A stretch of 64,000 nt of DNA from NCBI RefSeq assembly GCF_024721175.1, contig NZ_CP099400.1, positions 1-64,000 of the forward strand, in the 5' to 3' direction. This document shows positions 1 to 64,000 of this stretch, one piece after another (positions within the stretch are counted from its first letter, which is position 1; every line of letters starts with the position of its first letter). The stretch comes from Rhizobium sp. Pop5 (GTDB lineage Bacteria > Pseudomonadota > Alphaproteobacteria > Rhizobiales > Rhizobiaceae). Both the position numbers and the translations under genes were made by a program. The notes under the pieces were generated by a model that saw only the letters and a program-made list of their open reading frames with translations, had not been told where the DNA came from and did no database searches.

Positions 1-1167
1 GTGCGGATCGAGCGGCATGCGAACCAGCTTTCGCGGCAACTGAAGCTCCTCCGCGACAAGCTGTTTCCGCCGCTTTCACAGAAGACGCTGCGTACCTTCT
101 CTTCCGGCGAAGCCGCCCAGATGATCGGCGTATCCGATGGCTATCTTCGTCAGCTTTCGCTGGATGGCAAGGGTCCGCAGCCGGAACTTTCTCAAAATGG
201 CCGGCGCTCCTACACGCTTGGTCAGATCAATGAATTGCGGCATTACATGGCGAAGCTCAAGCCGAAGGATGCTCTCTCCTATCTTCCTTGGCGGCGCCCC
301 GGCGAAAAGCTGCAGACGGTTGCCGTCACCAACTTCAAGGGCGGTTCGGCCAAGACCACGACGACACTTTATCTGGCGCAGCATCTGGCGCTGGAGGGGT
401 ACCGGGTGCTCGCCATCGATCTCGATCCGCAGGCCTCGCTCTCCTCGATGCTCGGCGTTCAGCCCGAATTCGATCTCTCCGACGGTGATACGCTCTATGG
501 CGCCATCCGCTATGATGCAGGCCGCAAGCCGCTGAAGGACATCGTCCGCAAGACCTATTTCGACGGGCTCGATCTGGTGCCGGGCAATCTTGAACTGATG
601 GAATTCGAGCATGAGACGCCGCGAGCGCTCAATGATCGCCAGAAGCCGGCTGAGCTGTTCTTCCGCCGCGTCGGCGTCGCCATTGCAGAAGTCGAGGCCA
701 ACTACGACGTCGTGGTGATCGACTGCCCGCCGCAGCTCGGCTACCTCACGCTCGGTGCCGTCTGTGCCGCAACATCGTTGCTGATCACCGTCCATCCGCA
801 GATGGTTGACGTCGCCTCCATGTCGCAATTTTTGCTGATGACCTCGGATCTGCTCTCCGTCGTGCGCAAGGCCGGCGGCGATCTCCAGCATGACTTCATC
901 AAATATATCGTCACGCGTCATGAACCCTTCGATGCGCCGCAATCGCAGATCGTCGCGCTGCTGCGCAGCTTGTTCGGTGACGACGTGTTGACGGCGACCA
1001 TTCTGAAATCGACGGCAATCGCCGATGCCGGTCTGACCAAGCAGACGCTCTATGAGATCGAGAAGGGGCAGGTGCGCCGCTCGACCTATGACCGGGCGCT
1101 GGAATCGGTCAATGCCGCCAACGGCGAAGTTCTTGCCGGCATTCACAAAGCCTGGGGCCGGACATGA
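1..1167 (+). CDS. repA: RepA, ParA-type partition ATPase of a repABC replicon (5' end outside window)
   Basis: Walker-type ATPase that partitions the plasmid together with RepB and represses the repABC operon. The visible 388 residues start with a helix-turn-helix region (about 36-52), followed by the deviant ParA Walker A motif KGGSAKTTT at 113-121, the A' motif VLAIDLDPQ at about 135-143 and Walker B VVVIDCPPQ at about 237-245. The reading frame is already open at base 1, and family members usually carry another 10-20 N-terminal residues, so the GTG at base 1 is probably not the true start. The stop overlaps the repB start as ATGA, so the two are translationally coupled. Family assignment is secure; only the 5' end is uncertain. 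Confidence 0.95.
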   Translation: MRIERHANQLSRQLKLLRDKLFPPLSQKTLRTFSSGEAAQMIGVSDGYLRQLSLDGKGPQPELSQNGRRSYTLGQINELRHYMAKLKPKDALSYLPWRRPGEKLQTVAVTNFKGGSAKTTTTLYLAQHLALEGYRVLAIDLDPQASLSSMLGVQPEFDLSDGDTLYGAIRYDAGRKPLKDIVRKTYFDGLDLVPGNLELMEFEHETPRALNDRQKPAELFFRRVGVAIAEVEANYDVVVIDCPPQLGYLTLGAVCAATSLLITVHPQMVDVASMSQFLLMTSDLLSVVRKAGGDLQHDFIKYIVTRHEPFDAPQSQIVALLRSLFGDDVLTATILKSTAIADAGLTKQTLYEIEKGQVRRSTYDRALESVNAANGEVLAGIHKAWGRT

Positions 1168-2159
1168 GCAGACGCGATCGCCTGAAAGGTCTCTTCGACG
1201 ATACGGCACAGGAGTTGGCCGCGGCCAACTATGAGGAACCTTCTTCTCGGGGGGCCGCCGGTCCGGTTCGGACGATGGCGCTGACCCTTGGCCGCATGGA
1301 GGAAGAGAGCAGGGCGATGCAGGAGGCCTTGCTCTCCGGCGAACGCATCGTCGAACTCGATCCCGATCTGATCGATTCCTCCTTCGTCCGCGACCGCCTT
1401 TCCGATCAACCGCTCGATATGGAAGACGAGTTGGTGCAGTCGATTGCCGAAAATGGTCAGGAAGTGCCGGTCCTCGTCCGTCGCCATCCCGATGACGAGA
1501 ACCGGTATCAGATCGCTTACGGCCATCGACGCTTGCAGGCCGTCCGGCTGCTCGGGCGCAAGGTGCAGGCGATTGTCCGCAAGCTCGACGATACCGACGT
1601 CGTCATCGCCCAGGGCATCGAAAACTCGGCGCGTCGGAACCTTTCCTATATCGAACGAGCCGTCTTTGCACTCAATCTGGAACTCAAGGGTTTTGAGCGG
1701 CCCGTTATCATGAAGGCGCTGTCGACCGACAAGACGGAGCTGTCGAAGCTGATATCTGTCGCCAAAGCCATCCCGGCAGATATCGTCAGCACGGTCGGAG
1801 CCGCGCCCGGGATCGGGCGACGCAAATGGATGGCGCTCGCCCAAGACTGGAACGGGGGGACGGCCACGCGCCTTGCAAAGCTCGTCGCCTCTGAACGTTT
1901 CATGGCGGAAGAGAGTGACAGCCGGTTCGAACTTCTGGTCGCGGAACTCGCCAGGAAAGAGGCGAAGCCCGAAGCCACGGAATATGACTGGAAGCCGAAG
2001 AGCGGCGGCAAGATTGCCGGCCGAATCAAAAGCGCCGGCAATTCCTTCACGATCGCGCTGAAGACCGGCGATGCGCCGGATTTCGGCGCTTACATTTCAC
2101 GCCGTCTCGATGAGCTTTACGAAGCCTATCGGGCCGGCAAGTTGCAAGCAGGAGAGTAG
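1164..2159 (+). CDS. repB: RepB, ParB-type centromere-binding protein
   Basis: DNA-binding partition protein that binds parS and stimulates RepA. It has 331 residues, the normal length. A ParB/Srx-like domain spans about 64-165 and contains the ParB box-II element YGHRRLQA at about 119-126; a helix-turn-helix region follows (about 150-220). The ATG shares the ATGA overlap with the repA stop. The first 20 codons contain a perfect 16-bp palindrome matching the rhizobial parS consensus, so the gene carries its own candidate centromere. The 150-bp gap before repC holds a counter-transcribed RNA gene. Confidence 0.95.
   Translation: MSRRDRLKGLFDDTAQELAAANYEEPSSRGAAGPVRTMALTLGRMEEESRAMQEALLSGERIVELDPDLIDSSFVRDRLSDQPLDMEDELVQSIAENGQEVPVLVRRHPDDENRYQIAYGHRRLQAVRLLGRKVQAIVRKLDDTDVVIAQGIENSARRNLSYIERAVFALNLELKGFERPVIMKALSTDKTELSKLISVAKAIPADIVSTVGAAPGIGRRKWMALAQDWNGGTATRLAKLVASERFMAEESDSRFELLVAELARKEAKPEATEYDWKPKSGGKIAGRIKSAGNSFTIALKTGDAPDFGAYISRRLDELYEAYRAGKLQAGE
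1214..1229. other. parS: Candidate parS centromere site inside repB
   Basis: GTTGGCCGCGGCCAAC is a perfect 16-bp palindrome and fits the repABC parS pattern GTT-N4-GC-N4-AAC. It lies within codons 17-22 of repB, next to the repA/repB junction, the area where Ti-plasmid parS sites are known. I saw no second full match elsewhere in the rep region. Confidence 0.75.
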
Positions 2160-2162
2160 GCC

Positions 2163-2220
2163 GCAAAAGAAAAAAGCCTCCGAACGTTGCCGTCGCGGAA
2201 GCCTTTCTCATATCTGGACA
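2163..2220 (-). ncRNA. Counter-transcribed RNA (incA/RNAE-type) of the repABC operon
   Basis: All repABC operons carry a small antisense RNA in the repB-repC gap that blocks repC expression and sets copy number and incompatibility. On the minus strand the gap shows a strong sigma-70 promoter: TTGACA at 2254-2249, a 17-bp spacer and GATTCT at 2231-2226. Transcription should begin near 2220. The RNA ends in an intrinsic terminator, a stem AAAGGCTTCCG / CGGAGGCTTTT with one G-T wobble followed by a T-run, at about 2206-2165. The predicted length of about 58 nt is as expected for rhizobial ctRNAs. Start and end are inferred from the promoter and terminator. Confidence 0.85.
2165..2206 (-). terminator. 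Intrinsic terminator of the antisense RNA
   Basis: On the minus strand an 11-bp stem (AAAGGCTTCCG paired with CGGAGGCTTTT) encloses a loop of about 13 nt and runs into TTTTTT. In these systems the same stem-loop is the part that contacts the repC leader. Confidence 0.8.
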
Positions 2221-2225
2221 ATCTG

Positions 2226-2254
2226 AGAATCGCACTTCCTCGAATCGCTGTCAA
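2226..2254 (-). promoter_or_regulatory. Promoter of the repABC antisense RNA
   Basis: Minus-strand -35 TTGACA (2254-2249), 17-bp spacer and -10 GATTCT (2231-2226). The consensus -35 and ideal spacing explain constitutive antisense RNA synthesis. Confidence 0.8.
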
Positions 2255-2314
2255 GCTTCTTCGGCATCCTTTTGGGTGGTCAGATTTCTTTTGCCTTGAA
2301 AAAAGGTGAGGGAC

Positions 2315-3529
2315 ATGGAGCCTCAATATGTATCGACGCCATTTGGGCGGCGATCGATGACGCTTGGCATGCTGGCAAGTCAGGAAAACGCCAGCAAGGT
2401 CAATCCGGATGCATCGGTCGACAAGTGGAAGATCTTTCGCGCGCTCTGCGAAGCAAAGGAGATGGTCGGCGTATCCGACCGCGCCTTGGCTGTTCTCAAT
2501 GCGCTTTTGACCTTCTACCCGAAGAACGAGATTGCCGAGGCCAACGGCTTCGTCGTCTTTCCCTCGAATGAACAGCTGTCGCTGCGCACGCACGGTATGG
2601 CCGGCACGACGCTGCGACGGAACCTGGCGATGCTGGTGGAGGCCGGGCTGATCATCCGACGGGATAGTCCGAATGGGAAACGTTTTGCCCGCCGGAATGG
2701 CGAGGGCGGACTTGGAGAGGCCTTTGGCTTCAGCCTGGCGCCGCTTCTTGCGCGCGCCCAGGAGATCGAGGCACAGGCGGCCCAGGTGATTGCCGGCAAG
2801 CTCGAATGGAAGCGCCTGAGAGAGCGCCTGACGCTTTGCCGGCGCGACATAGCCAAGCTCATCGAAATCGCGCTGGAAGAGGAAATTGCCGGCGAATGGA
2901 TCGAGATGCAGAAGCATTTCAATCTTCTTTCGGCAAGCCTGCCGCGCCGCCCGTCGGCCGCTGAAATGGAAAGCCTGCTGGCGGATCTCGAAGCATTTCG
3001 GGAAATGATCGTCAAGACGCTGGAATTGAAGACGAAAACACAAAAAACAGACGCCAATGACAGCCAAAACGGTCAGCACATACATAATTCAAACCCACAC
3101 CCCTTATCTGAACTTGAACCAGGCTTCGAAACGAAGCAGGGCGCAAAGCCGGAGGAAGAACCGCAGCGGTGGCGTGAGCCGCCGAAATCCTTCCCCCTTG
3201 CCATGGTGCTACAGGCCTGCCCCGAGGTCGTGGCGTATGGGCCGGGCGGTAGGATCGGCAATTGGCGGGATCTGATGACGGCGGCCGTGATCATACGTTC
3301 GACTCTTGGCGTCAGCCCCAGTGCCTATCAGGAAGCCTGCGACATTATGGGGCCTGAAAATGCCGCTACGGTGATCGCCTGTATCCTGGAAAGGGGCGGA
3401 CATATCAACTCGGCAGGCGGCTACCTGCGTGACCTGACGCGGCGGGCGGAGCGCGGTGAGTTCTCGCTCGGGCCGATGCTGATGGCGCTGATGCGCGCAA
3501 ATGGTCCAGCAGCGAGGAAAACCGGATGA
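2315..3529 (+). CDS. repC: RepC, replication initiator
   Basis: Initiator protein of the repABC replicon; the replication origin of these plasmids lies within the repC coding sequence. I chose the ATG at 2315 because AGGTGAGG lies just upstream and the resulting N-terminus MEPQYVSTPFGRR matches the conserved RepC start; a GTG at 2306 is in frame but less likely. The protein is 404 residues, the family norm, with an N-terminal winged-helix region and the usual C-terminal domain. A 7-bp hairpin (3531-3555) follows the stop without a T-run. Confidence 0.95.
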   Translation: MEPQYVSTPFGRRSMTLGMLASQENASKVNPDASVDKWKIFRALCEAKEMVGVSDRALAVLNALLTFYPKNEIAEANGFVVFPSNEQLSLRTHGMAGTTLRRNLAMLVEAGLIIRRDSPNGKRFARRNGEGGLGEAFGFSLAPLLARAQEIEAQAAQVIAGKLEWKRLRERLTLCRRDIAKLIEIALEEEIAGEWIEMQKHFNLLSASLPRRPSAAEMESLLADLEAFREMIVKTLELKTKTQKTDANDSQNGQHIHNSNPHPLSELEPGFETKQGAKPEEEPQRWREPPKSFPLAMVLQACPEVVAYGPGGRIGNWRDLMTAAVIIRSTLGVSPSAYQEACDIMGPENAATVIACILERGGHINSAGGYLRDLTRRAERGEFSLGPMLMALMRANGPAARKTG

Positions 3530-3706
3530 ACTGGCGCCAAAAAGCTTCGCGCCAGCTGCGGTGGCTAACGGGAAATGCAGGCAGGCGATCCACCATCGTT
3601 AACAGCTTCTCCCGCACTTCGTTGAGAATCGCCGTTGTTCATGTCATAGATGACGGAACAGAACTGCAGCTTTGCTTCCATTTGTGAAAAACCGTAAAGG
3701 TTAACA

Positions 3707-4840
3707 ATGCGCTACGATATTGACGGTTCGATGCTGCAAAGCCTGCTTCCGTTCATCACGGCGGCGGAGGATGCGATGGCGCGGCTGGACGAGCGTGTGC
3801 TGCGCTCGTCGGTCGGTGAGGGTTTCGCCGAACGCAGCCATTTCTTCGATGCCGCCGGTGCGCTTTGGGTGGCTGGCGAACTCGTGCATGTCGAGGATCT
3901 CGTTCTGCACGATGCGCATATGGATAGCCGAGCGCCGAGCCACGAATTGACCATCGCTCATTCGGTGTTGCGGACGCGCCGTCGCATCTGGACCGGCGAA
4001 CCCGCCTGGGCCCTTGGCGCCTCGGGACTCGCGACGCTGACGGCAACGCTCGGGGTAGGGGAGGGGAGCACACAGGAAACGAAGCGTCCCGACGCTGAAA
4101 TCGAGACTGTCGAAGATGGCGAGGATGAGGATGGGCCGCTCGCTGCCGAACTGGCGGAAATCGACGCGCTTCTTGCACGCTCGCAGAAGCTTCTCGATAT
4201 CCACACGGGAAAGGCCTCCGCAGGCGAGACGGCGGCTGTTCCCGCGACGCGGCGAAACGACGATCCGCTCGGCTTGCTCGGCGACGACGAATGGGACGAG
4301 GAACAGCGGCTTGCGGAGTGGCGGAGCGTCTTGCCGCTGGCAGAGGCATTGCCACCGGTTCTCGGCGCCGCCATTCTCTTCGAAGCCTGGGAGAAGATCG
4401 AGCCGTTGCGGCGTCAGCACTGGCTCGGTGGTCTCCTGGTCGCAAGCCATCTGCGCGCTCGCGGCAAGGTCACCTCGCATCTGTTTTCTTTTTTCGGCGG
4501 GCTGAAGCTGGTGCGGCATGAGCGCCGTCGGGCTCGCGACCGCGCCACGCGGCTGCAGGCTTTTCTGGAGGCGATGCATCTGGGTGCCGCGGCCGGCCTG
4601 AAGGAGATCGACCGATTGACGCTGGCGCGCACGCAAATGGAGCTGCGCTTTCGCGGTCGCCGCTCGAACAGCAGCCTGCCGGAGCTTGCCGACTTCATCC
4701 TGTCGCGGCCGATGGTTTCGGCGGCGATGATCGCCCGCCATCTGCGGATCACCCCGCGCGGCGCGCTGAACCTCGTCAACGACATCGGCATTCGTGAAAT
4801 CACCGGCCGGGGCCGCTACCGCGCCTGGGGCATCATCTGA
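3707..4840 (+). CDS. DUF1612 / HTH domain protein of the repABC neighbourhood
   Basis: A 377-residue protein resembling the DUF1612 family with a C-terminal HTH domain, commonly found near repC on rhizobial plasmids. The middle (about 120-170) is acidic and charged. The last 50 residues form a likely helix-turn-helix (ILSRPMVSAAMIARHLRITP, about 328-347), so it is probably a DNA-binding protein. The ATG at 3707 has TAAAGG six bases upstream. A role in plasmid maintenance or conjugation control is suggested only by position. The function is unknown. Confidence 0.75.
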   Translation: MRYDIDGSMLQSLLPFITAAEDAMARLDERVLRSSVGEGFAERSHFFDAAGALWVAGELVHVEDLVLHDAHMDSRAPSHELTIAHSVLRTRRRIWTGEPAWALGASGLATLTATLGVGEGSTQETKRPDAEIETVEDGEDEDGPLAAELAEIDALLARSQKLLDIHTGKASAGETAAVPATRRNDDPLGLLGDDEWDEEQRLAEWRSVLPLAEALPPVLGAAILFEAWEKIEPLRRQHWLGGLLVASHLRARGKVTSHLFSFFGGLKLVRHERRRARDRATRLQAFLEAMHLGAAAGLKEIDRLTLARTQMELRFRGRRSNSSLPELADFILSRPMVSAAMIARHLRITPRGALNLVNDIGIREITGRGRYRAWGII

Positions 4841-4886
4841 TGCATGTCGCCCAAAAGTGTACATGCGGTTTTGGGACAACGACATG

Positions 4887-4922
4887 CATAAAACAAAAAC
4901 GGCCGGACGTTGGCCCAGCCGT
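4887..4922 (-). terminator. Intrinsic terminator downstream of the Bax-inhibitor gene
   Basis: On the minus strand ACGGCTGG pairs with CCGGCCGT (8 bp, one T-G wobble) around an 8-nt loop and is followed by TTTTTGTTTT. It lies about 90 bp after the stop of the gene at 5011-5721. Confidence 0.7.
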
Positions 4923-5010
4923 CTCCGTTAAGTGAGCACCCGATCCGCCATCCTGTCACAGACTGCAGACCAGGCGCTCTTGCGCTTCCTTTGCCCCCAG
5001 AAGCGCAGTC

Positions 5011-5721
5011 TTATTCCCGCTCGCCGGTGAAGTTGAGCAGAAGCTGGAAGATGTTGACGAAGTTCAGGTAGAGCGAGAGCGCACCGAAGACGGCGAGCTT
5101 CTGATTCGATTCCTGATCGTAGTTTTCCGAATATTGTTCCTTGATGTTCTGCGTGTCGTAGGCGGTGAGGCCGACGAAGACGACGATGCCGATCACCGAG
5201 ATGGCGAACTGCAGTGCGGACGAGCCGAGGAAGATGTTGACGATGCCGGCGATGATAATGCCGAACAGGCCCATCATCAGGAACGAACCCATCTTGGAAA
5301 GGTCACGCTTCGTCGTGTAGCCGTAGAGGCTGATCGCGCCGAACATGGCAGAGGTGATGAAGAAGGTCTGCGCGATGCTCGTCTTGGTGAAGACCAGGAA
5401 GACGGAGGCGAGCGACAGGCCCATCACGGCGCAGAAGGCCCAGAAGGTGATTTGCGCGGTGCTGGCCGACATCGACTGGATGCGGAACGAGAAGAAGAAG
5501 ACGAAGGCGAGCGGCGCCAGCATCACCACCCACTTCAGCTGCGTGCCGAAGAGCGGCACGTAGAGCGCCGGCGTCGAGCCGACCATGAAGGCGACGATGC
5601 CTGTTATGACAAGGCCGAGGGCCATATAGTTGTAGACGCGCAGCATATGTTGACGCAGGCCTTCGTCGAAGAGGACCTGGGAGCTGGCGGCAGCGCCGTA
5701 GCGGGGATTGATCGGGTTCAT
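5011..5721 (-). CDS. Bax inhibitor-1 / YccA family membrane protein
   Basis: Integral inner-membrane protein of 236 residues with about seven hydrophobic segments and the BI-1 signature region YDTQNIKE near the C-terminus, before the last membrane segment. Bacterial members include the FtsH-associated YccA and pH-dependent calcium leak channels; the role here cannot be decided. The start is clear: GAGGAGAT lies just upstream of the ATG at 5721. It is encoded immediately downstream of the anti-sigma gene (20-bp gap), so it may be cotranscribed with the sigma/anti-sigma pair and belong to the same stress response. Confidence 0.9.
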   Translation of the reverse strand: MNPINPRYGAAASSQVLFDEGLRQHMLRVYNYMALGLVITGIVAFMVGSTPALYVPLFGTQLKWVVMLAPLAFVFFFSFRIQSMSASTAQITFWAFCAVMGLSLASVFLVFTKTSIAQTFFITSAMFGAISLYGYTTKRDLSKMGSFLMMGLFGIIIAGIVNIFLGSSALQFAISVIGIVVFVGLTAYDTQNIKEQYSENYDQESNQKLAVFGALSLYLNFVNIFQLLLNFTGERE

Positions 5722-5741
5722 ACTGATCTCCTCGGTTTGAA

Positions 5742-6509
5742 CTAGTAGAGCGAGCGGGCGAGCTGTTCGGCCGCCTGGTCGAGGTCGATGCCCCTATCGG
5801 CGGCGATCAGCGCATAGGCGACCTCGCCGATCTGCCAATAGGCGGCTTCCGTTTTTTCGAGTGCGACATGGCGGACCGGCTGGACTTCGAAGGCGCCCGG
5901 CCGGACGGCGAAAAGCGAAAGTCGCTTTCCATTTGTTTCCTCGATCGCCATCTCGACGCTGGGGCCGAAGTCGGAAGGAAAGATCTGAACGTCGGCGACT
6001 TTCCAGTCCTTGGGCAGCTCGGGCATCACGATCGCGGTGGCGGCGCGAATATCGTCAGCGCTGTAGGCGGTCGATGTCTGCGAGGGCATGGATTGGCGCA
6101 GCGCCGCGGTCTGATAGGCCCGCACCGCATCCTCGACATAGGTGGGTGCGGGAACGGAAGCCGCGACCTCGGTCGCCGAGAAGGCGCCGAAAGAATTGTG
6201 CGCCACCCAGCCGGCGGCGATCAGGACGCCGACGGCGGCAATGCGCTGCATGGTATGGAAGATGCGGCCGTAGGAAAGGCCACGCTCCAGCCGGCGGGCG
6301 GCGTCGCGGGTTTCAGGACGGCCGAAGGCGCGTTCGCCGGCGAGCGCCAGGCGCAGCTCGCCCTTCATGCTGAGATCGGCCATGACCTTGGCGGCAGTCG
6401 CCGGATTTTCCGAAAGATAGGACTCCACCTGGATTCGGCGGGCGACATCGAGCTCGCCGTCCACATAGGCGTCGAGATCGGCATCGATGATCGGATCAAC
6501 TGCTTTCAT
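5742..6509 (-). CDS. Transmembrane anti-sigma factor
   Basis: A 255-residue protein with a short acidic N-terminal cytoplasmic region (DLDAYVDGEL at 11-20), one membrane segment at about 88-106 and a periplasmic C-terminal domain. The gene overlaps the end of the ECF sigma gene by 14 bp, the usual arrangement for an anti-sigma factor made in step with its sigma. The N-terminal region has no HxxxCxxC zinc motif and in fact no cysteine, so release of the sigma factor is not by thiol oxidation of a zinc finger. The periplasmic domain probably senses an envelope signal. Confidence 0.82.
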   Translation of the reverse strand: MKAVDPIIDADLDAYVDGELDVARRIQVESYLSENPATAAKVMADLSMKGELRLALAGERAFGRPETRDAARRLERGLSYGRIFHTMQRIAAVGVLIAAGWVAHNSFGAFSATEVAASVPAPTYVEDAVRAYQTAALRQSMPSQTSTAYSADDIRAATAIVMPELPKDWKVADVQIFPSDFGPSVEMAIEETNGKRLSLFAVRPGAFEVQPVRHVALEKTEAAYWQIGEVAYALIAADRGIDLDQAAEQLARSLY

Positions 6510-7035
6510 TGCCGTTCCCTCCGATTAATCTCAGATGCGAAGTGCGGGGCGTCGTCTCCTCGAATTGGCGCAACTGGGCGCGGGCGCGGGAAATGCGCGA
6601 CATCAGCGTGCCCACCGGAATACCAAGAGCATTGGCGGCTTCCTGGTAGGAAAAATCCTCGATCGCCACCAGATGCAACGCTTCGCGCTGCTCCTCCGGC
6701 AGATCGAAGAAGGCTTCGCGCACCTGCTGCAGGCGCACGGCATGTTCTTGGCCGGCCGGCAGCGACTGCTCTGCTTCGACGGCCGCATCGTCGTGGCGGC
6801 GCGTCAGCGATCGGTTCCGGCGAAGGCGGTCGATATGGGCATTGTGCAGGATAGAAAGCAGCCAGGTGCGCAGGTTGCCGCCGCTGCGGAAACTCTTGCG
6901 CTTCTCGAAGGCTCGGACCAGCGCGTCGTGTACCAGATCCTCCGCCTCGTCCGAATGGCGCACCAGCGAGCGAGCGTAGCGCCTCAGCGCTGCAAGCTGT
7001 CCGATGACGTCGAAGGGGCGTTCTTTGCGTTCCAT
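6496..7035 (-). CDS. ECF-family RNA polymerase sigma factor
   Basis: A 179-residue extracytoplasmic-function sigma factor with region 2 (about 12-80, including DEAEDLVHDALVRAF and LRTWLLSILHN) and region 4 (about 105-160, including LPEEQREALHLVAIEDFSYQ, then IPVGTLMSRISRAR). It directs transcription of a stress regulon and is held by the overlapping anti-sigma factor. No Shine-Dalgarno sequence precedes the ATG. A candidate ECF promoter ends only about 7 bp upstream, so the mRNA may be leaderless. The particular ECF group is not certain. Confidence 0.9.
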   Translation of the reverse strand: MERKERPFDVIGQLAALRRYARSLVRHSDEAEDLVHDALVRAFEKRKSFRSGGNLRTWLLSILHNAHIDRLRRNRSLTRRHDDAAVEAEQSLPAGQEHAVRLQQVREAFFDLPEEQREALHLVAIEDFSYQEAANALGIPVGTLMSRISRARAQLRQFEETTPRTSHLRLIGGNGNESS

Positions 7036-7042
7036 GATTGAG

Positions 7043-7070
7043 TATACGAAAGTGCGGTGGATTTTATTCC
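7043..7070 (-). promoter_or_regulatory. Candidate autoregulated ECF promoter
   Basis: On the minus strand GGAATA(AA) at 7070-7065 and CGTATA at 7048-7043 are separated by 16 bp. GGAA-type -35 and CGT-type -10 elements are typical of ECF promoters, and such sigma factors usually activate their own operon. The predicted transcription start falls at or next to the ATG at 7035. Confidence 0.5.
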
Positions 7071-7222
7071 AGTGAAGGCAAAAAAATCATAGAGGCGGGA
7101 GATCGCTGCCTGAAAAATGATCAAAATATCCTTCTCCAGCGGATATGCGCCTTAAATCGGCGGTTGTTTATGACAATTACATGACAGATCATGGCGCGCT
7201 GATTTGAAGGGGAAAGCGAAGA

Positions 7223-7531
7223 ATGAAGGAAAAGAAGCGAGTCTACGAAGCTCTCGTAGACGGCGCAATGGAAGGGTTGACGGGTCAGGCGCTCTATGAT
7301 TTCGTCAAGACGCGTTGCCCGAAGGCCACCAGCAAGAAGATCGTCCGGGCCTCGCTTCTTGCCCTGACCGATCCTCATCTCAGGGACCGCAACATTCTCG
7401 ACGTGATCTATGCGCTTGCGATCAAGCATCGGCTGGACGAAGGTGTACTGGATGACGGTGATGACGAGGAGCCCGACGAGCCGGTCTCCTCCTCGCAGGC
7501 AGCCAACCAGAACATACGCCGGCTCTCCTGA
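7223..7531 (+). CDS. Small conserved hypothetical protein
   Basis: A 102-residue soluble, charged protein with a basic N-terminal half (KATSKKIVRASLLALT) and an acidic tail (about 75-90). No signal peptide, membrane segment or known motif is seen. GAAGGGGAAAG precedes the ATG. It is divergent from the sigma-factor gene and converges on hmrR, with 5 bp between the stops. Codon use matches its neighbours, so I take it as a real gene, but its function is unknown. Confidence 0.65.
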   Translation: MKEKKRVYEALVDGAMEGLTGQALYDFVKTRCPKATSKKIVRASLLALTDPHLRDRNILDVIYALAIKHRLDEGVLDDGDDEEPDEPVSSSQAANQNIRRLS

Positions 7532-7536
7532 AACGT

Positions 7537-7928
7537 TCAGCCGCCGTCTGAAAGCTCTTCGAGAATCGGGCAGTCCGGTCTGTCGTTGCCGTGGCAGGCA
7601 TGTACCAGGTGCTCCAGGGTACGTCGCAGTTCACTGAGGTCGCGGATCTTGCGGTCGATCTCCACAAGCTTGGTTTGGGCGATATCCTTGACGTCGGCGC
7701 TCGCCCGGCTCTTATCCTCATAGAGCGCCAGCAATTGCCGGCATTCCTCGACGGAAAAGCCGAGGCCGCGCGAGCGCTGCAGGAAGCGCAGCTTGTGGAC
7801 GTCGGTCGCGCCATAGTCGCGATAGCCGTTTCCGCCCCTTTCGGGGCGGATGAGGCCGATATCCTCGTAGTAGCGGATGGTCTTCGGGGGAGGCCAGATC
7901 GTTCGGATGCTTGCCCGATATTCATCAT
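7537..7928 (-). pseudogene. hmrR: HmrR/CueR-type MerR copper regulator, frameshifted
   Basis: MerR-family activator that senses Cu(I) and turns on actP. The N-terminus (MNIGQASERSGLP) and the rest of the protein (KTIRYYEDIGLIRPERGG and onward to LVHACHGNDRPDCPILEELSDGG, including the CueR-type metal-loop cysteines in ACHGNDRPDC) are both intact but in different frames. One base is missing in the run of five Gs at 7886-7890 (plus strand); six would restore a normal protein of about 130 residues. GGAGACG precedes the ATG, and the gene starts 6 bp after the actP stop. It is either a true pseudogene or a homopolymer sequencing error. Confidence 0.8.
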
Positions 7929-7934
7929 CGTCTC

Positions 7935-10463
7935 CTATAGTTTCGCAAAGCGCAATCTGAGTGCATTCGCGATCACCGAAACGGACGAGAGGCTCATTGC
8001 CGCCGCGGCGATCATCGGCGAAAGCAGCAGGCCGAAGATGGGGTAAAGCACGCCGGCCGCGACCGGAACGCCAAGCGCATTATAGCCGAAGGCGAAACCG
8101 AGGTTCTGGCGGATGTTGCGCATCGTTGCCTCCGCTAGACGCCGCGCCCTGACGATGCCGGTGAGATCGCCTTTCACCAATGTAATGCCTGCGCTCTCCA
8201 TCGCAACATCGGCGCCGGTACCCATGGCGATGCCGACATCGGCTGCCGCAAGTGCCGGCGCATCGTTGACTCCGTCGCCGGCCATGGCGATGACCGAACC
8301 TTTGGCGCGCAATTCGTCGATCAATGCCTTCTTGCCTTCCGGCAGCACGTCGGCCCGCACCTCATCGATACCCAGGCTTTTGGCCACCGCCCGCGCCGTG
8401 CGCTCATTGTCGCCCGTCGCCATGATGATCTTCAGTCCGCTTTCGTGCAGCGCCTTGATGGCGGCTGATGTCGTCGGCTTGATCCGGTCGGCGACCGCGA
8501 CGAGGCCGGCAAGTGCGCCGTCGAGCGTTACGAACATGACCGTCTTGCCGTCGCCGCGCAGGGTTTCCGTCTTTTCGGCAAGCGCTGCCGGGTCGATGCC
8601 AAGATCGGCGAGCATCGCCGCGTTACCAAGCGCCACCTCAGTGCCGCCCGCAAGACCCTTGACGCCTTTGCCTGTTTTGGCCTCGAAGCCGGTGACTTCG
8701 ACGAAGGCGACACCGCGCTCCTCGGCGCCGGAAACGATCGCTTCGGCCAGCGGATGTTCGGAGCCGCGCTCCAGGCTTGCCGCCAGCGACAGCAGCCGAC
8801 CTTCCTCGACGCCGCCGAAGGCGACGACATCGGTCAGCTTAGGCTTCCCCTCGGTCAGCGTGCCCGTCTTGTCGACGATCAGCGTGTCGACCTTGGAAAA
8901 GCGCTCCAGCGCCTCGGCATCCTTGATCAGCACGCCTTCCCCGGCGCCGCGTCCCGTCGCGATCATGATCGACATCGGCGTTGCAAGGCCGAGCGCGCAC
9001 GGGCAGGCGATGATCAGGACAGCAACAGCGGCAAGCAGCGCATTCGCCATGCGCGGCTCCGGCCCGACTGCGGCCCAGACGAGGAAGGCAAGGATGGCCG
9101 CAGCCACGACGGCAGGCACGAAGACAGCGGACACTCGGTCGACGGCGCCCTGGATCGGCGCCCGCGAGCGCTGCGCCTTGGCGACCATGTCGACGATACG
9201 CGACAGCACCGTATCTGCGCCGACCTTCTCGGCTGACATGACGAGTGTGCCGTTCTTGTTGATCGTGCCGCCGGTGAGTGCATCGCCTTTCGACTTCTCG
9301 ATGGGCAGGGGTTCGCCCGATATCATCGATTCATCGAGCGTCGACTGGCCTTCGAGCACCGAGCCGTCCACCGGCACCCGTTCGCCGGGGCGCACGCGCA
9401 GCCGGTCTCCGGCCTGGATCTCATCCACCGGCACGTCGCTTTCGCTTCCATCGGCATCGATGCGCCGCGCCGTCTTCGGCGCAAGATCAAGCAAAGCGCG
9501 GATTGCCGAGCCGGTGCGCTCTCGCGCCTTCAATTCCAGTACCTGGCCGACGAAGACGAGCGCGACGATGACGGCGGCCGCCTCGAAATAGACGGGCACG
9601 GCCGCGCCATGGCCACGAAAGCTCATCGGGAAGATGCCAGGCGCAAGCGTGGCGACGACGCTGTAGACATAGGCAGTGCCGACGCCGAGACCGATCAGCG
9701 TCCACATATTGGGGCTGCGATTGACGACGGACGCCCCAGCGCGGCGGAAGAAGGGCAGGGCCGCCCAAAGCACCACGGGGCTCGCCAGCAGGAGTTCCAT
9801 ATAGGTCGCCAGCGGCTCGCCGATTGCTTCCCGAAGCGGCAGGCCGAGCATCGGCCCCATGCCGAGTGCGAGCAGCGGCAGCGCAAGGATGGCGCTCACC
9901 CAGAGCCGCCTCACAAAATCGATGAGTTCCGGATTCGGGCCTTCGTCGGCAGGAGGAATGCCCATCGGCTCCAGCGCCATGCCGCATTTCGGGCAGTCGC
10001 CGGGACGGTAGCTGACCACCTCCGGGTGCATCGGACAGGTGTAGAGCGTGCCTTTTGGCGCAGGCTTTACCGGCGGACGCTTGCCGTCGCGATAGGCCGA
10101 TGGGTCGGCTTCGAACTTTGCCCGGCAGCCAGCCGAGCAGAAGTAGAATTTCTCGCCTTCGAACTTCAGGAAATGTTTCGCAGTCGAGCGGTCGACGTTC
10201 ATGCCGCAAACGGGATCCTTGGCGGTCAGGTAATCCTGCGGCGCGGCCGCAAACTTCGTCCGGCAGCCTTCCGAGCAGAAATGATAGGTCCGGCCTGCAT
10301 GATCGATCGATGGCTTGCCGGCGTTAGGATCGACGACCATTCCGCAGACAGGATCACGAACCACGGCGTCGGCGGCCTTCTCCTGGTGATCATGGCCGCA
10401 ATGGCAGTGATCCCCGCCCTGGCCATGATTGTGATGATGATCGTGTTCGTGCTTGGTATCCAT
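7935..10463 (-). CDS. actP: Copper-exporting P1B-type ATPase
   Basis: Exports Cu(I) across the inner membrane using ATP. It shows the P1B metal motif CPC in ACPCALGLATP, the phosphorylation motif DKTGT, the HP motif in SEHPLAEAI and the hinge GDGVNDAPAL. The N-terminus is unusual: a His-rich stretch (about 5-26), two YHS/TRASH-type DPVCGM modules (about 36-78 and 84-126) and a heavy-metal-binding CPMHPE...CPKCGM module (about 140-170), with no GMxCxxC HMA domain. I start it at 10463, where AGGAG lies upstream. An in-frame ATG at 10508 is ruled out because it overlaps the -10 element. The protein is 842 residues. Its regulator hmrR follows in the same operon. Confidence 0.93.
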   Translation of the reverse strand: MDTKHEHDHHHNHGQGGDHCHCGHDHQEKAADAVVRDPVCGMVVDPNAGKPSIDHAGRTYHFCSEGCRTKFAAAPQDYLTAKDPVCGMNVDRSTAKHFLKFEGEKFYFCSAGCRAKFEADPSAYRDGKRPPVKPAPKGTLYTCPMHPEVVSYRPGDCPKCGMALEPMGIPPADEGPNPELIDFVRRLWVSAILALPLLALGMGPMLGLPLREAIGEPLATYMELLLASPVVLWAALPFFRRAGASVVNRSPNMWTLIGLGVGTAYVYSVVATLAPGIFPMSFRGHGAAVPVYFEAAAVIVALVFVGQVLELKARERTGSAIRALLDLAPKTARRIDADGSESDVPVDEIQAGDRLRVRPGERVPVDGSVLEGQSTLDESMISGEPLPIEKSKGDALTGGTINKNGTLVMSAEKVGADTVLSRIVDMVAKAQRSRAPIQGAVDRVSAVFVPAVVAAAILAFLVWAAVGPEPRMANALLAAVAVLIIACPCALGLATPMSIMIATGRGAGEGVLIKDAEALERFSKVDTLIVDKTGTLTEGKPKLTDVVAFGGVEEGRLLSLAASLERGSEHPLAEAIVSGAEERGVAFVEVTGFEAKTGKGVKGLAGGTEVALGNAAMLADLGIDPAALAEKTETLRGDGKTVMFVTLDGALAGLVAVADRIKPTTSAAIKALHESGLKIIMATGDNERTARAVAKSLGIDEVRADVLPEGKKALIDELRAKGSVIAMAGDGVNDAPALAAADVGIAMGTGADVAMESAGITLVKGDLTGIVRARRLAEATMRNIRQNLGFAFGYNALGVPVAAGVLYPIFGLLLSPMIAAAAMSLSSVSVIANALRLRFAKL

Positions 10464-10499
10464 GACTATCTCCTGTGCCCGGGAGGGCAGTTGGATAGT

Positions 10500-10530
10500 C
10501 TTATCCACCTTCCAGCAACTGGAAGGTCAA
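10500..10530 (-). promoter_or_regulatory. CueR/HmrR-type copper promoter of actP
   Basis: Minus strand: -35 TTGACC (10530-10525), 19-bp spacer, -10 GATAAG (10505-10500). The spacer holds a perfect inverted repeat, ACCTTCCAG-N3-CTGGAAGGT (10507-10527). The long 19-bp spacing with a dyad between the boxes is the hallmark of MerR-family activated promoters, and this sequence closely resembles the E. coli copA promoter. Confidence 0.88.
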
Positions 10531-10595
10531 GCACTATTTTGACGAGGCCGATGCTGCACGCGATGTTGGGGCCGGAGATCGCCGAAACCCGAATT

Positions 10596-13205
10596 TCAGA
10601 TCGGACTGATCAATCCGACCGGCTGGCTGCCGAGGAGAGCGGCGACCGAAATGCTGCCTCCGGGCTCGATCGTCTTGCCAGTCACGAGATCCGCCTTCAG
10701 CCCGTGAAGAGGGGAGGGGATGGTGATTGCCGTATCCTCCCAGAATTCCGGGCCGGCAAAAAGCACGCCCGGATCGAGCCAGCCGAACATCATCCGGGGC
10801 GTGGCGACGAGGGCGAAATCACCATGATGCACGCGGGCAAAGGCGAGGACATGATCGCGCCGGCTTCCGGTCGCCTTCAGCGGCAGATAATCGCCTTTGG
10901 CAAAGAGGGCGGGGTTCCGCTGACGCAATCGGAGGCCGATTCCGACGATGCGCTGCTTCAATGCCGCGGCCTGTAGCTTCGCGATCGGGCCCGCTTCAGA
11001 AAGCCAAGCCGTCAGCTGTTCATGATCGACCGGTCGGCGGTTGTCGGGATCGACAAGGCTGAAATCGAAAGCCTCCGTACCCTGGTAGATGTCGGGAATG
11101 CCGGGGGCCGTCAGTTTGAGGAGCGTCTGCGACAGGCTGTTGAGGTAGCCCGCCGCGATGAAGGGCTGCAACACCCTTTCGAAATCCTCGAGGAAGGCGT
11201 CATTGTCAGGCGAGACCAGCGCCGTCGCATAGGCCGTGACCGCTTCCTCATAAGCGGCATTCTGGTCGATCCAGCCGCTGCGCAGTTTCGCCTCGCGTAC
11301 CGCCTTCAGCGCGTAGGCGGTAAAGCGCTCGCGAAGCGCCTCCGTCTCCCCTCTGTCGAAATCCTCCGGCCAGACCCCTGCCAGCGCCTGATAGAGCATC
11401 CATTCGACATTCGGCTCCGGCGCTACACCTTCCGGCAGCTCCTTCAGCCGTGACCGGTTCATCTCACGCCAGCGCGCTATCGCCTGCACGAAAACATCTG
11501 CTCCCTCGCTCAGTGTGTAGAGCCTCGCGCGAGCATCCTCGCCGCGTTTGGTGTCGTGCGTGGCGCTTGCCGACAGGCCATGCGGCTGCAGCCGTGCCCG
11601 CTCGGCCATCCGGCGATGAAACCCTTCCGGACCGTCCGGCGCCTTGCCCGGTTCGCCGCCCACCTCATTTGCGGCAAGCAGCCTGTTATAGCGGTAAAAG
11701 AGAGTATCCTCCGTCGCTTTGGCCATCACCGGCCCGCTCAACTGCTGGAAGCGGATATGAAATTCGTGGGCCGCATCGCCGTCGATCTTGCCTTCGAGAA
11801 GCTTCAGCACATGGTCAAGCGCATGCCGATCGTCGAGCCGCGCCATGGCTTGCGATGCGGAGACGGCAAGCACTGCGGAATCCTGCCAGGCAAGCGGGCG
11901 GCCATCGCCATAGGTGCGGTAGACGGGAAAAGCGATCAGCAGTTCGCGCAGCGCAGCGGCGATTTCTTCTTTTTTGATCTGCGGGAAGATGCCGGCTGCG
12001 ATCGCCGACAACCTGTCGGTTTCGCCGGCGAAATTGTGTTCCACCATCTGTCGCTTGGCAATCCGCCGGCCCTCATCGAGGTCAGCCGCTTTGCCGGCGA
12101 TGCTGCGATAGGCTTCGTCCAGTATGCGCAGCCCGCTGCCGTCGATGAAGAGTTCACTCAGCGCAGAGATGAATTCATATCCCGTCGTTCCCGGGACAGG
12201 CCAGTTTCCCGGCAGAACCTCACCGTCCGCAAGAATTTTTTCCACTACGATATAGGTGTCCGGTCCCACCGCCGCCCGCAAGCTGTCGAGATAGGCCCTC
12301 GGTTCGGCAAGCCCGTCGACATGGTCGATGCGCAAGCCCTGCACCTTGCCGTGGCGCACCAGTTCGATCACCAGTCGGTGCATATCCTCGAACACGTCAG
12401 GATCTTCGACGCGAGTGCCGACCAGCCCCGTCACCTCGAAAAAGCGGCGGTAGCTCAGATGCCGCGCCGCCTCCTTCCAATGGGTCAGCCGCCAATGCTG
12501 CCCCTCATGCAGATTTTTCATGAAATCGCGATCGGCCGAGACATCGATGAGTTTCTGTTGGAGGATGGCCCGATCGCCGCCTTCGAAGAGGATGTCGCGC
12601 ATCGCGCGGTGGAAATCCTCGCCTAATGTCACGGCTGCAGCCTCTGCCATTCTCGTGGCAAGAGGATCGTCAAGGCGGTTTGCGATCGCCCCGTAACTTT
12701 TGGGGTTCAGCGGCAACAGCGTCTCGAAATAACCGAGCGCGAAGTTGCCGTGCGTTTCGTCTAGCGTGATTCTCAACTCGCCGCCGCCGAGCGCCCCATC
12801 GAAATCCTGGCCGAGCTGCGGCAGGGTCAGCGGCTCGCTCCAGTCGATATCGAAATGGCGGGCATAGGGGCTTTGCCGGCCGAAGGCCAGCACGTCCCGC
12901 CACCACGCGTTTTCCGGCGAGGCGGCCATGTGGTTCGGAACGATGTCGAGGATGAGCCCCATGCCTGCCGCAGTCAAGCTTTCCGCCAGCCGGTCGAATC
13001 CCGCCCGGCCGCCGAGCGCCGGGTCGATTTCGTTGGCGTCGGTGACATCATAACCATGAGTGGAACCGGAAACGGCGGTAAAGATTGGCGAGGCATAGAG
13101 ATGGCTGATGCCGAGTGTTTTAAGATAGGGGAGGAGGCCGCGGGCGCGATCGAAGGTCATGCCGTTGCGGAATTGGATCCGGTAGGTCGCTGTCGGAAGT
13201 GTCAT
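10596..13205 (-). CDS. treY: Malto-oligosyltrehalose synthase (TreY)
   Basis: GH13 enzyme that converts the reducing-end alpha-1,4 link of maltodextrins to an alpha-1,1 link, the first step of the TreYZ trehalose pathway. It has 869 residues. The N-terminal motif TYRIQFRNGMTFDRARGLLPY, STHGYDVTDANEIDPALGG and LRIDHVDGL match the TreY family and its GH13 catalytic core. No treZ (trehalohydrolase) or glgX lies beside it here. It sits 73 bp downstream of pbpC on the same strand. Trehalose synthesis in rhizobia is tied to osmotic and desiccation tolerance. Confidence 0.92.
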   Translation of the reverse strand: MTLPTATYRIQFRNGMTFDRARGLLPYLKTLGISHLYASPIFTAVSGSTHGYDVTDANEIDPALGGRAGFDRLAESLTAAGMGLILDIVPNHMAASPENAWWRDVLAFGRQSPYARHFDIDWSEPLTLPQLGQDFDGALGGGELRITLDETHGNFALGYFETLLPLNPKSYGAIANRLDDPLATRMAEAAAVTLGEDFHRAMRDILFEGGDRAILQQKLIDVSADRDFMKNLHEGQHWRLTHWKEAARHLSYRRFFEVTGLVGTRVEDPDVFEDMHRLVIELVRHGKVQGLRIDHVDGLAEPRAYLDSLRAAVGPDTYIVVEKILADGEVLPGNWPVPGTTGYEFISALSELFIDGSGLRILDEAYRSIAGKAADLDEGRRIAKRQMVEHNFAGETDRLSAIAAGIFPQIKKEEIAAALRELLIAFPVYRTYGDGRPLAWQDSAVLAVSASQAMARLDDRHALDHVLKLLEGKIDGDAAHEFHIRFQQLSGPVMAKATEDTLFYRYNRLLAANEVGGEPGKAPDGPEGFHRRMAERARLQPHGLSASATHDTKRGEDARARLYTLSEGADVFVQAIARWREMNRSRLKELPEGVAPEPNVEWMLYQALAGVWPEDFDRGETEALRERFTAYALKAVREAKLRSGWIDQNAAYEEAVTAYATALVSPDNDAFLEDFERVLQPFIAAGYLNSLSQTLLKLTAPGIPDIYQGTEAFDFSLVDPDNRRPVDHEQLTAWLSEAGPIAKLQAAALKQRIVGIGLRLRQRNPALFAKGDYLPLKATGSRRDHVLAFARVHHGDFALVATPRMMFGWLDPGVLFAGPEFWEDTAITIPSPLHGLKADLVTGKTIEPGGSISVAALLGSQPVGLISPI

Positions 13206-13278
13206 GAGGCCGTCGGAGGTTCGAGGGAGACTCCTCTCAACGGTTGTGGCCGGTTTTTTGTTCCTCTGACGAGATGCG

Positions 13279-15360
13279 CTAGTCGATGAATACGCCCATG
13301 CTCGCGGCGCGTCCGGCCGAATCGATAACCGTCAGTTTCGAATAGCCGCCCCCATCTGGCAGCCATTGCTGCGTCCGCCGGCGGGAGAGGTCGGGCAACG
13401 GCTTGCCGTTGGCAAGCCAGCGGAAGGGCGCGCGGCCGCCCTGGAGCTTTAGCATCAGCGGCGACAGATCGCCATCTCTGGCGCCGAGATCGATATGTGC
13501 GCCCTCGGGCGGATAGACGATCGCAGGCGCCGTCTCGCGGCCGGAAGCGACGAGCAACCCGCTGGCATTGAGAGCGAAACGCCGCTGACTGATCGGCAGC
13601 TCGGACTGGGCGATGCGGACGGCCCCTGCAGGAGGGCGGGGCAGTGGCGTCGTCGCGATGCCTGACTTGGCAAAACCCTCGAAGAGGATGGGCGCTGCGG
13701 TGCCGTAGCCGGTCAGGCCGGGCACGGCGCTGTTATCGGGCCGTCCAACCCAGACGCCGAGCACATATCGCCCGTCATAGCCGACCGACCAGGCGTCGCG
13801 GTAGCCGTAGCTCGTGCCGGTTTTGTAGGCGATGCCACGTTGCGGCGCGCCGGCGGGCGGAATGACGCCGGAGAGAATGTCGGCGACATTCCAGACCGCG
13901 ACCGGCTCCAGCAATGGTTCTCCGTCGATTTTGCCGGGTGTGCCAGTGATGCCGTCGCCGAGCCTTGCCGGCTGGCCGCGATTGGCAAGCGCCGTATAGA
14001 GCTGCACCAGATCCTTCAGTGTTAAGCCGACGCCGCCGAGACCGATCGCCAGCCCCGGCGTTTCATTCGGCGGCAAGACCGGGCGCACCTCGGCGCGGCG
14101 GAAGCGCACCAGCAGCCGTGACGGTCCGACGGCGTCGAGCAGTTTGACGGCCGGCACGTTCAGCGAAAGCTGCAGCGCCTCGCGCACGGTGACGTCGCCC
14201 TGGTAGCTCATGTCGAAATTGCGCGGGCGGTAGCCGAAGAAATCGGCGGGGCGGTCCTCGATGATCGTCTCCTGGGAGACAAGACCCTGCTCGAAGGCGA
14301 GCCCGTAGATGAAGGGCTTCAGCGTCGAGCCCGGCGAGCGGTTGACGCGCGTCATATCGATCCAGCCGGAGCGGCTTGCGTCGAAATAATCGGCCGAGCC
14401 GACCTCACCGACGATCGCGCCCGTTTGCGCATCGGCCATCACCATGGCGAGCGAAAGCTTCGGCCCGAGCTTCATGGCCGCTGCCCGCGCGACCGATTCC
14501 AGCCCTTGCTGCACCTGCTTTTTCAGCGTCGTCTGGTGCTTTGGGACCGCCGGTTCCTTCCGAAGTGCGGCTTCGGCGACATGGGCAGCAAGTGCGGGCA
14601 ATTGCATGCGCCGCGGCGGAACCGGAATAGTCTCGGCCCGCTGCGCCTCGCCGTCGCCGACGGCTTCAGCCACCGCGACGCGATCGAGCACCCGCTTACG
14701 CGCGTCTTGCGCGGCCTTGAGGTTACGGTCCGGCCGTCGCCGTTCCGGCAATTGCGGCAGGGCGACCAGCAGAGCGGCTTCTGCGACCGTCAGGCGCCGC
14801 GGTTCCTTTCCGAAATAGGCAAGGCTTGCGGCGCGCACGCCTTCCAGATTGCCGCCATAGGGCGCATGCGTGAGATAGAGGTCGAGGATTTGCTCCTTCG
14901 ACAGCCGCTGCTCGATCTGTACGGCGCGAGCAAGCTGCAGCAGCTTTGCCGAAAGCGTGCGTTCCGGGCGTGGCTCGATCAGCCGCGCCACCTGCATCGA
15001 AAGCGTCGACGCGCCGGAGACGATATGACCGTTGCTGATGAATTGCAGGCTTGCGCGCCCGAGCGCCCAGGGGTCGACGCCGCCATGGTCATAGAAGCGC
15101 TGGTCCTCATAGGCGATCAGCATGCGCAGGAACTGCGGATCGACATCAGCGACAACAGTCTTCAGTCGCCAGCGGCCTTCCGACGTCGCGAAGGCCCGCA
15201 GCAATTGCCCGTCGGCATCGAGCACCTCCGCGGACACCACGTCCGCTTTATCGAGCGGCGGGGGAAAGGCCTTGTCGGCGGCGTCAAGCGCGAAGAGAAC
15301 CGCGCCGGCGAGAACGACGCCGGCGGCGGATCCGATCGCAAACTTACGCCACAGCCTCAT
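13279..15360 (-). CDS. pbpC: Penicillin-binding protein 1C (bifunctional transglycosylase/transpeptidase)
   Basis: Periplasmic, membrane-anchored peptidoglycan synthase of 693 residues. It has an N-terminal membrane segment (about 9-27) and a GT51 transglycosylase domain with EDQRFYDHGGVDP and GASTLSMQVARL. The transpeptidase domain carries STLK with catalytic Ser345, SLN, and KTGT; a PBP1C-type C-terminal domain follows. Its ATG overlaps the stop of the upstream alpha-2-macroglobulin gene as TAATG, so the two are translationally coupled. The pairing of a bacterial alpha-2-macroglobulin with PBP1C is a conserved partnership proposed to protect the envelope after breaches. Confidence 0.94.
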   Translation of the reverse strand: MRLWRKFAIGSAAGVVLAGAVLFALDAADKAFPPPLDKADVVSAEVLDADGQLLRAFATSEGRWRLKTVVADVDPQFLRMLIAYEDQRFYDHGGVDPWALGRASLQFISNGHIVSGASTLSMQVARLIEPRPERTLSAKLLQLARAVQIEQRLSKEQILDLYLTHAPYGGNLEGVRAASLAYFGKEPRRLTVAEAALLVALPQLPERRRPDRNLKAAQDARKRVLDRVAVAEAVGDGEAQRAETIPVPPRRMQLPALAAHVAEAALRKEPAVPKHQTTLKKQVQQGLESVARAAAMKLGPKLSLAMVMADAQTGAIVGEVGSADYFDASRSGWIDMTRVNRSPGSTLKPFIYGLAFEQGLVSQETIIEDRPADFFGYRPRNFDMSYQGDVTVREALQLSLNVPAVKLLDAVGPSRLLVRFRRAEVRPVLPPNETPGLAIGLGGVGLTLKDLVQLYTALANRGQPARLGDGITGTPGKIDGEPLLEPVAVWNVADILSGVIPPAGAPQRGIAYKTGTSYGYRDAWSVGYDGRYVLGVWVGRPDNSAVPGLTGYGTAAPILFEGFAKSGIATTPLPRPPAGAVRIAQSELPISQRRFALNASGLLVASGRETAPAIVYPPEGAHIDLGARDGDLSPLMLKLQGGRAPFRWLANGKPLPDLSRRRTQQWLPDGGGYSKLTVIDSAGRAASMGVFID

Positions 15361-18300
15361 TATTGTGCCGTCACGACCTCCATCTTGCCGGTCGCCGTGC
15401 GGGCCGAAAGCTCAGGCCTGTACATGTCTTCGACGCTTGCGGCGGGATGATCATAGGTGCCGGGAGTGACGGCACGCACGACATAGGCGACGTTGAATTC
15501 CCGCTCGTCACCTCCGGAGCGGTTGAAGGCGGCGACGAAGCGGTCGTAGCGGAATTCCGTATGGGCAGCGGATATTTCGCCGATCCAATCGAAATTCGTC
15601 ATCTGAGCGCTGTCGACGAGGTTCGGATTGTCGATCTCGAAGCCGGCCGGCAGCAGATCGGTGATGACGATGCGCGACGGCCAGTCGTTGTTTTCGCGCA
15701 CATGGATGACGACGACGTAGCGCTCGTTCTGCTGCGCCTCGCTGACATTCGCCTCCTCGCCGTCGAGCGTGTAATAGCTGCGTTCGATGGTGAAGCCGTC
15801 GCCACCGGCCGGCAGTGGCACCGTCGGGGCAGCAACGGTGGTGACGGTTGCCGAGACGGCGTCATTCGTCTGGTTGGTGAGCGTCAGCGGATGATCGGTC
15901 AAGGCGTCGCCGCTCATGCGTGCCATATAGGAACCTGTGTGTGCGGCGCCGTTGACATCGATCTTCAGGCCGTCATCGCCGCCCTGGATAGCGCGTGCGG
16001 CAAGCAGCATCCAGGTTTCTTCCTGGGTGCTCTTGTACTTGCTGCGCGCCCATTCCTTGGCGACGGCCTTGGAGAGTTCGGGAATGACCGGCGGGACGGG
16101 CCGGCTTTCGGCGGCGAGCGCCAGGATCGCCGCGCCGTCGCGCAGGATCGTGCCGTAGTCGGTGCGGGAGAAGTTCACGCGGGATACCATCGACTGCTCC
16201 GACATCTGCAGTGCGTCGAGGAAGATGTTCTTCGAACGCTGCGCATCGCCGTAGAGCGCGAGTGCCGCCGCGATATGCGCCTTGGCGAGCGGCGTCGGGA
16301 AGTCGTTGATCATCGTATCGGCGTAGTAGCGCAGATCGCTGATCGCGGCCTTCTTGTTGCGGGCAAGGACATAGACGGCATAGGCGATCTGGTCGCCCTG
16401 ACCTTTGATGTCGGTGGTGTAGGAGAGCACGTTCTGCAGGTTTTCCAGGGCCTGCACGAAGGCTCTTTCGGGCACGTCGTATTTCTGCTCGCGGGCCCGC
16501 GTCAGGAAATCGGTGACGTAGGAATCGAGCCAGACGTCGCCCGAGTCAGGTCCCCAGAGGCCGAAGCTGCCGGCGGATGCCTGATAGGAGAGCACGCGGT
16601 AGATCGCGTCCTGCACGCGGCTGTGCACGTCGTCGTCGTTTTCCATGCCGGCCTGTTTCGCCACTTCGGCGAGGTAGAGCAGCGGTAGGGCCCGGCTGGT
16701 GGTCTGCTCGGCGCAGCCGAAGGGATAGCGGTCGAGCGTCATCAGCAGCGCGGGAATGTCGAAAGCGGCCGAACGCGTGACGTTGACGCTGATCGAGGCG
16801 CCGGGCAGCACGCTGTCGGCCAGCAGGTTCTTGTCGACAGTGAGCTTTGCCCCCGGCTTCAGCGCCAGCACCCGCCGTTCGGTGATCGGCAGCGACGACG
16901 GGCGCACCGGCATGTCGACCGTCTGATCGAGCGACAGGCCGGACGCACCGGAAAGGTTGATAGAGACGCTGCCGGCCCCTGGCTGCTTTCCGACGAGCGA
17001 AAGTGTCAGCTCGGATTTCGCACCGGCTTCGAGGCGGATGGTCTGCGAGGCGGAGGCCTGCTCGATGCCGACCGCGTCGTTGCCGGTCAGTTGCAGCTTG
17101 TAGTCGCCAGCCGGTGCATCGGTGTTGGCGATGTCAAGGCGCAGGTTGGCCTTGTCGCCGGGGGCGAGGAATTTCGGCAGGCTCGCGGTCACGACGACCG
17201 GGTCTCGGATGATGACGTCCTTGACGCCGTGGCCGACGCCGGTCTTGGACCAGGCGACCGCCATCACGCGTGCCGTGCCGTTGAACTGCGGAATGTCGAA
17301 GGAGACCTTAGCCCTGCCGTCGGCGTCGAGCTTCACCGGACCGGAGAAGAAGGCGACGAGCTTCTGCGTCGGAGGGCTTGCCTGCAGCGCCACCGCGCCG
17401 CCATCACCGCCAGTCCTGAGCTTGCCGGTCGCACCCAGCGAGCCGTCGATCAGGCGGCCGTAGAGGTCGCGGATTTCAAGGCCGAGCTGGCGCTGGCCGA
17501 AATACCAGTCTTCCGGATTCGGCGGCTCGTAGCGCGTCAGGTTGAGAATGCCGACGTCGACGGCGGCGACCGTCACATAGGCATCTTCGTTGGCGCCAGC
17601 GCCCGCTACCTGCAGACTGATATCAAGCGGTCCGCGCGGCAGCATCTTTTCGGGGGTATCGAGCTTTACCTGCAGCGCCCGCTGCTCGGGATCAACCTTC
17701 AGCCATTTGATGCCGATCGAGCGCATCGGCATGTGGCTGTCCTGCGCGTCGCCGGGGCGGAAGAGCGTGGCGGTCACATAGGCGCCGGCGCCCCAGTCCG
17801 AGGTGACGGGAATATCGACTTCGCCGCCGGTCTCGCCGATCGTGGCATTCTGTACGGCGACCAGCTTCTCGGTTCCGGCCGTTACCATCAACTCGCCGCC
17901 ATAGCGCGAGGTTACCTTCAGCTTTGCCGTGTCTCCGATCTTGTAGCTGTCCTTGTCGAGGGCGATCTCCAGCCCGTCGGGTGTCTCCGTCGAGGTTGAG
18001 GTCACGAACCAGCCGGCATCGAATTCGACGCTGGAGGTCGGGCCGTCGGCATCCGGGCTTTCCACTTCGAGGCGGTAGCGGCCCCAGGTCACCGGCACGG
18101 AGATCTTGCCGCCATCGACCGTCGCGTCGACGCTGCCGTTGCTGATCTGCTCGGCGGTATAGACCGGCTCGTATTTCCACGCCGTCCCCTCGCGGTACCA
18201 TTGGTATTCGCGGTTGAGGCTGTAGAATTTCCAGCGCAGGCCCTTCGTTTCCTGCTTCTGTCCGTCGGCATTAACGCCGATCACCGTGAAGTTAGCGATC

Positions 18301-20825
18301 GCATTCTCCGGCAGGTCGTCGGAAAACTCCGGCTTGATGCCGATCGAAGGACCCTGGTTCTTCACCGGGATCGTTAGCGACCGTTCGATGGCGCGGCCGC
18401 CCGCCTCCTGCATTCTGATATAGACGGTGGCGTTGAGCAGCTGGGTCGTTGCCGGCAGGTCGCCGATGGTGAGGTCGGTCGAGGCTTCACCGTTTTCGTC
18501 GAGTTCAGGCAGCCCGTCGATCGACAGGCGCGAATCCTCGCTCGCCTCCTCATCTGCAAGGCCGAAGAGGAAGCCCTTATACGCAGCGTTCTCGCGCGTC
18601 GGCTTGACGACGACGTCGCCCTCGAGCGTCAGGCCGGCAGCCGGAGCGCCGTAGAGATACTTGCCCGCAATGGTGATCGTCGCCGGCGTATCCGGACCGA
18701 TTTCCTTGGCCTCGGTCTTGATCTCCATGTCGGTGCGATCCGGCACGAAATCATCGACGAGGAAGCTCTTGGTGGCAATCGCCGTACCCTTGGGATCGGT
18801 ATAGATGTTCATCGTCCAGGTGCCGCGCATGGCATTTTCCTGGGTCGGGAAATCGACCGTATAACCTCCGAGATTGCTGGTCTGGCTGACGATCCGCCGG
18901 TCTTCGACGCCGTCGGGACGGCTGAAGATGAAGGTGAGCGGCAGGTTCTCGATGGCGTTGCCATCGGTATCGCGGGCGAGCGCCTGGGCATGGACCGTTT
19001 CGCCGGCGCGGTAGATGCCGCGTTCGGTAAAGGTCAATACGTCGATCGCGCCGGGCGCGGCGCGGCCGGTCACGCCGCGATCTGAGAGGTCGAAGCCGGC
19101 GCGCGTCATGTCGAGGAAGACATAGTCCGACGTGCCGTTCTTGGCGGCGATGACCGCGGGCGTGAGCGCCGCAGTGCCGCGGAGCAGGCCGGCGGTGAAG
19201 GTAGCGCGGCCGTTTTCGTCGGTCGTCGCGGTGCCGAGCACTTCATTGTTCTTGGCGAGCAGCTGAAGCTCGACACCTGCGATCGGCTTTGCCGAAGCGA
19301 GCGAACGAGTGAAGACGTTGAGACCGTCCGTGCCGGCATAGGTGGTGATGCCGATATCGGAGACGAGGAACCATTGCGTCGCCTGCGAATCCCATTCCTG
19401 CGCCGGGCCAGTTCCTGCCGTCGCGGTCATCACGTAGATGCCGGGCTTGCGTTCGGGCAGCGCCTCGTCGACGGGGAAGCTGGTGACGACGTCCTTGTTG
19501 AGCTCGTTGGCGATCTCGATCGAGCCCTGCCAGACGAGTTCGCCGCTCTGGTCCTCGATGTTCTGGGCGCTATAGCCGTCGAGCTGGCTCAAGAACTGGG
19601 AATTGGTCAGCAGCGGCGCGATGCCGCGATCGCCGATGCGATAGAGCTTGAGATTGGCCGACGTCAGGTTGACCGAGACGATGGGAATGCCGCGGCGCGC
19701 CGTCGAAGGCAGCACAAAGCTGTCGCCGGTGAAGCGCACCATCTGGGTGCGATCCTTGATGTAGACGTCGATGCTGACGGGCGCTTCGAGCACTTCATCG
19801 ACTGATGACGGCAAGCCGGTGCGGAAGGCGATCTTGTAGGCCTCGCCATGTGTCAGGCCCTCGACGCAGATCTGCTTGTCCTTGGTTTCCAGCGCCTTGG
19901 GCGCTGCACCGTTCAGCGTCACGAAAGGCGTGTAGTCGGTGGTCTTGATGAGTGCCTCGGAGAAGGTGACGCAGGCGCGCGGGTTGGCGCTGTCGGCATC
20001 GACCGTGTGTTCGGTGATGCGGAAGCCCTGCGTCGACTTCAGCTGCAGATAGGCCGCCTGCACATCCTTGGCGCCGACGAGCGCCAGGCTCGCCTTGTAG
20101 GCGTCGAGCGCCGGACGGTAATTGGCGTTTCGTTCCAGGGCGTTGGCGAGAACGGCCAGCGCCTCGGCGCGCTTGGCCGTGGTGTGCGTCAACTCATAGC
20201 CGTTCAGCGCGTCGAGCACGGCCTGTCCTGTCGTGCTGCTTTCGGTGCTGCCGAGCGAAGCCGCAGCGCGGGCGGTTTCGATCCAGAGATCAGCATCGTC
20301 CGGCGTGATCGACAGCGCGCCATGGAAGGCCTTCAGCGCATCAGACAGGTTGTTGCCAGTGAGATCGAGGCGGGCGTTGGCGGTAAGGCTTTCGACGCCC
20401 TGGCCCTGCTGGTCGTCGGCGAGAGCAAGGCCGTCCTTGAAATCATGCGCCTGCTGGATGAGGTCGCTCGTCAGGAAGGTGAGGCGCGGCGCAGCGCCGA
20501 TATCCGGCTCCTTCTGGGCTGATGTTTCCACGATCTTGCCGGCGATAGCACCGGGGAAGGCGTTCATCGTCTTGAAATCGGATTTCAAGAAGCACCACTT
20601 CACCTTGGGATTGTAGGTGAAAGCCTTGCAGCTCTTGTCGCCGATGCAGGAGGTCTTGCACTGATCGAGCGAAACATTCTGCTCGGTGCGAAGATCGAAG
20701 CCGAAGAAATCGGCGTCCTTTATCGTCTGGATGTCGCGCTTGGTGTCCGCAGCGGCTGCGGGAAAGCTGACGGCGATCGTGGAAAATGCGATGACGGCAA
20801 AAGCAAAGAACGAGCGCACAGACAT
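15360..20825 (-). CDS. Bacterial alpha-2-macroglobulin with PAN domain
   Basis: A periplasmic protease-trapping protein of 1821 residues. The start at 20825 gives a clear signal peptide (MSVRSFFAFAVIAFSTIAVS, cleavage near AAA-ADT) and has GGGGGGAAC upstream. There is no lipobox cysteine at the cleavage site, unlike E. coli YfhM, so it is probably soluble. A cysteine-rich PAN/apple-like domain follows (about 30-95), then MG domains, the bait region and a thioester motif GCAEQ with the reactive Cys at about 1371, inside the alpha-helical thioester domain. It is coupled to pbpC by a 1-base TAATG overlap. Confidence 0.93.
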   Translation of the reverse strand: MSVRSFFAFAVIAFSTIAVSFPAAAADTKRDIQTIKDADFFGFDLRTEQNVSLDQCKTSCIGDKSCKAFTYNPKVKWCFLKSDFKTMNAFPGAIAGKIVETSAQKEPDIGAAPRLTFLTSDLIQQAHDFKDGLALADDQQGQGVESLTANARLDLTGNNLSDALKAFHGALSITPDDADLWIETARAAASLGSTESSTTGQAVLDALNGYELTHTTAKRAEALAVLANALERNANYRPALDAYKASLALVGAKDVQAAYLQLKSTQGFRITEHTVDADSANPRACVTFSEALIKTTDYTPFVTLNGAAPKALETKDKQICVEGLTHGEAYKIAFRTGLPSSVDEVLEAPVSIDVYIKDRTQMVRFTGDSFVLPSTARRGIPIVSVNLTSANLKLYRIGDRGIAPLLTNSQFLSQLDGYSAQNIEDQSGELVWQGSIEIANELNKDVVTSFPVDEALPERKPGIYVMTATAGTGPAQEWDSQATQWFLVSDIGITTYAGTDGLNVFTRSLASAKPIAGVELQLLAKNNEVLGTATTDENGRATFTAGLLRGTAALTPAVIAAKNGTSDYVFLDMTRAGFDLSDRGVTGRAAPGAIDVLTFTERGIYRAGETVHAQALARDTDGNAIENLPLTFIFSRPDGVEDRRIVSQTSNLGGYTVDFPTQENAMRGTWTMNIYTDPKGTAIATKSFLVDDFVPDRTDMEIKTEAKEIGPDTPATITIAGKYLYGAPAAGLTLEGDVVVKPTRENAAYKGFLFGLADEEASEDSRLSIDGLPELDENGEASTDLTIGDLPATTQLLNATVYIRMQEAGGRAIERSLTIPVKNQGPSIGIKPEFSDDLPENAIANFTVIGVNADGQKQETKGLRWKFYSLNREYQWYREGTAWKYEPVYTAEQISNGSVDATVDGGKISVPVTWGRYRLEVESPDADGPTSSVEFDAGWFVTSTSTETPDGLEIALDKDSYKIGDTAKLKVTSRYGGELMVTAGTEKLVAVQNATIGETGGEVDIPVTSDWGAGAYVTATLFRPGDAQDSHMPMRSIGIKWLKVDPEQRALQVKLDTPEKMLPRGPLDISLQVAGAGANEDAYVTVAAVDVGILNLTRYEPPNPEDWYFGQRQLGLEIRDLYGRLIDGSLGATGKLRTGGDGGAVALQASPPTQKLVAFFSGPVKLDADGRAKVSFDIPQFNGTARVMAVAWSKTGVGHGVKDVIIRDPVVVTASLPKFLAPGDKANLRLDIANTDAPAGDYKLQLTGNDAVGIEQASASQTIRLEAGAKSELTLSLVGKQPGAGSVSINLSGASGLSLDQTVDMPVRPSSLPITERRVLALKPGAKLTVDKNLLADSVLPGASISVNVTRSAAFDIPALLMTLDRYPFGCAEQTTSRALPLLYLAEVAKQAGMENDDDVHSRVQDAIYRVLSYQASAGSFGLWGPDSGDVWLDSYVTDFLTRAREQKYDVPERAFVQALENLQNVLSYTTDIKGQGDQIAYAVYVLARNKKAAISDLRYYADTMINDFPTPLAKAHIAAALALYGDAQRSKNIFLDALQMSEQSMVSRVNFSRTDYGTILRDGAAILALAAESRPVPPVIPELSKAVAKEWARSKYKSTQEETWMLLAARAIQGGDDGLKIDVNGAAHTGSYMARMSGDALTDHPLTLTNQTNDAVSATVTTVAAPTVPLPAGGDGFTIERSYYTLDGEEANVSEAQQNERYVVVIHVRENNDWPSRIVITDLLPAGFEIDNPNLVDSAQMTNFDWIGEISAAHTEFRYDRFVAAFNRSGGDEREFNVAYVVRAVTPGTYDHPAASVEDMYRPELSARTATGKMEVVTAQ

Positions 20826-21024
20826 AGGTTCCCCCCAAGGAAGCTGGCTCTGACCGGCGGGCACTCTCCTCACTCCTCGCGGGATTGTCAACTCAACTCA
20901 GGCGTTGTTTCATCTCCGTACAAAACCTTTCGTATAGTTGTCACATCGGCGTGAGTGATCGCCTTGTGATTTGCGGCTTTTGCGAGGATGAGCAAGGATT
21001 TGGGCGATCGCAGGAGGTAGCGCA

Positions 21025-21729
21025 ATGTCCATGTCTTTCGGCCGCGGCAGCCTTGCCGCACTCGTTGCAGCCACTGTTCTCTCGTTCGGCCCGCATACCG
21101 TAAACGCCGCCGAGGATGCCGTCGTCATCCCGCCGCCGGCCGTTGACGAAGCCGCACGCTCGGGCAGCGAAACCGCCATTTTCGCCGGGGGCTGTTTCTG
21201 GGGTGTCCAGGGCGTCTTCCAGCATGTGAAGGGTGTGGAGAGCGCCGTCTCCGGTTACGCCGGTGGCGACGCCGGAACGGCACAATACGAAACCGTCAGT
21301 TCCGGCTCGACAGGTCACGCCGAGTCCGTCCAGGTACGGTTCGATCCGAAACAGGTGAGCTACGGCAAGCTGCTGCAGATCTTTTTCTCCGTGGCGCACA
21401 ATCCGACGCAACTGAATTTCCAGGGACTGGATCAGGGAACACAGTACCGTTCGGCGCTGTTCGTCTCCAATCCAGAGCAGCGTAAGGTTGCAGAAGGCTA
21501 TATCCGCCAGCTCGACCAGGCGCATGTCTTCCCGCGGCCGATCGTCACAAGGGTGAGCGATGCCACCGGCTTCTATCCCGCCGAAGCCTATCATCAGGAT
21601 TTCCTGACGCTCAATCCGAACTATCCCTATATCGTCTACAACGATCTGCCGAAAATCGAGAACCTGAAGTCGCTGTTTCCCGCCGACTACCGCAGCCAGC
21701 CGGTTCTCGTCAGGAAGGCCAAGGGCTGA
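21025..21729 (+). CDS. msrA: Periplasmic peptide-methionine (S)-S-oxide reductase
   Basis: Repairs methionine-S-sulfoxide in proteins. It shows the catalytic motif GGCFWG with Cys57 and the substrate-site region YHQDFL. Residues 1-28 form a signal peptide (cleavage near VNA-AED), so this copy acts in the periplasm; most MsrA proteins are cytosolic. It has 234 residues, with GGAGG before the ATG at 21025. It is divergent from the alpha-2-macroglobulin gene, so the 200-bp gap holds promoters for both, and is followed by an intrinsic terminator. Confidence 0.93.
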   Translation: MSMSFGRGSLAALVAATVLSFGPHTVNAAEDAVVIPPPAVDEAARSGSETAIFAGGCFWGVQGVFQHVKGVESAVSGYAGGDAGTAQYETVSSGSTGHAESVQVRFDPKQVSYGKLLQIFFSVAHNPTQLNFQGLDQGTQYRSALFVSNPEQRKVAEGYIRQLDQAHVFPRPIVTRVSDATGFYPAEAYHQDFLTLNPNYPYIVYNDLPKIENLKSLFPADYRSQPVLVRKAKG

Positions 21730-21753
21730 TTAACCCATTGATCCTGATATTTT

Positions 21754-21779
21754 AGGGCGGCCATAGCGCCGCTCTTTTT
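21754..21779 (+). terminator. Intrinsic terminator of msrA
   Basis: AGGGCGGC pairs with GCCGCTCT (8 bp, one G-T wobble) around a 6-nt loop and runs into TTTT, starting about 25 bp after the msrA stop. Confidence 0.75.
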
Positions 21780-21852
21780 GCTCGGCTTCTTGGTGATTAA
21801 GAATTTGTCAATGTTAACAAGATCTTAATTTGAACAAATCGCGTTTCAGCGC

Positions 21853-21877
21853 GGAACATATCGTCAAGTTGCCCGTT
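21853..21877 (+). promoter_or_regulatory. Candidate EcfG (general stress) promoter
   Basis: GGAAC at 21853-21857, 16-bp spacer, CGTT at 21874-21877. This is an exact match to the alphaproteobacterial EcfG/RpoE2 consensus GGAAC-N16-CGTT. It lies about 70 bp upstream of the response-regulator start. Confidence 0.65.
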
Positions 21878-21947
21878 ACGACCGAGCAGGGACGGCTGCC
21901 GGAGCGGATCCCTCTTTCGAAGTATGTGCGTAACAAGGGGACGTGTC

Positions 21948-22388
21948 ATGGCCACCAATGTCGTGCGACGCTGGCAACGAGATGATCTGATGAAACAGAG
22001 AGTATTGATCGTCGAAGATGAATTCCTGATCGCGCTCGATCTCGAAGCGACGGTGGAAGGCATGGGCATGCAGGTGGCCGGCCTTGCGCATGATCGCGAA
22101 CAGGCACTCCGGCTGGCGCCACTTGCCGATATCGCCTTCGTCGACGTCAATCTCGCTGACGGTCCGACCGGGCCTGACATCGGCCGGCAATTGGCTGAAC
22201 AGCATGGCATTGCCGTCGTCTTCATGACCGGCAATCCAGAGGTCGTCGCGCAGGGCGTCAAGGGCGCCGTTGGCGTGGTTCAGAAGCCGGTCATGCCTTC
22301 GGTCGTCGAGCAGTTGGTGACCTATCTTGCCGCGCGCCGCGTCGGCCTGTTCGCGGTCGTTCCCAAACAGATGACTGTCTTTGCCTGA
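21948..22388 (+). CDS. Single-domain response regulator (CheY-like)
   Basis: A 146-residue receiver protein without an output domain. Its acidic pocket is in VEDE, the phospho-acceptor is Asp66 in FVDVNLADG, and the switch lysine is in VQKPVMP. I start it at the ATG at 21948 because AAGGGGA lies six bases upstream; a later ATG at 21990 (MKQRVLIV) is possible but lacks such a site. No kinase is adjacent. The EcfG-type promoter upstream suggests it is part of the general stress regulon, where stand-alone receivers often act in phosphorelays. Confidence 0.85.
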   Translation: MATNVVRRWQRDDLMKQRVLIVEDEFLIALDLEATVEGMGMQVAGLAHDREQALRLAPLADIAFVDVNLADGPTGPDIGRQLAEQHGIAVVFMTGNPEVVAQGVKGAVGVVQKPVMPSVVEQLVTYLAARRVGLFAVVPKQMTVFA

Positions 22389-22403
22389 TTTGACGGGTTT
22401 GAA

Positions 22404-23108
22404 TCAGCCGGAAACGGCGGCAAGCTCAGATCGAGGGCCGGCCTTTACCGCCTCCGGCCTGCCATAGGCCTTGAGAAAGGTGCGCACCGCGTTTCGCGCC
22501 GCCTTTTCCAGTTCCTCGTCGGTTGGCACGCCGCCGAAAAGAACGGTCATCTGCAGATCGGCATTGCCAAGCGCCACGAACTGCCGGGCGGCGACATCGA
22601 AATCGTCGATGACGAGTGCTCCCTTGTGGGCGAGCCGCGCGAAAAGTGCTGATAACGCCGTAGTCAGCTTGCCTGGTCCATGCTGACGCCAGCTTTCGAA
22701 AAGGTGCGGATACCGCTCGCCTTCGGTCTGAACCAGTTTGCGCAGAAATTTTCCATCGTGGTTGCAGATGCAGTTCTTGTTGAGGCGCACGACGAAGGCC
22801 GTCAGGTCGTCCTCCAGATTGTCGGCACTGTCAGGAAAGGTCGACAGCATGGAGAAGAGCATCGCGTTGGCGCGGTTCATGACGTCTTCGACGACTGCGA
22901 TGAACAGCGTCTCTTTCTCGCGGTAGTGATTGTAGATCGTCTGGCGCGAAACACAGGCGACGGCGGCAATCTCGTCGATGCTGGCGCCGGCAAAACCCTG
23001 GCTGCAGAAGACGTCGGCGGCGGCATCGAGGATTGACATGCGCTTGGCGCATTGCCCGCGCTGCGTATGCCCCGTCATTCTGGGTGCGGGTATCATGCGA
23101 TCTTTCAT
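22404..23108 (-). CDS. TetR/AcrR family repressor
   Basis: A 234-residue regulator with an N-terminal TetR helix-turn-helix (ILDAAADVFCSQGFAGASID, then VSRQTIYNHYREKETLF) and a C-terminal ligand-binding domain. It is divergent from the MFS drug-efflux gene at 23318, the classic layout for a repressor of its neighbour. Several starts are possible (23144, 23108, 23096). I favour 23108 because the candidate operator lies just upstream, but no strong ribosome site marks any of them. Confidence 0.85.
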   Translation of the reverse strand: MKDRMIPAPRMTGHTQRGQCAKRMSILDAAADVFCSQGFAGASIDEIAAVACVSRQTIYNHYREKETLFIAVVEDVMNRANAMLFSMLSTFPDSADNLEDDLTAFVVRLNKNCICNHDGKFLRKLVQTEGERYPHLFESWRQHGPGKLTTALSALFARLAHKGALVIDDFDVAARQFVALGNADLQMTVLFGGVPTDEELEKAARNAVRTFLKAYGRPEAVKAGPRSELAAVSG

Positions 23109-23137
23109 GAAAGCGAAGATAAGTCGTCTTGACGTTT

Positions 23138-23153
23138 TAGACAATGGCGTCTA
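23138..23153. promoter_or_regulatory. Candidate TetR-type operator
   Basis: TAGAC-N6-GTCTA is a short dyad in the gap between the divergent TetR and MFS genes. A related copy of the half-sites (GTCTAG...CAGACG) continues to about 23166. It is a plausible operator, but the arms are only 5 bp. Confidence 0.35.
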
Positions 23154-23317
23154 GTTTTACAGACGTGTCCAAATTTATTGACACTCTTGGTTCCGCCGCT
23201 GAAGATATGAGCTCCCAACTTCGTCTTCGCGCGAACGATCATCATTGAACCCTGAGAGCTATGCGGCGGAGCGACCATTCCGGCGCTTCCGCTGCGCTGT
23301 TACGAAAGATCACCATT

Positions 23318-24517
23318 ATGACGGCTTCCTTCTTTCGCATTGCCCTCATTCTAGGCCTTCTCTCGGCCATTGGGCCCTTCGCCATCGATATGTATCTTCC
23401 CGCGCTGCCGTCCATCGGCCAGGATCTGCATGCCGATAACAGCGTCACCCAGCTTACCCTGCTTGCCTTCTTCATCTCCTTTGCGCTCGCCCAGCTCGTC
23501 TACGGTCCGTTGTCGGATATGTGGGGCCGCAAGCTGCCGCTCTACCTCGGCATCGGCCTCTTTGCTGTCGCGTCGATCGGCTGCGCGCTCTCGACCGATA
23601 TCGAAACGCTGATCGCCTTCCGTTTTGTCCAGGGTATCGGCGGCGCAGCCGGCATGGTCATTCCGCGCGCCATCGTCCGCGACATGCATACCGGCGTGCA
23701 GGCAGCCCGCCTGATGTCGCTCCTGATGCTGGTCTTCTCGATTTCGCCGATCCTTGCGCCGCTGACGGGCAGCGCCGTCATCGAGTTTTACGGTTGGCGC
23801 GGCGTGTTCTGGGCAGTGACGACCGCCGCCTTGATCGGGCTCATCCTGCTCACCACACAGCTCGAAGAGACCAGGCCCGCCAAGGAACGCAACGGCAGCG
23901 GGCTCGCAAGCGCCATGACTGCTTACCGGCGCCTGCTTGGCGACCGCAATTTCCTGACGCTGACCTTCATCGGCGGCCTCGGCATTTCGAGCTTTCTCGT
24001 CTACCTCGCCAACTCGCCCTTCGTGCTGATCCAGCATTACGGGCTGACGCCAACCCAATACAGCTTCGCCTTCTCGATCAATGCCGTCTCTTTCTTCGCG
24101 GTATCGCAGGCGACGGGCTGGCTCGGCGAGCGTTTCGGTCTCGTGCGCGTCATGCGGATCGCGGTCAGCGCTTTTGCGCTCGCCATGGTCGTCATGGCGG
24201 TGATCATGGCTGCGGGCTTCAACCAGTTGCCTGTCATGGCAAGTTTCCTCTTCATCGGCTACGGCTGCCTCGGTCTCGTCATCCCGACGAGCGCCGTGCT
24301 CGCCCTTGAGGACCACGGCGAGATCGCCGGCACCGCCTCGTCGCTGATGGGCACGCTTCACTTCGTGATCGCCGCCGTCGCCATGGTCATATCGAGTATC
24401 TTCTTCGACGGAACAGCCGTTCCGATGGCCGCGGGCATCGCGCTTTGCGCCTTCTCAGCCTTCGTGCTAACGCAGGCAACGATCGGCCGCCGTGCCGCCG
24501 TCGCCGCCGCCGAATGA
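23318..24517 (+). CDS. Bcr/CflA-family MFS multidrug efflux transporter
   Basis: A 399-residue inner-membrane protein with 12 predicted membrane segments. The Bcr/CflA signature is visible: GPFAIDMYLPALP in the first segment and loop, GPLSDMWGRKLPL (MFS motif A) and RFVQGIGGAAGMVIPRAIVRD (motif near segment 4). These are proton-driven exporters of bicyclomycin, chloramphenicol or similar compounds; the substrate here is unknown. Start at the ATG at 23318 (MTASFF). It is probably repressed by the divergent TetR protein. Confidence 0.9.
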   Translation: MTASFFRIALILGLLSAIGPFAIDMYLPALPSIGQDLHADNSVTQLTLLAFFISFALAQLVYGPLSDMWGRKLPLYLGIGLFAVASIGCALSTDIETLIAFRFVQGIGGAAGMVIPRAIVRDMHTGVQAARLMSLLMLVFSISPILAPLTGSAVIEFYGWRGVFWAVTTAALIGLILLTTQLEETRPAKERNGSGLASAMTAYRRLLGDRNFLTLTFIGGLGISSFLVYLANSPFVLIQHYGLTPTQYSFAFSINAVSFFAVSQATGWLGERFGLVRVMRIAVSAFALAMVVMAVIMAAGFNQLPVMASFLFIGYGCLGLVIPTSAVLALEDHGEIAGTASSLMGTLHFVIAAVAMVISSIFFDGTAVPMAAGIALCAFSAFVLTQATIGRRAAVAAAE

Positions 24518-24527
24518 TCGAGACAGG

Positions 24528-24550
24528 CCGCACCCGGTTCCCGGGTGCGG
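24528..24550. terminator. Stem-loop between convergent genes
   Basis: CCGCACCCG / CGGGTGCGG forms a perfect 9-bp stem with a 5-nt loop, 10 bp after the MFS stop and before the end of the LacI gene on the other strand. There is no T-run, so termination is possible but not certain. Confidence 0.45.
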
Positions 24551-24610
24551 TCGCCATCGGCGCCATGCCGCTTGTCTTGCGGCCGGTTGCCCCGAGCCGG
24601 GTTTAAATGT

Positions 24611-25648
24611 CTAGTCTTTAATCGAAAAGGCGTCGCTTTCGCCGGGAACGAGTTCCATCGGCCAGATCCTGTTGCGGGCGCCCTGGGGGTAGTGATCGGC
24701 ATAGGCCGGCATGGTGGCGAGCAAGGTTTCGCCGAGCTGGGCGCCGAGATCGCGCAGCGACATGCGGAAGGATGTCAGCGTCGGTTGCAGGAAATGCGTG
24801 CGCGGCTCGTCGCGGAAACCGACGACGGCGAGGTCGCGGCCCGGCACGATGCCGGCTTCCGCCAGCCGCCGGTAAAGTCCGATCGCCATCAGTTCGTGGA
24901 TCAGGATGATCGCGGTCGGCCGCTCTTCGATCATCAGCAGTTCGTGGCCGGCCTGATAGCCGCCCTGTTCGCTCGACTTGACGCGGATGACAAGAGCCGG
25001 ATCGAAGGGAATGCCGTGGCGTTTCAGCGCCTGGCGGTAACTGTCGAGGAAGATGTAGCCGAGGTTGATGTCGGAGGAGGGGGCGGCCACCGCAATCCGC
25101 CGGTGGCCTTTTGCCACCAGCCGGTCGACACCGCGCGCCGCCACGCCCTCGAAGTCGAGATCCATCCAAGTGTAGCTGCCGCCCGACGCGCTGCGGCCAA
25201 GAGCCACGAAGGGGATGCGGGCCTTCTCCAGAAGCTCGATGCGCCGGTCGGTGCGCCGTGTCGCCGAGATGATCATCGCATCGACGAGCCGTCGCGCCAC
25301 CATGCGCTTCAGATATTCATGCGGATCCTCGTCGTCGGGGCAGGGCAGCATGACGAGATCGAGCTTGTGGCGGGAAAAGACGCTCTGCAGCCCGTCTGTT
25401 ACACCGAGGAAGAAGTCGTCGCTGTTTTCGACCGTCTCGCGGCTCACCTCGAGCATCAATCCGATGACATTGGTCATGCCCTGGCGAAGGCTGCGGCCCG
25501 ACTGGTTGGCGACGTAACCGAGCTCTTCGGCGGCGGCGAGCACGCGCCGGCGCGTTTCTTCATTGACGTCAGGCTTACCGTTCAGCGCCCGGGACACCGT
25601 CCCGATCGAAATGTCGAGATGCTCGGCGAGCTGGCGAATTCCCTTCAT
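24611..25648 (-). CDS. LacI-family transcriptional regulator
   Basis: A 345-residue regulator with an N-terminal LacI helix-turn-helix (IRQLAEHLDISIGTVSRALN at 4-23, then hinge helix around 50) and a periplasmic-binding-protein-like sugar domain (60-340). No sugar transport or catabolic gene adjoins it, so its target and inducer are unknown. GGGAGAAG lies upstream of the ATG. It lies 79 bp downstream of a second LacI-family gene in the same direction. Confidence 0.92.
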   Translation of the reverse strand: MKGIRQLAEHLDISIGTVSRALNGKPDVNEETRRRVLAAAEELGYVANQSGRSLRQGMTNVIGLMLEVSRETVENSDDFFLGVTDGLQSVFSRHKLDLVMLPCPDDEDPHEYLKRMVARRLVDAMIISATRRTDRRIELLEKARIPFVALGRSASGGSYTWMDLDFEGVAARGVDRLVAKGHRRIAVAAPSSDINLGYIFLDSYRQALKRHGIPFDPALVIRVKSSEQGGYQAGHELLMIEERPTAIILIHELMAIGLYRRLAEAGIVPGRDLAVVGFRDEPRTHFLQPTLTSFRMSLRDLGAQLGETLLATMPAYADHYPQGARNRIWPMELVPGESDAFSIKD

Positions 25649-25727
25649 CTGCAGCGATCTTCTCCCTAGAGCGCGTTATGCCCTTTCTTGCCACAGGTTC
25701 TCGCCTGCGAAAAGCCGGGGAAAGAAG

Positions 25728-26768
25728 TTACGGCTTGAAGCTCCGGCGGATGACGAGTTCCGGAATGACCCGTTCGTAAGCGGGCGGGGAGTCCGGATTT
25801 TCAAGCCTGCGCTCCATCAGCTCGACAGCGCGTTGCGCCATGGTCAGCGGATCCTGCCGGAAGGTGGTCAGCTGGTAGCTCAGCCAGGAGGATTCCGGAA
25901 CGTCGTCAAAGCCGATGACGGCGACATCTTCCGGAATACGCAGCCGCGCTTCCAGGCGCAAGACGTCCATCAATCCGAAGGCGATCAGGTCGTTGGCGCA
26001 GAAGACGGCGTCTGGCTTTATTTTCTCCGAGAGGAGCGCGCGTCCGGCGGTGACCCCACCCTCATAATCGGAATCTCCGCCGCGTGCGACGATAACGGAT
26101 GCGCCGAGGGACTCGGCCGTCGAAAGGAAGGCGCTTTCGCGCTCGACGATCGCAGGCGTTCCCGAGTTGGAGCCGATCACTGCCAGCCGACGCCGGCCAC
26201 TTTCGTAAAAGGCCGTCGCCGCCTTGCGCGAAGCTTCGGAATTGCCGGCGCGCACATGGTCTGCGTCGGGCTCCGAGCGGCCGATGACGACGAGCGGCTG
26301 GCCGTTTCGCTGAGCAAGTTCGAGGAAGCTCGCCGGCGGCGAGCCGGACAGGATGATGATCGCCTCGGCGCGGTGACCGATCAGCATCTTCTGGGCGGCA
26401 AGCAGCTCGTCTTCCGTCTGGCCTGTGTTGATGAGGATTGGGATGCTGCCGCGCCGGATCAGGGATTTCGCAAGGGCGGCGGCCAGATGCGCGCGAAAAC
26501 CCACTTCAGGTCGCGTCGCGACGATGCCGACGAGGCGGCTCTGATTGGCAAGCACGCCGCGCGCCAGGTCGTTGACGTGGTAGCCGAGTTTTTGAGCCGC
26601 CTGCAGCACCTTTTCGCGTGTCGCTGGGGCAACGCTCGCGCCCGGCGTGAAGGTGCGCGAAACGGCGGAGCGCGAAACGCCCGCCAATTGCGCCACCTGC
26701 TCGGCGCTGACGAAGCGCATGCGCTCTCTTTTCGAAGGCTTGGCGTCCTTCACCGGACCATCATTCAT
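25728..26768 (-). CDS. LacI-family transcriptional regulator
   Basis: A 346-residue regulator with a LacI helix-turn-helix (VSAEQVAQLAGVSRSAVSRT, about 20-39) and a ligand-binding domain. It differs clearly from its downstream neighbour, so the pair is not a recent duplication. The ATG at 26768 follows GAGG; an in-frame TTG at 26777 is an alternative. No metabolic operon is adjacent, so the inducer is unknown. Confidence 0.9.
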   Translation of the reverse strand: MNDGPVKDAKPSKRERMRFVSAEQVAQLAGVSRSAVSRTFTPGASVAPATREKVLQAAQKLGYHVNDLARGVLANQSRLVGIVATRPEVGFRAHLAAALAKSLIRRGSIPILINTGQTEDELLAAQKMLIGHRAEAIIILSGSPPASFLELAQRNGQPLVVIGRSEPDADHVRAGNSEASRKAATAFYESGRRRLAVIGSNSGTPAIVERESAFLSTAESLGASVIVARGGDSDYEGGVTAGRALLSEKIKPDAVFCANDLIAFGLMDVLRLEARLRIPEDVAVIGFDDVPESSWLSYQLTTFRQDPLTMAQRAVELMERRLENPDSPPAYERVIPELVIRRSFKP

Positions 26769-27032
26769 CGGCCTCAATGCTCCACGCGCGACAGAATAGC
26801 TGTCTTCCGGAATGCTCGACGATCAGCATGAAAAGCGCGCCGGAACAAGCATGGACGAACTGCAATTGACACGATTTGGCAATTCCGCCGGCTCCACCTG
26901 CGGAGAGGAGGGATGGCAGCAAGTTGACACTCGGTGCAGGCAATATTCATCGCGAGGAAGAACCGAGGCTGCCACAGGCAACCTCGGTTGAGGGGCGAAA
27001 ATCAGCTGGGAGACGAGGTGGTCTGTTGACCG

Positions 27033-27347
27033 CTACTCGCAGACCCGTACCGTCTCGGTATGATAACCGCCATCATAGCGGTTGCGGACATCGCGGTCCT
27101 CATACCAGCATCTCGGTGCGGGTTCGACATAGCGGGGACCATCGACGTAACGAGGGCCGTCGACATAGCGGGGGCCATTATTGGCGAGTGCGCCTCCGAT
27201 CAGGCCGCCGACAACACCTGCGGCAACACCGCCGGCGATAATGCGGCCGGTATTGTTATGGTGATGATGGTCACGCGCGGCAGCGGGCTGAATGGCCGAT
27301 CCAACAAGGGCCGTCGCGATCAACAGGCTGCTAATAATTCTCTTCAT
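27033..27347 (-). CDS. Small secreted or surface protein with GPRYVD repeats
   Basis: A 104-residue protein. The ATG at 27347 has GAGGAGAA upstream. It starts with a signal peptide (MKRIISSLLIATALVGSAIQ, cleavage after AAA-RD), then a His/Asn-rich patch and a glycine-rich hydrophobic stretch (RIIAGGVAAGVVGGLIGGAL), like a glycine-zipper. Three perfect or near-perfect GPRYVD repeats follow, then a short tail with two cysteines. It resembles the small glycine-zipper envelope proteins of rhizobia. Its function is unknown. Confidence 0.75.
   Translation of the reverse strand: MKRIISSLLIATALVGSAIQPAAARDHHHHNNTGRIIAGGVAAGVVGGLIGGALANNGPRYVDGPRYVDGPRYVEPAPRCWYEDRDVRNRYDGGYHTETVRVCE
27124..27177 (-). 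repeat. Three tandem 18-bp repeats in the small secreted protein gene
   Basis: Units at 27124-27141, 27142-27159 and 27160-27177 differ at a few positions and encode GPRYVD, GPRYVD and GPRYVE. The repeats are in frame, so the copy number could change without breaking the gene. Confidence 0.85.
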
Positions 27348-27546
27348 AACATTCTCCTCAGTGGCTGGCACATCACCCCCTATAGAGGAGAAATGCCGCA
27401 GCACGGTGTTTGTTCGTTCAAACTTTGCGCCTTTTAAGGCAAATCGACCGCCGCTGTTGCCAAAAATACATAAAACGACGCGACAGACATCGGTTTTTGC
27501 GCCTGGCTGCGAAGGCCAGGCGACGTCGCTGCGCCGAGGCCCGGGG

Positions 27547-29445
27547 TCAGGTGGCCGATTCGGTCGCAGTCGTTTCTTCCAACACATCCTCGGGAATATC
27601 GTCGAAGGATGCGTAGTTGAGGTTATAGAGTTTCGAATAGAGCTTGCCGTTCTTCATCAGCCGCTGGTGGTTGCCGCTCTCAACGATCTCCCCATTCTGC
27701 AGCACGATGATGCGGTCGGCTTCGCGGATCGTCGCCAGACGGTGGGCGATGACGAGGCCGGTACGATTTTCGAGCAGCTTTACCAATGCCTTCTGGATCA
27801 GCATCTCAGTGTAGCTGTCGATATTGGCCGTCGCCTCGTCGAGCACGAGGATCTTGGCGTCGGCCACGAGTGCACGGGCGAAGGAGAGGAGCTGGCGCTG
27901 GCCGAGCGAAAGATTTCCGCCGCGCTCGCCGAGCATCCCGTCATAGCCTGCCGGCAGGCGCATGATGAAGTCATGCGCGCCGACAGCCTTGGCGGCTTCG
28001 ATGACCTGCTCGCGGGTGGCTTCCGTCTTGTGATAGCGGATATTCTCGAAAACGGTGCCGGTGAAGAGAAACGGTTCCTGCAGCACCATCGCGATCTGGG
28101 CGCCGAGCAGATCCTGCGTCAGCTCGCGCACGTCATGCCCGCCGACCAGCACCTGTCCCCGCTGTACCTCGTAGAAGCGGTGGATCAGCGACATGCAGCT
28201 CGACTTGCCCGATCCCGTCGGGCCGACGAGGGCGACTGTCTCCCCGGGGTTTACCTTGAAACTGACGTGCTTCAGCACGGGATGTTTGGGATTGTAGCCG
28301 AAAACGACATCGCGGAATTCGACCGAGCCATCCATCTCGGCCGACAGCACCTTGGCGTCAGGCGCGTCCTTGATCTCGACCGGCACGTCGAGCACATCGG
28401 TCAAGCGCTGGCCTGATGCCATGGCGCGCTGCATGACTGAATATTGCAGGGTCAGTGAGCGGATAGGGTCGAAGAAGCGCTGGATGTAGAAGAGGAAGGC
28501 GACGAGCACGCCAACGTCGAGCGCTTGGTTGAGGACGCGCGCGCCGCCGACGACGATGACGAGCGCCATGGCGATGCCGGTCAGCGAATCGACGATCGGC
28601 ACCATGATCTGCGCATAACGTGCGGCCGTCAGATGCGTCAGCAGGTTGGCATGCGCCTTGTCGTCATAGAGCGTGAAGTTGACTTCCTGCCGATCCATGC
28701 TCTGGACGGCGCGCACGCCGTGGATCGCTTCGGCGAGTGCGCCGTTTGCCACCGAATTCGTCTCATGCGCGGCCATGAAGGATTTGCGCGCCAGCGGCAG
28801 CCAGAACAGGCGCACGACGAAGAGCACCGGCAGAACGGACAGCGTCAGCAGGCCTAGCTTGAAGTCGAGATAGAGCATCACGAAGACGATGCCGAAGAGC
28901 AGGAAGATATCGCCGACCGACAATACGCAGGTTTCGAGAAATTCCTGCATGGAGTTGACGTCGCCCTGCAGGCGCGACATCAGCCGGCCGACCTCGGTCT
29001 TGTCCATGAAGGAAAGCGAAACACGCTGGAGATGCGAGAACATCGCCTTGCGGATATCGAAGAGCACGTTTTCGGCGACGCCGCCGACCAGCGTTTCCTG
29101 CCAATAGCTGGCGCCGTAGTTGATGAGGATGGCGATCAGGAAGGCGACGATTGCCAGCGTCAGCGCCGAATGGCTGCCGCCCGCCTGCATTCCGTGGTCG
29201 ATGGCATAGCGGATGATCAGCGGAATGAGGAGCTGCATGCCGGTGAAAACCAGCACCGAAATGACCGACAGCACGACATCGCGCCGGTAAGGATGGACGA
29301 AGGCCCAGATGCGCTTGATGATATTGGAATCGAAGACCTTGCCGAAGATCTCCTCTTCAACGCGCTGCGAGCCAACGACCGCCCGTGGCGGGCGCCTGCC
29401 ATCCTCGCGAACATCGGCACGCTCGGTTTCCAGTTCCTCGGCCAT
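27547..29445 (-). CDS. ABC exporter half-transporter (canonical ATPase half)
   Basis: A 632-residue type-IV (MsbA-like) half-transporter: six membrane segments (about 55-330) then an ATPase domain with GPTGSGKSS, signature LSLGQ, Walker B ILVLDEAT (Asp536, Glu537) and switch IAHRLAT. It is translated 24 bp after a second half-transporter whose Walker B lacks the glutamate, so the two most likely form a heterodimer with one active site. The signature is LSLGQ rather than LSGGQ, as expected for the half that completes the weak site. The substrate is unknown. Confidence 0.9.
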   Translation of the reverse strand: MAEELETERADVREDGRRPPRAVVGSQRVEEEIFGKVFDSNIIKRIWAFVHPYRRDVVLSVISVLVFTGMQLLIPLIIRYAIDHGMQAGGSHSALTLAIVAFLIAILINYGASYWQETLVGGVAENVLFDIRKAMFSHLQRVSLSFMDKTEVGRLMSRLQGDVNSMQEFLETCVLSVGDIFLLFGIVFVMLYLDFKLGLLTLSVLPVLFVVRLFWLPLARKSFMAAHETNSVANGALAEAIHGVRAVQSMDRQEVNFTLYDDKAHANLLTHLTAARYAQIMVPIVDSLTGIAMALVIVVGGARVLNQALDVGVLVAFLFYIQRFFDPIRSLTLQYSVMQRAMASGQRLTDVLDVPVEIKDAPDAKVLSAEMDGSVEFRDVVFGYNPKHPVLKHVSFKVNPGETVALVGPTGSGKSSCMSLIHRFYEVQRGQVLVGGHDVRELTQDLLGAQIAMVLQEPFLFTGTVFENIRYHKTEATREQVIEAAKAVGAHDFIMRLPAGYDGMLGERGGNLSLGQRQLLSFARALVADAKILVLDEATANIDSYTEMLIQKALVKLLENRTGLVIAHRLATIREADRIIVLQNGEIVESGNHQRLMKNGKLYSKLYNLNYASFDDIPEDVLEETTATESAT

Positions 29446-29469
29446 CTCGTTTCCTCCAGCGCCGGTTTC

Positions 29470-31323
29470 TCACGCGCTTAAAGCGTCGTCGCCCGGTCGC
29501 ACCTGCAAATCGTAAAGCGCCTTGTATCGTCCGCCGAGCGCCAAGAGCTCGTCATGCGTGCCCTTTTCGACGACGCGGCCGTCTTCGATGAACAGGATCT
29601 TGTCGGCATGCATCAGCGAGCTCAGGCGATGGGCGACGATGATCGTCACGCGGTCAGCAGCGTAGCGGCGCATGGCGCTGCGGATGCGCTGCTCGGTCGC
29701 CGCGTCGATTGCCGCCGTCGAATCGTCGAACACCATCACCGCCGGCTTCAGCATCAGCGCGCGGGCGATGGACAGCCTTTGGCGCTGACCGCCGGAAAGC
29801 GAAACGCCGCGTTCGCCGACCACCGTGCCGTAGCCTGTGGGAAGGCCAAGCACGTAATTATGGAGCTGCGCGCTTTCGCTGGCCCGCTCGATGCGGCCTT
29901 CCTTCGCCCAAGGGTCGCCATAGGCAATGTTGTTTTCGATCGTCGTCGTGAAGAGGAAGGAATCCTGCTGCACGACGGCAACCGATCGCCGCAGCGACTG
30001 CAGCGTCGCCTTGCGAATGTCCTGCCCGTCGATGGTGATCTTGCCGCCAGTCGCATCATAGAAGCGCGGGATCAGATGTGCGAGCGTCGACTTGCCGCTG
30101 CCGGGCGGGCCGACGATGCCGATCGTTTCGCCGCGCCTGGCCTCGAAACTGACATCGTGCAGCACCTCCTGCATCGGCGCGCTCGGATAGGCGAAGCTGA
30201 CATTCTCGAAGCGCAGCGTGCCGTCAGTCACTTTCAATTCCCTGGCATCTGGCGCATCGCGCACGGCAATTTCGAGGTCCAGCAGTTCGAACAGGCGCGT
30301 GCCGCAGGTCGAGGCGCGGGCAAAGGCGTTGACCATCAGGCCGAGCTGACGCACGGGCATCTGCAGGATGGTCATGAAGGTCAGGAAAGAGGCGAGAGTG
30401 CCGACGGTGATCTCCCCGGACATGACCTTGCCGCCGCCGACCCACAGCACCAGGCCCATGGCGGCGAAGAAGGAGAAGGTCATGGCGCTGGTATTGACGA
30501 CGCGGATGCCGACGCGCTGATGGGCAAGCTCAAGCGCATTCTTCGACGCTTCCTCGAACTTCGAAAGCTCATGGTCCTGTGCGGCGAAGGCGCGCACGAC
30601 GCGGATGCCGCCGAGATTTTCTTCCATGATGCGGGTGAGCACCGAAAGCCGCTGCTGCAGGTCGAGCCAGGTGGCGCGCAGGCGAAGCTGGGTGACGGAC
30701 GAGCGCCAGCCGACGAAAGGTACGAAGGAGAGCGCCAGCAAGCCGAGCACGACGTCGGTCGAAAGCAGCATGTAGGCGCCGATGCCGATCAGCATGGAAA
30801 GCAGAAAGACGCGCACGAGAGCCGTCGAGAAATACATGCGCACGCCTTCCAGGTCGAGCAGGCCGATGGTGATGAGGTCGCCGGAATGCACGGTGTCATG
30901 AAAGCTGAAGGAGAGGCGCTGGATCTTTTCGTAGCAAGCAAGCCGCAGCTCATAGCCCATGTGGTGGCCGACGGACTCGCTGAAGTAGTTCTGCACCATG
31001 GTGAAGATGCCGCGCAGCACGCTGGCGCCGAGCAGAAGCAGCGCCGTCGTCAGCAGCGCATCCTGCGCCTGTTGCCCGATCGTACCGCCATGCAGCGCCC
31101 CCTGGGTATGGTCGACGGCTTGGCCGAGAAGGCGGGGAATCAGAAGCTGGAAGGTGGAGGCGATCAGGGTAGCGCCGATCGCAAGCCCCGCTTGCCAAGG
31201 GTGTCGGAAGGCCATCACGGTGATGCGCACCAGTGTGTAGAGGCCTTGGCCCCAGCCTGCCGCAGTTGCAAGCGCCATCGAAGCCGAAGGCTTCGTCGCG
31301 CGTGTTAACGCATCGCTGCTCAC
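29470..31323 (-). CDS. ABC exporter half-transporter (degenerate ATPase half)
   Basis: A 617-residue half-transporter with six membrane segments (about 45-320) and an ATPase domain: GPPGSGKST with Lys411, LSGGQ, and Walker B VMVFDDST. The catalytic glutamate after the Walker B aspartate is replaced by Asp534, while the switch histidine IVAHRLSS is kept. Together with the downstream gene this fits the heterodimeric exporter class (such as BmrCD and TM287/288), which has one consensus and one degenerate site. Confidence 0.9.
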   Translation of the reverse strand: MSSDALTRATKPSASMALATAAGWGQGLYTLVRITVMAFRHPWQAGLAIGATLIASTFQLLIPRLLGQAVDHTQGALHGGTIGQQAQDALLTTALLLLGASVLRGIFTMVQNYFSESVGHHMGYELRLACYEKIQRLSFSFHDTVHSGDLITIGLLDLEGVRMYFSTALVRVFLLSMLIGIGAYMLLSTDVVLGLLALSFVPFVGWRSSVTQLRLRATWLDLQQRLSVLTRIMEENLGGIRVVRAFAAQDHELSKFEEASKNALELAHQRVGIRVVNTSAMTFSFFAAMGLVLWVGGGKVMSGEITVGTLASFLTFMTILQMPVRQLGLMVNAFARASTCGTRLFELLDLEIAVRDAPDARELKVTDGTLRFENVSFAYPSAPMQEVLHDVSFEARRGETIGIVGPPGSGKSTLAHLIPRFYDATGGKITIDGQDIRKATLQSLRRSVAVVQQDSFLFTTTIENNIAYGDPWAKEGRIERASESAQLHNYVLGLPTGYGTVVGERGVSLSGGQRQRLSIARALMLKPAVMVFDDSTAAIDAATEQRIRSAMRRYAADRVTIIVAHRLSSLMHADKILFIEDGRVVEKGTHDELLALGGRYKALYDLQVRPGDDALSA

Positions 31324-31554
31324 GGTATTTTTTCCAATAGATGTGGTGCTCGGACGCTGGCCCGAAAAGACGGCAAATCCATGAAGGGATTGATAGCCCC
31401 GTCACTTTTGCCGATTCCATCTAGGGGTTCAAGTAAAGAATTCACCAGTTGGTTATTTTTACGTGAGGTCGCCTCGCGGCCCAGCCGGGAACAATTTCTG
31501 CGTGAGCGGGTTGCAGCAGGCGATGCCAACAGCCGATCGCCACCGGAGAGATTC

Positions 31555-32124
31555 ATGCCGCTGAAAGCCCTCGCCCTCAACGCCACACTGAAGACCGGCA
31601 ATGCCAGGGAAGCGTCCTCGACCGAGCGGATGATCGGCCTTATCGACAAGGCGATGTCTGCCTATGACGTCACGACCGAAGTGCTCCGGCTTGCCGATTT
31701 CAACATCAAGCCCGGCGTCACTTCGGACGAGGGCGGCGGTGACGACTGGCCTGAGATCCGCGCAAAAGTGCTGGCCGCGGACATCCTGCTTATGCCGACG
31801 CCGATCTGGCTCGGCCAGCCGTCCAGTGTCTGCAAGCGGGCGCTGGAGCGCATGGATGCCTTCCCTGAGGAGACAGACGATCAGGGCCGCATGGTCTCCT
31901 TCGGTAGGGTCGCGGCCGTTGCTTTCGTCGGCAACGATGTCGGCTTCACCATTCCGGCGAACGCCGTCGCCTACTGGGTCGGCGAGGCGATGGGTTCCAC
32001 CAATTTCGTCGATCTCGACAAGGTGCCGAGGGTCGTCACGAAAGCGGTCGACATGCTTGCGCGCAACACGTCGCATCTGGCTGGCCTGCCGAAGGCAAAG
32101 CAATATTCCTGCGAAGGCGGTTGA
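31555..32124 (+). CDS. Flavodoxin-like NAD(P)H-dependent oxidoreductase
   Basis: A 189-residue protein with a flavodoxin-like fold: an N-terminal strand and phosphate loop region ALNATLKTGNAREASST and the FMN-site stretch PTPIWLGQPSSVCKRALERMD typical of NADPH-dependent FMN reductases. It is divergent from the ABC exporter. The ATG at 31555 follows GGAGAG; longer versions extending to 31381 have no ribosome site. It is likely a quinone or flavin reductase, but the substrate is not known. Confidence 0.8.
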   Translation: MPLKALALNATLKTGNAREASSTERMIGLIDKAMSAYDVTTEVLRLADFNIKPGVTSDEGGGDDWPEIRAKVLAADILLMPTPIWLGQPSSVCKRALERMDAFPEETDDQGRMVSFGRVAAVAFVGNDVGFTIPANAVAYWVGEAMGSTNFVDLDKVPRVVTKAVDMLARNTSHLAGLPKAKQYSCEGG

Positions 32125-32443
32125 CGGCGCGGATTCGCCCAAACGGCGGCACGGCCCGAGGGTGTTCTCGCGGAAAATCCGTAGCTCTCCCAATAGCTTA
32201 CCAGCTGAAGCAACAAACCCCTTGCCACTTTCGGCTTTTAGCGCTTTGATACACGACTAGTTTAATAGACTATGGACGGGCGTGATCGCCCGCTCTAGTT
32301 CCCTTGCGGGGCTGTTGTTACGGACCCCGATGCTGCGGCAGTATTTGTGAACGGCCGCATGAACCTCAGCAACGCATGATCGGCTTTTATGCGTTGAAAC
32401 CTCGATCGACACACGGTGCGGATGAACCCGCAAAGGAGTTGCG
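32125..32443. other. Intergenic region without recognised gene
   Basis: 319 bp. A GGGCG-TGAT-CGCCC hairpin at about 32279-32292 lacks a T-run. AT-rich stretches around 32245-32275 may hold the promoter of the downstream gene. Nothing else is supported. Confidence 0.5.
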
Positions 32444-33850
32444 ATGACGGTTCAGGGACTTTTTTCCGGGAGGGCCAATGCGGCGGCGCAGATATCGGCC
32501 GTGCCGCGCATCGCGATCGTCGGACGCGGCTTTTCCGGCATGATGACGGCGATCGCGCTGATGAAAACGGTGCACACACCCTTCCATCTGCAACTGTTCG
32601 ATCCGAATTCGTCGGTCAGCGGTGGGCAGGCGCTGTCTTCGGCCCGCACTTCGACGATCCTCAATACCCGTGTTCGCGATCTCTCGGTCTCGCTTGGCGA
32701 CAACGACGATTTCAACGACTGGCTCTGCAGCAATGCCGCCTTCCGCGCCGCCGTGCCGGCAGCCATCCCCGGTTTTCGGCAGATCTTCGTGCCGAAGGAA
32801 ATCTTCAGCGATTATGTCTACCAGCGCTTTTCGGAAGCGCTCGCCGCCCGCCGGGACATCACCGTTCAGGTTTGCAACGATCCCGTGGTGGCGATCCGCA
32901 GGAGCCACGGCAACCGTTTCCTGCTCGAAAGCGCCAGTCCCGCCAATCCCCTGTTCGATATCGTGGTCCTCGCCACGGGCTACGGCCTGACGGAGGCGGA
33001 TGCCGGCGGGCAGGACGTTTCGCCCATCAGGGCTCAGCGCCTCGTCGCCCGGCCGCATGCGGTGTTGCTCGGCAGCGGCATCCGCGTTGTTGACCAGTTG
33101 CTGCAATTGCGCGATTCCGGTTATGCGGGCCAGATTACGATCATATCCCGGCGCGGCTTCCTGCCCCAGAGCCATACGCCGAATTCCGCCGATCCGGTCT
33201 TCCCGGCCGAAGCGCTTCCGCAGGGCCTGCCCGACATCGTGCGCTTCATTCGCCAGGCCTGTCGCGAGGCGGAGGAAGAAGGCCGAAACTGGCAATCTGT
33301 CATGAACGGGCTGAGGAAACACGCTCGCTCGCTTTGGCGCTCGCTGCCGGCGCGCGACAAGCATCAGTTCAACCGGCACCTCAGGGCAATCTACGACAGC
33401 CATCGCAACCGCCTGCCGGAGGCCATGTATCTGCGGCTGAAACGCGAGCTTGCCGAAGGCCGCACGGTGCTGCGCCGCGGCCGGGCGGGCCGCCGGGGCC
33501 TGAGCGGCCTGTTCTTTACGCCGGCCGGCTCCGCAGTCGAGGAGGTCATCCATGCAGAGCGCGTTATCGATTGCCGCTGTCAGGCGCCCGATCTTTCGGC
33601 ACCGCTGATGCAGAGCCTGATTTCCGCCGGCCTCGCCATGCCGGACGAACTCTCTCTCGGGCTTGCGGTCAATGCGCGCGGCGAACCCTTCCTGGAGGAC
33701 GGTTCGACCGTCGCCGGGCTCTTCGCCGTCGGCCCGCTCGGCCTTGGCAGCCTGCCCGATATCGATCTGGTGCCCGAAATCGTCTCGCAGGCCTATGCCG
33801 CCGCCGAGCGGGTGGGCGAACGGTTTTATCCGCAGGTCAGGGCCGTCTGA
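32444..33850 (+). CDS. FAD/NAD(P)-binding protein
   Basis: A 468-residue putative flavin-dependent oxidoreductase of the FAD-NAD(P)-binding family. It has an N-terminal dinucleotide fold VPRIAIVGRGFSGMMTAIAL (about 20-39) and a second nucleotide-binding element VVLATGYGLT (about 173-182). The end contains GLFAVGPLGLGSLPDIDLVPEI, as in the C-terminal FAD contact of such enzymes. AAAGGAG precedes the ATG. The substrate is not evident. The histidine kinase gene follows 70 bp later on the same strand. Confidence 0.78.
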   Translation: MTVQGLFSGRANAAAQISAVPRIAIVGRGFSGMMTAIALMKTVHTPFHLQLFDPNSSVSGGQALSSARTSTILNTRVRDLSVSLGDNDDFNDWLCSNAAFRAAVPAAIPGFRQIFVPKEIFSDYVYQRFSEALAARRDITVQVCNDPVVAIRRSHGNRFLLESASPANPLFDIVVLATGYGLTEADAGGQDVSPIRAQRLVARPHAVLLGSGIRVVDQLLQLRDSGYAGQITIISRRGFLPQSHTPNSADPVFPAEALPQGLPDIVRFIRQACREAEEEGRNWQSVMNGLRKHARSLWRSLPARDKHQFNRHLRAIYDSHRNRLPEAMYLRLKRELAEGRTVLRRGRAGRRGLSGLFFTPAGSAVEEVIHAERVIDCRCQAPDLSAPLMQSLISAGLAMPDELSLGLAVNARGEPFLEDGSTVAGLFAVGPLGLGSLPDIDLVPEIVSQAYAAAERVGERFYPQVRAV

Positions 33851-33919
33851 AAATCTCGGAACGCTCCGGAACCATCCGCCTGCGGCCGCGTTATGTGCGC
33901 TGGTAACACAGAGGGGCAG

Positions 33920-35848
33920 ATGGAAGTGCTGGATCGACATGATACGTCTCTTACCGAAGAGGGACGCTTTCGCCTTCTGGTCGATGCCATCACCGACTAC
34001 GCCATCTATATGCTGAGCCCCGAGGGCATCATAACCAGCTGGAACACCGGCGCGCAGCGTTTCAAGGGCTACAAGCCCTCCGAAATTCTGGGAGAGCATT
34101 TTTCCCGTTTTTATCTGGAAGAGGACCGCGCCGCGGGAATTCCGGAGATGGCTCTCGCCACCGCGAAGGAGATCGGCCGATACGAGGGCGAGGGTTGGCG
34201 CCTGCGCAAGAATGGCAGCCGCTTTTGGGCTCATGTCATCATCGACCCGATCCGCCGTCCTTCCGGCGAACTCATCGGTTTTGCCAAGATCACCCGCGAC
34301 CTGACCGAACGCAGGGCCGCGGAAAACGCGATCCGTCAGAGCGAGGAGCAGTTCCGCCGGCTGATCCAGGGCGTTTCGGATTATGCGATCTATATGCTCG
34401 ATCCCGAGGGCAATGTCAGCAGCTGGAATTTCGGCGCCGAGCGGATCAAGGGTTATCGGCCGGGCGAAATCATCGGCCGGCATTTCTCGACCTTCTATAC
34501 ACCGGAGGACCGGGCAGCCGGCATGCCGGAAACCGCGCTCAACGTCGCGCGTGCCGAAGGCCGGTTCGAGAGGGAAGGCTGGCGCGTTCGCAAGGACGGC
34601 ACACGTTTCTGGGCCAGCGTCGTCATCGACGTCATCCGGGACGACGACGGCCAGGTGCTCGGTTTCGCCAAGATCACCCGTGACATTACCGAAAAAATGG
34701 AAACGCAGCGGGCGCTGGAGCAGGCGCGCGAAGAGCTGTTCCAGTCGCAGAAGATGGAGGCGATCGGGCAGCTGACTGGCGGCATCGCCCATGACTTCAA
34801 CAATCTGCTGATGGCTGTCATCGGCAGTCTCGAAATCCTGAAGAAGCGCATGCCGCAGGATCTCTCGCTGACGTCGCTGGTCGACAATGCCATGCAGGGC
34901 GCCCAGCGCGGGGCGGCTCTGACGCAGCGCATGCTTGCCTTTTCCCGCCGGCAGGAACTGCATGTGGAGCCGATCGACGTTTCCGGCCTAGTCCGCGGCA
35001 TGATGGATATGCTCAGCCGTTCGCTCGGCCCACTCACTGTGATCGACACGTTTTTCCCGGTCAGGCTGCCGACGATCCTGACCGACCCGAATCAGCTGGA
35101 GATGGCTATCCTCAATCTCGTCGTCAACGCGCGCGATGCCATGCCGTCGGGTGGGCGGATCGTGCTGCGCGCTTCAGAGGAACCGGCGCCGCCGAGCAAG
35201 AGCCGGCTGTCGCCCGGCCGCTACGTCCGCATCGCGGTGACGGATGAAGGCGAGGGCATGGATGCAAAGACGCTCGAGCAGGCGGTCACCCCATTCTTCA
35301 CCACCAAGGGAGTTGGCAAGGGCACCGGCCTTGGCCTTTCCATGGTGCAGGGCCTTACAAGCCAGTCCGGCGGCCACCTTTTTCTGAAGAGCAAGCCCGG
35401 CGAAGGCACGACGGCCGAATTGTGGTTCCCGGTCGCCGTTGCCGAACGGACGACGGAAACGGCTGCCGAGCTGCCGCAGCGTGAGCAAGGCGCGAGGGAC
35501 AGCCTGCGCATCCTCGCCGTCGATGACGACGGTCTGGTGCTGATGAATACGACGCTAATGCTCGAGGATCTCGGCCATACCGTGTTCGAGGCAACGGCGG
35601 GCTCCGAGGCCCTCGACATCCTCCACAGGCAGCCGGTCGACCTGGTCATCTGCGATCACGCCATGCCGCGCATGACGGGAGCTCAACTTGCACAGGCGAT
35701 CCGCAACGAATGGCCGGAAATGCCGATCATCCTCGCAACCGGTTACGCCGAGCTTCCGGAAGGCGCCGGCATGATAAATCTGCCTCGGCTCGGCAAGCCG
35801 TTCTCGCAGGCCCAGCTAGCCGACGCGATCAACCGGATCGCCTCATGA
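33920..35848 (+). CDS. Tandem-PAS hybrid sensor histidine kinase
   Basis: A 642-residue cytoplasmic kinase. Two highly similar PAS domains (about 18-135 and 145-260; both contain DYAIYML.PEG and the FAKITRD end) are followed by a HisKA domain with GGIAHDFNNLL (phospho-His291), an HATPase domain (NLVVNARDAMPSGG, GTGLGLSMV) and a C-terminal receiver with Asp579 in VICDHAMP and Lys in GKPFS. There are no membrane segments, so it senses a cytosolic signal. The ATG at 33920 follows GAGGGG; an upstream ATG at 33893 lacks a ribosome site. The stop overlaps the surf1 stop on the other strand. Confidence 0.9.
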   Translation: MEVLDRHDTSLTEEGRFRLLVDAITDYAIYMLSPEGIITSWNTGAQRFKGYKPSEILGEHFSRFYLEEDRAAGIPEMALATAKEIGRYEGEGWRLRKNGSRFWAHVIIDPIRRPSGELIGFAKITRDLTERRAAENAIRQSEEQFRRLIQGVSDYAIYMLDPEGNVSSWNFGAERIKGYRPGEIIGRHFSTFYTPEDRAAGMPETALNVARAEGRFEREGWRVRKDGTRFWASVVIDVIRDDDGQVLGFAKITRDITEKMETQRALEQAREELFQSQKMEAIGQLTGGIAHDFNNLLMAVIGSLEILKKRMPQDLSLTSLVDNAMQGAQRGAALTQRMLAFSRRQELHVEPIDVSGLVRGMMDMLSRSLGPLTVIDTFFPVRLPTILTDPNQLEMAILNLVVNARDAMPSGGRIVLRASEEPAPPSKSRLSPGRYVRIAVTDEGEGMDAKTLEQAVTPFFTTKGVGKGTGLGLSMVQGLTSQSGGHLFLKSKPGEGTTAELWFPVAVAERTTETAAELPQREQGARDSLRILAVDDDGLVLMNTTLMLEDLGHTVFEATAGSEALDILHRQPVDLVICDHAMPRMTGAQLAQAIRNEWPEMPIILATGYAELPEGAGMINLPRLGKPFSQAQLADAINRIAS

Positions 35849-36631
35849 GTGCGGGCGAGGGGGCGTGCCATGCCGGCCCCGGCTTCGCCTTCCGATTTCG
35901 CCGCGCAGGATGAAACCCAACAGGCCGAGCACCATCGCCGCCAGCCCGTACCAGGTGACCGCGTAAACGAGATGGTTGTTGGGAAAATGTATAACCGTGA
36001 GACCGCCGACAGGCAGGCCGCCGGGATTGGGAGTGGCGTCCGCATCGATGAAATAGGGTGCGACCACGCCGATGCCGCGCTTCTCAGCGATCGCCGCGAC
36101 ATCGCGTGAATACCACCGGTCGGCGGCGATGTCGTTGGATTGCAGCAGCGATCCCTTCGGCTCCGTCATCCGCATCAGTCCGGTAATCTCGATCGGGCCT
36201 GACAGTTCGCCCTCGCGGCGCGAGGCTGGATCGCGTCTCTCGGTCGGCACGAAGCCGCGGTTGATGAGGATCGACGTCCCGCCGGCAATCGTCAGCGGCG
36301 TCATCACCCAATATCCCGGGCCGACCGCCGTCGAGGCATAGACCAGCGTCTCCTTGTCGTTCGCCAGCATTCCGGCAACAGTCACCCGCCGATATTCGTC
36401 GTCTGCGGGATTGACCTTATCCCAATCGGCACGCCCCGGCGCCGGTACGGACGCGGCATGCACACGCTGGTCGACGCGGGTGATAAGATCGCGTTTCCAG
36501 GCAAGGCGCTGCACCTGCCAGGTGCCGAGGGCTGCCAGGGCCGCGGCAAGCAATGTCAGGCACAGGCAGAAGATCGCAAGTTTTGCCGGCGAGCGCCGTC
36601 TCTCGATCTTTTCCGGGGGAGCCTTGCTCAT
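35843..36631 (-). CDS. SURF1-family oxidase assembly protein
   Basis: A 262-residue inner-membrane protein with two membrane segments (about 17-38 and 225-245) flanking a periplasmic domain, the SURF1 layout. Motifs include ATWQVQR-like LGTWQVQRLAWK, PGYWVMTPL, INRGFVP and HFPNNHLVYAVTWYGLA. SURF1 proteins help insert heme into terminal oxidases. It is the last gene of the cyoABCD operon (43 bp after cyoD). Its stop codon overlaps the kinase stop in the palindrome TCATGA. Confidence 0.93.
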   Translation of the reverse strand: MSKAPPEKIERRRSPAKLAIFCLCLTLLAAALAALGTWQVQRLAWKRDLITRVDQRVHAASVPAPGRADWDKVNPADDEYRRVTVAGMLANDKETLVYASTAVGPGYWVMTPLTIAGGTSILINRGFVPTERRDPASRREGELSGPIEITGLMRMTEPKGSLLQSNDIAADRWYSRDVAAIAEKRGIGVVAPYFIDADATPNPGGLPVGGLTVIHFPNNHLVYAVTWYGLAAMVLGLLGFILRGEIGRRSRGRHGTPPRPHS

Positions 36632-36674
36632 GGGAAAACCGCTGCGGACGGCGTTGCCGCCGCCCTCGATGCCG

Positions 36675-37076
36675 TCACGGCATGTTCTTCATCATCTCGG
36701 GGCTCATCGGCATCATGTTGGTGTTGAGATGATGCATGACCCAGAGGGAGCCGGCCAACGCGATTGCGACAATGACCATGGTGAAGATCAGCGCCATCAT
36801 CGTCCAACCGCCTTCGCTCCTGGGATTCATATGCAGGAAGAAGACCATATGGACGACGATCTGGATCGCCCCTATGCCCATCACCAGCATTGCCGTCACC
36901 GCCGGGCTATCGAAAACGCCTGACATGACCAGCCAGAAGGGAATGGCGGTCAGGATGACGGAGAGCACGAAGCCCACCATATAGCTGCGGAAGGTGCCGT
37001 GGCCGGCCTGATGCCCGTGGCTGTGGCCGTGATGAGCCTCGTGGGCATCCTCATGTGCGGGTGCTTGTGAACTCAT
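36675..37076 (-). CDS. cyoD: Cytochrome o ubiquinol oxidase subunit IV
   Basis: A small subunit of 133 residues with a His-rich cytoplasmic N-terminus (about 8-32) and three membrane segments, the last ending [16 protein letters not shown]. Contains the subunit IV motif [17 protein letters not shown] start it at 37076, where the ATG overlaps the cyoC stop as ATGA. It supports assembly of the Cu-heme centre of the quinol oxidase. Confidence 0.93.
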
Positions 37077-37693
37077 CCGAGAACTCCGAGCAGATAGACG
37101 AAGGAAAAGACGCCGATCCAGACGACGTCGAGGAAGTGCCAGAACATCGAAAGGCACATCAGCCGCCGGCGGTTGGCCTCGACCAACCCGTGCATCGACA
37201 CCTGCACCATCAGCGTGATGAGCCAGATAATGCCGAAGGTGACGTGCAGCCCGTGCGTGCCGACCAGCGTGAAGAAGGAGGAGAGGAAGGCGCTGCGCGT
37301 CGGTCCGGCGCCTTCATGGATCAGATGGATGAACTCGTAGAGTTCGAGCCCGATGAAGGCTGCACCGAACAGGCCGGTGACGGCGAGCCAGAACAGCGTT
37401 TCCGCTTTTGCGTTCCGCTCCATCTGCAGCATGGCAAAGCCGTAGGTGATCGAGGAGAAGAGCAGCATCGAGGTGTTGAGGGCAACGATCGACAGATCGA
37501 AGAGATCGGCCGGCGACGGACCGGCGGCATAGTTGCGGCCGAGCACGCCGTGCGTCGCAAACAGCACCGCGAAGATAAGGCAGTCGCTCATCAGGTAGAG
37601 CCAGAAGCCGAGATTGGTGCTCCCCTCGGGATGATGATCTTCCGTCAGGTAGAATTCAGGCTTTTCGGCCGTGTCGATAGTTTGATCGCTCAT
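37073..37693 (-). CDS. cyoC: Cytochrome o ubiquinol oxidase subunit III
   Basis: A 206-residue membrane protein with five membrane segments. The subunit III motifs [21 protein letters not shown] and the ending [19 protein letters not shown] are all present. The ATG at 37693 lies 5 bp after the cyoB stop, and the stop overlaps the cyoD start (ATGA). Confidence 0.94.
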
Positions 37694-37698
37694 GATCG

Positions 37699-39702
37699 TT
37701 ACACCTGCTCGGCAAGCAGTGCAGTGCGCTTGCCTTCCGTTTCGGTCACGTTTTCGGCGGGGATGTAGAAATCGCGTTTGTAGTTGAAGGTATGGCCGAT
37801 CGCGACGACGAGCAGGGCGACGAAGGAGGCGACGACCAGCCACCACATGTACCAGATCAGGCCGAAGGCGAGCGCGACGCTGATGGCGGACAGGATCGCG
37901 CCGGTGCCGGTGTTTTTCGGCATATGGATCGGCTTGAAGCCGCCGAGCGGGCGCTCGTAGCCGCGGTTCTTCATGTCGTACCAGCTGTCATGATCATGCA
38001 CGACGGGCGTCAGGGCGAAATTGTACTCCGGCGGCGGCGAGGAGGTCGACCATTCGAGCGTACGGCCGTCCCAGGGATCGCCGCTGTCGTCGCGCAATTC
38101 CTCGCGCTTCATGAAGCTGACGACGATCTGGATCAGGAAGCTGGCAATGCCAAGCGCGATCAGGCCGACACCGAAGGCGGCGACGATGAACCAGATCTGC
38201 AGCGAGGGATCGTCGAACTGGCTCATGCGGCGGGTGACGCCCATCAGGCCCAGCACATAGAGCGGCATGAAGGCGAACCAGAAACCGATCTGCCAGAACC
38301 AGAAGCTCATTTTGCCCCAGAAGGGATCGAGCTTGAAGCCGAAGGCCTTCGGGAACCAGTAGTTCACGCCGGCGAACATGCCGAAGAGAACGCCGCCGAT
38401 GATGACGTTGTGGAAGTGGGCGATGAGGAACAACGAATTGTGCAGCACGAAGTCGGCCGGCGGCACCGCCAGCATGACGCCGGTCATGCCGCCGATGACG
38501 AAGGTCACCATAAAGCCGACCGTCCACAGCATCGGCACCTCGAAGCGGATGCGGCCGCGATACATGGTGAAGAGCCAGTTGAATATCTTCGCCCCTGTCG
38601 GGATGGAGATAATCATCGTGGTGATGCCGAAGAAGGAGTTGACGCTAGCGCCCGAGCCCATCGTGAAGAAGTGGTGCAGCCAGACGATGTAGGACAGGAT
38701 CATGATCACGCAGGTCGCATAGACCATGGAGGCGTAGCCGAAGAGGCGTTTGCCGGAGAAGGTGGCGACCACTTCCGAGAAGATGCCGAAGGCCGGCAGC
38801 ACGAGAATGTAAACCTCCGGATGGCCCCAGATCCAGATGAGGTTGATATACATCATCGGATTGCCGCCGAGGTCGTTGGTAAAGAAGTTCGTTCCCGCAT
38901 AACGGTCGAGCGACAGCAGTGCGAGCGTGGCCGTCAGGATCGGGAAAGAGGCGACGATCAGCACGTTGGTGCAGAGCGCCGTCCAGGTGAAGACCGGCAT
39001 CTTCATGAAGGTCATGCCCGGCGCGCGCATTTTGACGATGGTGGCGATCAGGTTGATGCCCGAAAGCGTCGTTCCGACACCGGCCACCTGCAGGCCCCAG
39101 ATATAATAGTCGACGCCCACACCCGGACTATAGGCAGCGCCCGACAGCGGCGGGTAGGCAAGCCAGCCCGTCTGAGCGAATTCGCCGATGAAGAGCGACA
39201 GCATGATGATGATCGCGCCGGCGGTGGTCATCCAGAAGGAGAAATTGTTGAGGAAGGGGAAGGAGACGTCGCGCGCGCCGATCTGCAGCGGCACCACGAA
39301 GTTCATGAGGCCGGTGACGAAGGGCATCGCCACGAAGAAGATCATGATGACGCCGTGGGCGGTGAAGACCTGGTCGTAGTGGTGCGGCGGCAGGTAGCCC
39401 TCCGAACCGTTGAAGGCGATCGCCTGCTGGATGCGCATCAGGATCGCATCGGAAAAGCCGCGCAACAGCATGATGACGGCGAGGATCACATACATGATGC
39501 CGATCTTCTTGTGATCGACGCTGCAGATCCAGTCGTGCCAGAGCGGACCCCAGAACTTGAAATAGGTGATGGCGCCAAGCACGGCGAGGCCGCCGATGAC
39601 GACGCCGATGAAGGTCACGACCAGGATCGGCTCGTGATAGGGGATAGCATCGAGGGTCAACCGGCCGAAGATGAACTTCAGGAGGTCAGGATTGGAAAAC
39701 AT
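37699..39702 (-). CDS. cyoB: Cytochrome o ubiquinol oxidase subunit I
   Basis: Catalytic heme-copper oxidase subunit of 667 residues that reduces oxygen with quinol electrons and pumps protons. The CuB and cross-linked tyrosine motif [14 protein letters not shown], the CuB histidine pair WLHHFFTMG and the heme ligands in [11 protein letters not shown] are intact. D- and K-channel regions are conserved ([20 protein letters not shown]). It is flanked by cyoA (42-bp gap) and cyoC. The heme-O synthase gene cyoE is not in this operon. Confidence 0.97.
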
Positions 39703-39744
39703 GGAACAACCCGTTCATTATGTCTTGCGACGCAAAGCGCCAGG

Positions 39745-40917
39745 TTAATTGTTATTGTTGAGCTGCGCCGGCGCAGGATCGGCGCCATTGCTCATGCCGG
39801 GCATGGAATGACCCTGATGCTGCATGTCCATTCCGGGCATGCCCTGCATGCCGGGCATATCGTGCTGCATGCTGACGTTATCGGTGCTCTTCGGCGGCTC
39901 CGTCTGCGCCGGAGCGTCCGTTGCGGCGGGCATTACAGTGCCTTCGTCGGCGTGACGGTGGTCATATTGCAGCTTCTCGCGATTCTCAGCGCTTTCCTTG
40001 CCGCCGCCGCCCGTCATGTCGATGTGCATCATCTCGTTCATGCACATCTTGCCCGGTGTGGCGCACATATTGAGGATGGCGTTGTAAAGATCCGCATCGG
40101 CGCTGGCATAGTAGCGCACCGGCTCCTTCTCGCTCGGCTTTTCGAGCTTCAGATAGGCATCGCGGTTGAGCGCCGTGCCCTGCTGCTTGACCTGCGCCAC
40201 CCAGGCATCGAAACCTTCGCGGTTGAGGCCATGGAATTTGAAGCGCATGTGCGAGAAGCCGGCGCCGCTGTAATTGGCGGAGAAGCCCTCATACTCGCCT
40301 TCCCGGTTGATCACGGCATGCAGCTTCGTCTCCATGCCGGGCATGGCATAGATCTGGCCGGCAAGGGCGGGGATATAGAAGGAGTTCATCACCGATGAAG
40401 AGGTGATCTTGAAATTGATCGGCATGTCGACCGGAGCGGCGAGCTCGTTGACGGTGGCAATGCCGAGTTCGGGATAGAAGAACAACCATTTCCAGTCGAG
40501 CGCCACGACCTCGACGGTCAGCGGCTTGGTATCCGCGGGAATGGTGCGCTGCGCATCGAGACGATCGAGCGGGCGATAAGGATCGAGCTTATGCGTGGAA
40601 ATCCAGGTGACGGCGCCGAGCGCGATGATGATCGCAAGGGGTGCTGCCCAGATGACGATTTCAAGGCGGGTCGAATGGTGCCATTCCGGATCGTAGGTCG
40701 CGGCCGTGTTGGAGCGGCGGTAGCGCCAGGCGAAAAACAGCGTCAGGAAGATCACCGGAACGATGATCAGCAGCATCAGCACCGTCGAGATGACGATGAG
40801 ATCGCGCTGTTGCATGGCGATATCGCCGGAAGGCGCCATGACCACCATGTTGCATCCTGCCAGGAAAAGCAGCGGCAAGACGGATAGAAGGCGGGAAAAC
40901 TTCACGAGTTTTGGCAC
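39745..40917 (-). CDS. cyoA: Cytochrome o ubiquinol oxidase subunit II with Met/His-rich tail
   Basis: A lipoprotein of 390 residues starting at GTG. The lipobox LAGC gives Cys22; two membrane segments (about 41-64 and 86-106) precede the cupredoxin domain (about 130-240). The CuA ligands of cytochrome c oxidases are absent, as in all quinol oxidases. The protein is about 75 residues longer than E. coli CyoA; the extra C-terminus holds a cluster of 8 Met and 3 His between 350 and 375 (repeated MPGM), a pattern seen in copper-binding proteins. It is the first gene of cyoABCD-surf1. An FNR/FixK box lies about 320 bp upstream. Confidence 0.95.
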   Translation of the reverse strand: MPKLVKFSRLLSVLPLLFLAGCNMVVMAPSGDIAMQQRDLIVISTVLMLLIIVPVIFLTLFFAWRYRRSNTAATYDPEWHHSTRLEIVIWAAPLAIIIALGAVTWISTHKLDPYRPLDRLDAQRTIPADTKPLTVEVVALDWKWLFFYPELGIATVNELAAPVDMPINFKITSSSVMNSFYIPALAGQIYAMPGMETKLHAVINREGEYEGFSANYSGAGFSHMRFKFHGLNREGFDAWVAQVKQQGTALNRDAYLKLEKPSEKEPVRYYASADADLYNAILNMCATPGKMCMNEMMHIDMTGGGGKESAENREKLQYDHRHADEGTVMPAATDAPAQTEPPKSTDNVSMQHDMPGMQGMPGMDMQHQGHSMPGMSNGADPAPAQLNNNN

Positions 40918-41291
40918 GTCTCTAAGCTCTTGTTGTTTCGTTCATTCCGCGACTAAAGCACTGAACCTGATAACGACATGAGGTGTTTGGTCGCAGTGCA
41001 GCAAGCATGCCGCAGTGCGGCAGAAATCATATGTACTACAGCTTTGAAATCCTGATGAAATCAAGAAGGATTTTCGCGTGCATGCCGTTTCCCCCAATAT
41101 ATCCGTAAGAGCCTGCCAGGCCAGCATTCCCGGGAAAAATCAGGGGCGGCATCACGCTATTTTTTCACTCCTGCCTGATTTTGAGCCGTGATGATGAACT
41201 ATTTACGTCTTACGGGCTTGATAAGCCTGCAGGTTTGATCAAGATCAAGCTGAGGCGCCTTGCCGGAAGCGCCTCAAGGAGGAGGCGTTTC
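40918..41291. other. Intergenic region between cyoA and the MFS gene
   Basis: 374 bp between divergent genes, so promoters for both must lie here. The one clear element is the FNR/FixK box at 41235-41248. The rest (cyoA side, relatively AT-rich around 41025-41090) shows no convincing promoter pair. Confidence 0.5.
41235..41248. promoter_or_regulatory. FNR/FixK-type anaerobox
   Basis: TTGATCAAGATCAA matches TTGAT-N4-ATCAA at all ten fixed positions. It lies 44 bp before the MFS start codon and about 320 bp before cyoA. The distance to the MFS gene is short for standard activation, so it may repress that gene or act on an unseen promoter. Confidence 0.65.
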
Positions 41292-42623
41292 ATGGCAACA
41301 GCATCGCATTACGGACCGTCGTCGTCATCGCTGGAACGCGACGCACGACGCATTCACGACGACAAGCCGGTTTCCCCGGGCAGCATCGCTGTCGGCGTGG
41401 TGATCGGCCGCATGTCGGAATTCTTTGATTTCTTCGTCTACGGTCTCGCCTCGGTCCTGGTCTTTCCACAGCTGGTCTTTCCCTTCGCGCCGGACCGGCT
41501 GACGGCCACGCTCTATTCCTTCGCTATCTTCTCGCTCGCCTTCCTGGCCCGCCCGGTCGGCTCCGTCGTCTTCATGACGATCGACCGGATGTACGGCCGC
41601 GGCACCAAGCTGACGATCGCGCTCTTCCTGCTCGGCGGCTCCACGGCCTCGATCGCGTTTCTGCCGGGTTATGACGAGATCGGCTTCTGGTCGATCGCGT
41701 TGCTGGCGCTCTTCCGTCTCGGACAGGGCTTTGCGCTCGGTGGCGCCTGGGACGGCCTTGCCTCGCTGCTCGCGCTCAATGCGCCGGCCAATCACCGCGG
41801 CTGGTATGCGATGATCCCGCAGCTCGGCGCGCCGATCGGTTTTGCGCTGGCAAGCATCCTGTTCGGCTATTTCGTCGCCAATCTTTCCAGTGAGGATTTC
41901 CTTTCCTGGGGTTGGCGCTATCCCTTCTTCGTCGCCTTCGCGATCAACGTCGTGGCGCTGTTTGCGCGTCTGCGCCTGGTCATGACCAAGGAATTCGGCA
42001 CGCTCTTGGAGCAGCACGAGCTGGAAGCCGCGCCCATCCTGGAGGTGCTGCGCGTTCACGGCCGCGACATCCTGATCGGCGCCTTCGTGCCGCTCGCGAG
42101 CTTTGCCATGTTCCACCTCGTCACCATCTTCCCGCTTGGCTGGATGAGCCTTTACGGCAATCAGCCGATCGGTGCCTTCATGGTGGTGCAGGTGGTCGGC
42201 GCTATGGTCGGGATCGTCGCGATCATCACCTCGGGGTTGATCGCCGACCGTATCGGCCGGCGCGCACAGCTTGCCATCTGCGCGGTCATCATCGCCGTCT
42301 TCAGCTTCGTCGGGCCGATCCTGATCGCGTCGGGCAACAACGGCCATGACGCTTTCGTCATCATCGGCTTCGGCGTTCTCGGTCTTTCCTTCGGCCAGGC
42401 GACGGGTTCGATCTCGTCCCGTTTCGGCCGCGGCTATCGCTATACGGGCGCTGCCTTCACTTCGGACCTTGCCTGGCTGGTTGGCGCCGGTTTTGCGCCG
42501 CTGGTGGCCCTCAGCCTCTCCAGCCGCTTCGGCTTGACCTTCGTCGGCTACTATCTGCTGTCCGGCGCCATCTGCACGCTGGCGGCGCTCGCCTTCAGCA
42601 AGGCGCTGGAGCAGCGCGAATAG
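41292..42623 (+). CDS. MFS transporter, metabolite:H+ symporter type
   Basis: A 443-residue, 12-segment inner-membrane protein. The sequence VVIGRMSEFFDFFVYGLAS, RPVGSVVF and LFRLGQGFALGGAWDGLASL fits the metabolite:H+ symporter branch (relatives of ShiA, ProP and KgtP), which import organic acids or osmolytes. The ATG at 41292 follows AAGGAGGAG. The substrate is not known. It is preceded by an FNR/FixK box, which suggests oxygen control. Confidence 0.88.
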   Translation: MATASHYGPSSSSLERDARRIHDDKPVSPGSIAVGVVIGRMSEFFDFFVYGLASVLVFPQLVFPFAPDRLTATLYSFAIFSLAFLARPVGSVVFMTIDRMYGRGTKLTIALFLLGGSTASIAFLPGYDEIGFWSIALLALFRLGQGFALGGAWDGLASLLALNAPANHRGWYAMIPQLGAPIGFALASILFGYFVANLSSEDFLSWGWRYPFFVAFAINVVALFARLRLVMTKEFGTLLEQHELEAAPILEVLRVHGRDILIGAFVPLASFAMFHLVTIFPLGWMSLYGNQPIGAFMVVQVVGAMVGIVAIITSGLIADRIGRRAQLAICAVIIAVFSFVGPILIASGNNGHDAFVIIGFGVLGLSFGQATGSISSRFGRGYRYTGAAFTSDLAWLVGAGFAPLVALSLSSRFGLTFVGYYLLSGAICTLAALAFSKALEQRE

Positions 42624-42704
42624 GCGGAGTTGAACGCACAGCCTGCATGGGAAACCATGCAGGTTTCGTTTCCGGACCTGCGCCATTCCAACTATTGAAT
42701 GCAT

Positions 42705-42725
42705 TGCAATCTATAATTAATTGCA
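42705..42725. promoter_or_regulatory. Toxin-antitoxin promoter and dyad
   Basis: TGCAAT-N9-ATTGCA spans a perfect -10 box TATAAT (42712-42717). No good -35 is visible at 17 bp. A dyad over the -10 just before a TA operon is the usual place for antitoxin autoregulation. Confidence 0.5.
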
Positions 42726-42753
42726 TATGATCGCCATCAGCGAGGATATGCCC

Positions 42754-43212
42754 ATGACCCCGGAAACCATCGATCATTCGACCCTCTCCCGCCTTGTCGA
42801 AGCAGGAGCGATCGATGCCGCTCATGTCGTCGGCAAAACCGGCGGCTGGTCCGTCGTCATCCGCTACGGCAAGGCCGAGCGCCCGCTCGCTGCCCAGCGC
42901 AGCCGGCAGGTGCGTGTGTTCAAGCGCATGGATACTTTGGTTTCCTATCTCAAGGATGTCGGCATTTCGCAGTTCGATGTCGATGCGGCCGATTACGCTC
43001 CCGAGACAGCTTCGCGGCCGGATCGGGCTGCCGCGCTGCGTCGGACCCATGAGGCTGCGGAATACGACAAGTGGTTTCGGGAACAGGTCGAGGAAGCGAT
43101 CCGGGAAGCCGATGATCCGAATGCGGTCTGGATTCCACACGAAGTCGTCAAGGAAGAGATGGCGCGCGAACGGGCAGAGCTGCTGGCGCGGCTTAAGGGC
43201 GAGACCAAGTGA
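42754..43212 (+). CDS. Antitoxin-side gene of a ParE-type module
   Basis: A 152-residue soluble protein placed directly before a RelE/ParE toxin gene with a GTGA overlap, so it is most likely the antitoxin. It is longer than usual antitoxins. The N-terminal half (TLSRLVEAGAIDAAHVVGKT, then VFKRMDTLVSYLKDVGISQF) may form the DNA-binding part. The C-terminal part (EYDKWFREQVEEAIREADDP) is the charged helix that typically wraps a ParE toxin. Starts at 42727, 42748 and 42754 are in frame; GAGGA favours 42754. Confidence 0.82.
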   Translation: MTPETIDHSTLSRLVEAGAIDAAHVVGKTGGWSVVIRYGKAERPLAAQRSRQVRVFKRMDTLVSYLKDVGISQFDVDAADYAPETASRPDRAAALRRTHEAAEYDKWFREQVEEAIREADDPNAVWIPHEVVKEEMARERAELLARLKGETK

Positions 43213-43484
43213 AGCTCGTCTGGCGTGCGAAAGCTGAGTCCGATCGCAAAAGAGCAATTCAGTTTATCGCCGACCAGAATGTCCGCGCCGCATTAATTCA
43301 GCTTGATGAGATCGAGCGTCAGACCGATCTGCTCATCGATCAGCCGGAGATTGGCCGGCCCGGGCGAATCGATGGGACGCGTGAACTGGTCATTTCACGC
43401 ACATCTTTTATCGTGATCTATCGTGTCCGCAAGGAAGTCAAACAAGTGGAAATCTTGCGCCTCGTTCACGGCGCGCAGCAATGA
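43209..43484 (+). CDS. parE: RelE/ParE-family toxin
   Basis: A 91-residue toxin. The fold features of ParE are visible: helix AESDRKRAIQFIADQNVRAA, then QPEIGRPGRIDGTRELVI and the end strand VEILRLVHGAQQ. ParE toxins inhibit DNA gyrase; RelE relatives cut mRNA. The GTG start overlaps the antitoxin stop. On a repABC replicon the pair may act in post-segregational stability. Confidence 0.9.
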   Translation: MKLVWRAKAESDRKRAIQFIADQNVRAALIQLDEIERQTDLLIDQPEIGRPGRIDGTRELVISRTSFIVIYRVRKEVKQVEILRLVHGAQQ

Positions 43485-43507
43485 CCGCCGAAATCCTGAA
43501 AAGCGTT

Positions 43508-43975
43508 TTACTGCGCCATCTGCGGCTGTTTCGCCGCCCTTGCCGCTGTCAGTTCGGCGGTGGTGTGGTTCAGGCGGTCGGCCAGTACGCGCATGATTTC
43601 GACTGCCATTTCGGGGAAGTCGCTCAGCAGCTTCAGGAAGTGCTCCTTGCTGATGCGCAGCACTTCGAGTGGGGAGGTGGCCCGCACCGTTGCCGTGCGC
43701 GAGACATCGCAGAGGATGGCGATCTCGCCGACGATGGAGTTGAGCTCGACATCGGCGACTTTGATCTCGCCGGCCGGAGAGGAAACGATGATATCGGCGC
43801 TCCCCGAAAGGATGACATAAGCGGCGTCGCCGACATCGCCCTGATGAAAGAGATCTTGACCGGCCTTGTAGGTCATGCGGTCGGAGGTGAAGGCCAAAAG
43901 CTTGAGTTTCGCCGGCGCAATCCTCGCAAAGATCGGCACCCGTCGCAGCATTTCGACTTCGTCTCTTAACAGCAT
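43508..43975 (-). CDS. Stand-alone cyclic-nucleotide-binding domain protein
   Basis: A 155-residue protein made of one CRP-like cNMP-binding domain plus a C-terminal helix (about 112-140). The phosphate-binding cassette GEIAIL...SRTATV keeps Glu84 and Arg93, which contact the ribose and cyclic phosphate in this family, so binding is plausible. There is no helix-turn-helix, so it is not a CRP-type transcription factor. It probably gates or recruits a partner. It lies 99 bp downstream of the degenerate ABC protein on the same strand. An in-frame ATG at 43999 is an alternative start. Confidence 0.85.
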   Translation of the reverse strand: MLLRDEVEMLRRVPIFARIAPAKLKLLAFTSDRMTYKAGQDLFHQGDVGDAAYVILSGSADIIVSSPAGEIKVADVELNSIVGEIAILCDVSRTATVRATSPLEVLRISKEHFLKLLSDFPEMAVEIMRVLADRLNHTTAELTAARAAKQPQMAQ

Positions 43976-43999
43976 GAGCGTTTTAACCCCCTGCCGCAT

Positions 44000-44050
44000 G
44001 GTTCTTCGAACCAGGCGTCTTCAAATTCCGTGGCGTTCCGCCGGAACGCC
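44000..44050. repeat. Two inverted repeats before the cNMP-binding gene
   Basis: GGTTC-TTC-GAACC (44000-44012) and GGCGTTCC-GCC-GGAACGCC (44032-44050) lie in the 99-bp gap between the ABC-like gene and the cNMP-binding gene. Neither is followed by a T-run. They could be RNA hairpins or operator sites. Confidence 0.6.
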
Positions 44051-44074
44051 TGCCATCGCCGCCCTAATAGAATA

Positions 44075-46789
44075 TTACGATAACAGTTCCTTGAACATAC
44101 CGTTTTTCTCGGAAAGCTCCGGATAGTTCCCGGCTTCCGCCAATCCGCCGCGGTCGAAGAGCAGGATCCGGTCGAACATCTCGGCGAGGCGCGCGTTGGT
44201 GAGCACCCAGATGATGGCCGGCCGGTGGCCTTCCTCGTGCAGGCCTTCGATGATGTTGCGGGTGATCTGATCCTGGACACGCTGATCGAGCGCCGAAAGC
44301 GGCCGGTTGAAGATGAAATAGTCCGAGCGCTTCAAGAGCGCGCGGGCAAGATTGAGCTTCTGCCGTTGCACCATGGTCAGCCGCTTGCCGCCTGAACCGA
44401 CATCGAATTCGAGGCCGATCGAAAGTACGTCGTCATAAAGGTCGAGCGCGTCGAAGAGCTCGCCCATGATCGCGCGGATGCGGTCGGAGGCATCGGCCTG
44501 CTGATAGGCGATGCGGCCGAAGAGCACATTGTCCATCAGGCTTGCCGAAGGGGTGAAACGCTCGGCATCGTAGCGCTCGATCAGTTCGGCGAGATCGGCC
44601 GGAATATGCTCGTGGAACTGCTTGCGGGCACTGACGATCTTGTCCATCAGCTCGTTCGTCAACAAGCCGAAGCGGTGGCGCGGTTCGATATAGGCAAAGC
44701 TCAACCGGATGATGGCCGAGCGCTCCTCCGGCGTGGCGTCCTCGAAGCGCCGGCTTTGCAGCTTCTGCAACAGCGCCTGGTAGGTCGGAATGTCGTCCGC
44801 CGTCATGAAGGTCAGCTGTTGGAAGAAGGGATGATCCGGCGGCAGGTCGTGGAAGAGTTCCACGGCGTTCTCGGCGATTTCGAGGCCCATAGCATAGAGG
44901 TCGGTGCTGAGGCCGGTCTCACGGAACAGCTGCTGGAAGTAGGGGTGAGCCGCAAGCCTGCGATTGGTCATCAAAGGCCGCTTCATCGTGCCGAAGAGCA
45001 GGTTTTCGCCAACGGTCGCCTGGGCATTGTAGGCGTCGAAATCGAAAGGCACGACGATGCCGTCGAGACCCTCGTCACGCAGCCGGTCTCGCAACGACGC
45101 GCGCAGCGCCACGACGTGATCGCTGACCGCGACATGCACGTCGGTATTGACGTTCGAGCGCAGCGCCAGGTCGAGGATGTCCTGCGAGATCAGGACGGCG
45201 TCGAGCACCGGGCGGATGGCCTTCAGCAGATCTTCCGGCCCGTTGGCGCCGGCGGCCTTGTAGTCCACCCAGTCGCTGTTGAGGTCGAGTGTCGGATTGC
45301 CAGCCTTCACCGCTTCGATGGAATGCCATTTATATTCCTGCGCTTCCCTCTCGTCGTAGACGGCGTCGGTCATCGGCGCGTGCTTGAGGCCGTAGAGCAG
45401 ATTGCTCGCCAGCGAGCCATGGAAGAAGAAAGTATCGGCCGAGGCATAGGAAATGCGGCGGCCAGTGATCGATTCCGGCAGGTCCAGGAGGTCGCGCCCA
45501 TCAATGGTGATGCGGCCTGAATCCGGCCAGACCATGCGTCCGAGCGCTTCGGCGAAGGCTTCGGCGCCGCTGCCGTTCGGGCCGACGATCGCAACCGTCT
45601 CGTTCGGTTTGATTTCGACCGAGACGTGGTCGACGAGACGCGCGCCGCTGTCGTCGGAGAGTGTCAGGTTGGTGACAACAAGCGCGCTCGTCAGCGCGCC
45701 GACCGGGGTGATCGCCAGTTCCTGGATGCGGCTGTCGATCAACGGCTCGACGTTGAACTGCTCGTAGACCTGCTGGTACTTTACCTGCACGTCCTGGCGC
45801 ATCTGGTCCCAGTCGATCAGTTCCTTGAGCGGACCGGGCAGGTCCTTGTAGGCCGATATGACGGCGACAAGCTGGCCGATGTCGAGTCTGCCCTGCAGCG
45901 CGAGATAACCGCCGATCGCGTAGAACAGGAAAGGCGTGACCTGGGCGAGGAAGTTGTTGATGAACTTCACCAGGAACTTCCACTGATACAGGTCGTAACG
46001 GATCGAGAAGATGCGGCCGAGCCGTGAGGCGATGTCGGCCCGTTCGAGGTTTGATGTGTCGTTGCCGTGTATCGTGCCGATGCCGTCGACGATTTCGCCG
46101 ACGCGGCCGGAAAGCTCGCGCGCGGTCAGCTGCCGCTGGCGGCCGAGATCCAAGAGGCGCTTGCGCATGCGGGGGATGACGACCGCCTGCACGCCGACGA
46201 TGCCGGCGGCGATCATGCCGAGCCAGAAATTTTGTACGATGATGAAGGCGAGCGCTGTGATCGCCTGGCCGCCGAGAAGGGCGGGCGAGACGAAGGCGTC
46301 GCCGGTGAAGCCGCCCATCGGCTCCACCTCGTCCTTGATCATGGTGGCGATCTCAGCCGATTTTACCCGCTTGAAATGGGCGGGCGGGAACCGCAGCACG
46401 CGGTCGATGAGCTCGAAGCGAATGCGGCGCAGCATGCGTTCGCCGAGCCGGCCCTTATAGGTGTTGATGTAGAATTTGAAGAGGCCGTTCAGGACGACCA
46501 GCGTCAGAAACACCAGGCTGAGAGCCATCAGCATCTGGAAGCGGTTGAGCTGCAGACCTTGAAAGAATTCCACATGGCCGATCAGCGGAATGTCGTAGGC
46601 GATATGCATGAAGGTCTGCGTTGCGCCGGGACCTTCGAAGCCATCGCCCTGAATCGGCCCGTTGACGATCTGCTTCGGCAGGTCGAAGGACAGGAAGTAG
46701 GGAATCATCGAGGCGGCGACGACAGCCAGGATCCACAGCTGCTGCAGCCGCGTGTTCTTCCAGATGTAGCGGGCGAGGCTTTTTTCCAT
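44075..46789 (-). CDS. ABC-exporter-like protein with inactivated, expanded ATPase domain
   Basis: A 904-residue protein with a type-IV exporter membrane domain (six segments within about 15-310) and a C-terminal ABC domain in which every catalytic motif is altered: Walker A GPNGSGAEA (Lys to Ala, 403-411), Q-loop YASADTFFF (no Gln, 448-456), signature LTMVQ (804-808), Walker B YFIFNRP (Asp-Glu to Asn-Arg, 828-829) and the switch His to Asn865. Between Q-loop and signature about 330 residues are inserted, against about 70 normally. The fold-defining SALD D-loop is kept. The reading frame is intact, so it is a conserved pseudo-ATPase rather than a decayed gene. Three glycosyltransferase genes lie upstream. 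Confidence 0.88.
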   Translation of the reverse strand: MEKSLARYIWKNTRLQQLWILAVVAASMIPYFLSFDLPKQIVNGPIQGDGFEGPGATQTFMHIAYDIPLIGHVEFFQGLQLNRFQMLMALSLVFLTLVVLNGLFKFYINTYKGRLGERMLRRIRFELIDRVLRFPPAHFKRVKSAEIATMIKDEVEPMGGFTGDAFVSPALLGGQAITALAFIIVQNFWLGMIAAGIVGVQAVVIPRMRKRLLDLGRQRQLTARELSGRVGEIVDGIGTIHGNDTSNLERADIASRLGRIFSIRYDLYQWKFLVKFINNFLAQVTPFLFYAIGGYLALQGRLDIGQLVAVISAYKDLPGPLKELIDWDQMRQDVQVKYQQVYEQFNVEPLIDSRIQELAITPVGALTSALVVTNLTLSDDSGARLVDHVSVEIKPNETVAIVGPNGSGAEAFAEALGRMVWPDSGRITIDGRDLLDLPESITGRRISYASADTFFFHGSLASNLLYGLKHAPMTDAVYDEREAQEYKWHSIEAVKAGNPTLDLNSDWVDYKAAGANGPEDLLKAIRPVLDAVLISQDILDLALRSNVNTDVHVAVSDHVVALRASLRDRLRDEGLDGIVVPFDFDAYNAQATVGENLLFGTMKRPLMTNRRLAAHPYFQQLFRETGLSTDLYAMGLEIAENAVELFHDLPPDHPFFQQLTFMTADDIPTYQALLQKLQSRRFEDATPEERSAIIRLSFAYIEPRHRFGLLTNELMDKIVSARKQFHEHIPADLAELIERYDAERFTPSASLMDNVLFGRIAYQQADASDRIRAIMGELFDALDLYDDVLSIGLEFDVGSGGKRLTMVQRQKLNLARALLKRSDYFIFNRPLSALDQRVQDQITRNIIEGLHEEGHRPAIIWVLTNARLAEMFDRILLFDRGGLAEAGNYPELSEKNGMFKELLS

Positions 46790-46948
46790 GGCTAACCGTC
46801 AGCTGCTGGGAAATTCCGGGGGTGCGATCCGGGCGCCGGGATGGAAGGAGTTCTCGAGAACAGGACCATGCAGCGGACCGCCGATATCGCAATGAAAACA
46901 AGGCGAAGCGACCGGCCGAAAAAATGCCGATTCTCGCCGGAATATTGC

Positions 46949-48115
46949 TTATATCACAGGAATTTTGGATTGGGCGAGCGATTCGGCAATCATGGAGCGA
47001 ATGATGGCCGCCGTTTTCTCCGCCCCTTCGAGATCGAGCTGCATCGGCCCCCGCCGGGGCGCTGCAAGCGCCTTTTCGACAGCTTCTTTCACGTGGTCGG
47101 GCGTCAGTCCTTTTTCCGGCAGGATGTCGGCGAGGCCGAGCGCCTGCAGCCGCTCGGCGCGCACTGTCTGCTCCGTCTCGCCACCGGCGACGAAGGGGAT
47201 GAGGATCGCCCGGCATTTGGTGCGCAAGAGGTCGCCGACTGTATTGTAGCCCGCTTGCGAGATCGAGACCTTGGCGCCCCGCAGCAGCGAGGGAAAATCC
47301 TTGCGGAAGCGCACCAGGGTCACGTTCGGGGCCGCATCGCGCGATAGCGCGGCAAAATCGGCCTCGGGCAGATTCGGTCCTGATATCAGCAGCCACCGAA
47401 GATTGGCGGGCATCATCGCCGCCGCCTCCTTTGCCGCGCCGATCAGTTCGGCGCCGACCGCACCGCCACCCGCTGAGGCGATGATATCGAATGTCTCGAT
47501 CGGCTCCGGCGCCGGCGGCGCTGCGACGAGGCCGGTGTACCGCAGCCTGTCGGCGATCTCCGAGGTCAGCGGGAAAGTATCTTCGAGCCTGACGAAACCG
47601 GGGTCGCCATGGATGAGCACGGCATCGAAATGATCCCTGACAAGGGCGGCGGTCTCGGCATCGCGGCCGGCCTTGCGGTTTTCCTGTAGGATGTCACGCA
47701 CCGAACTTAGGAGTTTCGGGCGCGGTTCGGCCTTGCCGATCGCCTCGAGCAGCGGCAGCAGTTCGAAGCGCATCTGACGCCGGCCGAAGGGAAAGGCCTC
47801 TATGATGACGACATTGGGCCTTGCGGCATGGAAAGCGTCGAGCAGCAGCTGGCGACGGGCATTGAGGAAAGCCTCGTCCGCCGGCCGGCCATCGGCATCA
47901 GCGAGGCCGGAAAAGCCCGCATTGCTGGCAACGACCGCCGGCAAAGCCACGGTCTTCACGCCTTCGCCGGGGAAACCCGGCACCGGCAGGCCGCCGGTCA
48001 CGACGGTCACATCGAAACCGTTCTTGGCAAGCGCATTGGCGATGCGGCTGGCGCGGGCGATGTGACCGATGCCGAGCAGATGCTGGACATAGAAGAAGAT
48101 ACGCGGTGCCGTCAT
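46949..48115 (-). CDS. MurG-like (GT28-type) glycosyltransferase
   Basis: A 388-residue GT-B enzyme. The N-terminal motif LLGIGHIARASRIANAL matches the GxGH loop of MurG-like transferases, and the C-terminal donor site reads SQAGYNTVGDLLRTKCRAIL followed by GGETEQTVRAERL. The ATG overlaps the upstream GT4 stop as ATGA, so the two are coupled. It shares its N-terminal motif with the first transferase of this cluster. Acceptor and sugar are unknown. Confidence 0.85.
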   Translation of the reverse strand: MTAPRIFFYVQHLLGIGHIARASRIANALAKNGFDVTVVTGGLPVPGFPGEGVKTVALPAVVASNAGFSGLADADGRPADEAFLNARRQLLLDAFHAARPNVVIIEAFPFGRRQMRFELLPLLEAIGKAEPRPKLLSSVRDILQENRKAGRDAETAALVRDHFDAVLIHGDPGFVRLEDTFPLTSEIADRLRYTGLVAAPPAPEPIETFDIIASAGGGAVGAELIGAAKEAAAMMPANLRWLLISGPNLPEADFAALSRDAAPNVTLVRFRKDFPSLLRGAKVSISQAGYNTVGDLLRTKCRAILIPFVAGGETEQTVRAERLQALGLADILPEKGLTPDHVKEAVEKALAAPRRGPMQLDLEGAEKTAAIIRSMIAESLAQSKIPVI

Positions 48116-49359
48116 GACGCCTTCTGCCATTCGGCCTCGAACAGACCGGTGAGCTGTCGGATGCTGGAGTGATAGTCGAACTCTTCGCGCACGCGCCTTT
48201 CGGCGGCGTCGCCAAGGCGCTTGCGCAGCGCCGGATCGCGGATTGCCGCTTCCAGCGCCCGGGCGAGCAGCGCCGGATCCTCCGGCGGCACGACGAGACC
48301 GTTCTCGCCGTTGTTCAGCAGTTCCGGCACGCCGGATACAGCGGTCGAGAGGCAGACGAGCCGCTGGCTCGATGCCTCGACCAACACGTTCGGCAGGCCG
48401 TCGCGGTCACCATTGCCGGCAATCCGGCACGCGAGCGCGAAGATGTCGGCGCGGCGATAGTGATCGAGCACGTCTTCCTGCGCCATGGCGCCCTTCCAGA
48501 CGATGCGGCCGGAGAGGCCGAGTTCGGCGGCGAGCGCCTTCAGCTTCGAAAGCTCCTCGCCGCCGCCGATATGGCCCATGCGCCAATGGAGGTCTGCCGG
48601 CAGAAGTGCCAGCGCACGCAGCAACACGTCGTAGCCTTTTTTCTCGACGGCGCGGCCGACGCTGAGGATGAAGGCGGGATCGTCCGGATTGCTGCCGGTC
48701 CGGTTCGAGCGCTCGCCGGCAAAATGGCCGAATCGTGCAAGGTCGAGACCGTGGTAACTCAGGTGCACCGCCTCCTTGCGTGGCGTCAGTGTGCGCATGT
48801 GCTCGTAGCCGGTCCTGGTGCAGGTGACGGTCCAGCGCGCGCTACCGAGCTTCTCGTGCAGTTCCCAGTCGGGCGACGTCCAAATGTCCTTGGCGTGCGC
48901 GGAACATGTCCAGGGTGTCCCGGTCAGGATGCTCGCATATTCCGTCACCGAGGCCGGCGTGTGGATGAAATGGGCATGCAGCCATTCGCCCCCGTCGGGC
49001 CATTCGCGCGCGAGCACCAGCGCCTGGCCGAGCCGGCGGAAGCGATTGCGGGAAATATCGCGCTTGAGGTCGGCGAAGAAGCGTTTCATCAGCGCCTTGA
49101 AGCCGGTTTTCGAAAAACCGGCGAACAGGCCTTTCAGCACGCGGATCGGCTCCTCGTGCAGATATTCCGGGAGATAGACGACGCGCGCCCTGATCTCGTC
49201 ATGCACGGGATGACGCTTCTTGTCGGTCGGCCGGCGCATCGAAATCAGGGTCAGGTCGAAGCCGGCCTTTTCGAGGCCGAGCAATTCCTGGGCGATGAAG
49301 GTTTCCGAAAGGCGGGGATAGCCTTTCAGCACGACGAGGATCTTGCGGCGTGGCGGCAA
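48112..49359 (-). CDS. Family-4 glycosyltransferase
   Basis: A 415-residue retaining GT-B enzyme. The donor-site motifs are SVGRAVEKKGYDVLLRAL, HIGGGEELSKLKALAAELGL and the EX7E-like region RDGLPNVLVEASSQRL. It starts with TTG at 49359, 9 bp after the upstream gene, with AGGG at a usable distance. It is cotranscribed between two MurG-like transferases. It probably adds a hexose to a lipid- or polymer-linked acceptor. Confidence 0.88.
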   Translation of the reverse strand: MPPRRKILVVLKGYPRLSETFIAQELLGLEKAGFDLTLISMRRPTDKKRHPVHDEIRARVVYLPEYLHEEPIRVLKGLFAGFSKTGFKALMKRFFADLKRDISRNRFRRLGQALVLAREWPDGGEWLHAHFIHTPASVTEYASILTGTPWTCSAHAKDIWTSPDWELHEKLGSARWTVTCTRTGYEHMRTLTPRKEAVHLSYHGLDLARFGHFAGERSNRTGSNPDDPAFILSVGRAVEKKGYDVLLRALALLPADLHWRMGHIGGGEELSKLKALAAELGLSGRIVWKGAMAQEDVLDHYRRADIFALACRIAGNGDRDGLPNVLVEASSQRLVCLSTAVSGVPELLNNGENGLVVPPEDPALLARALEAAIRDPALRKRLGDAAERRVREEFDYHSSIRQLTGLFEAEWQKAS

Positions 49360-49368
49360 GGCTTTGCC

Positions 49369-50577
49369 CTATTCTGCGCCGACGACGGCAAGGTGGCTGC
49401 CGCGGCTGTCGAGCCAACGGCCGACGGTCTGCGAAATATGGTCGAGCCCCTCGAGGCGCATATTGCTGCCGGTCTTCGACGGCGGCAAGCGGGAGGGCAG
49501 GCGCTTCAGCGCCTCGGCCATAACAGTGGGATCGACCGACTGGTCCGGCAGCAGCATGTCGACGAGGCCGAGTTCGCTAGCGCGCTGGGCGCGCAGCAAC
49601 TGCTCCTCGCGCGGCTTGACGCGCGGCACGATAAGCGCGGGTTTATCGAAGGAGAGGATCTCGCAATAGGTGTTGTAGCCGCCCATGGCGACGACGCCGG
49701 TAGCGCCGGCGATCAGCTCCTCCATATGATTGTCGAACTCGATCACCTCGATATAGGGAATGGCTTCCCCCTTCTGCACCAGCTTGGCGCGCTCGGCGGC
49801 CGGCATATAAGGCCCGAGCACGACGAGCGCTTTCTGCGTCAGAGTCGGATCGGCCTCGTAGGCGTTCAAGACGTCGTGGACGAGATCGGAGCCGTCGCCG
49901 CCGCCGCCTGTCGTGACGAGCAGGTAATTGTCCTTGCGGGCGTTGATCGAACTTTTGCCCTTGGAGACGCTGCGCTGAAGGAAGCCGACGAAATCCATCT
50001 TCCGGCGCAGGCTGGCCGGTACGTCGAGACCAACAAGCGGATCGTAGAAGTCAGGCGGACCGTAGACCCAGACACTGTCATAATATTGGTCGATCTTCTG
50101 CATGATGCTGTTCTTCTTCCACTCGGCTTCGAGCAGATGCGGCGCATCCATGATCTCGCGCAGGCCAAGCACCAGCACGGTGCCGCGGGCCTTGAGGTAG
50201 GCGAGCGTATCCTCGACCTCACCCTTCAGCCCCATCGGTTCCTTGTCGACGATGAAGATATCGGGCTGGAAGGTCTCGGCCGTGTGGCGAATGCTCGATT
50301 CGCGCATCTTCAACGTCTCGTGCAGGTCGATGTGGCTTGCGAGCGACGTATATTCGCCGTTGCGGAGCTTGATGACGCTCGGGATCTTCACGAAGTCGAC
50401 ACGGGCGCGGTAGTCGAAGGCGCCGGCGATCGTCGCACCCGAAATGATGAGGATGTTGAGGCCGCGATAATCCTCGACCAGCGCATGGGCGATGGCGCGA
50501 CAGCGGCGCAGGTGGCCGAGACCGAAAGTGTCGTGGCTGTACATGAGGATGCGTGCATCTTCGAGACGTCTGGCCAT
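49369..50577 (-). CDS. MurG-like glycosyltransferase, first gene of the cluster
   Basis: A 402-residue GT-B protein with an N-terminal GFGLGH-type loop (YSHDTFGLGHLRRCRAIAHAL) and a C-terminal donor-site region VAMGGYNTYCEILSFDKPAL followed by PRVKPREEQLLRAQR. The ATG at 50577 follows AAAGGGAAC; earlier in-frame starts at 50619 and 50604 look unlikely. It resembles the third transferase of this cluster, suggesting two related sugar-transfer steps flanking the GT4 step. Confidence 0.85.
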   Translation of the reverse strand: MARRLEDARILMYSHDTFGLGHLRRCRAIAHALVEDYRGLNILIISGATIAGAFDYRARVDFVKIPSVIKLRNGEYTSLASHIDLHETLKMRESSIRHTAETFQPDIFIVDKEPMGLKGEVEDTLAYLKARGTVLVLGLREIMDAPHLLEAEWKKNSIMQKIDQYYDSVWVYGPPDFYDPLVGLDVPASLRRKMDFVGFLQRSVSKGKSSINARKDNYLLVTTGGGGDGSDLVHDVLNAYEADPTLTQKALVVLGPYMPAAERAKLVQKGEAIPYIEVIEFDNHMEELIAGATGVVAMGGYNTYCEILSFDKPALIVPRVKPREEQLLRAQRASELGLVDMLLPDQSVDPTVMAEALKRLPSRLPPSKTGSNMRLEGLDHISQTVGRWLDSRGSHLAVVGAE

Positions 50578-50673
50578 AGGCGTTCCCTTTGGGGTGACGA
50601 ACATAGTTAGCACCCCCACCGTCCGGAGGCCACGAGGCGGGGGCGATGCCGGGAGGCGCCGCCGAGCTTCCCG

Positions 50674-51846
50674 CTATTTGTAGGGATCTGCCGCATCACG
50701 CAAGCCGTCTCCCAGAAAGTTGAACGCCAAAATGACAAGAACAACAGGAATGATCGGATAGAGCAGCCATGGATAGAAGGCGATGACGCTGACGCTTTTG
50801 GCTTCGGTCAGCAGAATGCCCCAGCTGGTGATCGGCGGACGAAGGCCGAGGCCGAGGAAGGAGAGCGCGGTCTCGCCGAGGATCATGCCCGGGATCGAAA
50901 TCGTCGCCGAGGCAATGAGATGCGACATGAAGCCCGGCACCAGATGCCGCCCGATGATGCGCGGCGTGCTGGCGCCCATCAGCTGTGCCGCCTGTACGTA
51001 ATCCTCTTCGCGCAGCGCGAGCAGTTTGGAGCGCACGGCGCGCGCCAGCCCGGTCCAGTCGATGATGCCGAGGATGACGGTGATGCCGAAATAGATGACG
51101 ATCGGGCTCCACGTCACCGGCATGATGGCAGCAAGCGCCATCCACAGCGGCAGGCTCGGCAGCGATTGCAGCACTTCGATCAGGCGTTGGACGATGAGAT
51201 CGAAAACGCCGCCCCAATAACCGGCAAGGCCGCCGATGACGATGCCGAGCACGAAGCTGATCGAAATGCCGATGAGGCCGATCGTCAGCGATATGCGCGC
51301 GCCATAGAGGATGCGCGAGAGCACGTCACGGCCGAGCCGGTCGGTGCCGAGCAGGAACATCTGTCCGCCGACCGCCGGGCAGACGAGATGATAGTTCGAG
51401 GCGACGAGCCCCCAGAACCTGTAGGAATCGCCGCGGCAGAAGAAGCGGATCGGCTGTACATCATTCGGCTTGTCGGCATAGACGCGGCGCAGCGTATCGA
51501 TATCGAGCGTCATGCTGCGGCCATAGACGAAGGGACCGACGAAGTTGCCCTTGTCAAAGAAATGGACAGTCTGCGGCGGGGCATGGATGTAATCGACATT
51601 GCGCGTGTGCAGGCCGTAGGGCGCCAGGAACTCGACGATCAGGATCATCAGGTAGACGGCGGCAAGAAAGATGCCGGAGGTCAAGGCCAGCCGGTGCTGC
51701 TTGAACTTCCACCACATGAGCTGCTTCTGCGAGGCGAGATGGATGCGCGATTGCGCCGCCGTCATGGTCTCGGTCGCGTGCGGGTCGAAAGGGGCGGTCG
51801 AGACGTAGTGGGGAAGCGGCGCGCCGGGTGCGGGAAGGGGCGACAT
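50674..51846 (-). CDS. Peptide-type ABC importer, permease 2 (DppC/YejE-like)
   Basis: A 390-residue permease with a long N-terminal extension, then a membrane segment near 55-75, a periplasmic domain, and the permease core containing LLGTDRLGRDVLSRILYGARISL and the coupling EAA loop REEDYVQAAQLMGASTPRII. It is the last gene of the four-gene importer operon; its ATG overlaps the upstream permease stop as TAATG. Confidence 0.92.
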   Translation of the reverse strand: MSPLPAPGAPLPHYVSTAPFDPHATETMTAAQSRIHLASQKQLMWWKFKQHRLALTSGIFLAAVYLMILIVEFLAPYGLHTRNVDYIHAPPQTVHFFDKGNFVGPFVYGRSMTLDIDTLRRVYADKPNDVQPIRFFCRGDSYRFWGLVASNYHLVCPAVGGQMFLLGTDRLGRDVLSRILYGARISLTIGLIGISISFVLGIVIGGLAGYWGGVFDLIVQRLIEVLQSLPSLPLWMALAAIMPVTWSPIVIYFGITVILGIIDWTGLARAVRSKLLALREEDYVQAAQLMGASTPRIIGRHLVPGFMSHLIASATISIPGMILGETALSFLGLGLRPPITSWGILLTEAKSVSVIAFYPWLLYPIIPVVLVILAFNFLGDGLRDAADPYK

Positions 51847-52844
51847 TATTTGGTGCTCCTGCCTTGCAGACGGATGCGGGGATCGAGGAAGCCGAGCGCG
51901 ATGTCCGAGATAAGCACGCCGATGACGTTGAGGAAGGCGAGGAACATCAGGAAGGAGCCTGCGAGGTACATGTCCTGGCTTTGCAGCGCCTTGATGAGCA
52001 TCGGTCCCGTCGTCTCGAGCGACAGGACGATCGCGACGATTTCGGCGCCCGAGATGATCGATGGCAGGATCGAGCCGATATCGGCGATGAAGAAATTGAG
52101 CGCCATGCGCAGCGGATATTTGACCAGCGCCCGCATCGGATGCAGGCCCTTGGCGCGGGCGGTCGTCACATACTGCTTCTGCATCTCGTCGAGCAGATTG
52201 GCGCGCAGCCGCCGGATCATGCCCGCCGTTCCCGCCGTGCCGACGATGATGACCGGGATCCAGAGATGCGCCAGGATCGACTTCGCCTTCGCCCAGCTCA
52301 TCGGCTCGTTGAGATATTGCTGATCCATCAGATGGCCGATCGACAGCCCGAACCAGACATTGGCGAAATACATCAGGATCAGCGCCAGCATGAAGTTCGG
52401 AATGGCAATGCCGAGCAGGCCGAGGAAGGTCAGCCCGTAATCACCCCAGCTGTACTGGTGCGTGGCCGAATAGATGCCGATGGGGAATGCGATCAGCCAG
52501 GTGAGCAGAATCGTCGTGAAGGAGACGAGGATCGTCAGCCACAGGCGGTCGCCGACCACGTCGGAAACCGGCAGCTGATATTCGAAGGAATAGCCGAAGT
52601 CGCCATGCAGCATGCCGCCGACCCAGTAGAAATAACGCACGATTTCCGGCTTGTCGAAGCCGTATTGCTGGCGCATCTCCTCGATTTCCTGGAGATTGGC
52701 CGTCTCGCCGGAGGCGCGCAGCTCGGCGATCTGGCTCTCGAAGAAGTCGCCCGGCGGCAGTTCGATGATGGTAAAGACCAGCGCCGAAATGACGAAGAGG
52801 GTCGGCACCATGGCGGCGATGCGCCAGAGAATATATCTGAGCAC
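51846..52844 (-). CDS. Peptide-type ABC importer, permease 1 (DppB/YejB-like)
   Basis: A 332-residue permease with six membrane segments and the coupling loop DEMQKQYVTTARAKGLHPMR. I start it at GTG 52844, which follows AAGGAGG at good distance and gives the normal DppB N-terminus (MLRYILWRIAAMVPTLFVIS); a longer open frame upstream is only the shadow of the binding-protein gene. Two bases separate it from the upstream stop. Confidence 0.92.
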   Translation of the reverse strand: MLRYILWRIAAMVPTLFVISALVFTIIELPPGDFFESQIAELRASGETANLQEIEEMRQQYGFDKPEIVRYFYWVGGMLHGDFGYSFEYQLPVSDVVGDRLWLTILVSFTTILLTWLIAFPIGIYSATHQYSWGDYGLTFLGLLGIAIPNFMLALILMYFANVWFGLSIGHLMDQQYLNEPMSWAKAKSILAHLWIPVIIVGTAGTAGMIRRLRANLLDEMQKQYVTTARAKGLHPMRALVKYPLRMALNFFIADIGSILPSIISGAEIVAIVLSLETTGPMLIKALQSQDMYLAGSFLMFLAFLNVIGVLISDIALGFLDPRIRLQGRSTK

Positions 52845-52846
52845 GC

Positions 52847-54754
52847 CTAGGCCTCCTTGTACCAGAATGTATCCGGCATGTAGATGCCGAGATAGGAGGT
52901 GGGATCGAAGCCGTAGAGCGCTTTTTCGGGCAGATTCTGCAGCTTGGCAGATCGAAGGATCGGCTGCAGCGTGGCGTTGATGAGGCCGATCGAGAAGACC
53001 TGCTGCGTATAGAGCGACAGCATCTTGTGCCAGATCACCTGACGTTCCTCGAATTTCGCCGTCGAACCCCATTGGCCGAGCAGATCGACCAGTTCGGCCG
53101 CTTCCGGCAGGTCGGGCGCCGCACCTTCCTGGCCGGCGGAGAGGTAATGCATGCCCCAGAGCGGCCATTGCAGCTGATCGTCGAGCGTCGGTGCAAGTCC
53201 GGAGGGCGACATGTCGGCCGTCGGCACCCCGTTGTCGAGGCCGTACCAGATCGACATCATGATCGTGCCGCTCATGGCGCGGTTGCGGAAGACATCGCGC
53301 TGCGAGGTGCGGGTATAGAGCGCAAGGCCGATATTGGCCCAGTGATCGTGCACCAGCTCCAGCACGTCGGTATCGAGGTTGCTCTCGCCTGCGGTCTCGA
53401 CGGTGATCTCGGCGCGTCGCCCGTCCGGCAGCAGCCGGATGCCGTCATCGCCGCGCTTGGCCAGGCCAAGCTCGTCGAGCAGGCGGTTGGCCTCGTCGGG
53501 ATCGAATTTCACGTAGGCGTCGGCATACTCCTGTCTAAAGAGGGGGCTGTCGGGCAGAACGGTATCGGCGCTTGGCGTGCCGAGGCCGTAGAAAGCGACC
53601 ATGTTGATCTCGTGCCGATCGATCGCCAACGAGAGCGCCCGGCGCAGGCGCACGTCGCGGAACAGGCCGCGCCACACCTCGTCGGCGCAGTTGAGGTTCG
53701 GCAGCAGCGTGATGCGCGAGCCGCGCGCGACCTTCCAAAGATTGACCTTCACGGGGAAACGCTTCTCGGCCTCCTTCAGGAAGGTGTAGTCGTTGAAATC
53801 GATGCCGGTCGCCTGCAGATCGGCTTCGCCGGCCCCCGCCTTGGCGGCAATGATCGACGAGGAGGAGACATTGAGAATGAATCGGTCGAGATAGGGAAGC
53901 TGCCTGCCGGTTTCGTCGACGCGATGGAAGAACGGGTTTCGATCGAAGACGAACTGCTCGGACGGCAGCGGCGTCGTATTGCGCCAGGGATCGAGCGTCG
54001 GCAGGTTCGGATTCTCAGGGCGGTAGGACCGCGCCATCTTGATATGCAGGTCCTGCCATTTTTTGACGCGGTTGGCCTGCATCATCTGTTCCATTTTCGC
54101 CTGGTCCGGCTGGAACTTCTTGTGGAACTGCTTGAGATAATGCGCCGGCCCGACGATGACGAGCGGTATGGGACCTGCCAAGGTCGGCAGGAACATCGGG
54201 TTGGGTTTTTCCCAGGTGTAGCGCACGGTCAGCGGATCGAGCATTTCGAAGCGCGGGAGCGCGCCGTGCGGGCGAAGCTCCAGCGCGCCGCCGCCGGGCG
54301 TCAGCTTGTCGTTCAGGATGACGTCTTCCCACCAATAGCGAAAATCGTCGGCCGTGAACGGCTCGCCGTCGGACCATTTATGGCCGTCGCGCAGCGTGAA
54401 GGTGAAGACCGTATCGTCCTCGGAATGGAAATCGGCCAGGATATCGGGCTGGAACTGCAGGTGCTTGTCATAGCCGACGAGACGGGCATAGCCGTAAATC
54501 GTCATGAAACGTATGTCGCGCTGGCCACCGATGATGGTGCGCACGGTGCCGCCATAGGCGCCAGGCTCGAGCCCCATCTCCTTCAGGTTGACGATGCGCG
54601 GACGGGTGGGAATGCGCTCGGCCATCGGCGGCAGGCTGCCGGCGGCGAGCCGCTCCTTGAGGAATTCCGGTTCGACGGCCTGTTGGGCCCGAAGCACCGT
54701 GGGCGCGATCGCAGCACCCACGAGGCCGCCGAGGAAAGTGCGACGCGTCACCAT
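52847..54754 (-). CDS. Peptide-type ABC importer, substrate-binding protein
   Basis: A 635-residue family-5 (SBP_bac_5) binding protein. It opens with a Tat-like signal (TRRTFLGG at 3-10, hydrophobic core, cleavage near LRA-QQ), so it is exported folded. The family stretch TFTLRDGHKWSDGEPFTADDF is present. Such proteins bind peptides, opines or some sugars; the ligand here is unknown. The ATG overlaps the ATPase stop as TGATG. Confidence 0.92.
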   Translation of the reverse strand: MVTRRTFLGGLVGAAIAPTVLRAQQAVEPEFLKERLAAGSLPPMAERIPTRPRIVNLKEMGLEPGAYGGTVRTIIGGQRDIRFMTIYGYARLVGYDKHLQFQPDILADFHSEDDTVFTFTLRDGHKWSDGEPFTADDFRYWWEDVILNDKLTPGGGALELRPHGALPRFEMLDPLTVRYTWEKPNPMFLPTLAGPIPLVIVGPAHYLKQFHKKFQPDQAKMEQMMQANRVKKWQDLHIKMARSYRPENPNLPTLDPWRNTTPLPSEQFVFDRNPFFHRVDETGRQLPYLDRFILNVSSSSIIAAKAGAGEADLQATGIDFNDYTFLKEAEKRFPVKVNLWKVARGSRITLLPNLNCADEVWRGLFRDVRLRRALSLAIDRHEINMVAFYGLGTPSADTVLPDSPLFRQEYADAYVKFDPDEANRLLDELGLAKRGDDGIRLLPDGRRAEITVETAGESNLDTDVLELVHDHWANIGLALYTRTSQRDVFRNRAMSGTIMMSIWYGLDNGVPTADMSPSGLAPTLDDQLQWPLWGMHYLSAGQEGAAPDLPEAAELVDLLGQWGSTAKFEERQVIWHKMLSLYTQQVFSIGLINATLQPILRSAKLQNLPEKALYGFDPTSYLGIYMPDTFWYKEA

Positions 54755-56643
54755 CAGCGCAACTCCTTGGCATCGGCGCCTTTGCGGGCGCGCACCAGAT
54801 GGCCGTCGCCTAAGTCGGCATAGGCAAGCTCGGAGGCGTCGTCATGCTCGGCGGTGAAGGTCTTGCCCCAGTTCTGCTTGTCGGCGGCTCCATTTTTCCG
54901 GAGCGCCTTGAAATCGAGCGGCCGGTCGAGATCGGGGAAGGGGACGGCGGCGAGCAGCGATTTCGTATAGGGGTGCACTGGGTCGCGCAGGATGATCTCG
55001 CGCGGGGCGATTTCGACGATCCGGCCCTTGCACATCACAGCGATGCGGTCGGCCATGTAATCGACGACGGCGAGATTGTGCGAGATGAAGAGATAGGTCA
55101 GCCCCAGCTCCTTCTGCAGGTCCTTCAGCAGGTTGAGGATCTGCGCCTGGACGGAGACATCGAGGGCCGAAACCGGTTCGTCGAGAATGACGAGCTTAGG
55201 CCCGAGCGCCAGAGCGCGCGCGATGCCGATGCGCTGGCGCTGGCCGCCGGAAAAGCTGTGCGGATAGCGGCTGAGATAACGCTTGTCGAGGCCGATCGCA
55301 CCCATCAGGCCCTCGACCTTGCGCTTGCGCTCGGCGCTGTCGCCGCGGTCGTGGATCTCCAGGGGTTCGCTGAGGATGTTGCGCACCGTCATGCGCGGCG
55401 AAAGCGAGGAGACGGGATCCTGGAACACCATCTGGATCTTGGTGCGCATTTCCTGGAGTTCGGCACCTTTGACGGAAAGCACGTCGATCACGTCCTTGCC
55501 GTCGTTGAACACGACCGCGCCGTTATCAGGCGTGATGGCGCGCATCAGGATCTTGCTGAGCGTGGTCTTGCCGCAGCCGGACTCGCCGACCAGGCCGAGA
55601 CATTCGCCGCGGCGGATGTCGAAGCTGACGTCGTCGACGGCGTGCACGACGGCGGCTTCCTGCTTGCCGAGGAAGCTCCGCTTGCGCGTTCTGTAGGTTT
55701 TCGAGAGATTGGCGACCGAAAGCAGCACGCCCGGCGCTTCCGCCTGCACCGGCTTCTTCTTGCCGACGAGCGTTTCGAGATTGACCGGCACGTCGCGCAG
55801 CGCCTTCAGCCGCTCGCCGGGCCTCATGTCAAAATGCGGAACGGCCGCCATCAGGGCCTTGAGATAGGGATGCTGCGGATTGCGGAAGATCGCCTCGACC
55901 GGCCCCGCCTCCATGATCTCGCCGTGATAGATGACGACCACCTCGTCGGCCATGTTGGCGACGATGCCGAGATCGTGAGTGATCAGCAGCATCGCCATGC
56001 CGAGCTTGGCCTGCAGGTCGCGGAGCAATTCGAGGATCTGCGCCTGGATCGTCACGTCGAGCGCGGTCGTCGGCTCGTCGGCGATCAGGAGCGCCGGCTT
56101 GCAGATCAGCGCCATGGCGATCATCGCGCGCTGGCGCATGCCGCCTGACAATTCGAACGGGTACATGTCGTAAGTGCGGCGCGGATTGGAGAAGCCGACG
56201 AGCCCGAGCATCTCCTCGGTCCTTGCTCGTGCTTCCTGCTTGTCGACGTCAGTATGGATCAGCAGGACTTCGCTGATCTGGTTACCGACCGTATGCAGCG
56301 GCGAGAGCGAGGTCATCGGCTCCTGGAAGATCGTCGCCATGCGCTTGCCGCGCAGATCGCGCATCTCCTCGCTGTCGCGCGGCAGCGACAGGATATCGGT
56401 GGCGCTGCCGTCGAGCGGATCGGTGAAGAGGATGCGGCCGGAGGCCTTGGCCGGATTGGGCAGGATGCCCATGACGGACTGGCTGATCACCGATTTGCCG
56501 GAGCCGGATTCACCGACGAGAGCGGTGACTTTACCCGGAAGAATGCGAAGATTGGCTTCCTTTACGACGCGCAGCCGGTCGCCGAAAACCGAAAAGGAGA
56601 CGTCGAGATTTTCAATACGCAACAGATCTGCCGCAGACGCCAT
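54754..56643 (-). CDS. Peptide-type ABC importer, fused dual ATPase (DppD-DppF/YejF-like)
   Basis: A 629-residue protein with two ABC domains in one chain. Domain 1 has GESGSGKS (about 43-50), LSGGMRQR and [12 protein letters not shown]. Domain 2 has [24 protein letters not shown] and [12 protein letters not shown]. Both carry the C-terminal oligopeptide-transport extension ([12 protein letters not shown] and [12 protein letters not shown]). It powers the two permeases downstream. It is the first gene of the operon. Confidence 0.94.
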
Positions 56644-56798
56644 ACCAATGAAATTCCCCAGTCTTCTATGTTCCCGTTAAGGCACACTATCGTACCGCAA
56701 ACGGGGTGTCCAGTTGATGACAACAGCAGAGGAATTCCCCGCGTCCCGCCCGAAATTCTCAGGCGAAACACGCGGACCGATGGCGGAAGCTTGGGGTT

Positions 56799-58142
56799 TT
56801 ACTGGATGAATTTCTCCATGCTTGTCTGCTTGACCTGTTTCTTGGCGTCGCGATGCAGAAGAATGACCTGTTCGGCTTCGGAGAGCCCGTTCTGCTCGGC
56901 GTCGCGGAAGCTTTCGTCGACATTGATCTCAGGCGCCGGTGCGCGCGGCTGCAGCACCGTCACTTTCTGGCGGATGCCGCGCAGCTTCTCTTCGCCGAGC
57001 GTTGTCCATTCGCCGCCGCAATAGCCGGCGAAGGCCTGGCTGGCGACGACCTCGCGACCGTATTTCTTGGTCAGGACCTGCAGTCGCTGCACCTCGTTGA
57101 CCGCCGATCCGAAGGCGGAGAAGGTCAGGCGGTCCTTAAGGCCGACATTGCCGAACATGACGTTGCCGACATGCAGGCCGATGCCGTAGCCGATCTTGCT
57201 GAGGCCCTTCTGCTCGCGGTCGTTGTTGAGCTCGGCGACCCGCGCCCGCGCCTGATGCACCGCCGAGAGTGCGGCCTCGCAGGCGATCTTCGACGGGTCC
57301 TTGTGACGCCCGCACGGATAGACGGCAAGGAAGCCGTCGCCGAGGAAACTCAGGATCTCGCCACCATTGCGGTTGAAAGGGGCAGCGATCGCGTCGAAAA
57401 ACTCGTTCAGCGTGTCGATATAGGCCTGTCGGCCTTCCTTTTCGGCATACATTGTGGATTCACGCATGTCGCCCATGACGAGCGCGGCGCGGATCGTTTC
57501 GCCATCGCCGCGGCGGATCTGGCCGTTCAGTACCCGCTTGCCGGCATCTCCGCCGAGATAGGTGGTCAGCATGTTGTTGGCGAGCTTGCCGAGCACCGCC
57601 ATCTTGGCGGCGACCGCCAGATGGTCCTGCATCCTGAGCAGCGCATCGATCATGTCGTCGGTAAAGCCGTTGTGATGGTCGGTCGACCAGGATCCCATCA
57701 TGCCCTGCACGGAACCGTCGCCGAAGGGCTGCACGAAGGCGAGGTAGTCGGTGATGCTGTCCTTGCGCAGATCCTCGAAGATCGGGAATTCGTTTGGCCC
57801 GTCCTGCATCAGCCGGCGGCGGATGTGCTGCAGGTTGTTGTCGAGGAGGTAATAATAAGGGCTCTGCAGGAAGCGGTCCGGCTTCTGGCCGGCGGGCATG
57901 CGGAAGCCTTCGATGGTGACGCCGCTGGCGCGCCGCCAGGTGAAGCTGAGCGCATCGTAGAGCGGATGCAGCATCGAAAAACTGAGATGAACGCGCGCGA
58001 TCGGCAGGCCTGCGGCAGCGATCCTTTCGCAGAAGCCACGCACGATGTTTTCAAGATCGTCTCCCGCAAGCGAAGAGTTCGTCAGCCATTCAGCAACCCG
58101 GTCCAACAGGATGGAGGACACGCTGGATTCGATCGTGCTCAT
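56799..58142 (-). CDS. Class III adenylate/guanylate cyclase domain protein
   Basis: A 447-residue soluble protein. The N-terminal half (about 1-190) looks like a sensory GAF-type domain. The catalytic domain (about 215-390) keeps both metal aspartates, Asp225 in GDMREST and Asp269 in FLGDGFLAVYP, and the transition-state Asn349 and Arg353 in GSAVNEVQRL. The residue that usually reads Asp before that Asn (GDxVN) is Ser346, so purine choice or activity may differ. The ATG at 58142 has GAGGA upstream at a slightly long distance. It may supply a cNMP to the binding-domain protein at 43.5 kb. Confidence 0.87.
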   Translation of the reverse strand: MSTIESSVSSILLDRVAEWLTNSSLAGDDLENIVRGFCERIAAAGLPIARVHLSFSMLHPLYDALSFTWRRASGVTIEGFRMPAGQKPDRFLQSPYYYLLDNNLQHIRRRLMQDGPNEFPIFEDLRKDSITDYLAFVQPFGDGSVQGMMGSWSTDHHNGFTDDMIDALLRMQDHLAVAAKMAVLGKLANNMLTTYLGGDAGKRVLNGQIRRGDGETIRAALVMGDMRESTMYAEKEGRQAYIDTLNEFFDAIAAPFNRNGGEILSFLGDGFLAVYPCGRHKDPSKIACEAALSAVHQARARVAELNNDREQKGLSKIGYGIGLHVGNVMFGNVGLKDRLTFSAFGSAVNEVQRLQVLTKKYGREVVASQAFAGYCGGEWTTLGEEKLRGIRQKVTVLQPRAPAPEINVDESFRDAEQNGLSEAEQVILLHRDAKKQVKQTSMEKFIQ

Positions 58143-58516
58143 TCTCGGTATGATCCTCATAAGGCACGCCATCCCCAAGAGCCAAAAGTCCCTCGGCCGG
58201 CACATTTTCATGCGCAGGACACAAGGAAATCAGGATGTACGAGCGGTATTATTGTGTCAACGATCTGCCGAGAACCCGGCAGCGGCGCCCCCAGCTCTCC
58301 GGTCGGAGATCGGATGGGCAGTCCTTTCATGATGGTTCATTATCAAAAGTCAAAATAGGGATGCTGCAAATGCGAAACAATGGGAGCGTCATCTTTTTGT
58401 GCTGCGAAGTTGCAGCAAAAGCCGGCCCCGAGTCATTTCCGCCACACCCGGCTAAGGACCTTGTCCATTGATGTCCGGGAAATCCGCAAAACCAGGTCGT
58501 CATCTGGCTGCCGCTT
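58143..58516. other. Intergenic region upstream of the cyclase gene
   Basis: About 370 bp on the left of a 630-bp gap. It must contain the cyclase promoter on the minus strand. I find no supported gene. The right part of the gap is a repeat element. Confidence 0.45.
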
Positions 58517-58669
58517 ACCCCTCCCCACAAGGGGGAGGGGCTATCGTGCTGTACCGTGTCCCATAATCTGCACAGTGGCGATCCGGAGAACGGTAACAGC
58601 CAGCTTTACCTTTTCGCTTCATCGCCGTCGGGATCGCAGTTGAGCCCCCTCCCCCTTGCGGGGAGGGGT
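58517..58669. repeat. Intergenic element bounded by inverted G/C-rich repeats
   Basis: Left end 58517-58542 and right end 58643-58669 are inverted copies of about 26 bp sharing CCCCTCCCC-n-CAAGGGGGAGGGG, each also a palindrome. They bracket about 100 bp. A further GGGGAGGGG copy follows at 58671-58679. This is the shape of a small, non-coding interspersed repeat of rhizobial genomes. Confidence 0.65.
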
Positions 58670-58775
58670 TGGGGAGGGGTCTTCGGAGCCAACCGAACAG
58701 CTTTGCCGCCGAGGAGAGGGGCATCGGGTTTTATTCCACGCGATCATGCATTAGATCAGCTTTTCCTGTTCTGTT

Positions 58776-60128
58776 TTGAAAGATCCCGTCTTGGCCAGCC
58801 CCTCCTTCGATACGCTCTCTCGGAAGATCGAAACCCGCACGGCGCGTGCCGGCATCATCGGGCTCGGCTATGTCGGCCTGCCGCTGGCGATCGTGGTGGC
58901 GCGCAGCGGCTTTGCGGTCACCGGCTTCGATATCGATCCCGGGAAGATGGTGGCGCTCGATGCGCGCCGCTCCTATATCGATGCGGTGAGCAACGAGGCG
59001 CTTTCGGCCGAGATCGATGCGGGCCGCTTCAAGGCGACGACCGATTTCGCCGGCCTTGCCGACTGCGACGTCATCATCATCTGCGTACCGACCCCGCTCA
59101 CCAAGCATCGCGATCCCGACCTTTCCTTTGTCGAGGCGACATCGCGCTCGATTGCCGCGCACTTGCGCCCCGGTCAGCTTGTCGTGCTGGAATCGACTAC
59201 CTATCCCGGCACGACCGATGATGTGGTGAAGGTCATTCTCGAAGGCACCGGCCTGAAATCCGGGTCGGATTTCTTCGTCGGCTTCTCGCCGGAGCGCGAA
59301 GATCCCGGCAACCAGCACTATCACACCGCCACGATCCCGAAGGTCGTCGCCGGCGACGGCGCCGAGGCGCTGTCGCTGATGAAGGCCTTCTATGGCGCGG
59401 CGGTTTCGACGGTCGTTCCGGTTTCCTCCAATGCGACGGCCGAGGCCGTGAAGCTCACCGAGAATATCTTTCGTTCGGTCAATATCGCGCTCGTCAACGA
59501 GCTGAAGACCGTCTATGTGGCGATGGGCATCGACGTCTGGGAAGTGATCGACGCGGCCAAGACCAAGCCCTTCGGCTACATGCCCTTCTATCCCGGCCCC
59601 GGCCTCGGCGGCCATTGCATCCCGATCGATCCCTTCTACCTGACCTGGAAATCGCGCGAGTACGAGTTGCCCACCCGCTTCATCGAGCTGGCCGGCGAGA
59701 TCAATTCGGCGATGCCGCGTTATGTCGTCGGCAAGCTCGCCGAAGCGCTCGATATTCGCGCCGGCAAGGCGCTGAGCCGCAGCCGGGTGCTCGTACTCGG
59801 GCTCGCCTACAAGAAGAACGTCGCCGATATAAGAGAAAGCCCGTCGCTGCGGCTGATCGAAATCATCGAGGAACGCGGCGGCCGGGCCGACTATCACGAT
59901 CCCTTTGTCGCCGAGATTCCGCCGACGCGCGAATACCAGGCGCTGAAAGGCCGCAAATCGGTTGCGCTGACGCCGGAGGCCGTTAGCGGCTATGACGCGG
60001 TACTGGTCGCGACCGACCACGACAAGGTGGATTATGCTGCGCTCGTAAAAAGCGCTTCCCTGATCGTCGACACGCGCAACGTTTTCAACCGGCTCGGCCT
60101 CTCGGCCGATCACGTCATCAAGGCGTGA
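58776..60128 (+). CDS. Nucleotide-sugar dehydrogenase (UDP-GlcNAc/UDP-glucose 6-dehydrogenase family)
   Basis: A 450-residue NAD-dependent enzyme that oxidises a UDP-sugar at C6 to the uronic acid. The Rossmann motif GIIGLGYVGLPLAIVVAR (about 26-43), VLESTTYPGTT, and the catalytic Cys281 in GGHCIPIDPFYL identify it; the sequence is closer to WbpA/TviB-type enzymes than to UDP-glucose dehydrogenase Ugd. No ATG is near the 5' end; TTG at 58776 or, with GAAAGA upstream, TTG at 58791 is the start. Its 3' end overlaps the convergent DUF3095 gene by 11 bp. It could feed the glycosyltransferases. Confidence 0.9.
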   Translation: MKDPVLASPSFDTLSRKIETRTARAGIIGLGYVGLPLAIVVARSGFAVTGFDIDPGKMVALDARRSYIDAVSNEALSAEIDAGRFKATTDFAGLADCDVIIICVPTPLTKHRDPDLSFVEATSRSIAAHLRPGQLVVLESTTYPGTTDDVVKVILEGTGLKSGSDFFVGFSPEREDPGNQHYHTATIPKVVAGDGAEALSLMKAFYGAAVSTVVPVSSNATAEAVKLTENIFRSVNIALVNELKTVYVAMGIDVWEVIDAAKTKPFGYMPFYPGPGLGGHCIPIDPFYLTWKSREYELPTRFIELAGEINSAMPRYVVGKLAEALDIRAGKALSRSRVLVLGLAYKKNVADIRESPSLRLIEIIEERGGRADYHDPFVAEIPPTREYQALKGRKSVALTPEAVSGYDAVLVATDHDKVDYAALVKSASLIVDTRNVFNRLGLSADHVIKA

Positions 60129-61293
60129 CGGAAACAGCCGAGAGCGACTTGCCGGTCATCCGGCTTGCGGCCACCGCATAACCGCCGGCGGCGCCGTCGA
60201 TGAAATGCATGTGGTCGCGCGAAATCGGCGTCGGCACGAAGCAGGTCATCAGCGCCGAGTTCTGCCGATGCAGGCCGTAGCGGGCAATGCCTTTCGCCTG
60301 TGCCTCCTGCAACAGCGTCTCGATCCGTTTCAGGTGGTCGGCGTCGACGTCGACCGTCATCTTCAGCCCGTCGTCGAACTTGCGGAAATCGGAATTGTCG
60401 GCGACGTCGCGCTTGTAGCGGCGGGCGTCGAACTTGCCGAGCGGAATGCCGAGCTTGTGGAGCAGGACGGTAAGAGCGACCTGCAGGAAGATGAAGAGCT
60501 TCTGGCGTAGGCGCCGGCCGGCGGGCGCCGTGGCCTTTGCCTCGCGGTTGATGCCGTGCAGAGAGAAGGCAAAGTCCGGGCCGTCCGCCGGCACTGGATG
60601 ACTGCCCCGGTTCTGCTCGGTCGTGATGGCGACGATGCCATTGACGAGGTCACGAAATTCCTGGCCCGGCCGGCCTTCGCCCGGCACGGCGATGATCGAA
60701 ACGATCTCGCCGTTGCGCGCCTCGATCGGGCTCCAGCGGCAGGAGAGGCCAGTGAGATCGGGGCGTGTTCCTGCGGCAGCGCGCTCGACGGCGTAACGGC
60801 CGAGCTTCATCTGTTTTTCCGCCCAGCTGGTACCGCCGCCCCAGAACATCGCATAGGTAACGTGGGGGCTTGCCGAGTAACGTGCGACGCGCACGTCGAG
60901 GCCCTGGGCGCGGGTGTCTGCGACGGGAACGATGGCGATGCGCAGCATCAGGTTCAGATCTTCCTCGACCCAGACCTGCACAGCGGCGAGTGCGGCGCGT
61001 GCCGGCTGCTCCAGCGAACCCGGAAGTGCGATCAGCGCGCCGTCGCCGCCGAAGACGAAGGGATAGTCGCCCTTGCCGACGGCATTCAAGACTGCGGAGA
61101 TGACGCTGGCCCCCGCCATGTTGACGTCCTTGTAGCGGCCGCCGGCAATCGCCTGCGTCGAGCCGACGATGTCTGCGAGCGCCAGCACCCAGCCGTCCGG
61201 CAGCGGCCGGTAGTTGGCGGCATCGGTCACGCCTTCGAACGCGCTGAAGAGCGGCACGTCGGCAAAAAAGTCTTCGTCAGTCACGGTTTTCAT
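60118..61293 (-). CDS. DUF3095 protein, adenylate-cyclase-like
   Basis: A 391-residue soluble protein of the DUF3095 family. The N-terminal half has a class III cyclase-like core: ALADIVGSTQAI with Asp41 and FVFGGDGALIALP with Asp84, the positions of the two metal aspartates, and a central GGTSWAEKQMK region. The C-terminal half is family-specific. Whether it makes cAMP has not, to my knowledge, been settled. The ATG at 61293 follows CTGGA. The 3' end overlaps the sugar dehydrogenase gene by 11 bp. Confidence 0.8.
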   Translation of the reverse strand: MKTVTDEDFFADVPLFSAFEGVTDAANYRPLPDGWVLALADIVGSTQAIAGGRYKDVNMAGASVISAVLNAVGKGDYPFVFGGDGALIALPGSLEQPARAALAAVQVWVEEDLNLMLRIAIVPVADTRAQGLDVRVARYSASPHVTYAMFWGGGTSWAEKQMKLGRYAVERAAAGTRPDLTGLSCRWSPIEARNGEIVSIIAVPGEGRPGQEFRDLVNGIVAITTEQNRGSHPVPADGPDFAFSLHGINREAKATAPAGRRLRQKLFIFLQVALTVLLHKLGIPLGKFDARRYKRDVADNSDFRKFDDGLKMTVDVDADHLKRIETLLQEAQAKGIARYGLHRQNSALMTCFVPTPISRDHMHFIDGAAGGYAVAASRMTGKSLSAVSVTP

Positions 61294-61414
61294 GTCATCC
61301 AGCTTAGCACAGACCCACCGCGCCACTGCAACGCCAATTCCCATTTACGGCAATCGACTTGGCAAGGTTTCAGTGTTAGCACGCTCAACGATTTTCATGA
61401 CGGATACGGATTAG

Positions 61415-61894
61415 ATGAGCCGCCTCGACAGCTTCATTCGCCGGTTGACGGCCCAACGCGACATTCTGAACTCGATCGTCGATCTGGTCGAAGAAATCGA
61501 AGGGCCGGTGCTGGAATTCGGCCTCGGCAACGGCCGCACCTACGACCATTTGCGCGAGAAATTTCCCGACCGACGCATCGTCGCTTTCGACTGGGAGGTT
61601 CGCTCCTATTCCGCCTCGACGCCGGAAGCGCAGGACATGGTGACCGGCAACATCCGCGAATCCGGCCAGGCCTTCCTTGGCATCGGCGCCGCACTCGCCC
61701 ATGCCGATATCGGCACCGGTCATGACGAGATCGACGCTGTGACTCTGACCTGGCTGCCGCAACTGATGGCCGGCGTGCTTGCCCACAACGCCATCGCCGT
61801 CAGCGGCCTGCCGCTGGAGCATGCCGAATTGGTGGCGCTGCCGCTGCCGGAGGGCATTAAGGAAGGGCGGTATTTCCTCTATCGGAGGACGTAA
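61415..61894 (+). CDS. Small class I SAM-dependent methyltransferase
   Basis: A 159-residue protein with a compact Rossmann core: motif I PVLEFGLGNGRTYDHLRE (about 31-48), the acidic ribose contact AFDWEV, and the strand DAVTLTWLPQLMAG. It lacks room for a substrate domain. It is divergent from the DUF3095 gene (120-bp gap). The methyl acceptor is unknown. Confidence 0.75.
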   Translation: MSRLDSFIRRLTAQRDILNSIVDLVEEIEGPVLEFGLGNGRTYDHLREKFPDRRIVAFDWEVRSYSASTPEAQDMVTGNIRESGQAFLGIGAALAHADIGTGHDEIDAVTLTWLPQLMAGVLAHNAIAVSGLPLEHAELVALPLPEGIKEGRYFLYRRT

Positions 61895-62142
61895 GCGGCG
61901 TTCTGTCGCAACCATTCAGTCACACGTTCGCCCGCTATCCATGACAATAATCGCGACCGAACCGGGCGCGGCGATGAAAAAGTCTCAACGTAAAAGCGTT
62001 TTTTGAATCTTGAGCCGATGCAACTGGCTTATTGCAATCCCTGCGTTTGAATTGTAGCTGTTTTTCATCCGATACTACTATCATTCTACGGCGATGGTGA
62101 GTCGTCACCGCGCCCGCAGCAAGCAGAAATGGGGGCATTTCA

Positions 62143-62589
62143 ATGGGGTTTACTGAAGCTGTTCGAACAGTTCTGACGCAGAAATATGCAACCTTCTCCG
62201 GCAGGGCATCCCGCTCAGAATATTGGTGGTTTTTTCTATTCTATATGTTGTTGGCTATCGCAATAGCAGTTTTAGCCTTCGTGGTTGGTGCCTTTTCCGG
62301 TCAACAGGGTGAAGTTTCATCGGGGGTCGTCCTCGTTATGGTCATCGGCGGATTGTTGGCGCTTGCCCTCGTTTTGCCGATCCTATCCCTTCAGGTTCGC
62401 CGCTTTCATGATCGCAACATTTCCGGTTGGTGGTATCTCGCGCTGATCATCCTAGGCATGGTTCCCTATATCGGTCCCTTTACAAGCCTCTCGATCACCA
62501 TTATTTCCGTGCTGAGGGGCACAGAAGGTCCGAACAAGTTCGGGCCGGATCCGCTGCGTCCTGAAGCAAGAGCAGAGGTCTTTGCCTAG
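62143..62589 (+). CDS. DUF805 inner-membrane protein
   Basis: A 148-residue protein with four membrane segments (about 27-50, 60-82, 85-100 and 108-125). The DUF805 signature is seen: FSGRASRSEYWWFFLFYML and VRRFHDRNISGWWYL. Members are of unknown function. GGGGGC precedes the ATG. The next gene begins 3 bp after its stop. Confidence 0.88.
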   Translation: MGFTEAVRTVLTQKYATFSGRASRSEYWWFFLFYMLLAIAIAVLAFVVGAFSGQQGEVSSGVVLVMVIGGLLALALVLPILSLQVRRFHDRNISGWWYLALIILGMVPYIGPFTSLSITIISVLRGTEGPNKFGPDPLRPEARAEVFA

Positions 62590-62592
62590 AGC

Positions 62593-63363
62593 ATGATCGT
62601 CCGCAATCTCGGCCTGCTGGCGGCTCTGTTGCTTGCTGCCTCGGCTCCAGTTCCGCCTGCGCAGGCGCAGGACAGCGATACCAGGCAGGTCGAGAGCGGC
62701 GAGCATCAAAAGAGCGCCGCCGGGGTCGACTATTCCGCGCAATGCCGGCAGAACGGATTGCGCTGTACGCTCGTCTATGGCGACGCCTCGGCAAAAGCCG
62801 AACCGGCATCAAATACATCGAATACAACGTCTTCGTCACCGCCCCAACGCGAGCCGCTGACAATCCCGCAGGAAGCGGTCATTTCAGGTCCACTGGCGGT
62901 CGCCATCGTATTTGGCGGCCTCATACTGGCCGTCGCAGCGTGGCTGCACTTCGGAAACAGTGGTGTGCTGCTCTCATCGGCTCCGCGTGACATCAAGCGG
63001 CGGCACGGGGAGGCGCCGGAAAGCTGGCGCACGTCGGTAGCCGAGGCCGAAGAGAAGCCCGGCGATTTCCTGCAGCGCATTGCCGCCATGGCGGATCGAA
63101 GACAGGCGCTTGTCTTGCTGCTGAGGCACTGCCTGCTGCATGCCGCCGATATAACGGGAACGCGCCTTTTCCGCTCGGATACGGAGCGCGCGGTTTTCGC
63201 CCGCTTGCCGGAAACTATGCCTGACCGCGATCGCCTCGAAAATTTGCTGGCCGCGGTAGAACTCGTTCACTACGGCGGCCGAACGGTGACGGATAGCCAT
63301 TTCGGCGTCATTCTCGGCGCGGCGCGTAGCGTGCTGTCTGTAGGCAGATTGGCCAATGCGTAA
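62593..63363 (+). CDS. Membrane protein with DUF4129-like C-terminus
   Basis: A 256-residue protein: signal peptide or anchor (1-26), a periplasmic part with two cysteines, one membrane segment (about 96-117) and a cytoplasmic domain whose RSDTERAVFARLPE and LVHYGGRTVTDSHF resemble DUF4129-type domains found beside MoxR and DUF58 genes. It overlaps the next gene by 8 bp. The function is unknown. Confidence 0.6.
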   Translation: MIVRNLGLLAALLLAASAPVPPAQAQDSDTRQVESGEHQKSAAGVDYSAQCRQNGLRCTLVYGDASAKAEPASNTSNTTSSSPPQREPLTIPQEAVISGPLAVAIVFGGLILAVAAWLHFGNSGVLLSSAPRDIKRRHGEAPESWRTSVAEAEEKPGDFLQRIAAMADRRQALVLLLRHCLLHAADITGTRLFRSDTERAVFARLPETMPDRDRLENLLAAVELVHYGGRTVTDSHFGVILGAARSVLSVGRLANA

Positions 63364-64000
63364 TTCCGCCCCGCTTCTGGTTCTGGGGCTGTTGCTCGCG
63401 GTGGCGGCGCTGGCAATCTTTGCGCTGTCGCGCGGCAGCGACTACGATCGCTCGCCCCTTGGCAACAAGGGGTTGGAATTGTGGCTGCAGGCCAAGGGTG
63501 TACCGGTCATCCGTTCCGACCCTCATGTCGCCCGAGCGCGTTCGGAAATCTCGCTGCGCATCATTCCCTTGTCGATACGCCAGGGGGAGGCTGTCGCATC
63601 TCAGGCAAATGAGGAAGCGGATGTTGCGAGGACAGAAAGCCCGGTCCGGGAGTCAAATCGCTATGCGCTGCCGACACTGATCATTTTGCCGAAATGGCAT
63701 AGCAGCGTGTCAACGGAGGGTGTTGCCAGCAGATCGGGACTGGCAGATCTCCTCGATATCCGCAGCGAACTCGATAGAATCGGTTATCCGGATCTGGGTC
63801 TCAATCGAAGCGAGAATGGGTTTGAAGAGGCGCATCCTCACCTGAACCCGGACCAGCCAATCAGGATCGCCTTATATAATGCACAAACCTTCGATCTGGC
63901 GAGCCTGCCGTCCAATTGCAAGGAACTCGCGGGCACGCTGACGGCTGCGCTTCTCGTGCGTTGCGAGAACTACCAGAGCGTCTATCTGCTGTCGGATCCC
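63356..64000 (+). CDS. DUF4350-like protein (3' end outside window)
   Basis: At least 215 residues, open to the window edge. It begins with an N-terminal membrane segment (about 6-24), then LGNKGLELWLQAKGVPVIRSD, a start like that of DUF4350 proteins, which sit in MoxR-DUF58-DUF4129 clusters. The ATG at 63356 lies within the end of the previous gene. The rest of such a cluster would lie beyond 64000. Confidence 0.6.
   Translation, partial: MRNSAPLLVLGLLLAVAALAIFALSRGSDYDRSPLGNKGLELWLQAKGVPVIRSDPHVARARSEISLRIIPLSIRQGEAVASQANEEADVARTESPVRESNRYALPTLIILPKWHSSVSTEGVASRSGLADLLDIRSELDRIGYPDLGLNRSENGFEEAHPHLNPDQPIRIALYNAQTFDLASLPSNCKELAGTLTAALLVRCENYQSVYLLSDP

Follow-up and report, generated by a model that had tools for sequence, protein, structure and literature searches.

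The window analysed here, a 64,000-nucleotide stretch of Rhizobium sp. Pop5 DNA, carries on its minus strand, like all features described below, a gene that we call pABC, for pseudo-ABC exporter (44075..46789), whose frame of 904 codons is open from 46789 down to 44075. The 904-aa product has the architecture of a type I ABC exporter, with a six-helix ABC_membrane domain (PF00664) within residues 1-345 (45755..46789) followed by an ATPase domain (NBD; PF00005), here a pseudo-NBD made of a first half (residues 365-475, 45365..45697) and a second half (residues 746-904, 44078..44554). Between them, from the Q-loop to the signature, lies an insert of ~270 residues (476-745, 44555..45364) in which the helical-subdomain unit occurs once more; the repeated element reads NLLYG (463-467, 45389..45403), NLLFG (596-600, 44990..45004) and NVLFG (754-758, 44516..44530), and both N596 and N754 are invariant in 106 of 106 aligned rows. 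The sequence-only reading had described this gene as intact with every ATPase motif destroyed, and motif scoring confirmed it: none of nine scored positions (Walker A Lys, Walker B Asp-Glu, Q-loop Gln, signature Ser-Gly-Gly, switch His) is preserved, so that pABC does not qualify as a functional ABC ATPase. The replacements are found in the Walker A motif (GPNGSGAEA, 403-411, 45557..45583), the Q-loop (YASADTFFF, 448-456, 45422..45448), the signature (LTMVQ, 804-808, 44366..44380), the Walker B motif (YFIFNR, 824-829, 44303..44320) and the switch region (VLTNARL, 862-868, 44186..44206). Despite these nine replacements, the predicted structure retains a complete ABC fold, and its structural matches include SUR2A and SUR2B chains, likewise many pumps. 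The best NCBIfam score, to MsbA (TIGR02203), is 182.8 bits against a cut-off of 602, and pABC also remains below the NdvA/ChvA cut-offs (PRK13657, 130.5 vs 733 bits; TIGR01192, 98.5 vs 585.4 bits). Many proteins of the family are named 'ABC transporter ATP-binding protein' in databases, a name that is misleading for them. A PADLOC match to mad3 (30.5 bits, residues 712-880) says nothing about the insert; it falls partly inside the second half of the ABC domain and was discounted as shared ABC sequence.

The genes around pABC, on which the sequence-only reading was silent as it was on the insert, begin with a 163-aa cyclic-nucleotide-binding (cNMP) protein (43508..43999). It matches PF00027 with 69.9 bits and, judged by sequence, has a cyclic-nucleotide-binding domain with the phosphate-binding cassette VGEIAILCDVSRTATVRA, of which the Gly and the Arg are conserved in 92 of 92 partner rows and the Glu in 85 (Asp in six). 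We rejected a CRP/FNR regulator identity, as PF00027 was the only Pfam match at E<=0.01, with no C-terminal helix-turn-helix or other DNA-binding domain found. On the other side of pABC are three glycosyltransferase genes, one with a GT28 C-terminal domain (PF04101, 46949..48130), one GT4-type and EpsE-like (PF00534, 48112..49359) and one MJ1255/VC2487-like (49369..50619), which we used as the GT661 marker (after TIGR00661). The same gene run includes an importer made of an OppC-type permease (50674..51846), an OppB-type permease (51846..52844, start set by homologues), an SBP_bac_5 solute-binding protein (52847..54754) and an OppDF-type double ATPase (54754..56643). Further along are a class III nucleotide cyclase (PF00211, 56799..58211) and a DUF3095 protein (60118..61344) that is a recurrent neighbour of the module. 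Our searches of the open PMC library listed no description of the pABC family or module, nor any mention of DUF3095.

An old ATPase loss under purifying selection

The degradation is shared by the 120 nearest homologues among the matches listed, 118 of which retain none of the nine catalytic residues. The highest count in any of 465 family rows, from sets that overlap slightly, is 6/9, in contrast with ordinary exporters (n=11), eight of which have all nine residues and three of which have eight. Family members with intact motifs, which the sequence-only reading had named as the sign of a recent mutant, were sought in three protein searches (best 120 of 3415, best 120 of 2890 and best 120 of 4053 matches scored) and at 105 loci, and no row exceeded 6/9. 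The 'graded replacements' seen by that reading in one protein are real at the family level: relatives of Rhodospirillales type, fused to a cNMP domain, keep the Walker A Lys in 110/120, the Walker B Glu in 98/120 and the switch His in 0/120, and those with the Lys may have retained ATP binding, while in Stappiaceae-type relatives the Lys has become Arg in 119/120.

All 18 orthologues used for codon counting have an uninterrupted frame, as do all 105 family loci (25 from 20 genomes and 80 further records). Across the gene, dN/dS is 0.03-0.16 in seven pairs with the window copy, and 0.37 when only the motif codons of the most divergent pair are counted, the higher values being rough because they come from simple Nei-Gojobori counting with dS reaching 1.6 in some pieces. 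These data, together with the shared degradation, support the earlier claim of a loss of function accompanied by a selected role. Conservation is also inverted with respect to ordinary exporters. In 1769 of 1770 pairs within the family, similarity is higher in the membrane domain than in the ATPase domain (mean identity 54% and 33%, respectively, in 60 rows, three rows of the divergent subfamily L050-L054 having been set aside beforehand), whereas this holds for only 2 of 231 pairs of ordinary exporters (22% and 44% in 22 rows). The ATPase loss in this family is old and the gene is under purifying selection; the catalytic motifs of a half-exporter were dismantled stepwise while its membrane domain became the most conserved part.

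Genomic partners and the exporter slot

The cNMP partner gene adjoins the pABC gene at 91 of 105 loci and is fused to it at seven more. PF00027 occurs in the best 120 of the 4053 matches of the third search, the query of which itself carries PF00027, and 47 of these 120 fused Rhodospirillales-type rows also have a GGDEF domain (PF00990); among the matches listed, the GGDEF motif is absent from 48 of the 49 Rhodospirillales-type chains longer than 1140 aa. Cyclases gave 51 matches in 2.01 Mb of family flanks, vs ~7 expected from the Pfam density of the host genome, a purely descriptive comparison that mixes detectors (a local profile of eight cyclases, five of them from the loci themselves, and Pfam) and related loci.

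Glycosyltransferases co-occur with the family at the genome level. Among 299 Pseudomonadota genomes, 25 have the pABC family (E<1e-20), 25 match both glycosyltransferase queries and 21 have all (Fisher p 1.6e-24, uncorrected for kinship), although in G026 and G004 both queries strike one single gene. Linkage is looser: at 39 of 105 loci none of the three glycosyltransferases is visible in the DNA examined, and the cluster is unlinked from the family gene in G247, G083 (~80 kb), G067 and G167, whereas in G115 one of the two family copies is ~19 kb away from it, and in G297 it could still be linked if the two contig ends adjoin. G271, G143, G028 and G151, all from a single divergent subfamily, encode a pABC protein but lack these glycosyltransferases, and the loci of this subfamily revealed no cNMP partner. 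The family is spread over Alphaproteobacteria and also occurs in four genomes sampled from a different class, as well as in MAG contigs that bear the label Granulosicoccus.

The position of pABC in the cluster alternates with intact ABC exporters. The GT661 marker is present in 38 genomes, 25 of which have the pABC family; in all 13 others the family gave no match anywhere at E<=1e-10, and in 11 of them the cluster itself contains an ABC exporter that retains eight or all nine of the residues, with no visible cNMP gene. The two with no exporter in view are G026 and G490, the latter cut by a contig end. Conversely, the glycosyltransferase loci examined in family-bearing genomes showed no ordinary exporter among frames of 450-800 aa. 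The same slot need not mean the same job, since the intact slot exporters are not sisters of the pABC family in a quick tree of 45 rows chosen from 74, for which eight long-branch or divergent rows were dropped first and in which the outgroup does not form one side of any branch; accordingly, we do not derive the family from such an exporter.

Proposed role and known systems

Our preferred reading, which we hold with middling confidence, is that pABC is a long-established pseudo-ABC exporter that takes the place of the exporter/flippase in a glycan system, works without ATP hydrolysis and is under cyclic-nucleotide control. A half-exporter with a preserved membrane domain and a dead ATPase site occupies this slot beside three cytoplasmic glycosyltransferases and, most likely as a homodimer, would form the membrane path (or a receptor) for a lipid-linked or nascent glycan. 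Its enlarged cytoplasmic pseudo-NBD would be held or switched by the adjoining cyclic-nucleotide-binding protein, which would answer the cyclases encoded in the same region, and glycan elongation or an ion gradient would probably supply the power. The flippase role for lipid-linked glycans is suggested by the slot and the glycosyltransferase context, and another, unrecognised flippase may do the transport. In a more specific version, which we put forward only tentatively and consider rather unlikely, the ATP switch of the exporter fold would have been replaced by a cyclic-nucleotide switch, the cNMP subunit or domain and the dead, enlarged NBD gating the glycan path and the cyclase setting the export rate.

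Among the roles offered by the sequence-only reading (scaffold, sensor, flippase-like factor), the context favours glycan export under cyclic-nucleotide control but does not choose between passive translocation and scaffolding. A membrane scaffold or receptor is a possible, if doubtful, alternative: the protein would move nothing, its conserved membrane domain would serve as an anchor or a sensor, and the glycosyltransferases and the cyclic-nucleotide sensor would be kept at the membrane by the pseudo-NBD with its repeated helical unit. The dead ATP site would fit it, as would the lower conservation of the enlarged cytoplasmic domain relative to the membrane domain and the signalling-like build of Rhodospirillales-type chains, which join membrane domain, pseudo-NBD, cNMP domain and sometimes GGDEF; however, the strongest constraint falls on the membrane domain, and the slot holds intact exporters in related clusters.

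The ATPase activity could instead come from an ordinary half-exporter with which pABC forms a heterodimer, as TM287/288 and TAP do, but this seems improbable to us. A composite ATP site combines the Walker motifs of one half with the signature of the other, so pABC, deprived of both, would break both sites with any partner, and the family-linked clusters examined show no ordinary exporter gene, even though the host genome has many ordinary exporters and heterodimers with one degenerate site are common, according to PMC7756269. Even less probable is an unusual ATPase that still hydrolyses ATP via non-standard residues: the predicted fold is complete and the D-loop Asp is retained in 94 of 106 family rows, but all nine catalytic positions are replaced and vary between clades, as those of a newly fixed active site would not, and the NBD is less conserved than the membrane domain. 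Anti-phage signalling of the Pycsar kind, with a cyclase and a cyclic-nucleotide effector, is very unlikely, since the matches of the window cyclase to PycC models (best 57.9 bits) and of the cNMP protein to PycTIR and PycC models (62.5 and 34.4 bits) are confined to the shared cyclase and cNMP domains, Pfam detects no TIR or other effector domain on the cNMP protein, and the module recurs across many genera and accompanies glycosyltransferases. Motif loss alone could reflect decay, but a recent pseudogene, mutant or sequencing artefact is ruled out for practical purposes by the open frames, the low dN/dS and the losses shared with the nearest homologues.

If the more specific version with a cyclic-nucleotide switch is correct, the ABC exporter fold would here operate on a new principle. 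Working, Lys-only and fully dead proteins form a natural series for studying whether glycans can pass through ABC membrane domains without hydrolysis, and what takes over control after the ATP switch is lost. Rhizobia and their relatives have many cyclases, to our knowledge mostly without known targets, and our results suggest that a glycan machine in these bacteria is a direct target of control by cyclic mononucleotides.

Among known systems, the MsbA and PglK/Wzk flippases share with pABC the half-exporter fold and the glycan gene context, MsbA also being its best-scoring NCBIfam model, but pABC differs by its score far below the family cut-off, its dead ATP site, its ~270-residue insert and its separate or fused cNMP domain. 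According to PMC4990322, Wzk, an ABC flippase, can substitute for MurJ in making peptidoglycan, so one slot can be served by flippases of either the ABC or a non-ABC kind. TM287/288, TmrAB, TAP and ABCC proteins resemble pABC in having noncanonical catalytic residues under selection; in such degenerate-site type I exporters one composite site stays competent, as stated in PMC7756269. By contrast, pABC has lost both Walker and signature motifs in one half, and therefore neither composite site can be standard. CFTR and SUR1/SUR2 likewise use the ABC exporter fold for something other than pumping. Degenerate ABC sites are known, with one good site normally remaining, and these eukaryotic proteins retain both nucleotide binding and one good site; unlike in them, the nucleotide partner of pABC appears to be a separate cyclic-nucleotide-binding protein. 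Sinorhizobium meliloti CyaC is a redox-responsive adenylate cyclase, and a text search of the accessible part of the paper describing it found no mention of ABC, glycosyltransferase or polysaccharide (PMC10463352). Near the pABC module, cyclases that combine a 2Fe-2S domain with PF00211 are found repeatedly (L047, L143), and the host genome encodes one (C3:72466-74184). Finally, polysaccharide machines controlled by c-di-GMP include BcsA-PilZ, Alg44 and PelD with its degenerate GGDEF domain. The pABC system would share with them the second-messenger control of a glycan membrane machine, and some of its fused relatives carry a motif-less GGDEF, but where they have PilZ it has a cyclic mononucleotide domain, and its membrane component has the ABC exporter fold rather than being a synthase or co-polymerase.

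Motif loss and selection in the pseudo-ABC family

In the 904-aa exporter-like protein of the window (pseudo-ABC; 44075..46789, minus strand) and the family of its homologues, the loss of the ATPase motifs is old and graded. Among near homologues (75–98% identity; best 120 of 3415 protein matches), 118/120 keep none of the nine catalytic residues of the Walker A, Q-loop, signature, Walker B, and switch motifs, and the other two retain a single glycine. Across 105 family loci (25 from 20 sampled genomes and 80 from named records), the Walker A Lys is present in 5, the Walker B Asp in 8 and Glu in 6, and the switch His in 2, with a maximum of five of the nine residues at any locus. In Stappiaceae-type relatives (best 120 of 2890 matches), Arg takes the place of the Lys in 119; Walker B Asp is kept in 118 and Glu in 27, and no row has the His. 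In Thalassospira/Rhodospirillales-type relatives (best 120 of 4053 matches) Lys is intact in 110, Glu in 98, and His again in none. Six of nine is the most found in any of the 465 rows of the protein and locus sets, which have six identical sequences in common. A quick tree placed the family as a single clade relative to 11 ordinary ABC exporters, which keep eight or nine of the nine residues (SH-aLRT 100, with a long-branch warning from the program).

Selection is acting on the pseudo-ABC gene, and its target has shifted. In seven pairs of the window gene with an orthologue, omega (dN/dS) was 0.03–0.16 for the whole gene, 0.02–0.08 for the membrane domain, and 0.02–0.24 for pieces of the ABC ATPase domain (NBD). 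Averaged over 60 rows of the family, a set from which three rows of the divergent L050–L054 subfamily were excluded, identity is 54% in the membrane domain and 33% in the NBD, the former being more similar in 1769/1770 pairs. By contrast, 22 ordinary exporters show the opposite order (22% and 44%, membrane domain ahead in 2/231 pairs). The conserved part of the family is the membrane domain; catalysis is not kept. The closest host relative of this domain (29% identity) is a 324-aa protein on contig C5 (L063:8172-9146, plus strand) that has an ABC_membrane domain without NBD and was not included in the family counts.

Cyclic-nucleotide-binding partner and enlarged NBD

The gene of the cNMP protein (43508..43999, minus strand) starts 75 bases downstream of the pseudo-ABC gene and encodes 163 residues that make up one cyclic-nucleotide-binding domain; a Pfam search of the protein found no helix-turn-helix. 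A homologous gene adjoins pseudo-ABC in 91/105 family loci, and the domain is fused at the pseudo-ABC C-terminus in 7 further ones; of the 7 remaining loci, five are the divergent L050–L054, L144 ends at a contig edge, and no partner was seen at L140. The homologues retain the phosphate-binding cassette (Gly 92/92, Glu 85/92 with Asp in 6, Arg 92/92). As judged from these residues, the cyclic-nucleotide site is preserved while the ATP site has decayed.

PF00027 was listed for all 120 Rhodospirillales-type rows (best 120 of 4053), from a search whose query itself carried PF00027. GGDEF (PF00990) was also listed in 47 of these fused rows, and again in P0281, and the GGDEF motif is absent from 48/49 fused chains >1140 aa. 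In these 47 rows (P0274–P0361), a pseudo-NBD is joined to a cNMP domain that looks intact and to a tail of GGDEF fold, mostly lacking its motif: one intact-looking binding site amid two dead catalytic folds. Paralogues with fused cNMP domains occur two or three per genome (L056/L059/L061 in one, L057/L060 in another), and their neighbours appear unrelated, such as the folC- and carboxylase-like genes that we read in L056 and L057.

Between Q-loop and signature, the pseudo-ABC NBD carries some 270 extra residues. Three segments, around NLLYG (463), NLLFG (596), and NVLFG (754), were compared as profiles. Because these match one another by hhalign (probabilities 92% for 1–2, 95% for 1–3, 98% for 2–3), with 15/15 control comparisons against other pseudo-ABC regions below 1%, the unit following the Q-loop in ordinary exporters (cf. 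ENICYG in alignments) is apparently threefold here. Its Asn is invariant in copies 2 and 3 (106/106 rows) and present in 103/106 for copy 1. The arm that normally couples the NBD to the membrane domain may have become an enlarged platform.

The exporter slot in the glycosyltransferase cluster

On the minus strand of the window, a class III cyclase, OppDF, SBP_bac_5, OppB, OppC, and three glycosyltransferases precede pseudo-ABC and the cNMP gene. All three glycosyltransferases are linked in 64/105 family loci and none in 39/105 (flanking DNA examined). The family was found in 25/299 Pseudomonadota genomes (E<1e-20), all of them of the class to which the window belongs. Each of two glycosyltransferase queries (E<=1e-20) matched the same 25 genomes of the 299, hitting one single gene in G004 and G026; family and both matches coincide in 21 (Fisher p 1.6e-24, not corrected for kinship), and the four genomes with family but without glycosyltransferases are the divergent subfamily. 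This co-occurrence is more than mere linkage, since G247, G083, G067, and G167 have the cluster at a clear distance from the family gene; in G297 the two perhaps lie on either side of a contig break, and G115 has two family copies, one of them ~19 kb from the cluster. L050–L054 (family f2, genus g7) have degraded motifs and no cNMP partner, glycosyltransferases missing in 4/5 genomes.

The marker glycosyltransferase GT661 (MJ1255/VC2487-like; E<=1e-40) occurs in 14/321 further genomes of another class, one already counted. GT661-bearing genomes total 38, with the family in 25. In 11 of the 13 family-free ones, which have no family match anywhere at E<=1e-10, the cluster contains an ABC exporter of 588–641 residues and no visible cNMP gene; one of the exporters forms the C-terminal portion of a 914-codon frame. 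All nine catalytic residues are intact in seven of these exporters and eight of nine in four. G026 has no exporter in view in the cluster, and in G490 a contig end interrupts it. The family-linked glycosyltransferase loci examined showed no ordinary exporter (frames of 450–800 aa), nor did six plus four clusters from family-bearing genomes; the two found among family loci are both at loci without linked glycosyltransferases. Two adjacent ordinary half-exporter genes of the window (L004 and L006; ~27600-31100, minus strand; 640 and 643 codons) lie ~16 kb from the glycosyltransferases and were excluded from the cluster. In one, the first signature glycine is changed, and in the other the Walker B Glu is missing, which suggests a heterodimer with one degenerate site.

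Other neighbours among the 105 loci are DUF3095 (23), a divergent polysaccharide-deacetylase-like protein (47), an MBL-fold protein (39), and a cyclase (38). The flanks hold 51 cyclase matches in 2.01 Mb, about 7 being expected from host density (24 Pfam matches in 6.74 Mb), a descriptive comparison in which detectors differ, loci are related, and the window-type cyclase of many Rhizobium loci would fall outside the 9 kb examined. Just past the window, the host has two further class III cyclases, with a Cache sensor domain (C3:69438-71354) and a 2Fe-2S domain (C3:72466-74184), the latter as in S. meliloti CyaC according to an excerpt of PMC10463352; GT4-like and deacetylase-like genes follow them. 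In the window DUF3095 protein (60118-61344, minus strand), the stretches ADIVGST and FGGDGALIALP seem to us to resemble class III cyclase metal/substrate motifs; the term DUF3095 was absent from the open PMC literature searched. The complete SBP-dependent Opp-type importer (50674-56643, minus strand), within the pseudo-ABC gene run, has its OppB in 44/105 loci and in our reading resembles Yej-type importers, which serve peptidoglycan recycling in Rhizobiales according to an excerpt of PMC9790009. A 163-aa open frame (42721-43212, plus strand) has no Pfam match; in related plasmid records, the features annotated over the matching stretch include a RelE/ParE family toxin.

Possible mechanism and known systems

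Because of the slot, the inverted conservation, and the partner, the simplest reading is that the pseudo-ABC membrane domain would still perform the exporter's work on the glycan or its lipid-linked form. Hydrolysis would be dispensable, the drive perhaps coming from the glycan's own elongation or an ion gradient, and control would be exerted by the cNMP protein sitting on the pseudo-NBD. Taken together, we give these steps an even chance. A scaffold or receptor organising the glycosyltransferases, with which the multi-domain fused relatives are compatible, is the main rival and a less probable one. In a heterodimer with an ordinary half, no standard site would be regained, because neither the Walker nor the signature contribution can come from pseudo-ABC.

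CFTR and SUR are well-known pseudo-ABC folds. Such folds with one degenerate site are indeed familiar, as an excerpt of PMC7756269 describes. Our searches of the open PMC literature listed no description of a bacterial half-exporter family whose motifs are dismantled and NBD enlarged and which occupies the slot of an exporter together with a cyclic-nucleotide partner. For export of the kind proposed, the parallel is with MurJ/Wzx-type flippases, which move glycans without hydrolysis, with elongation or an ion gradient as possible drive.
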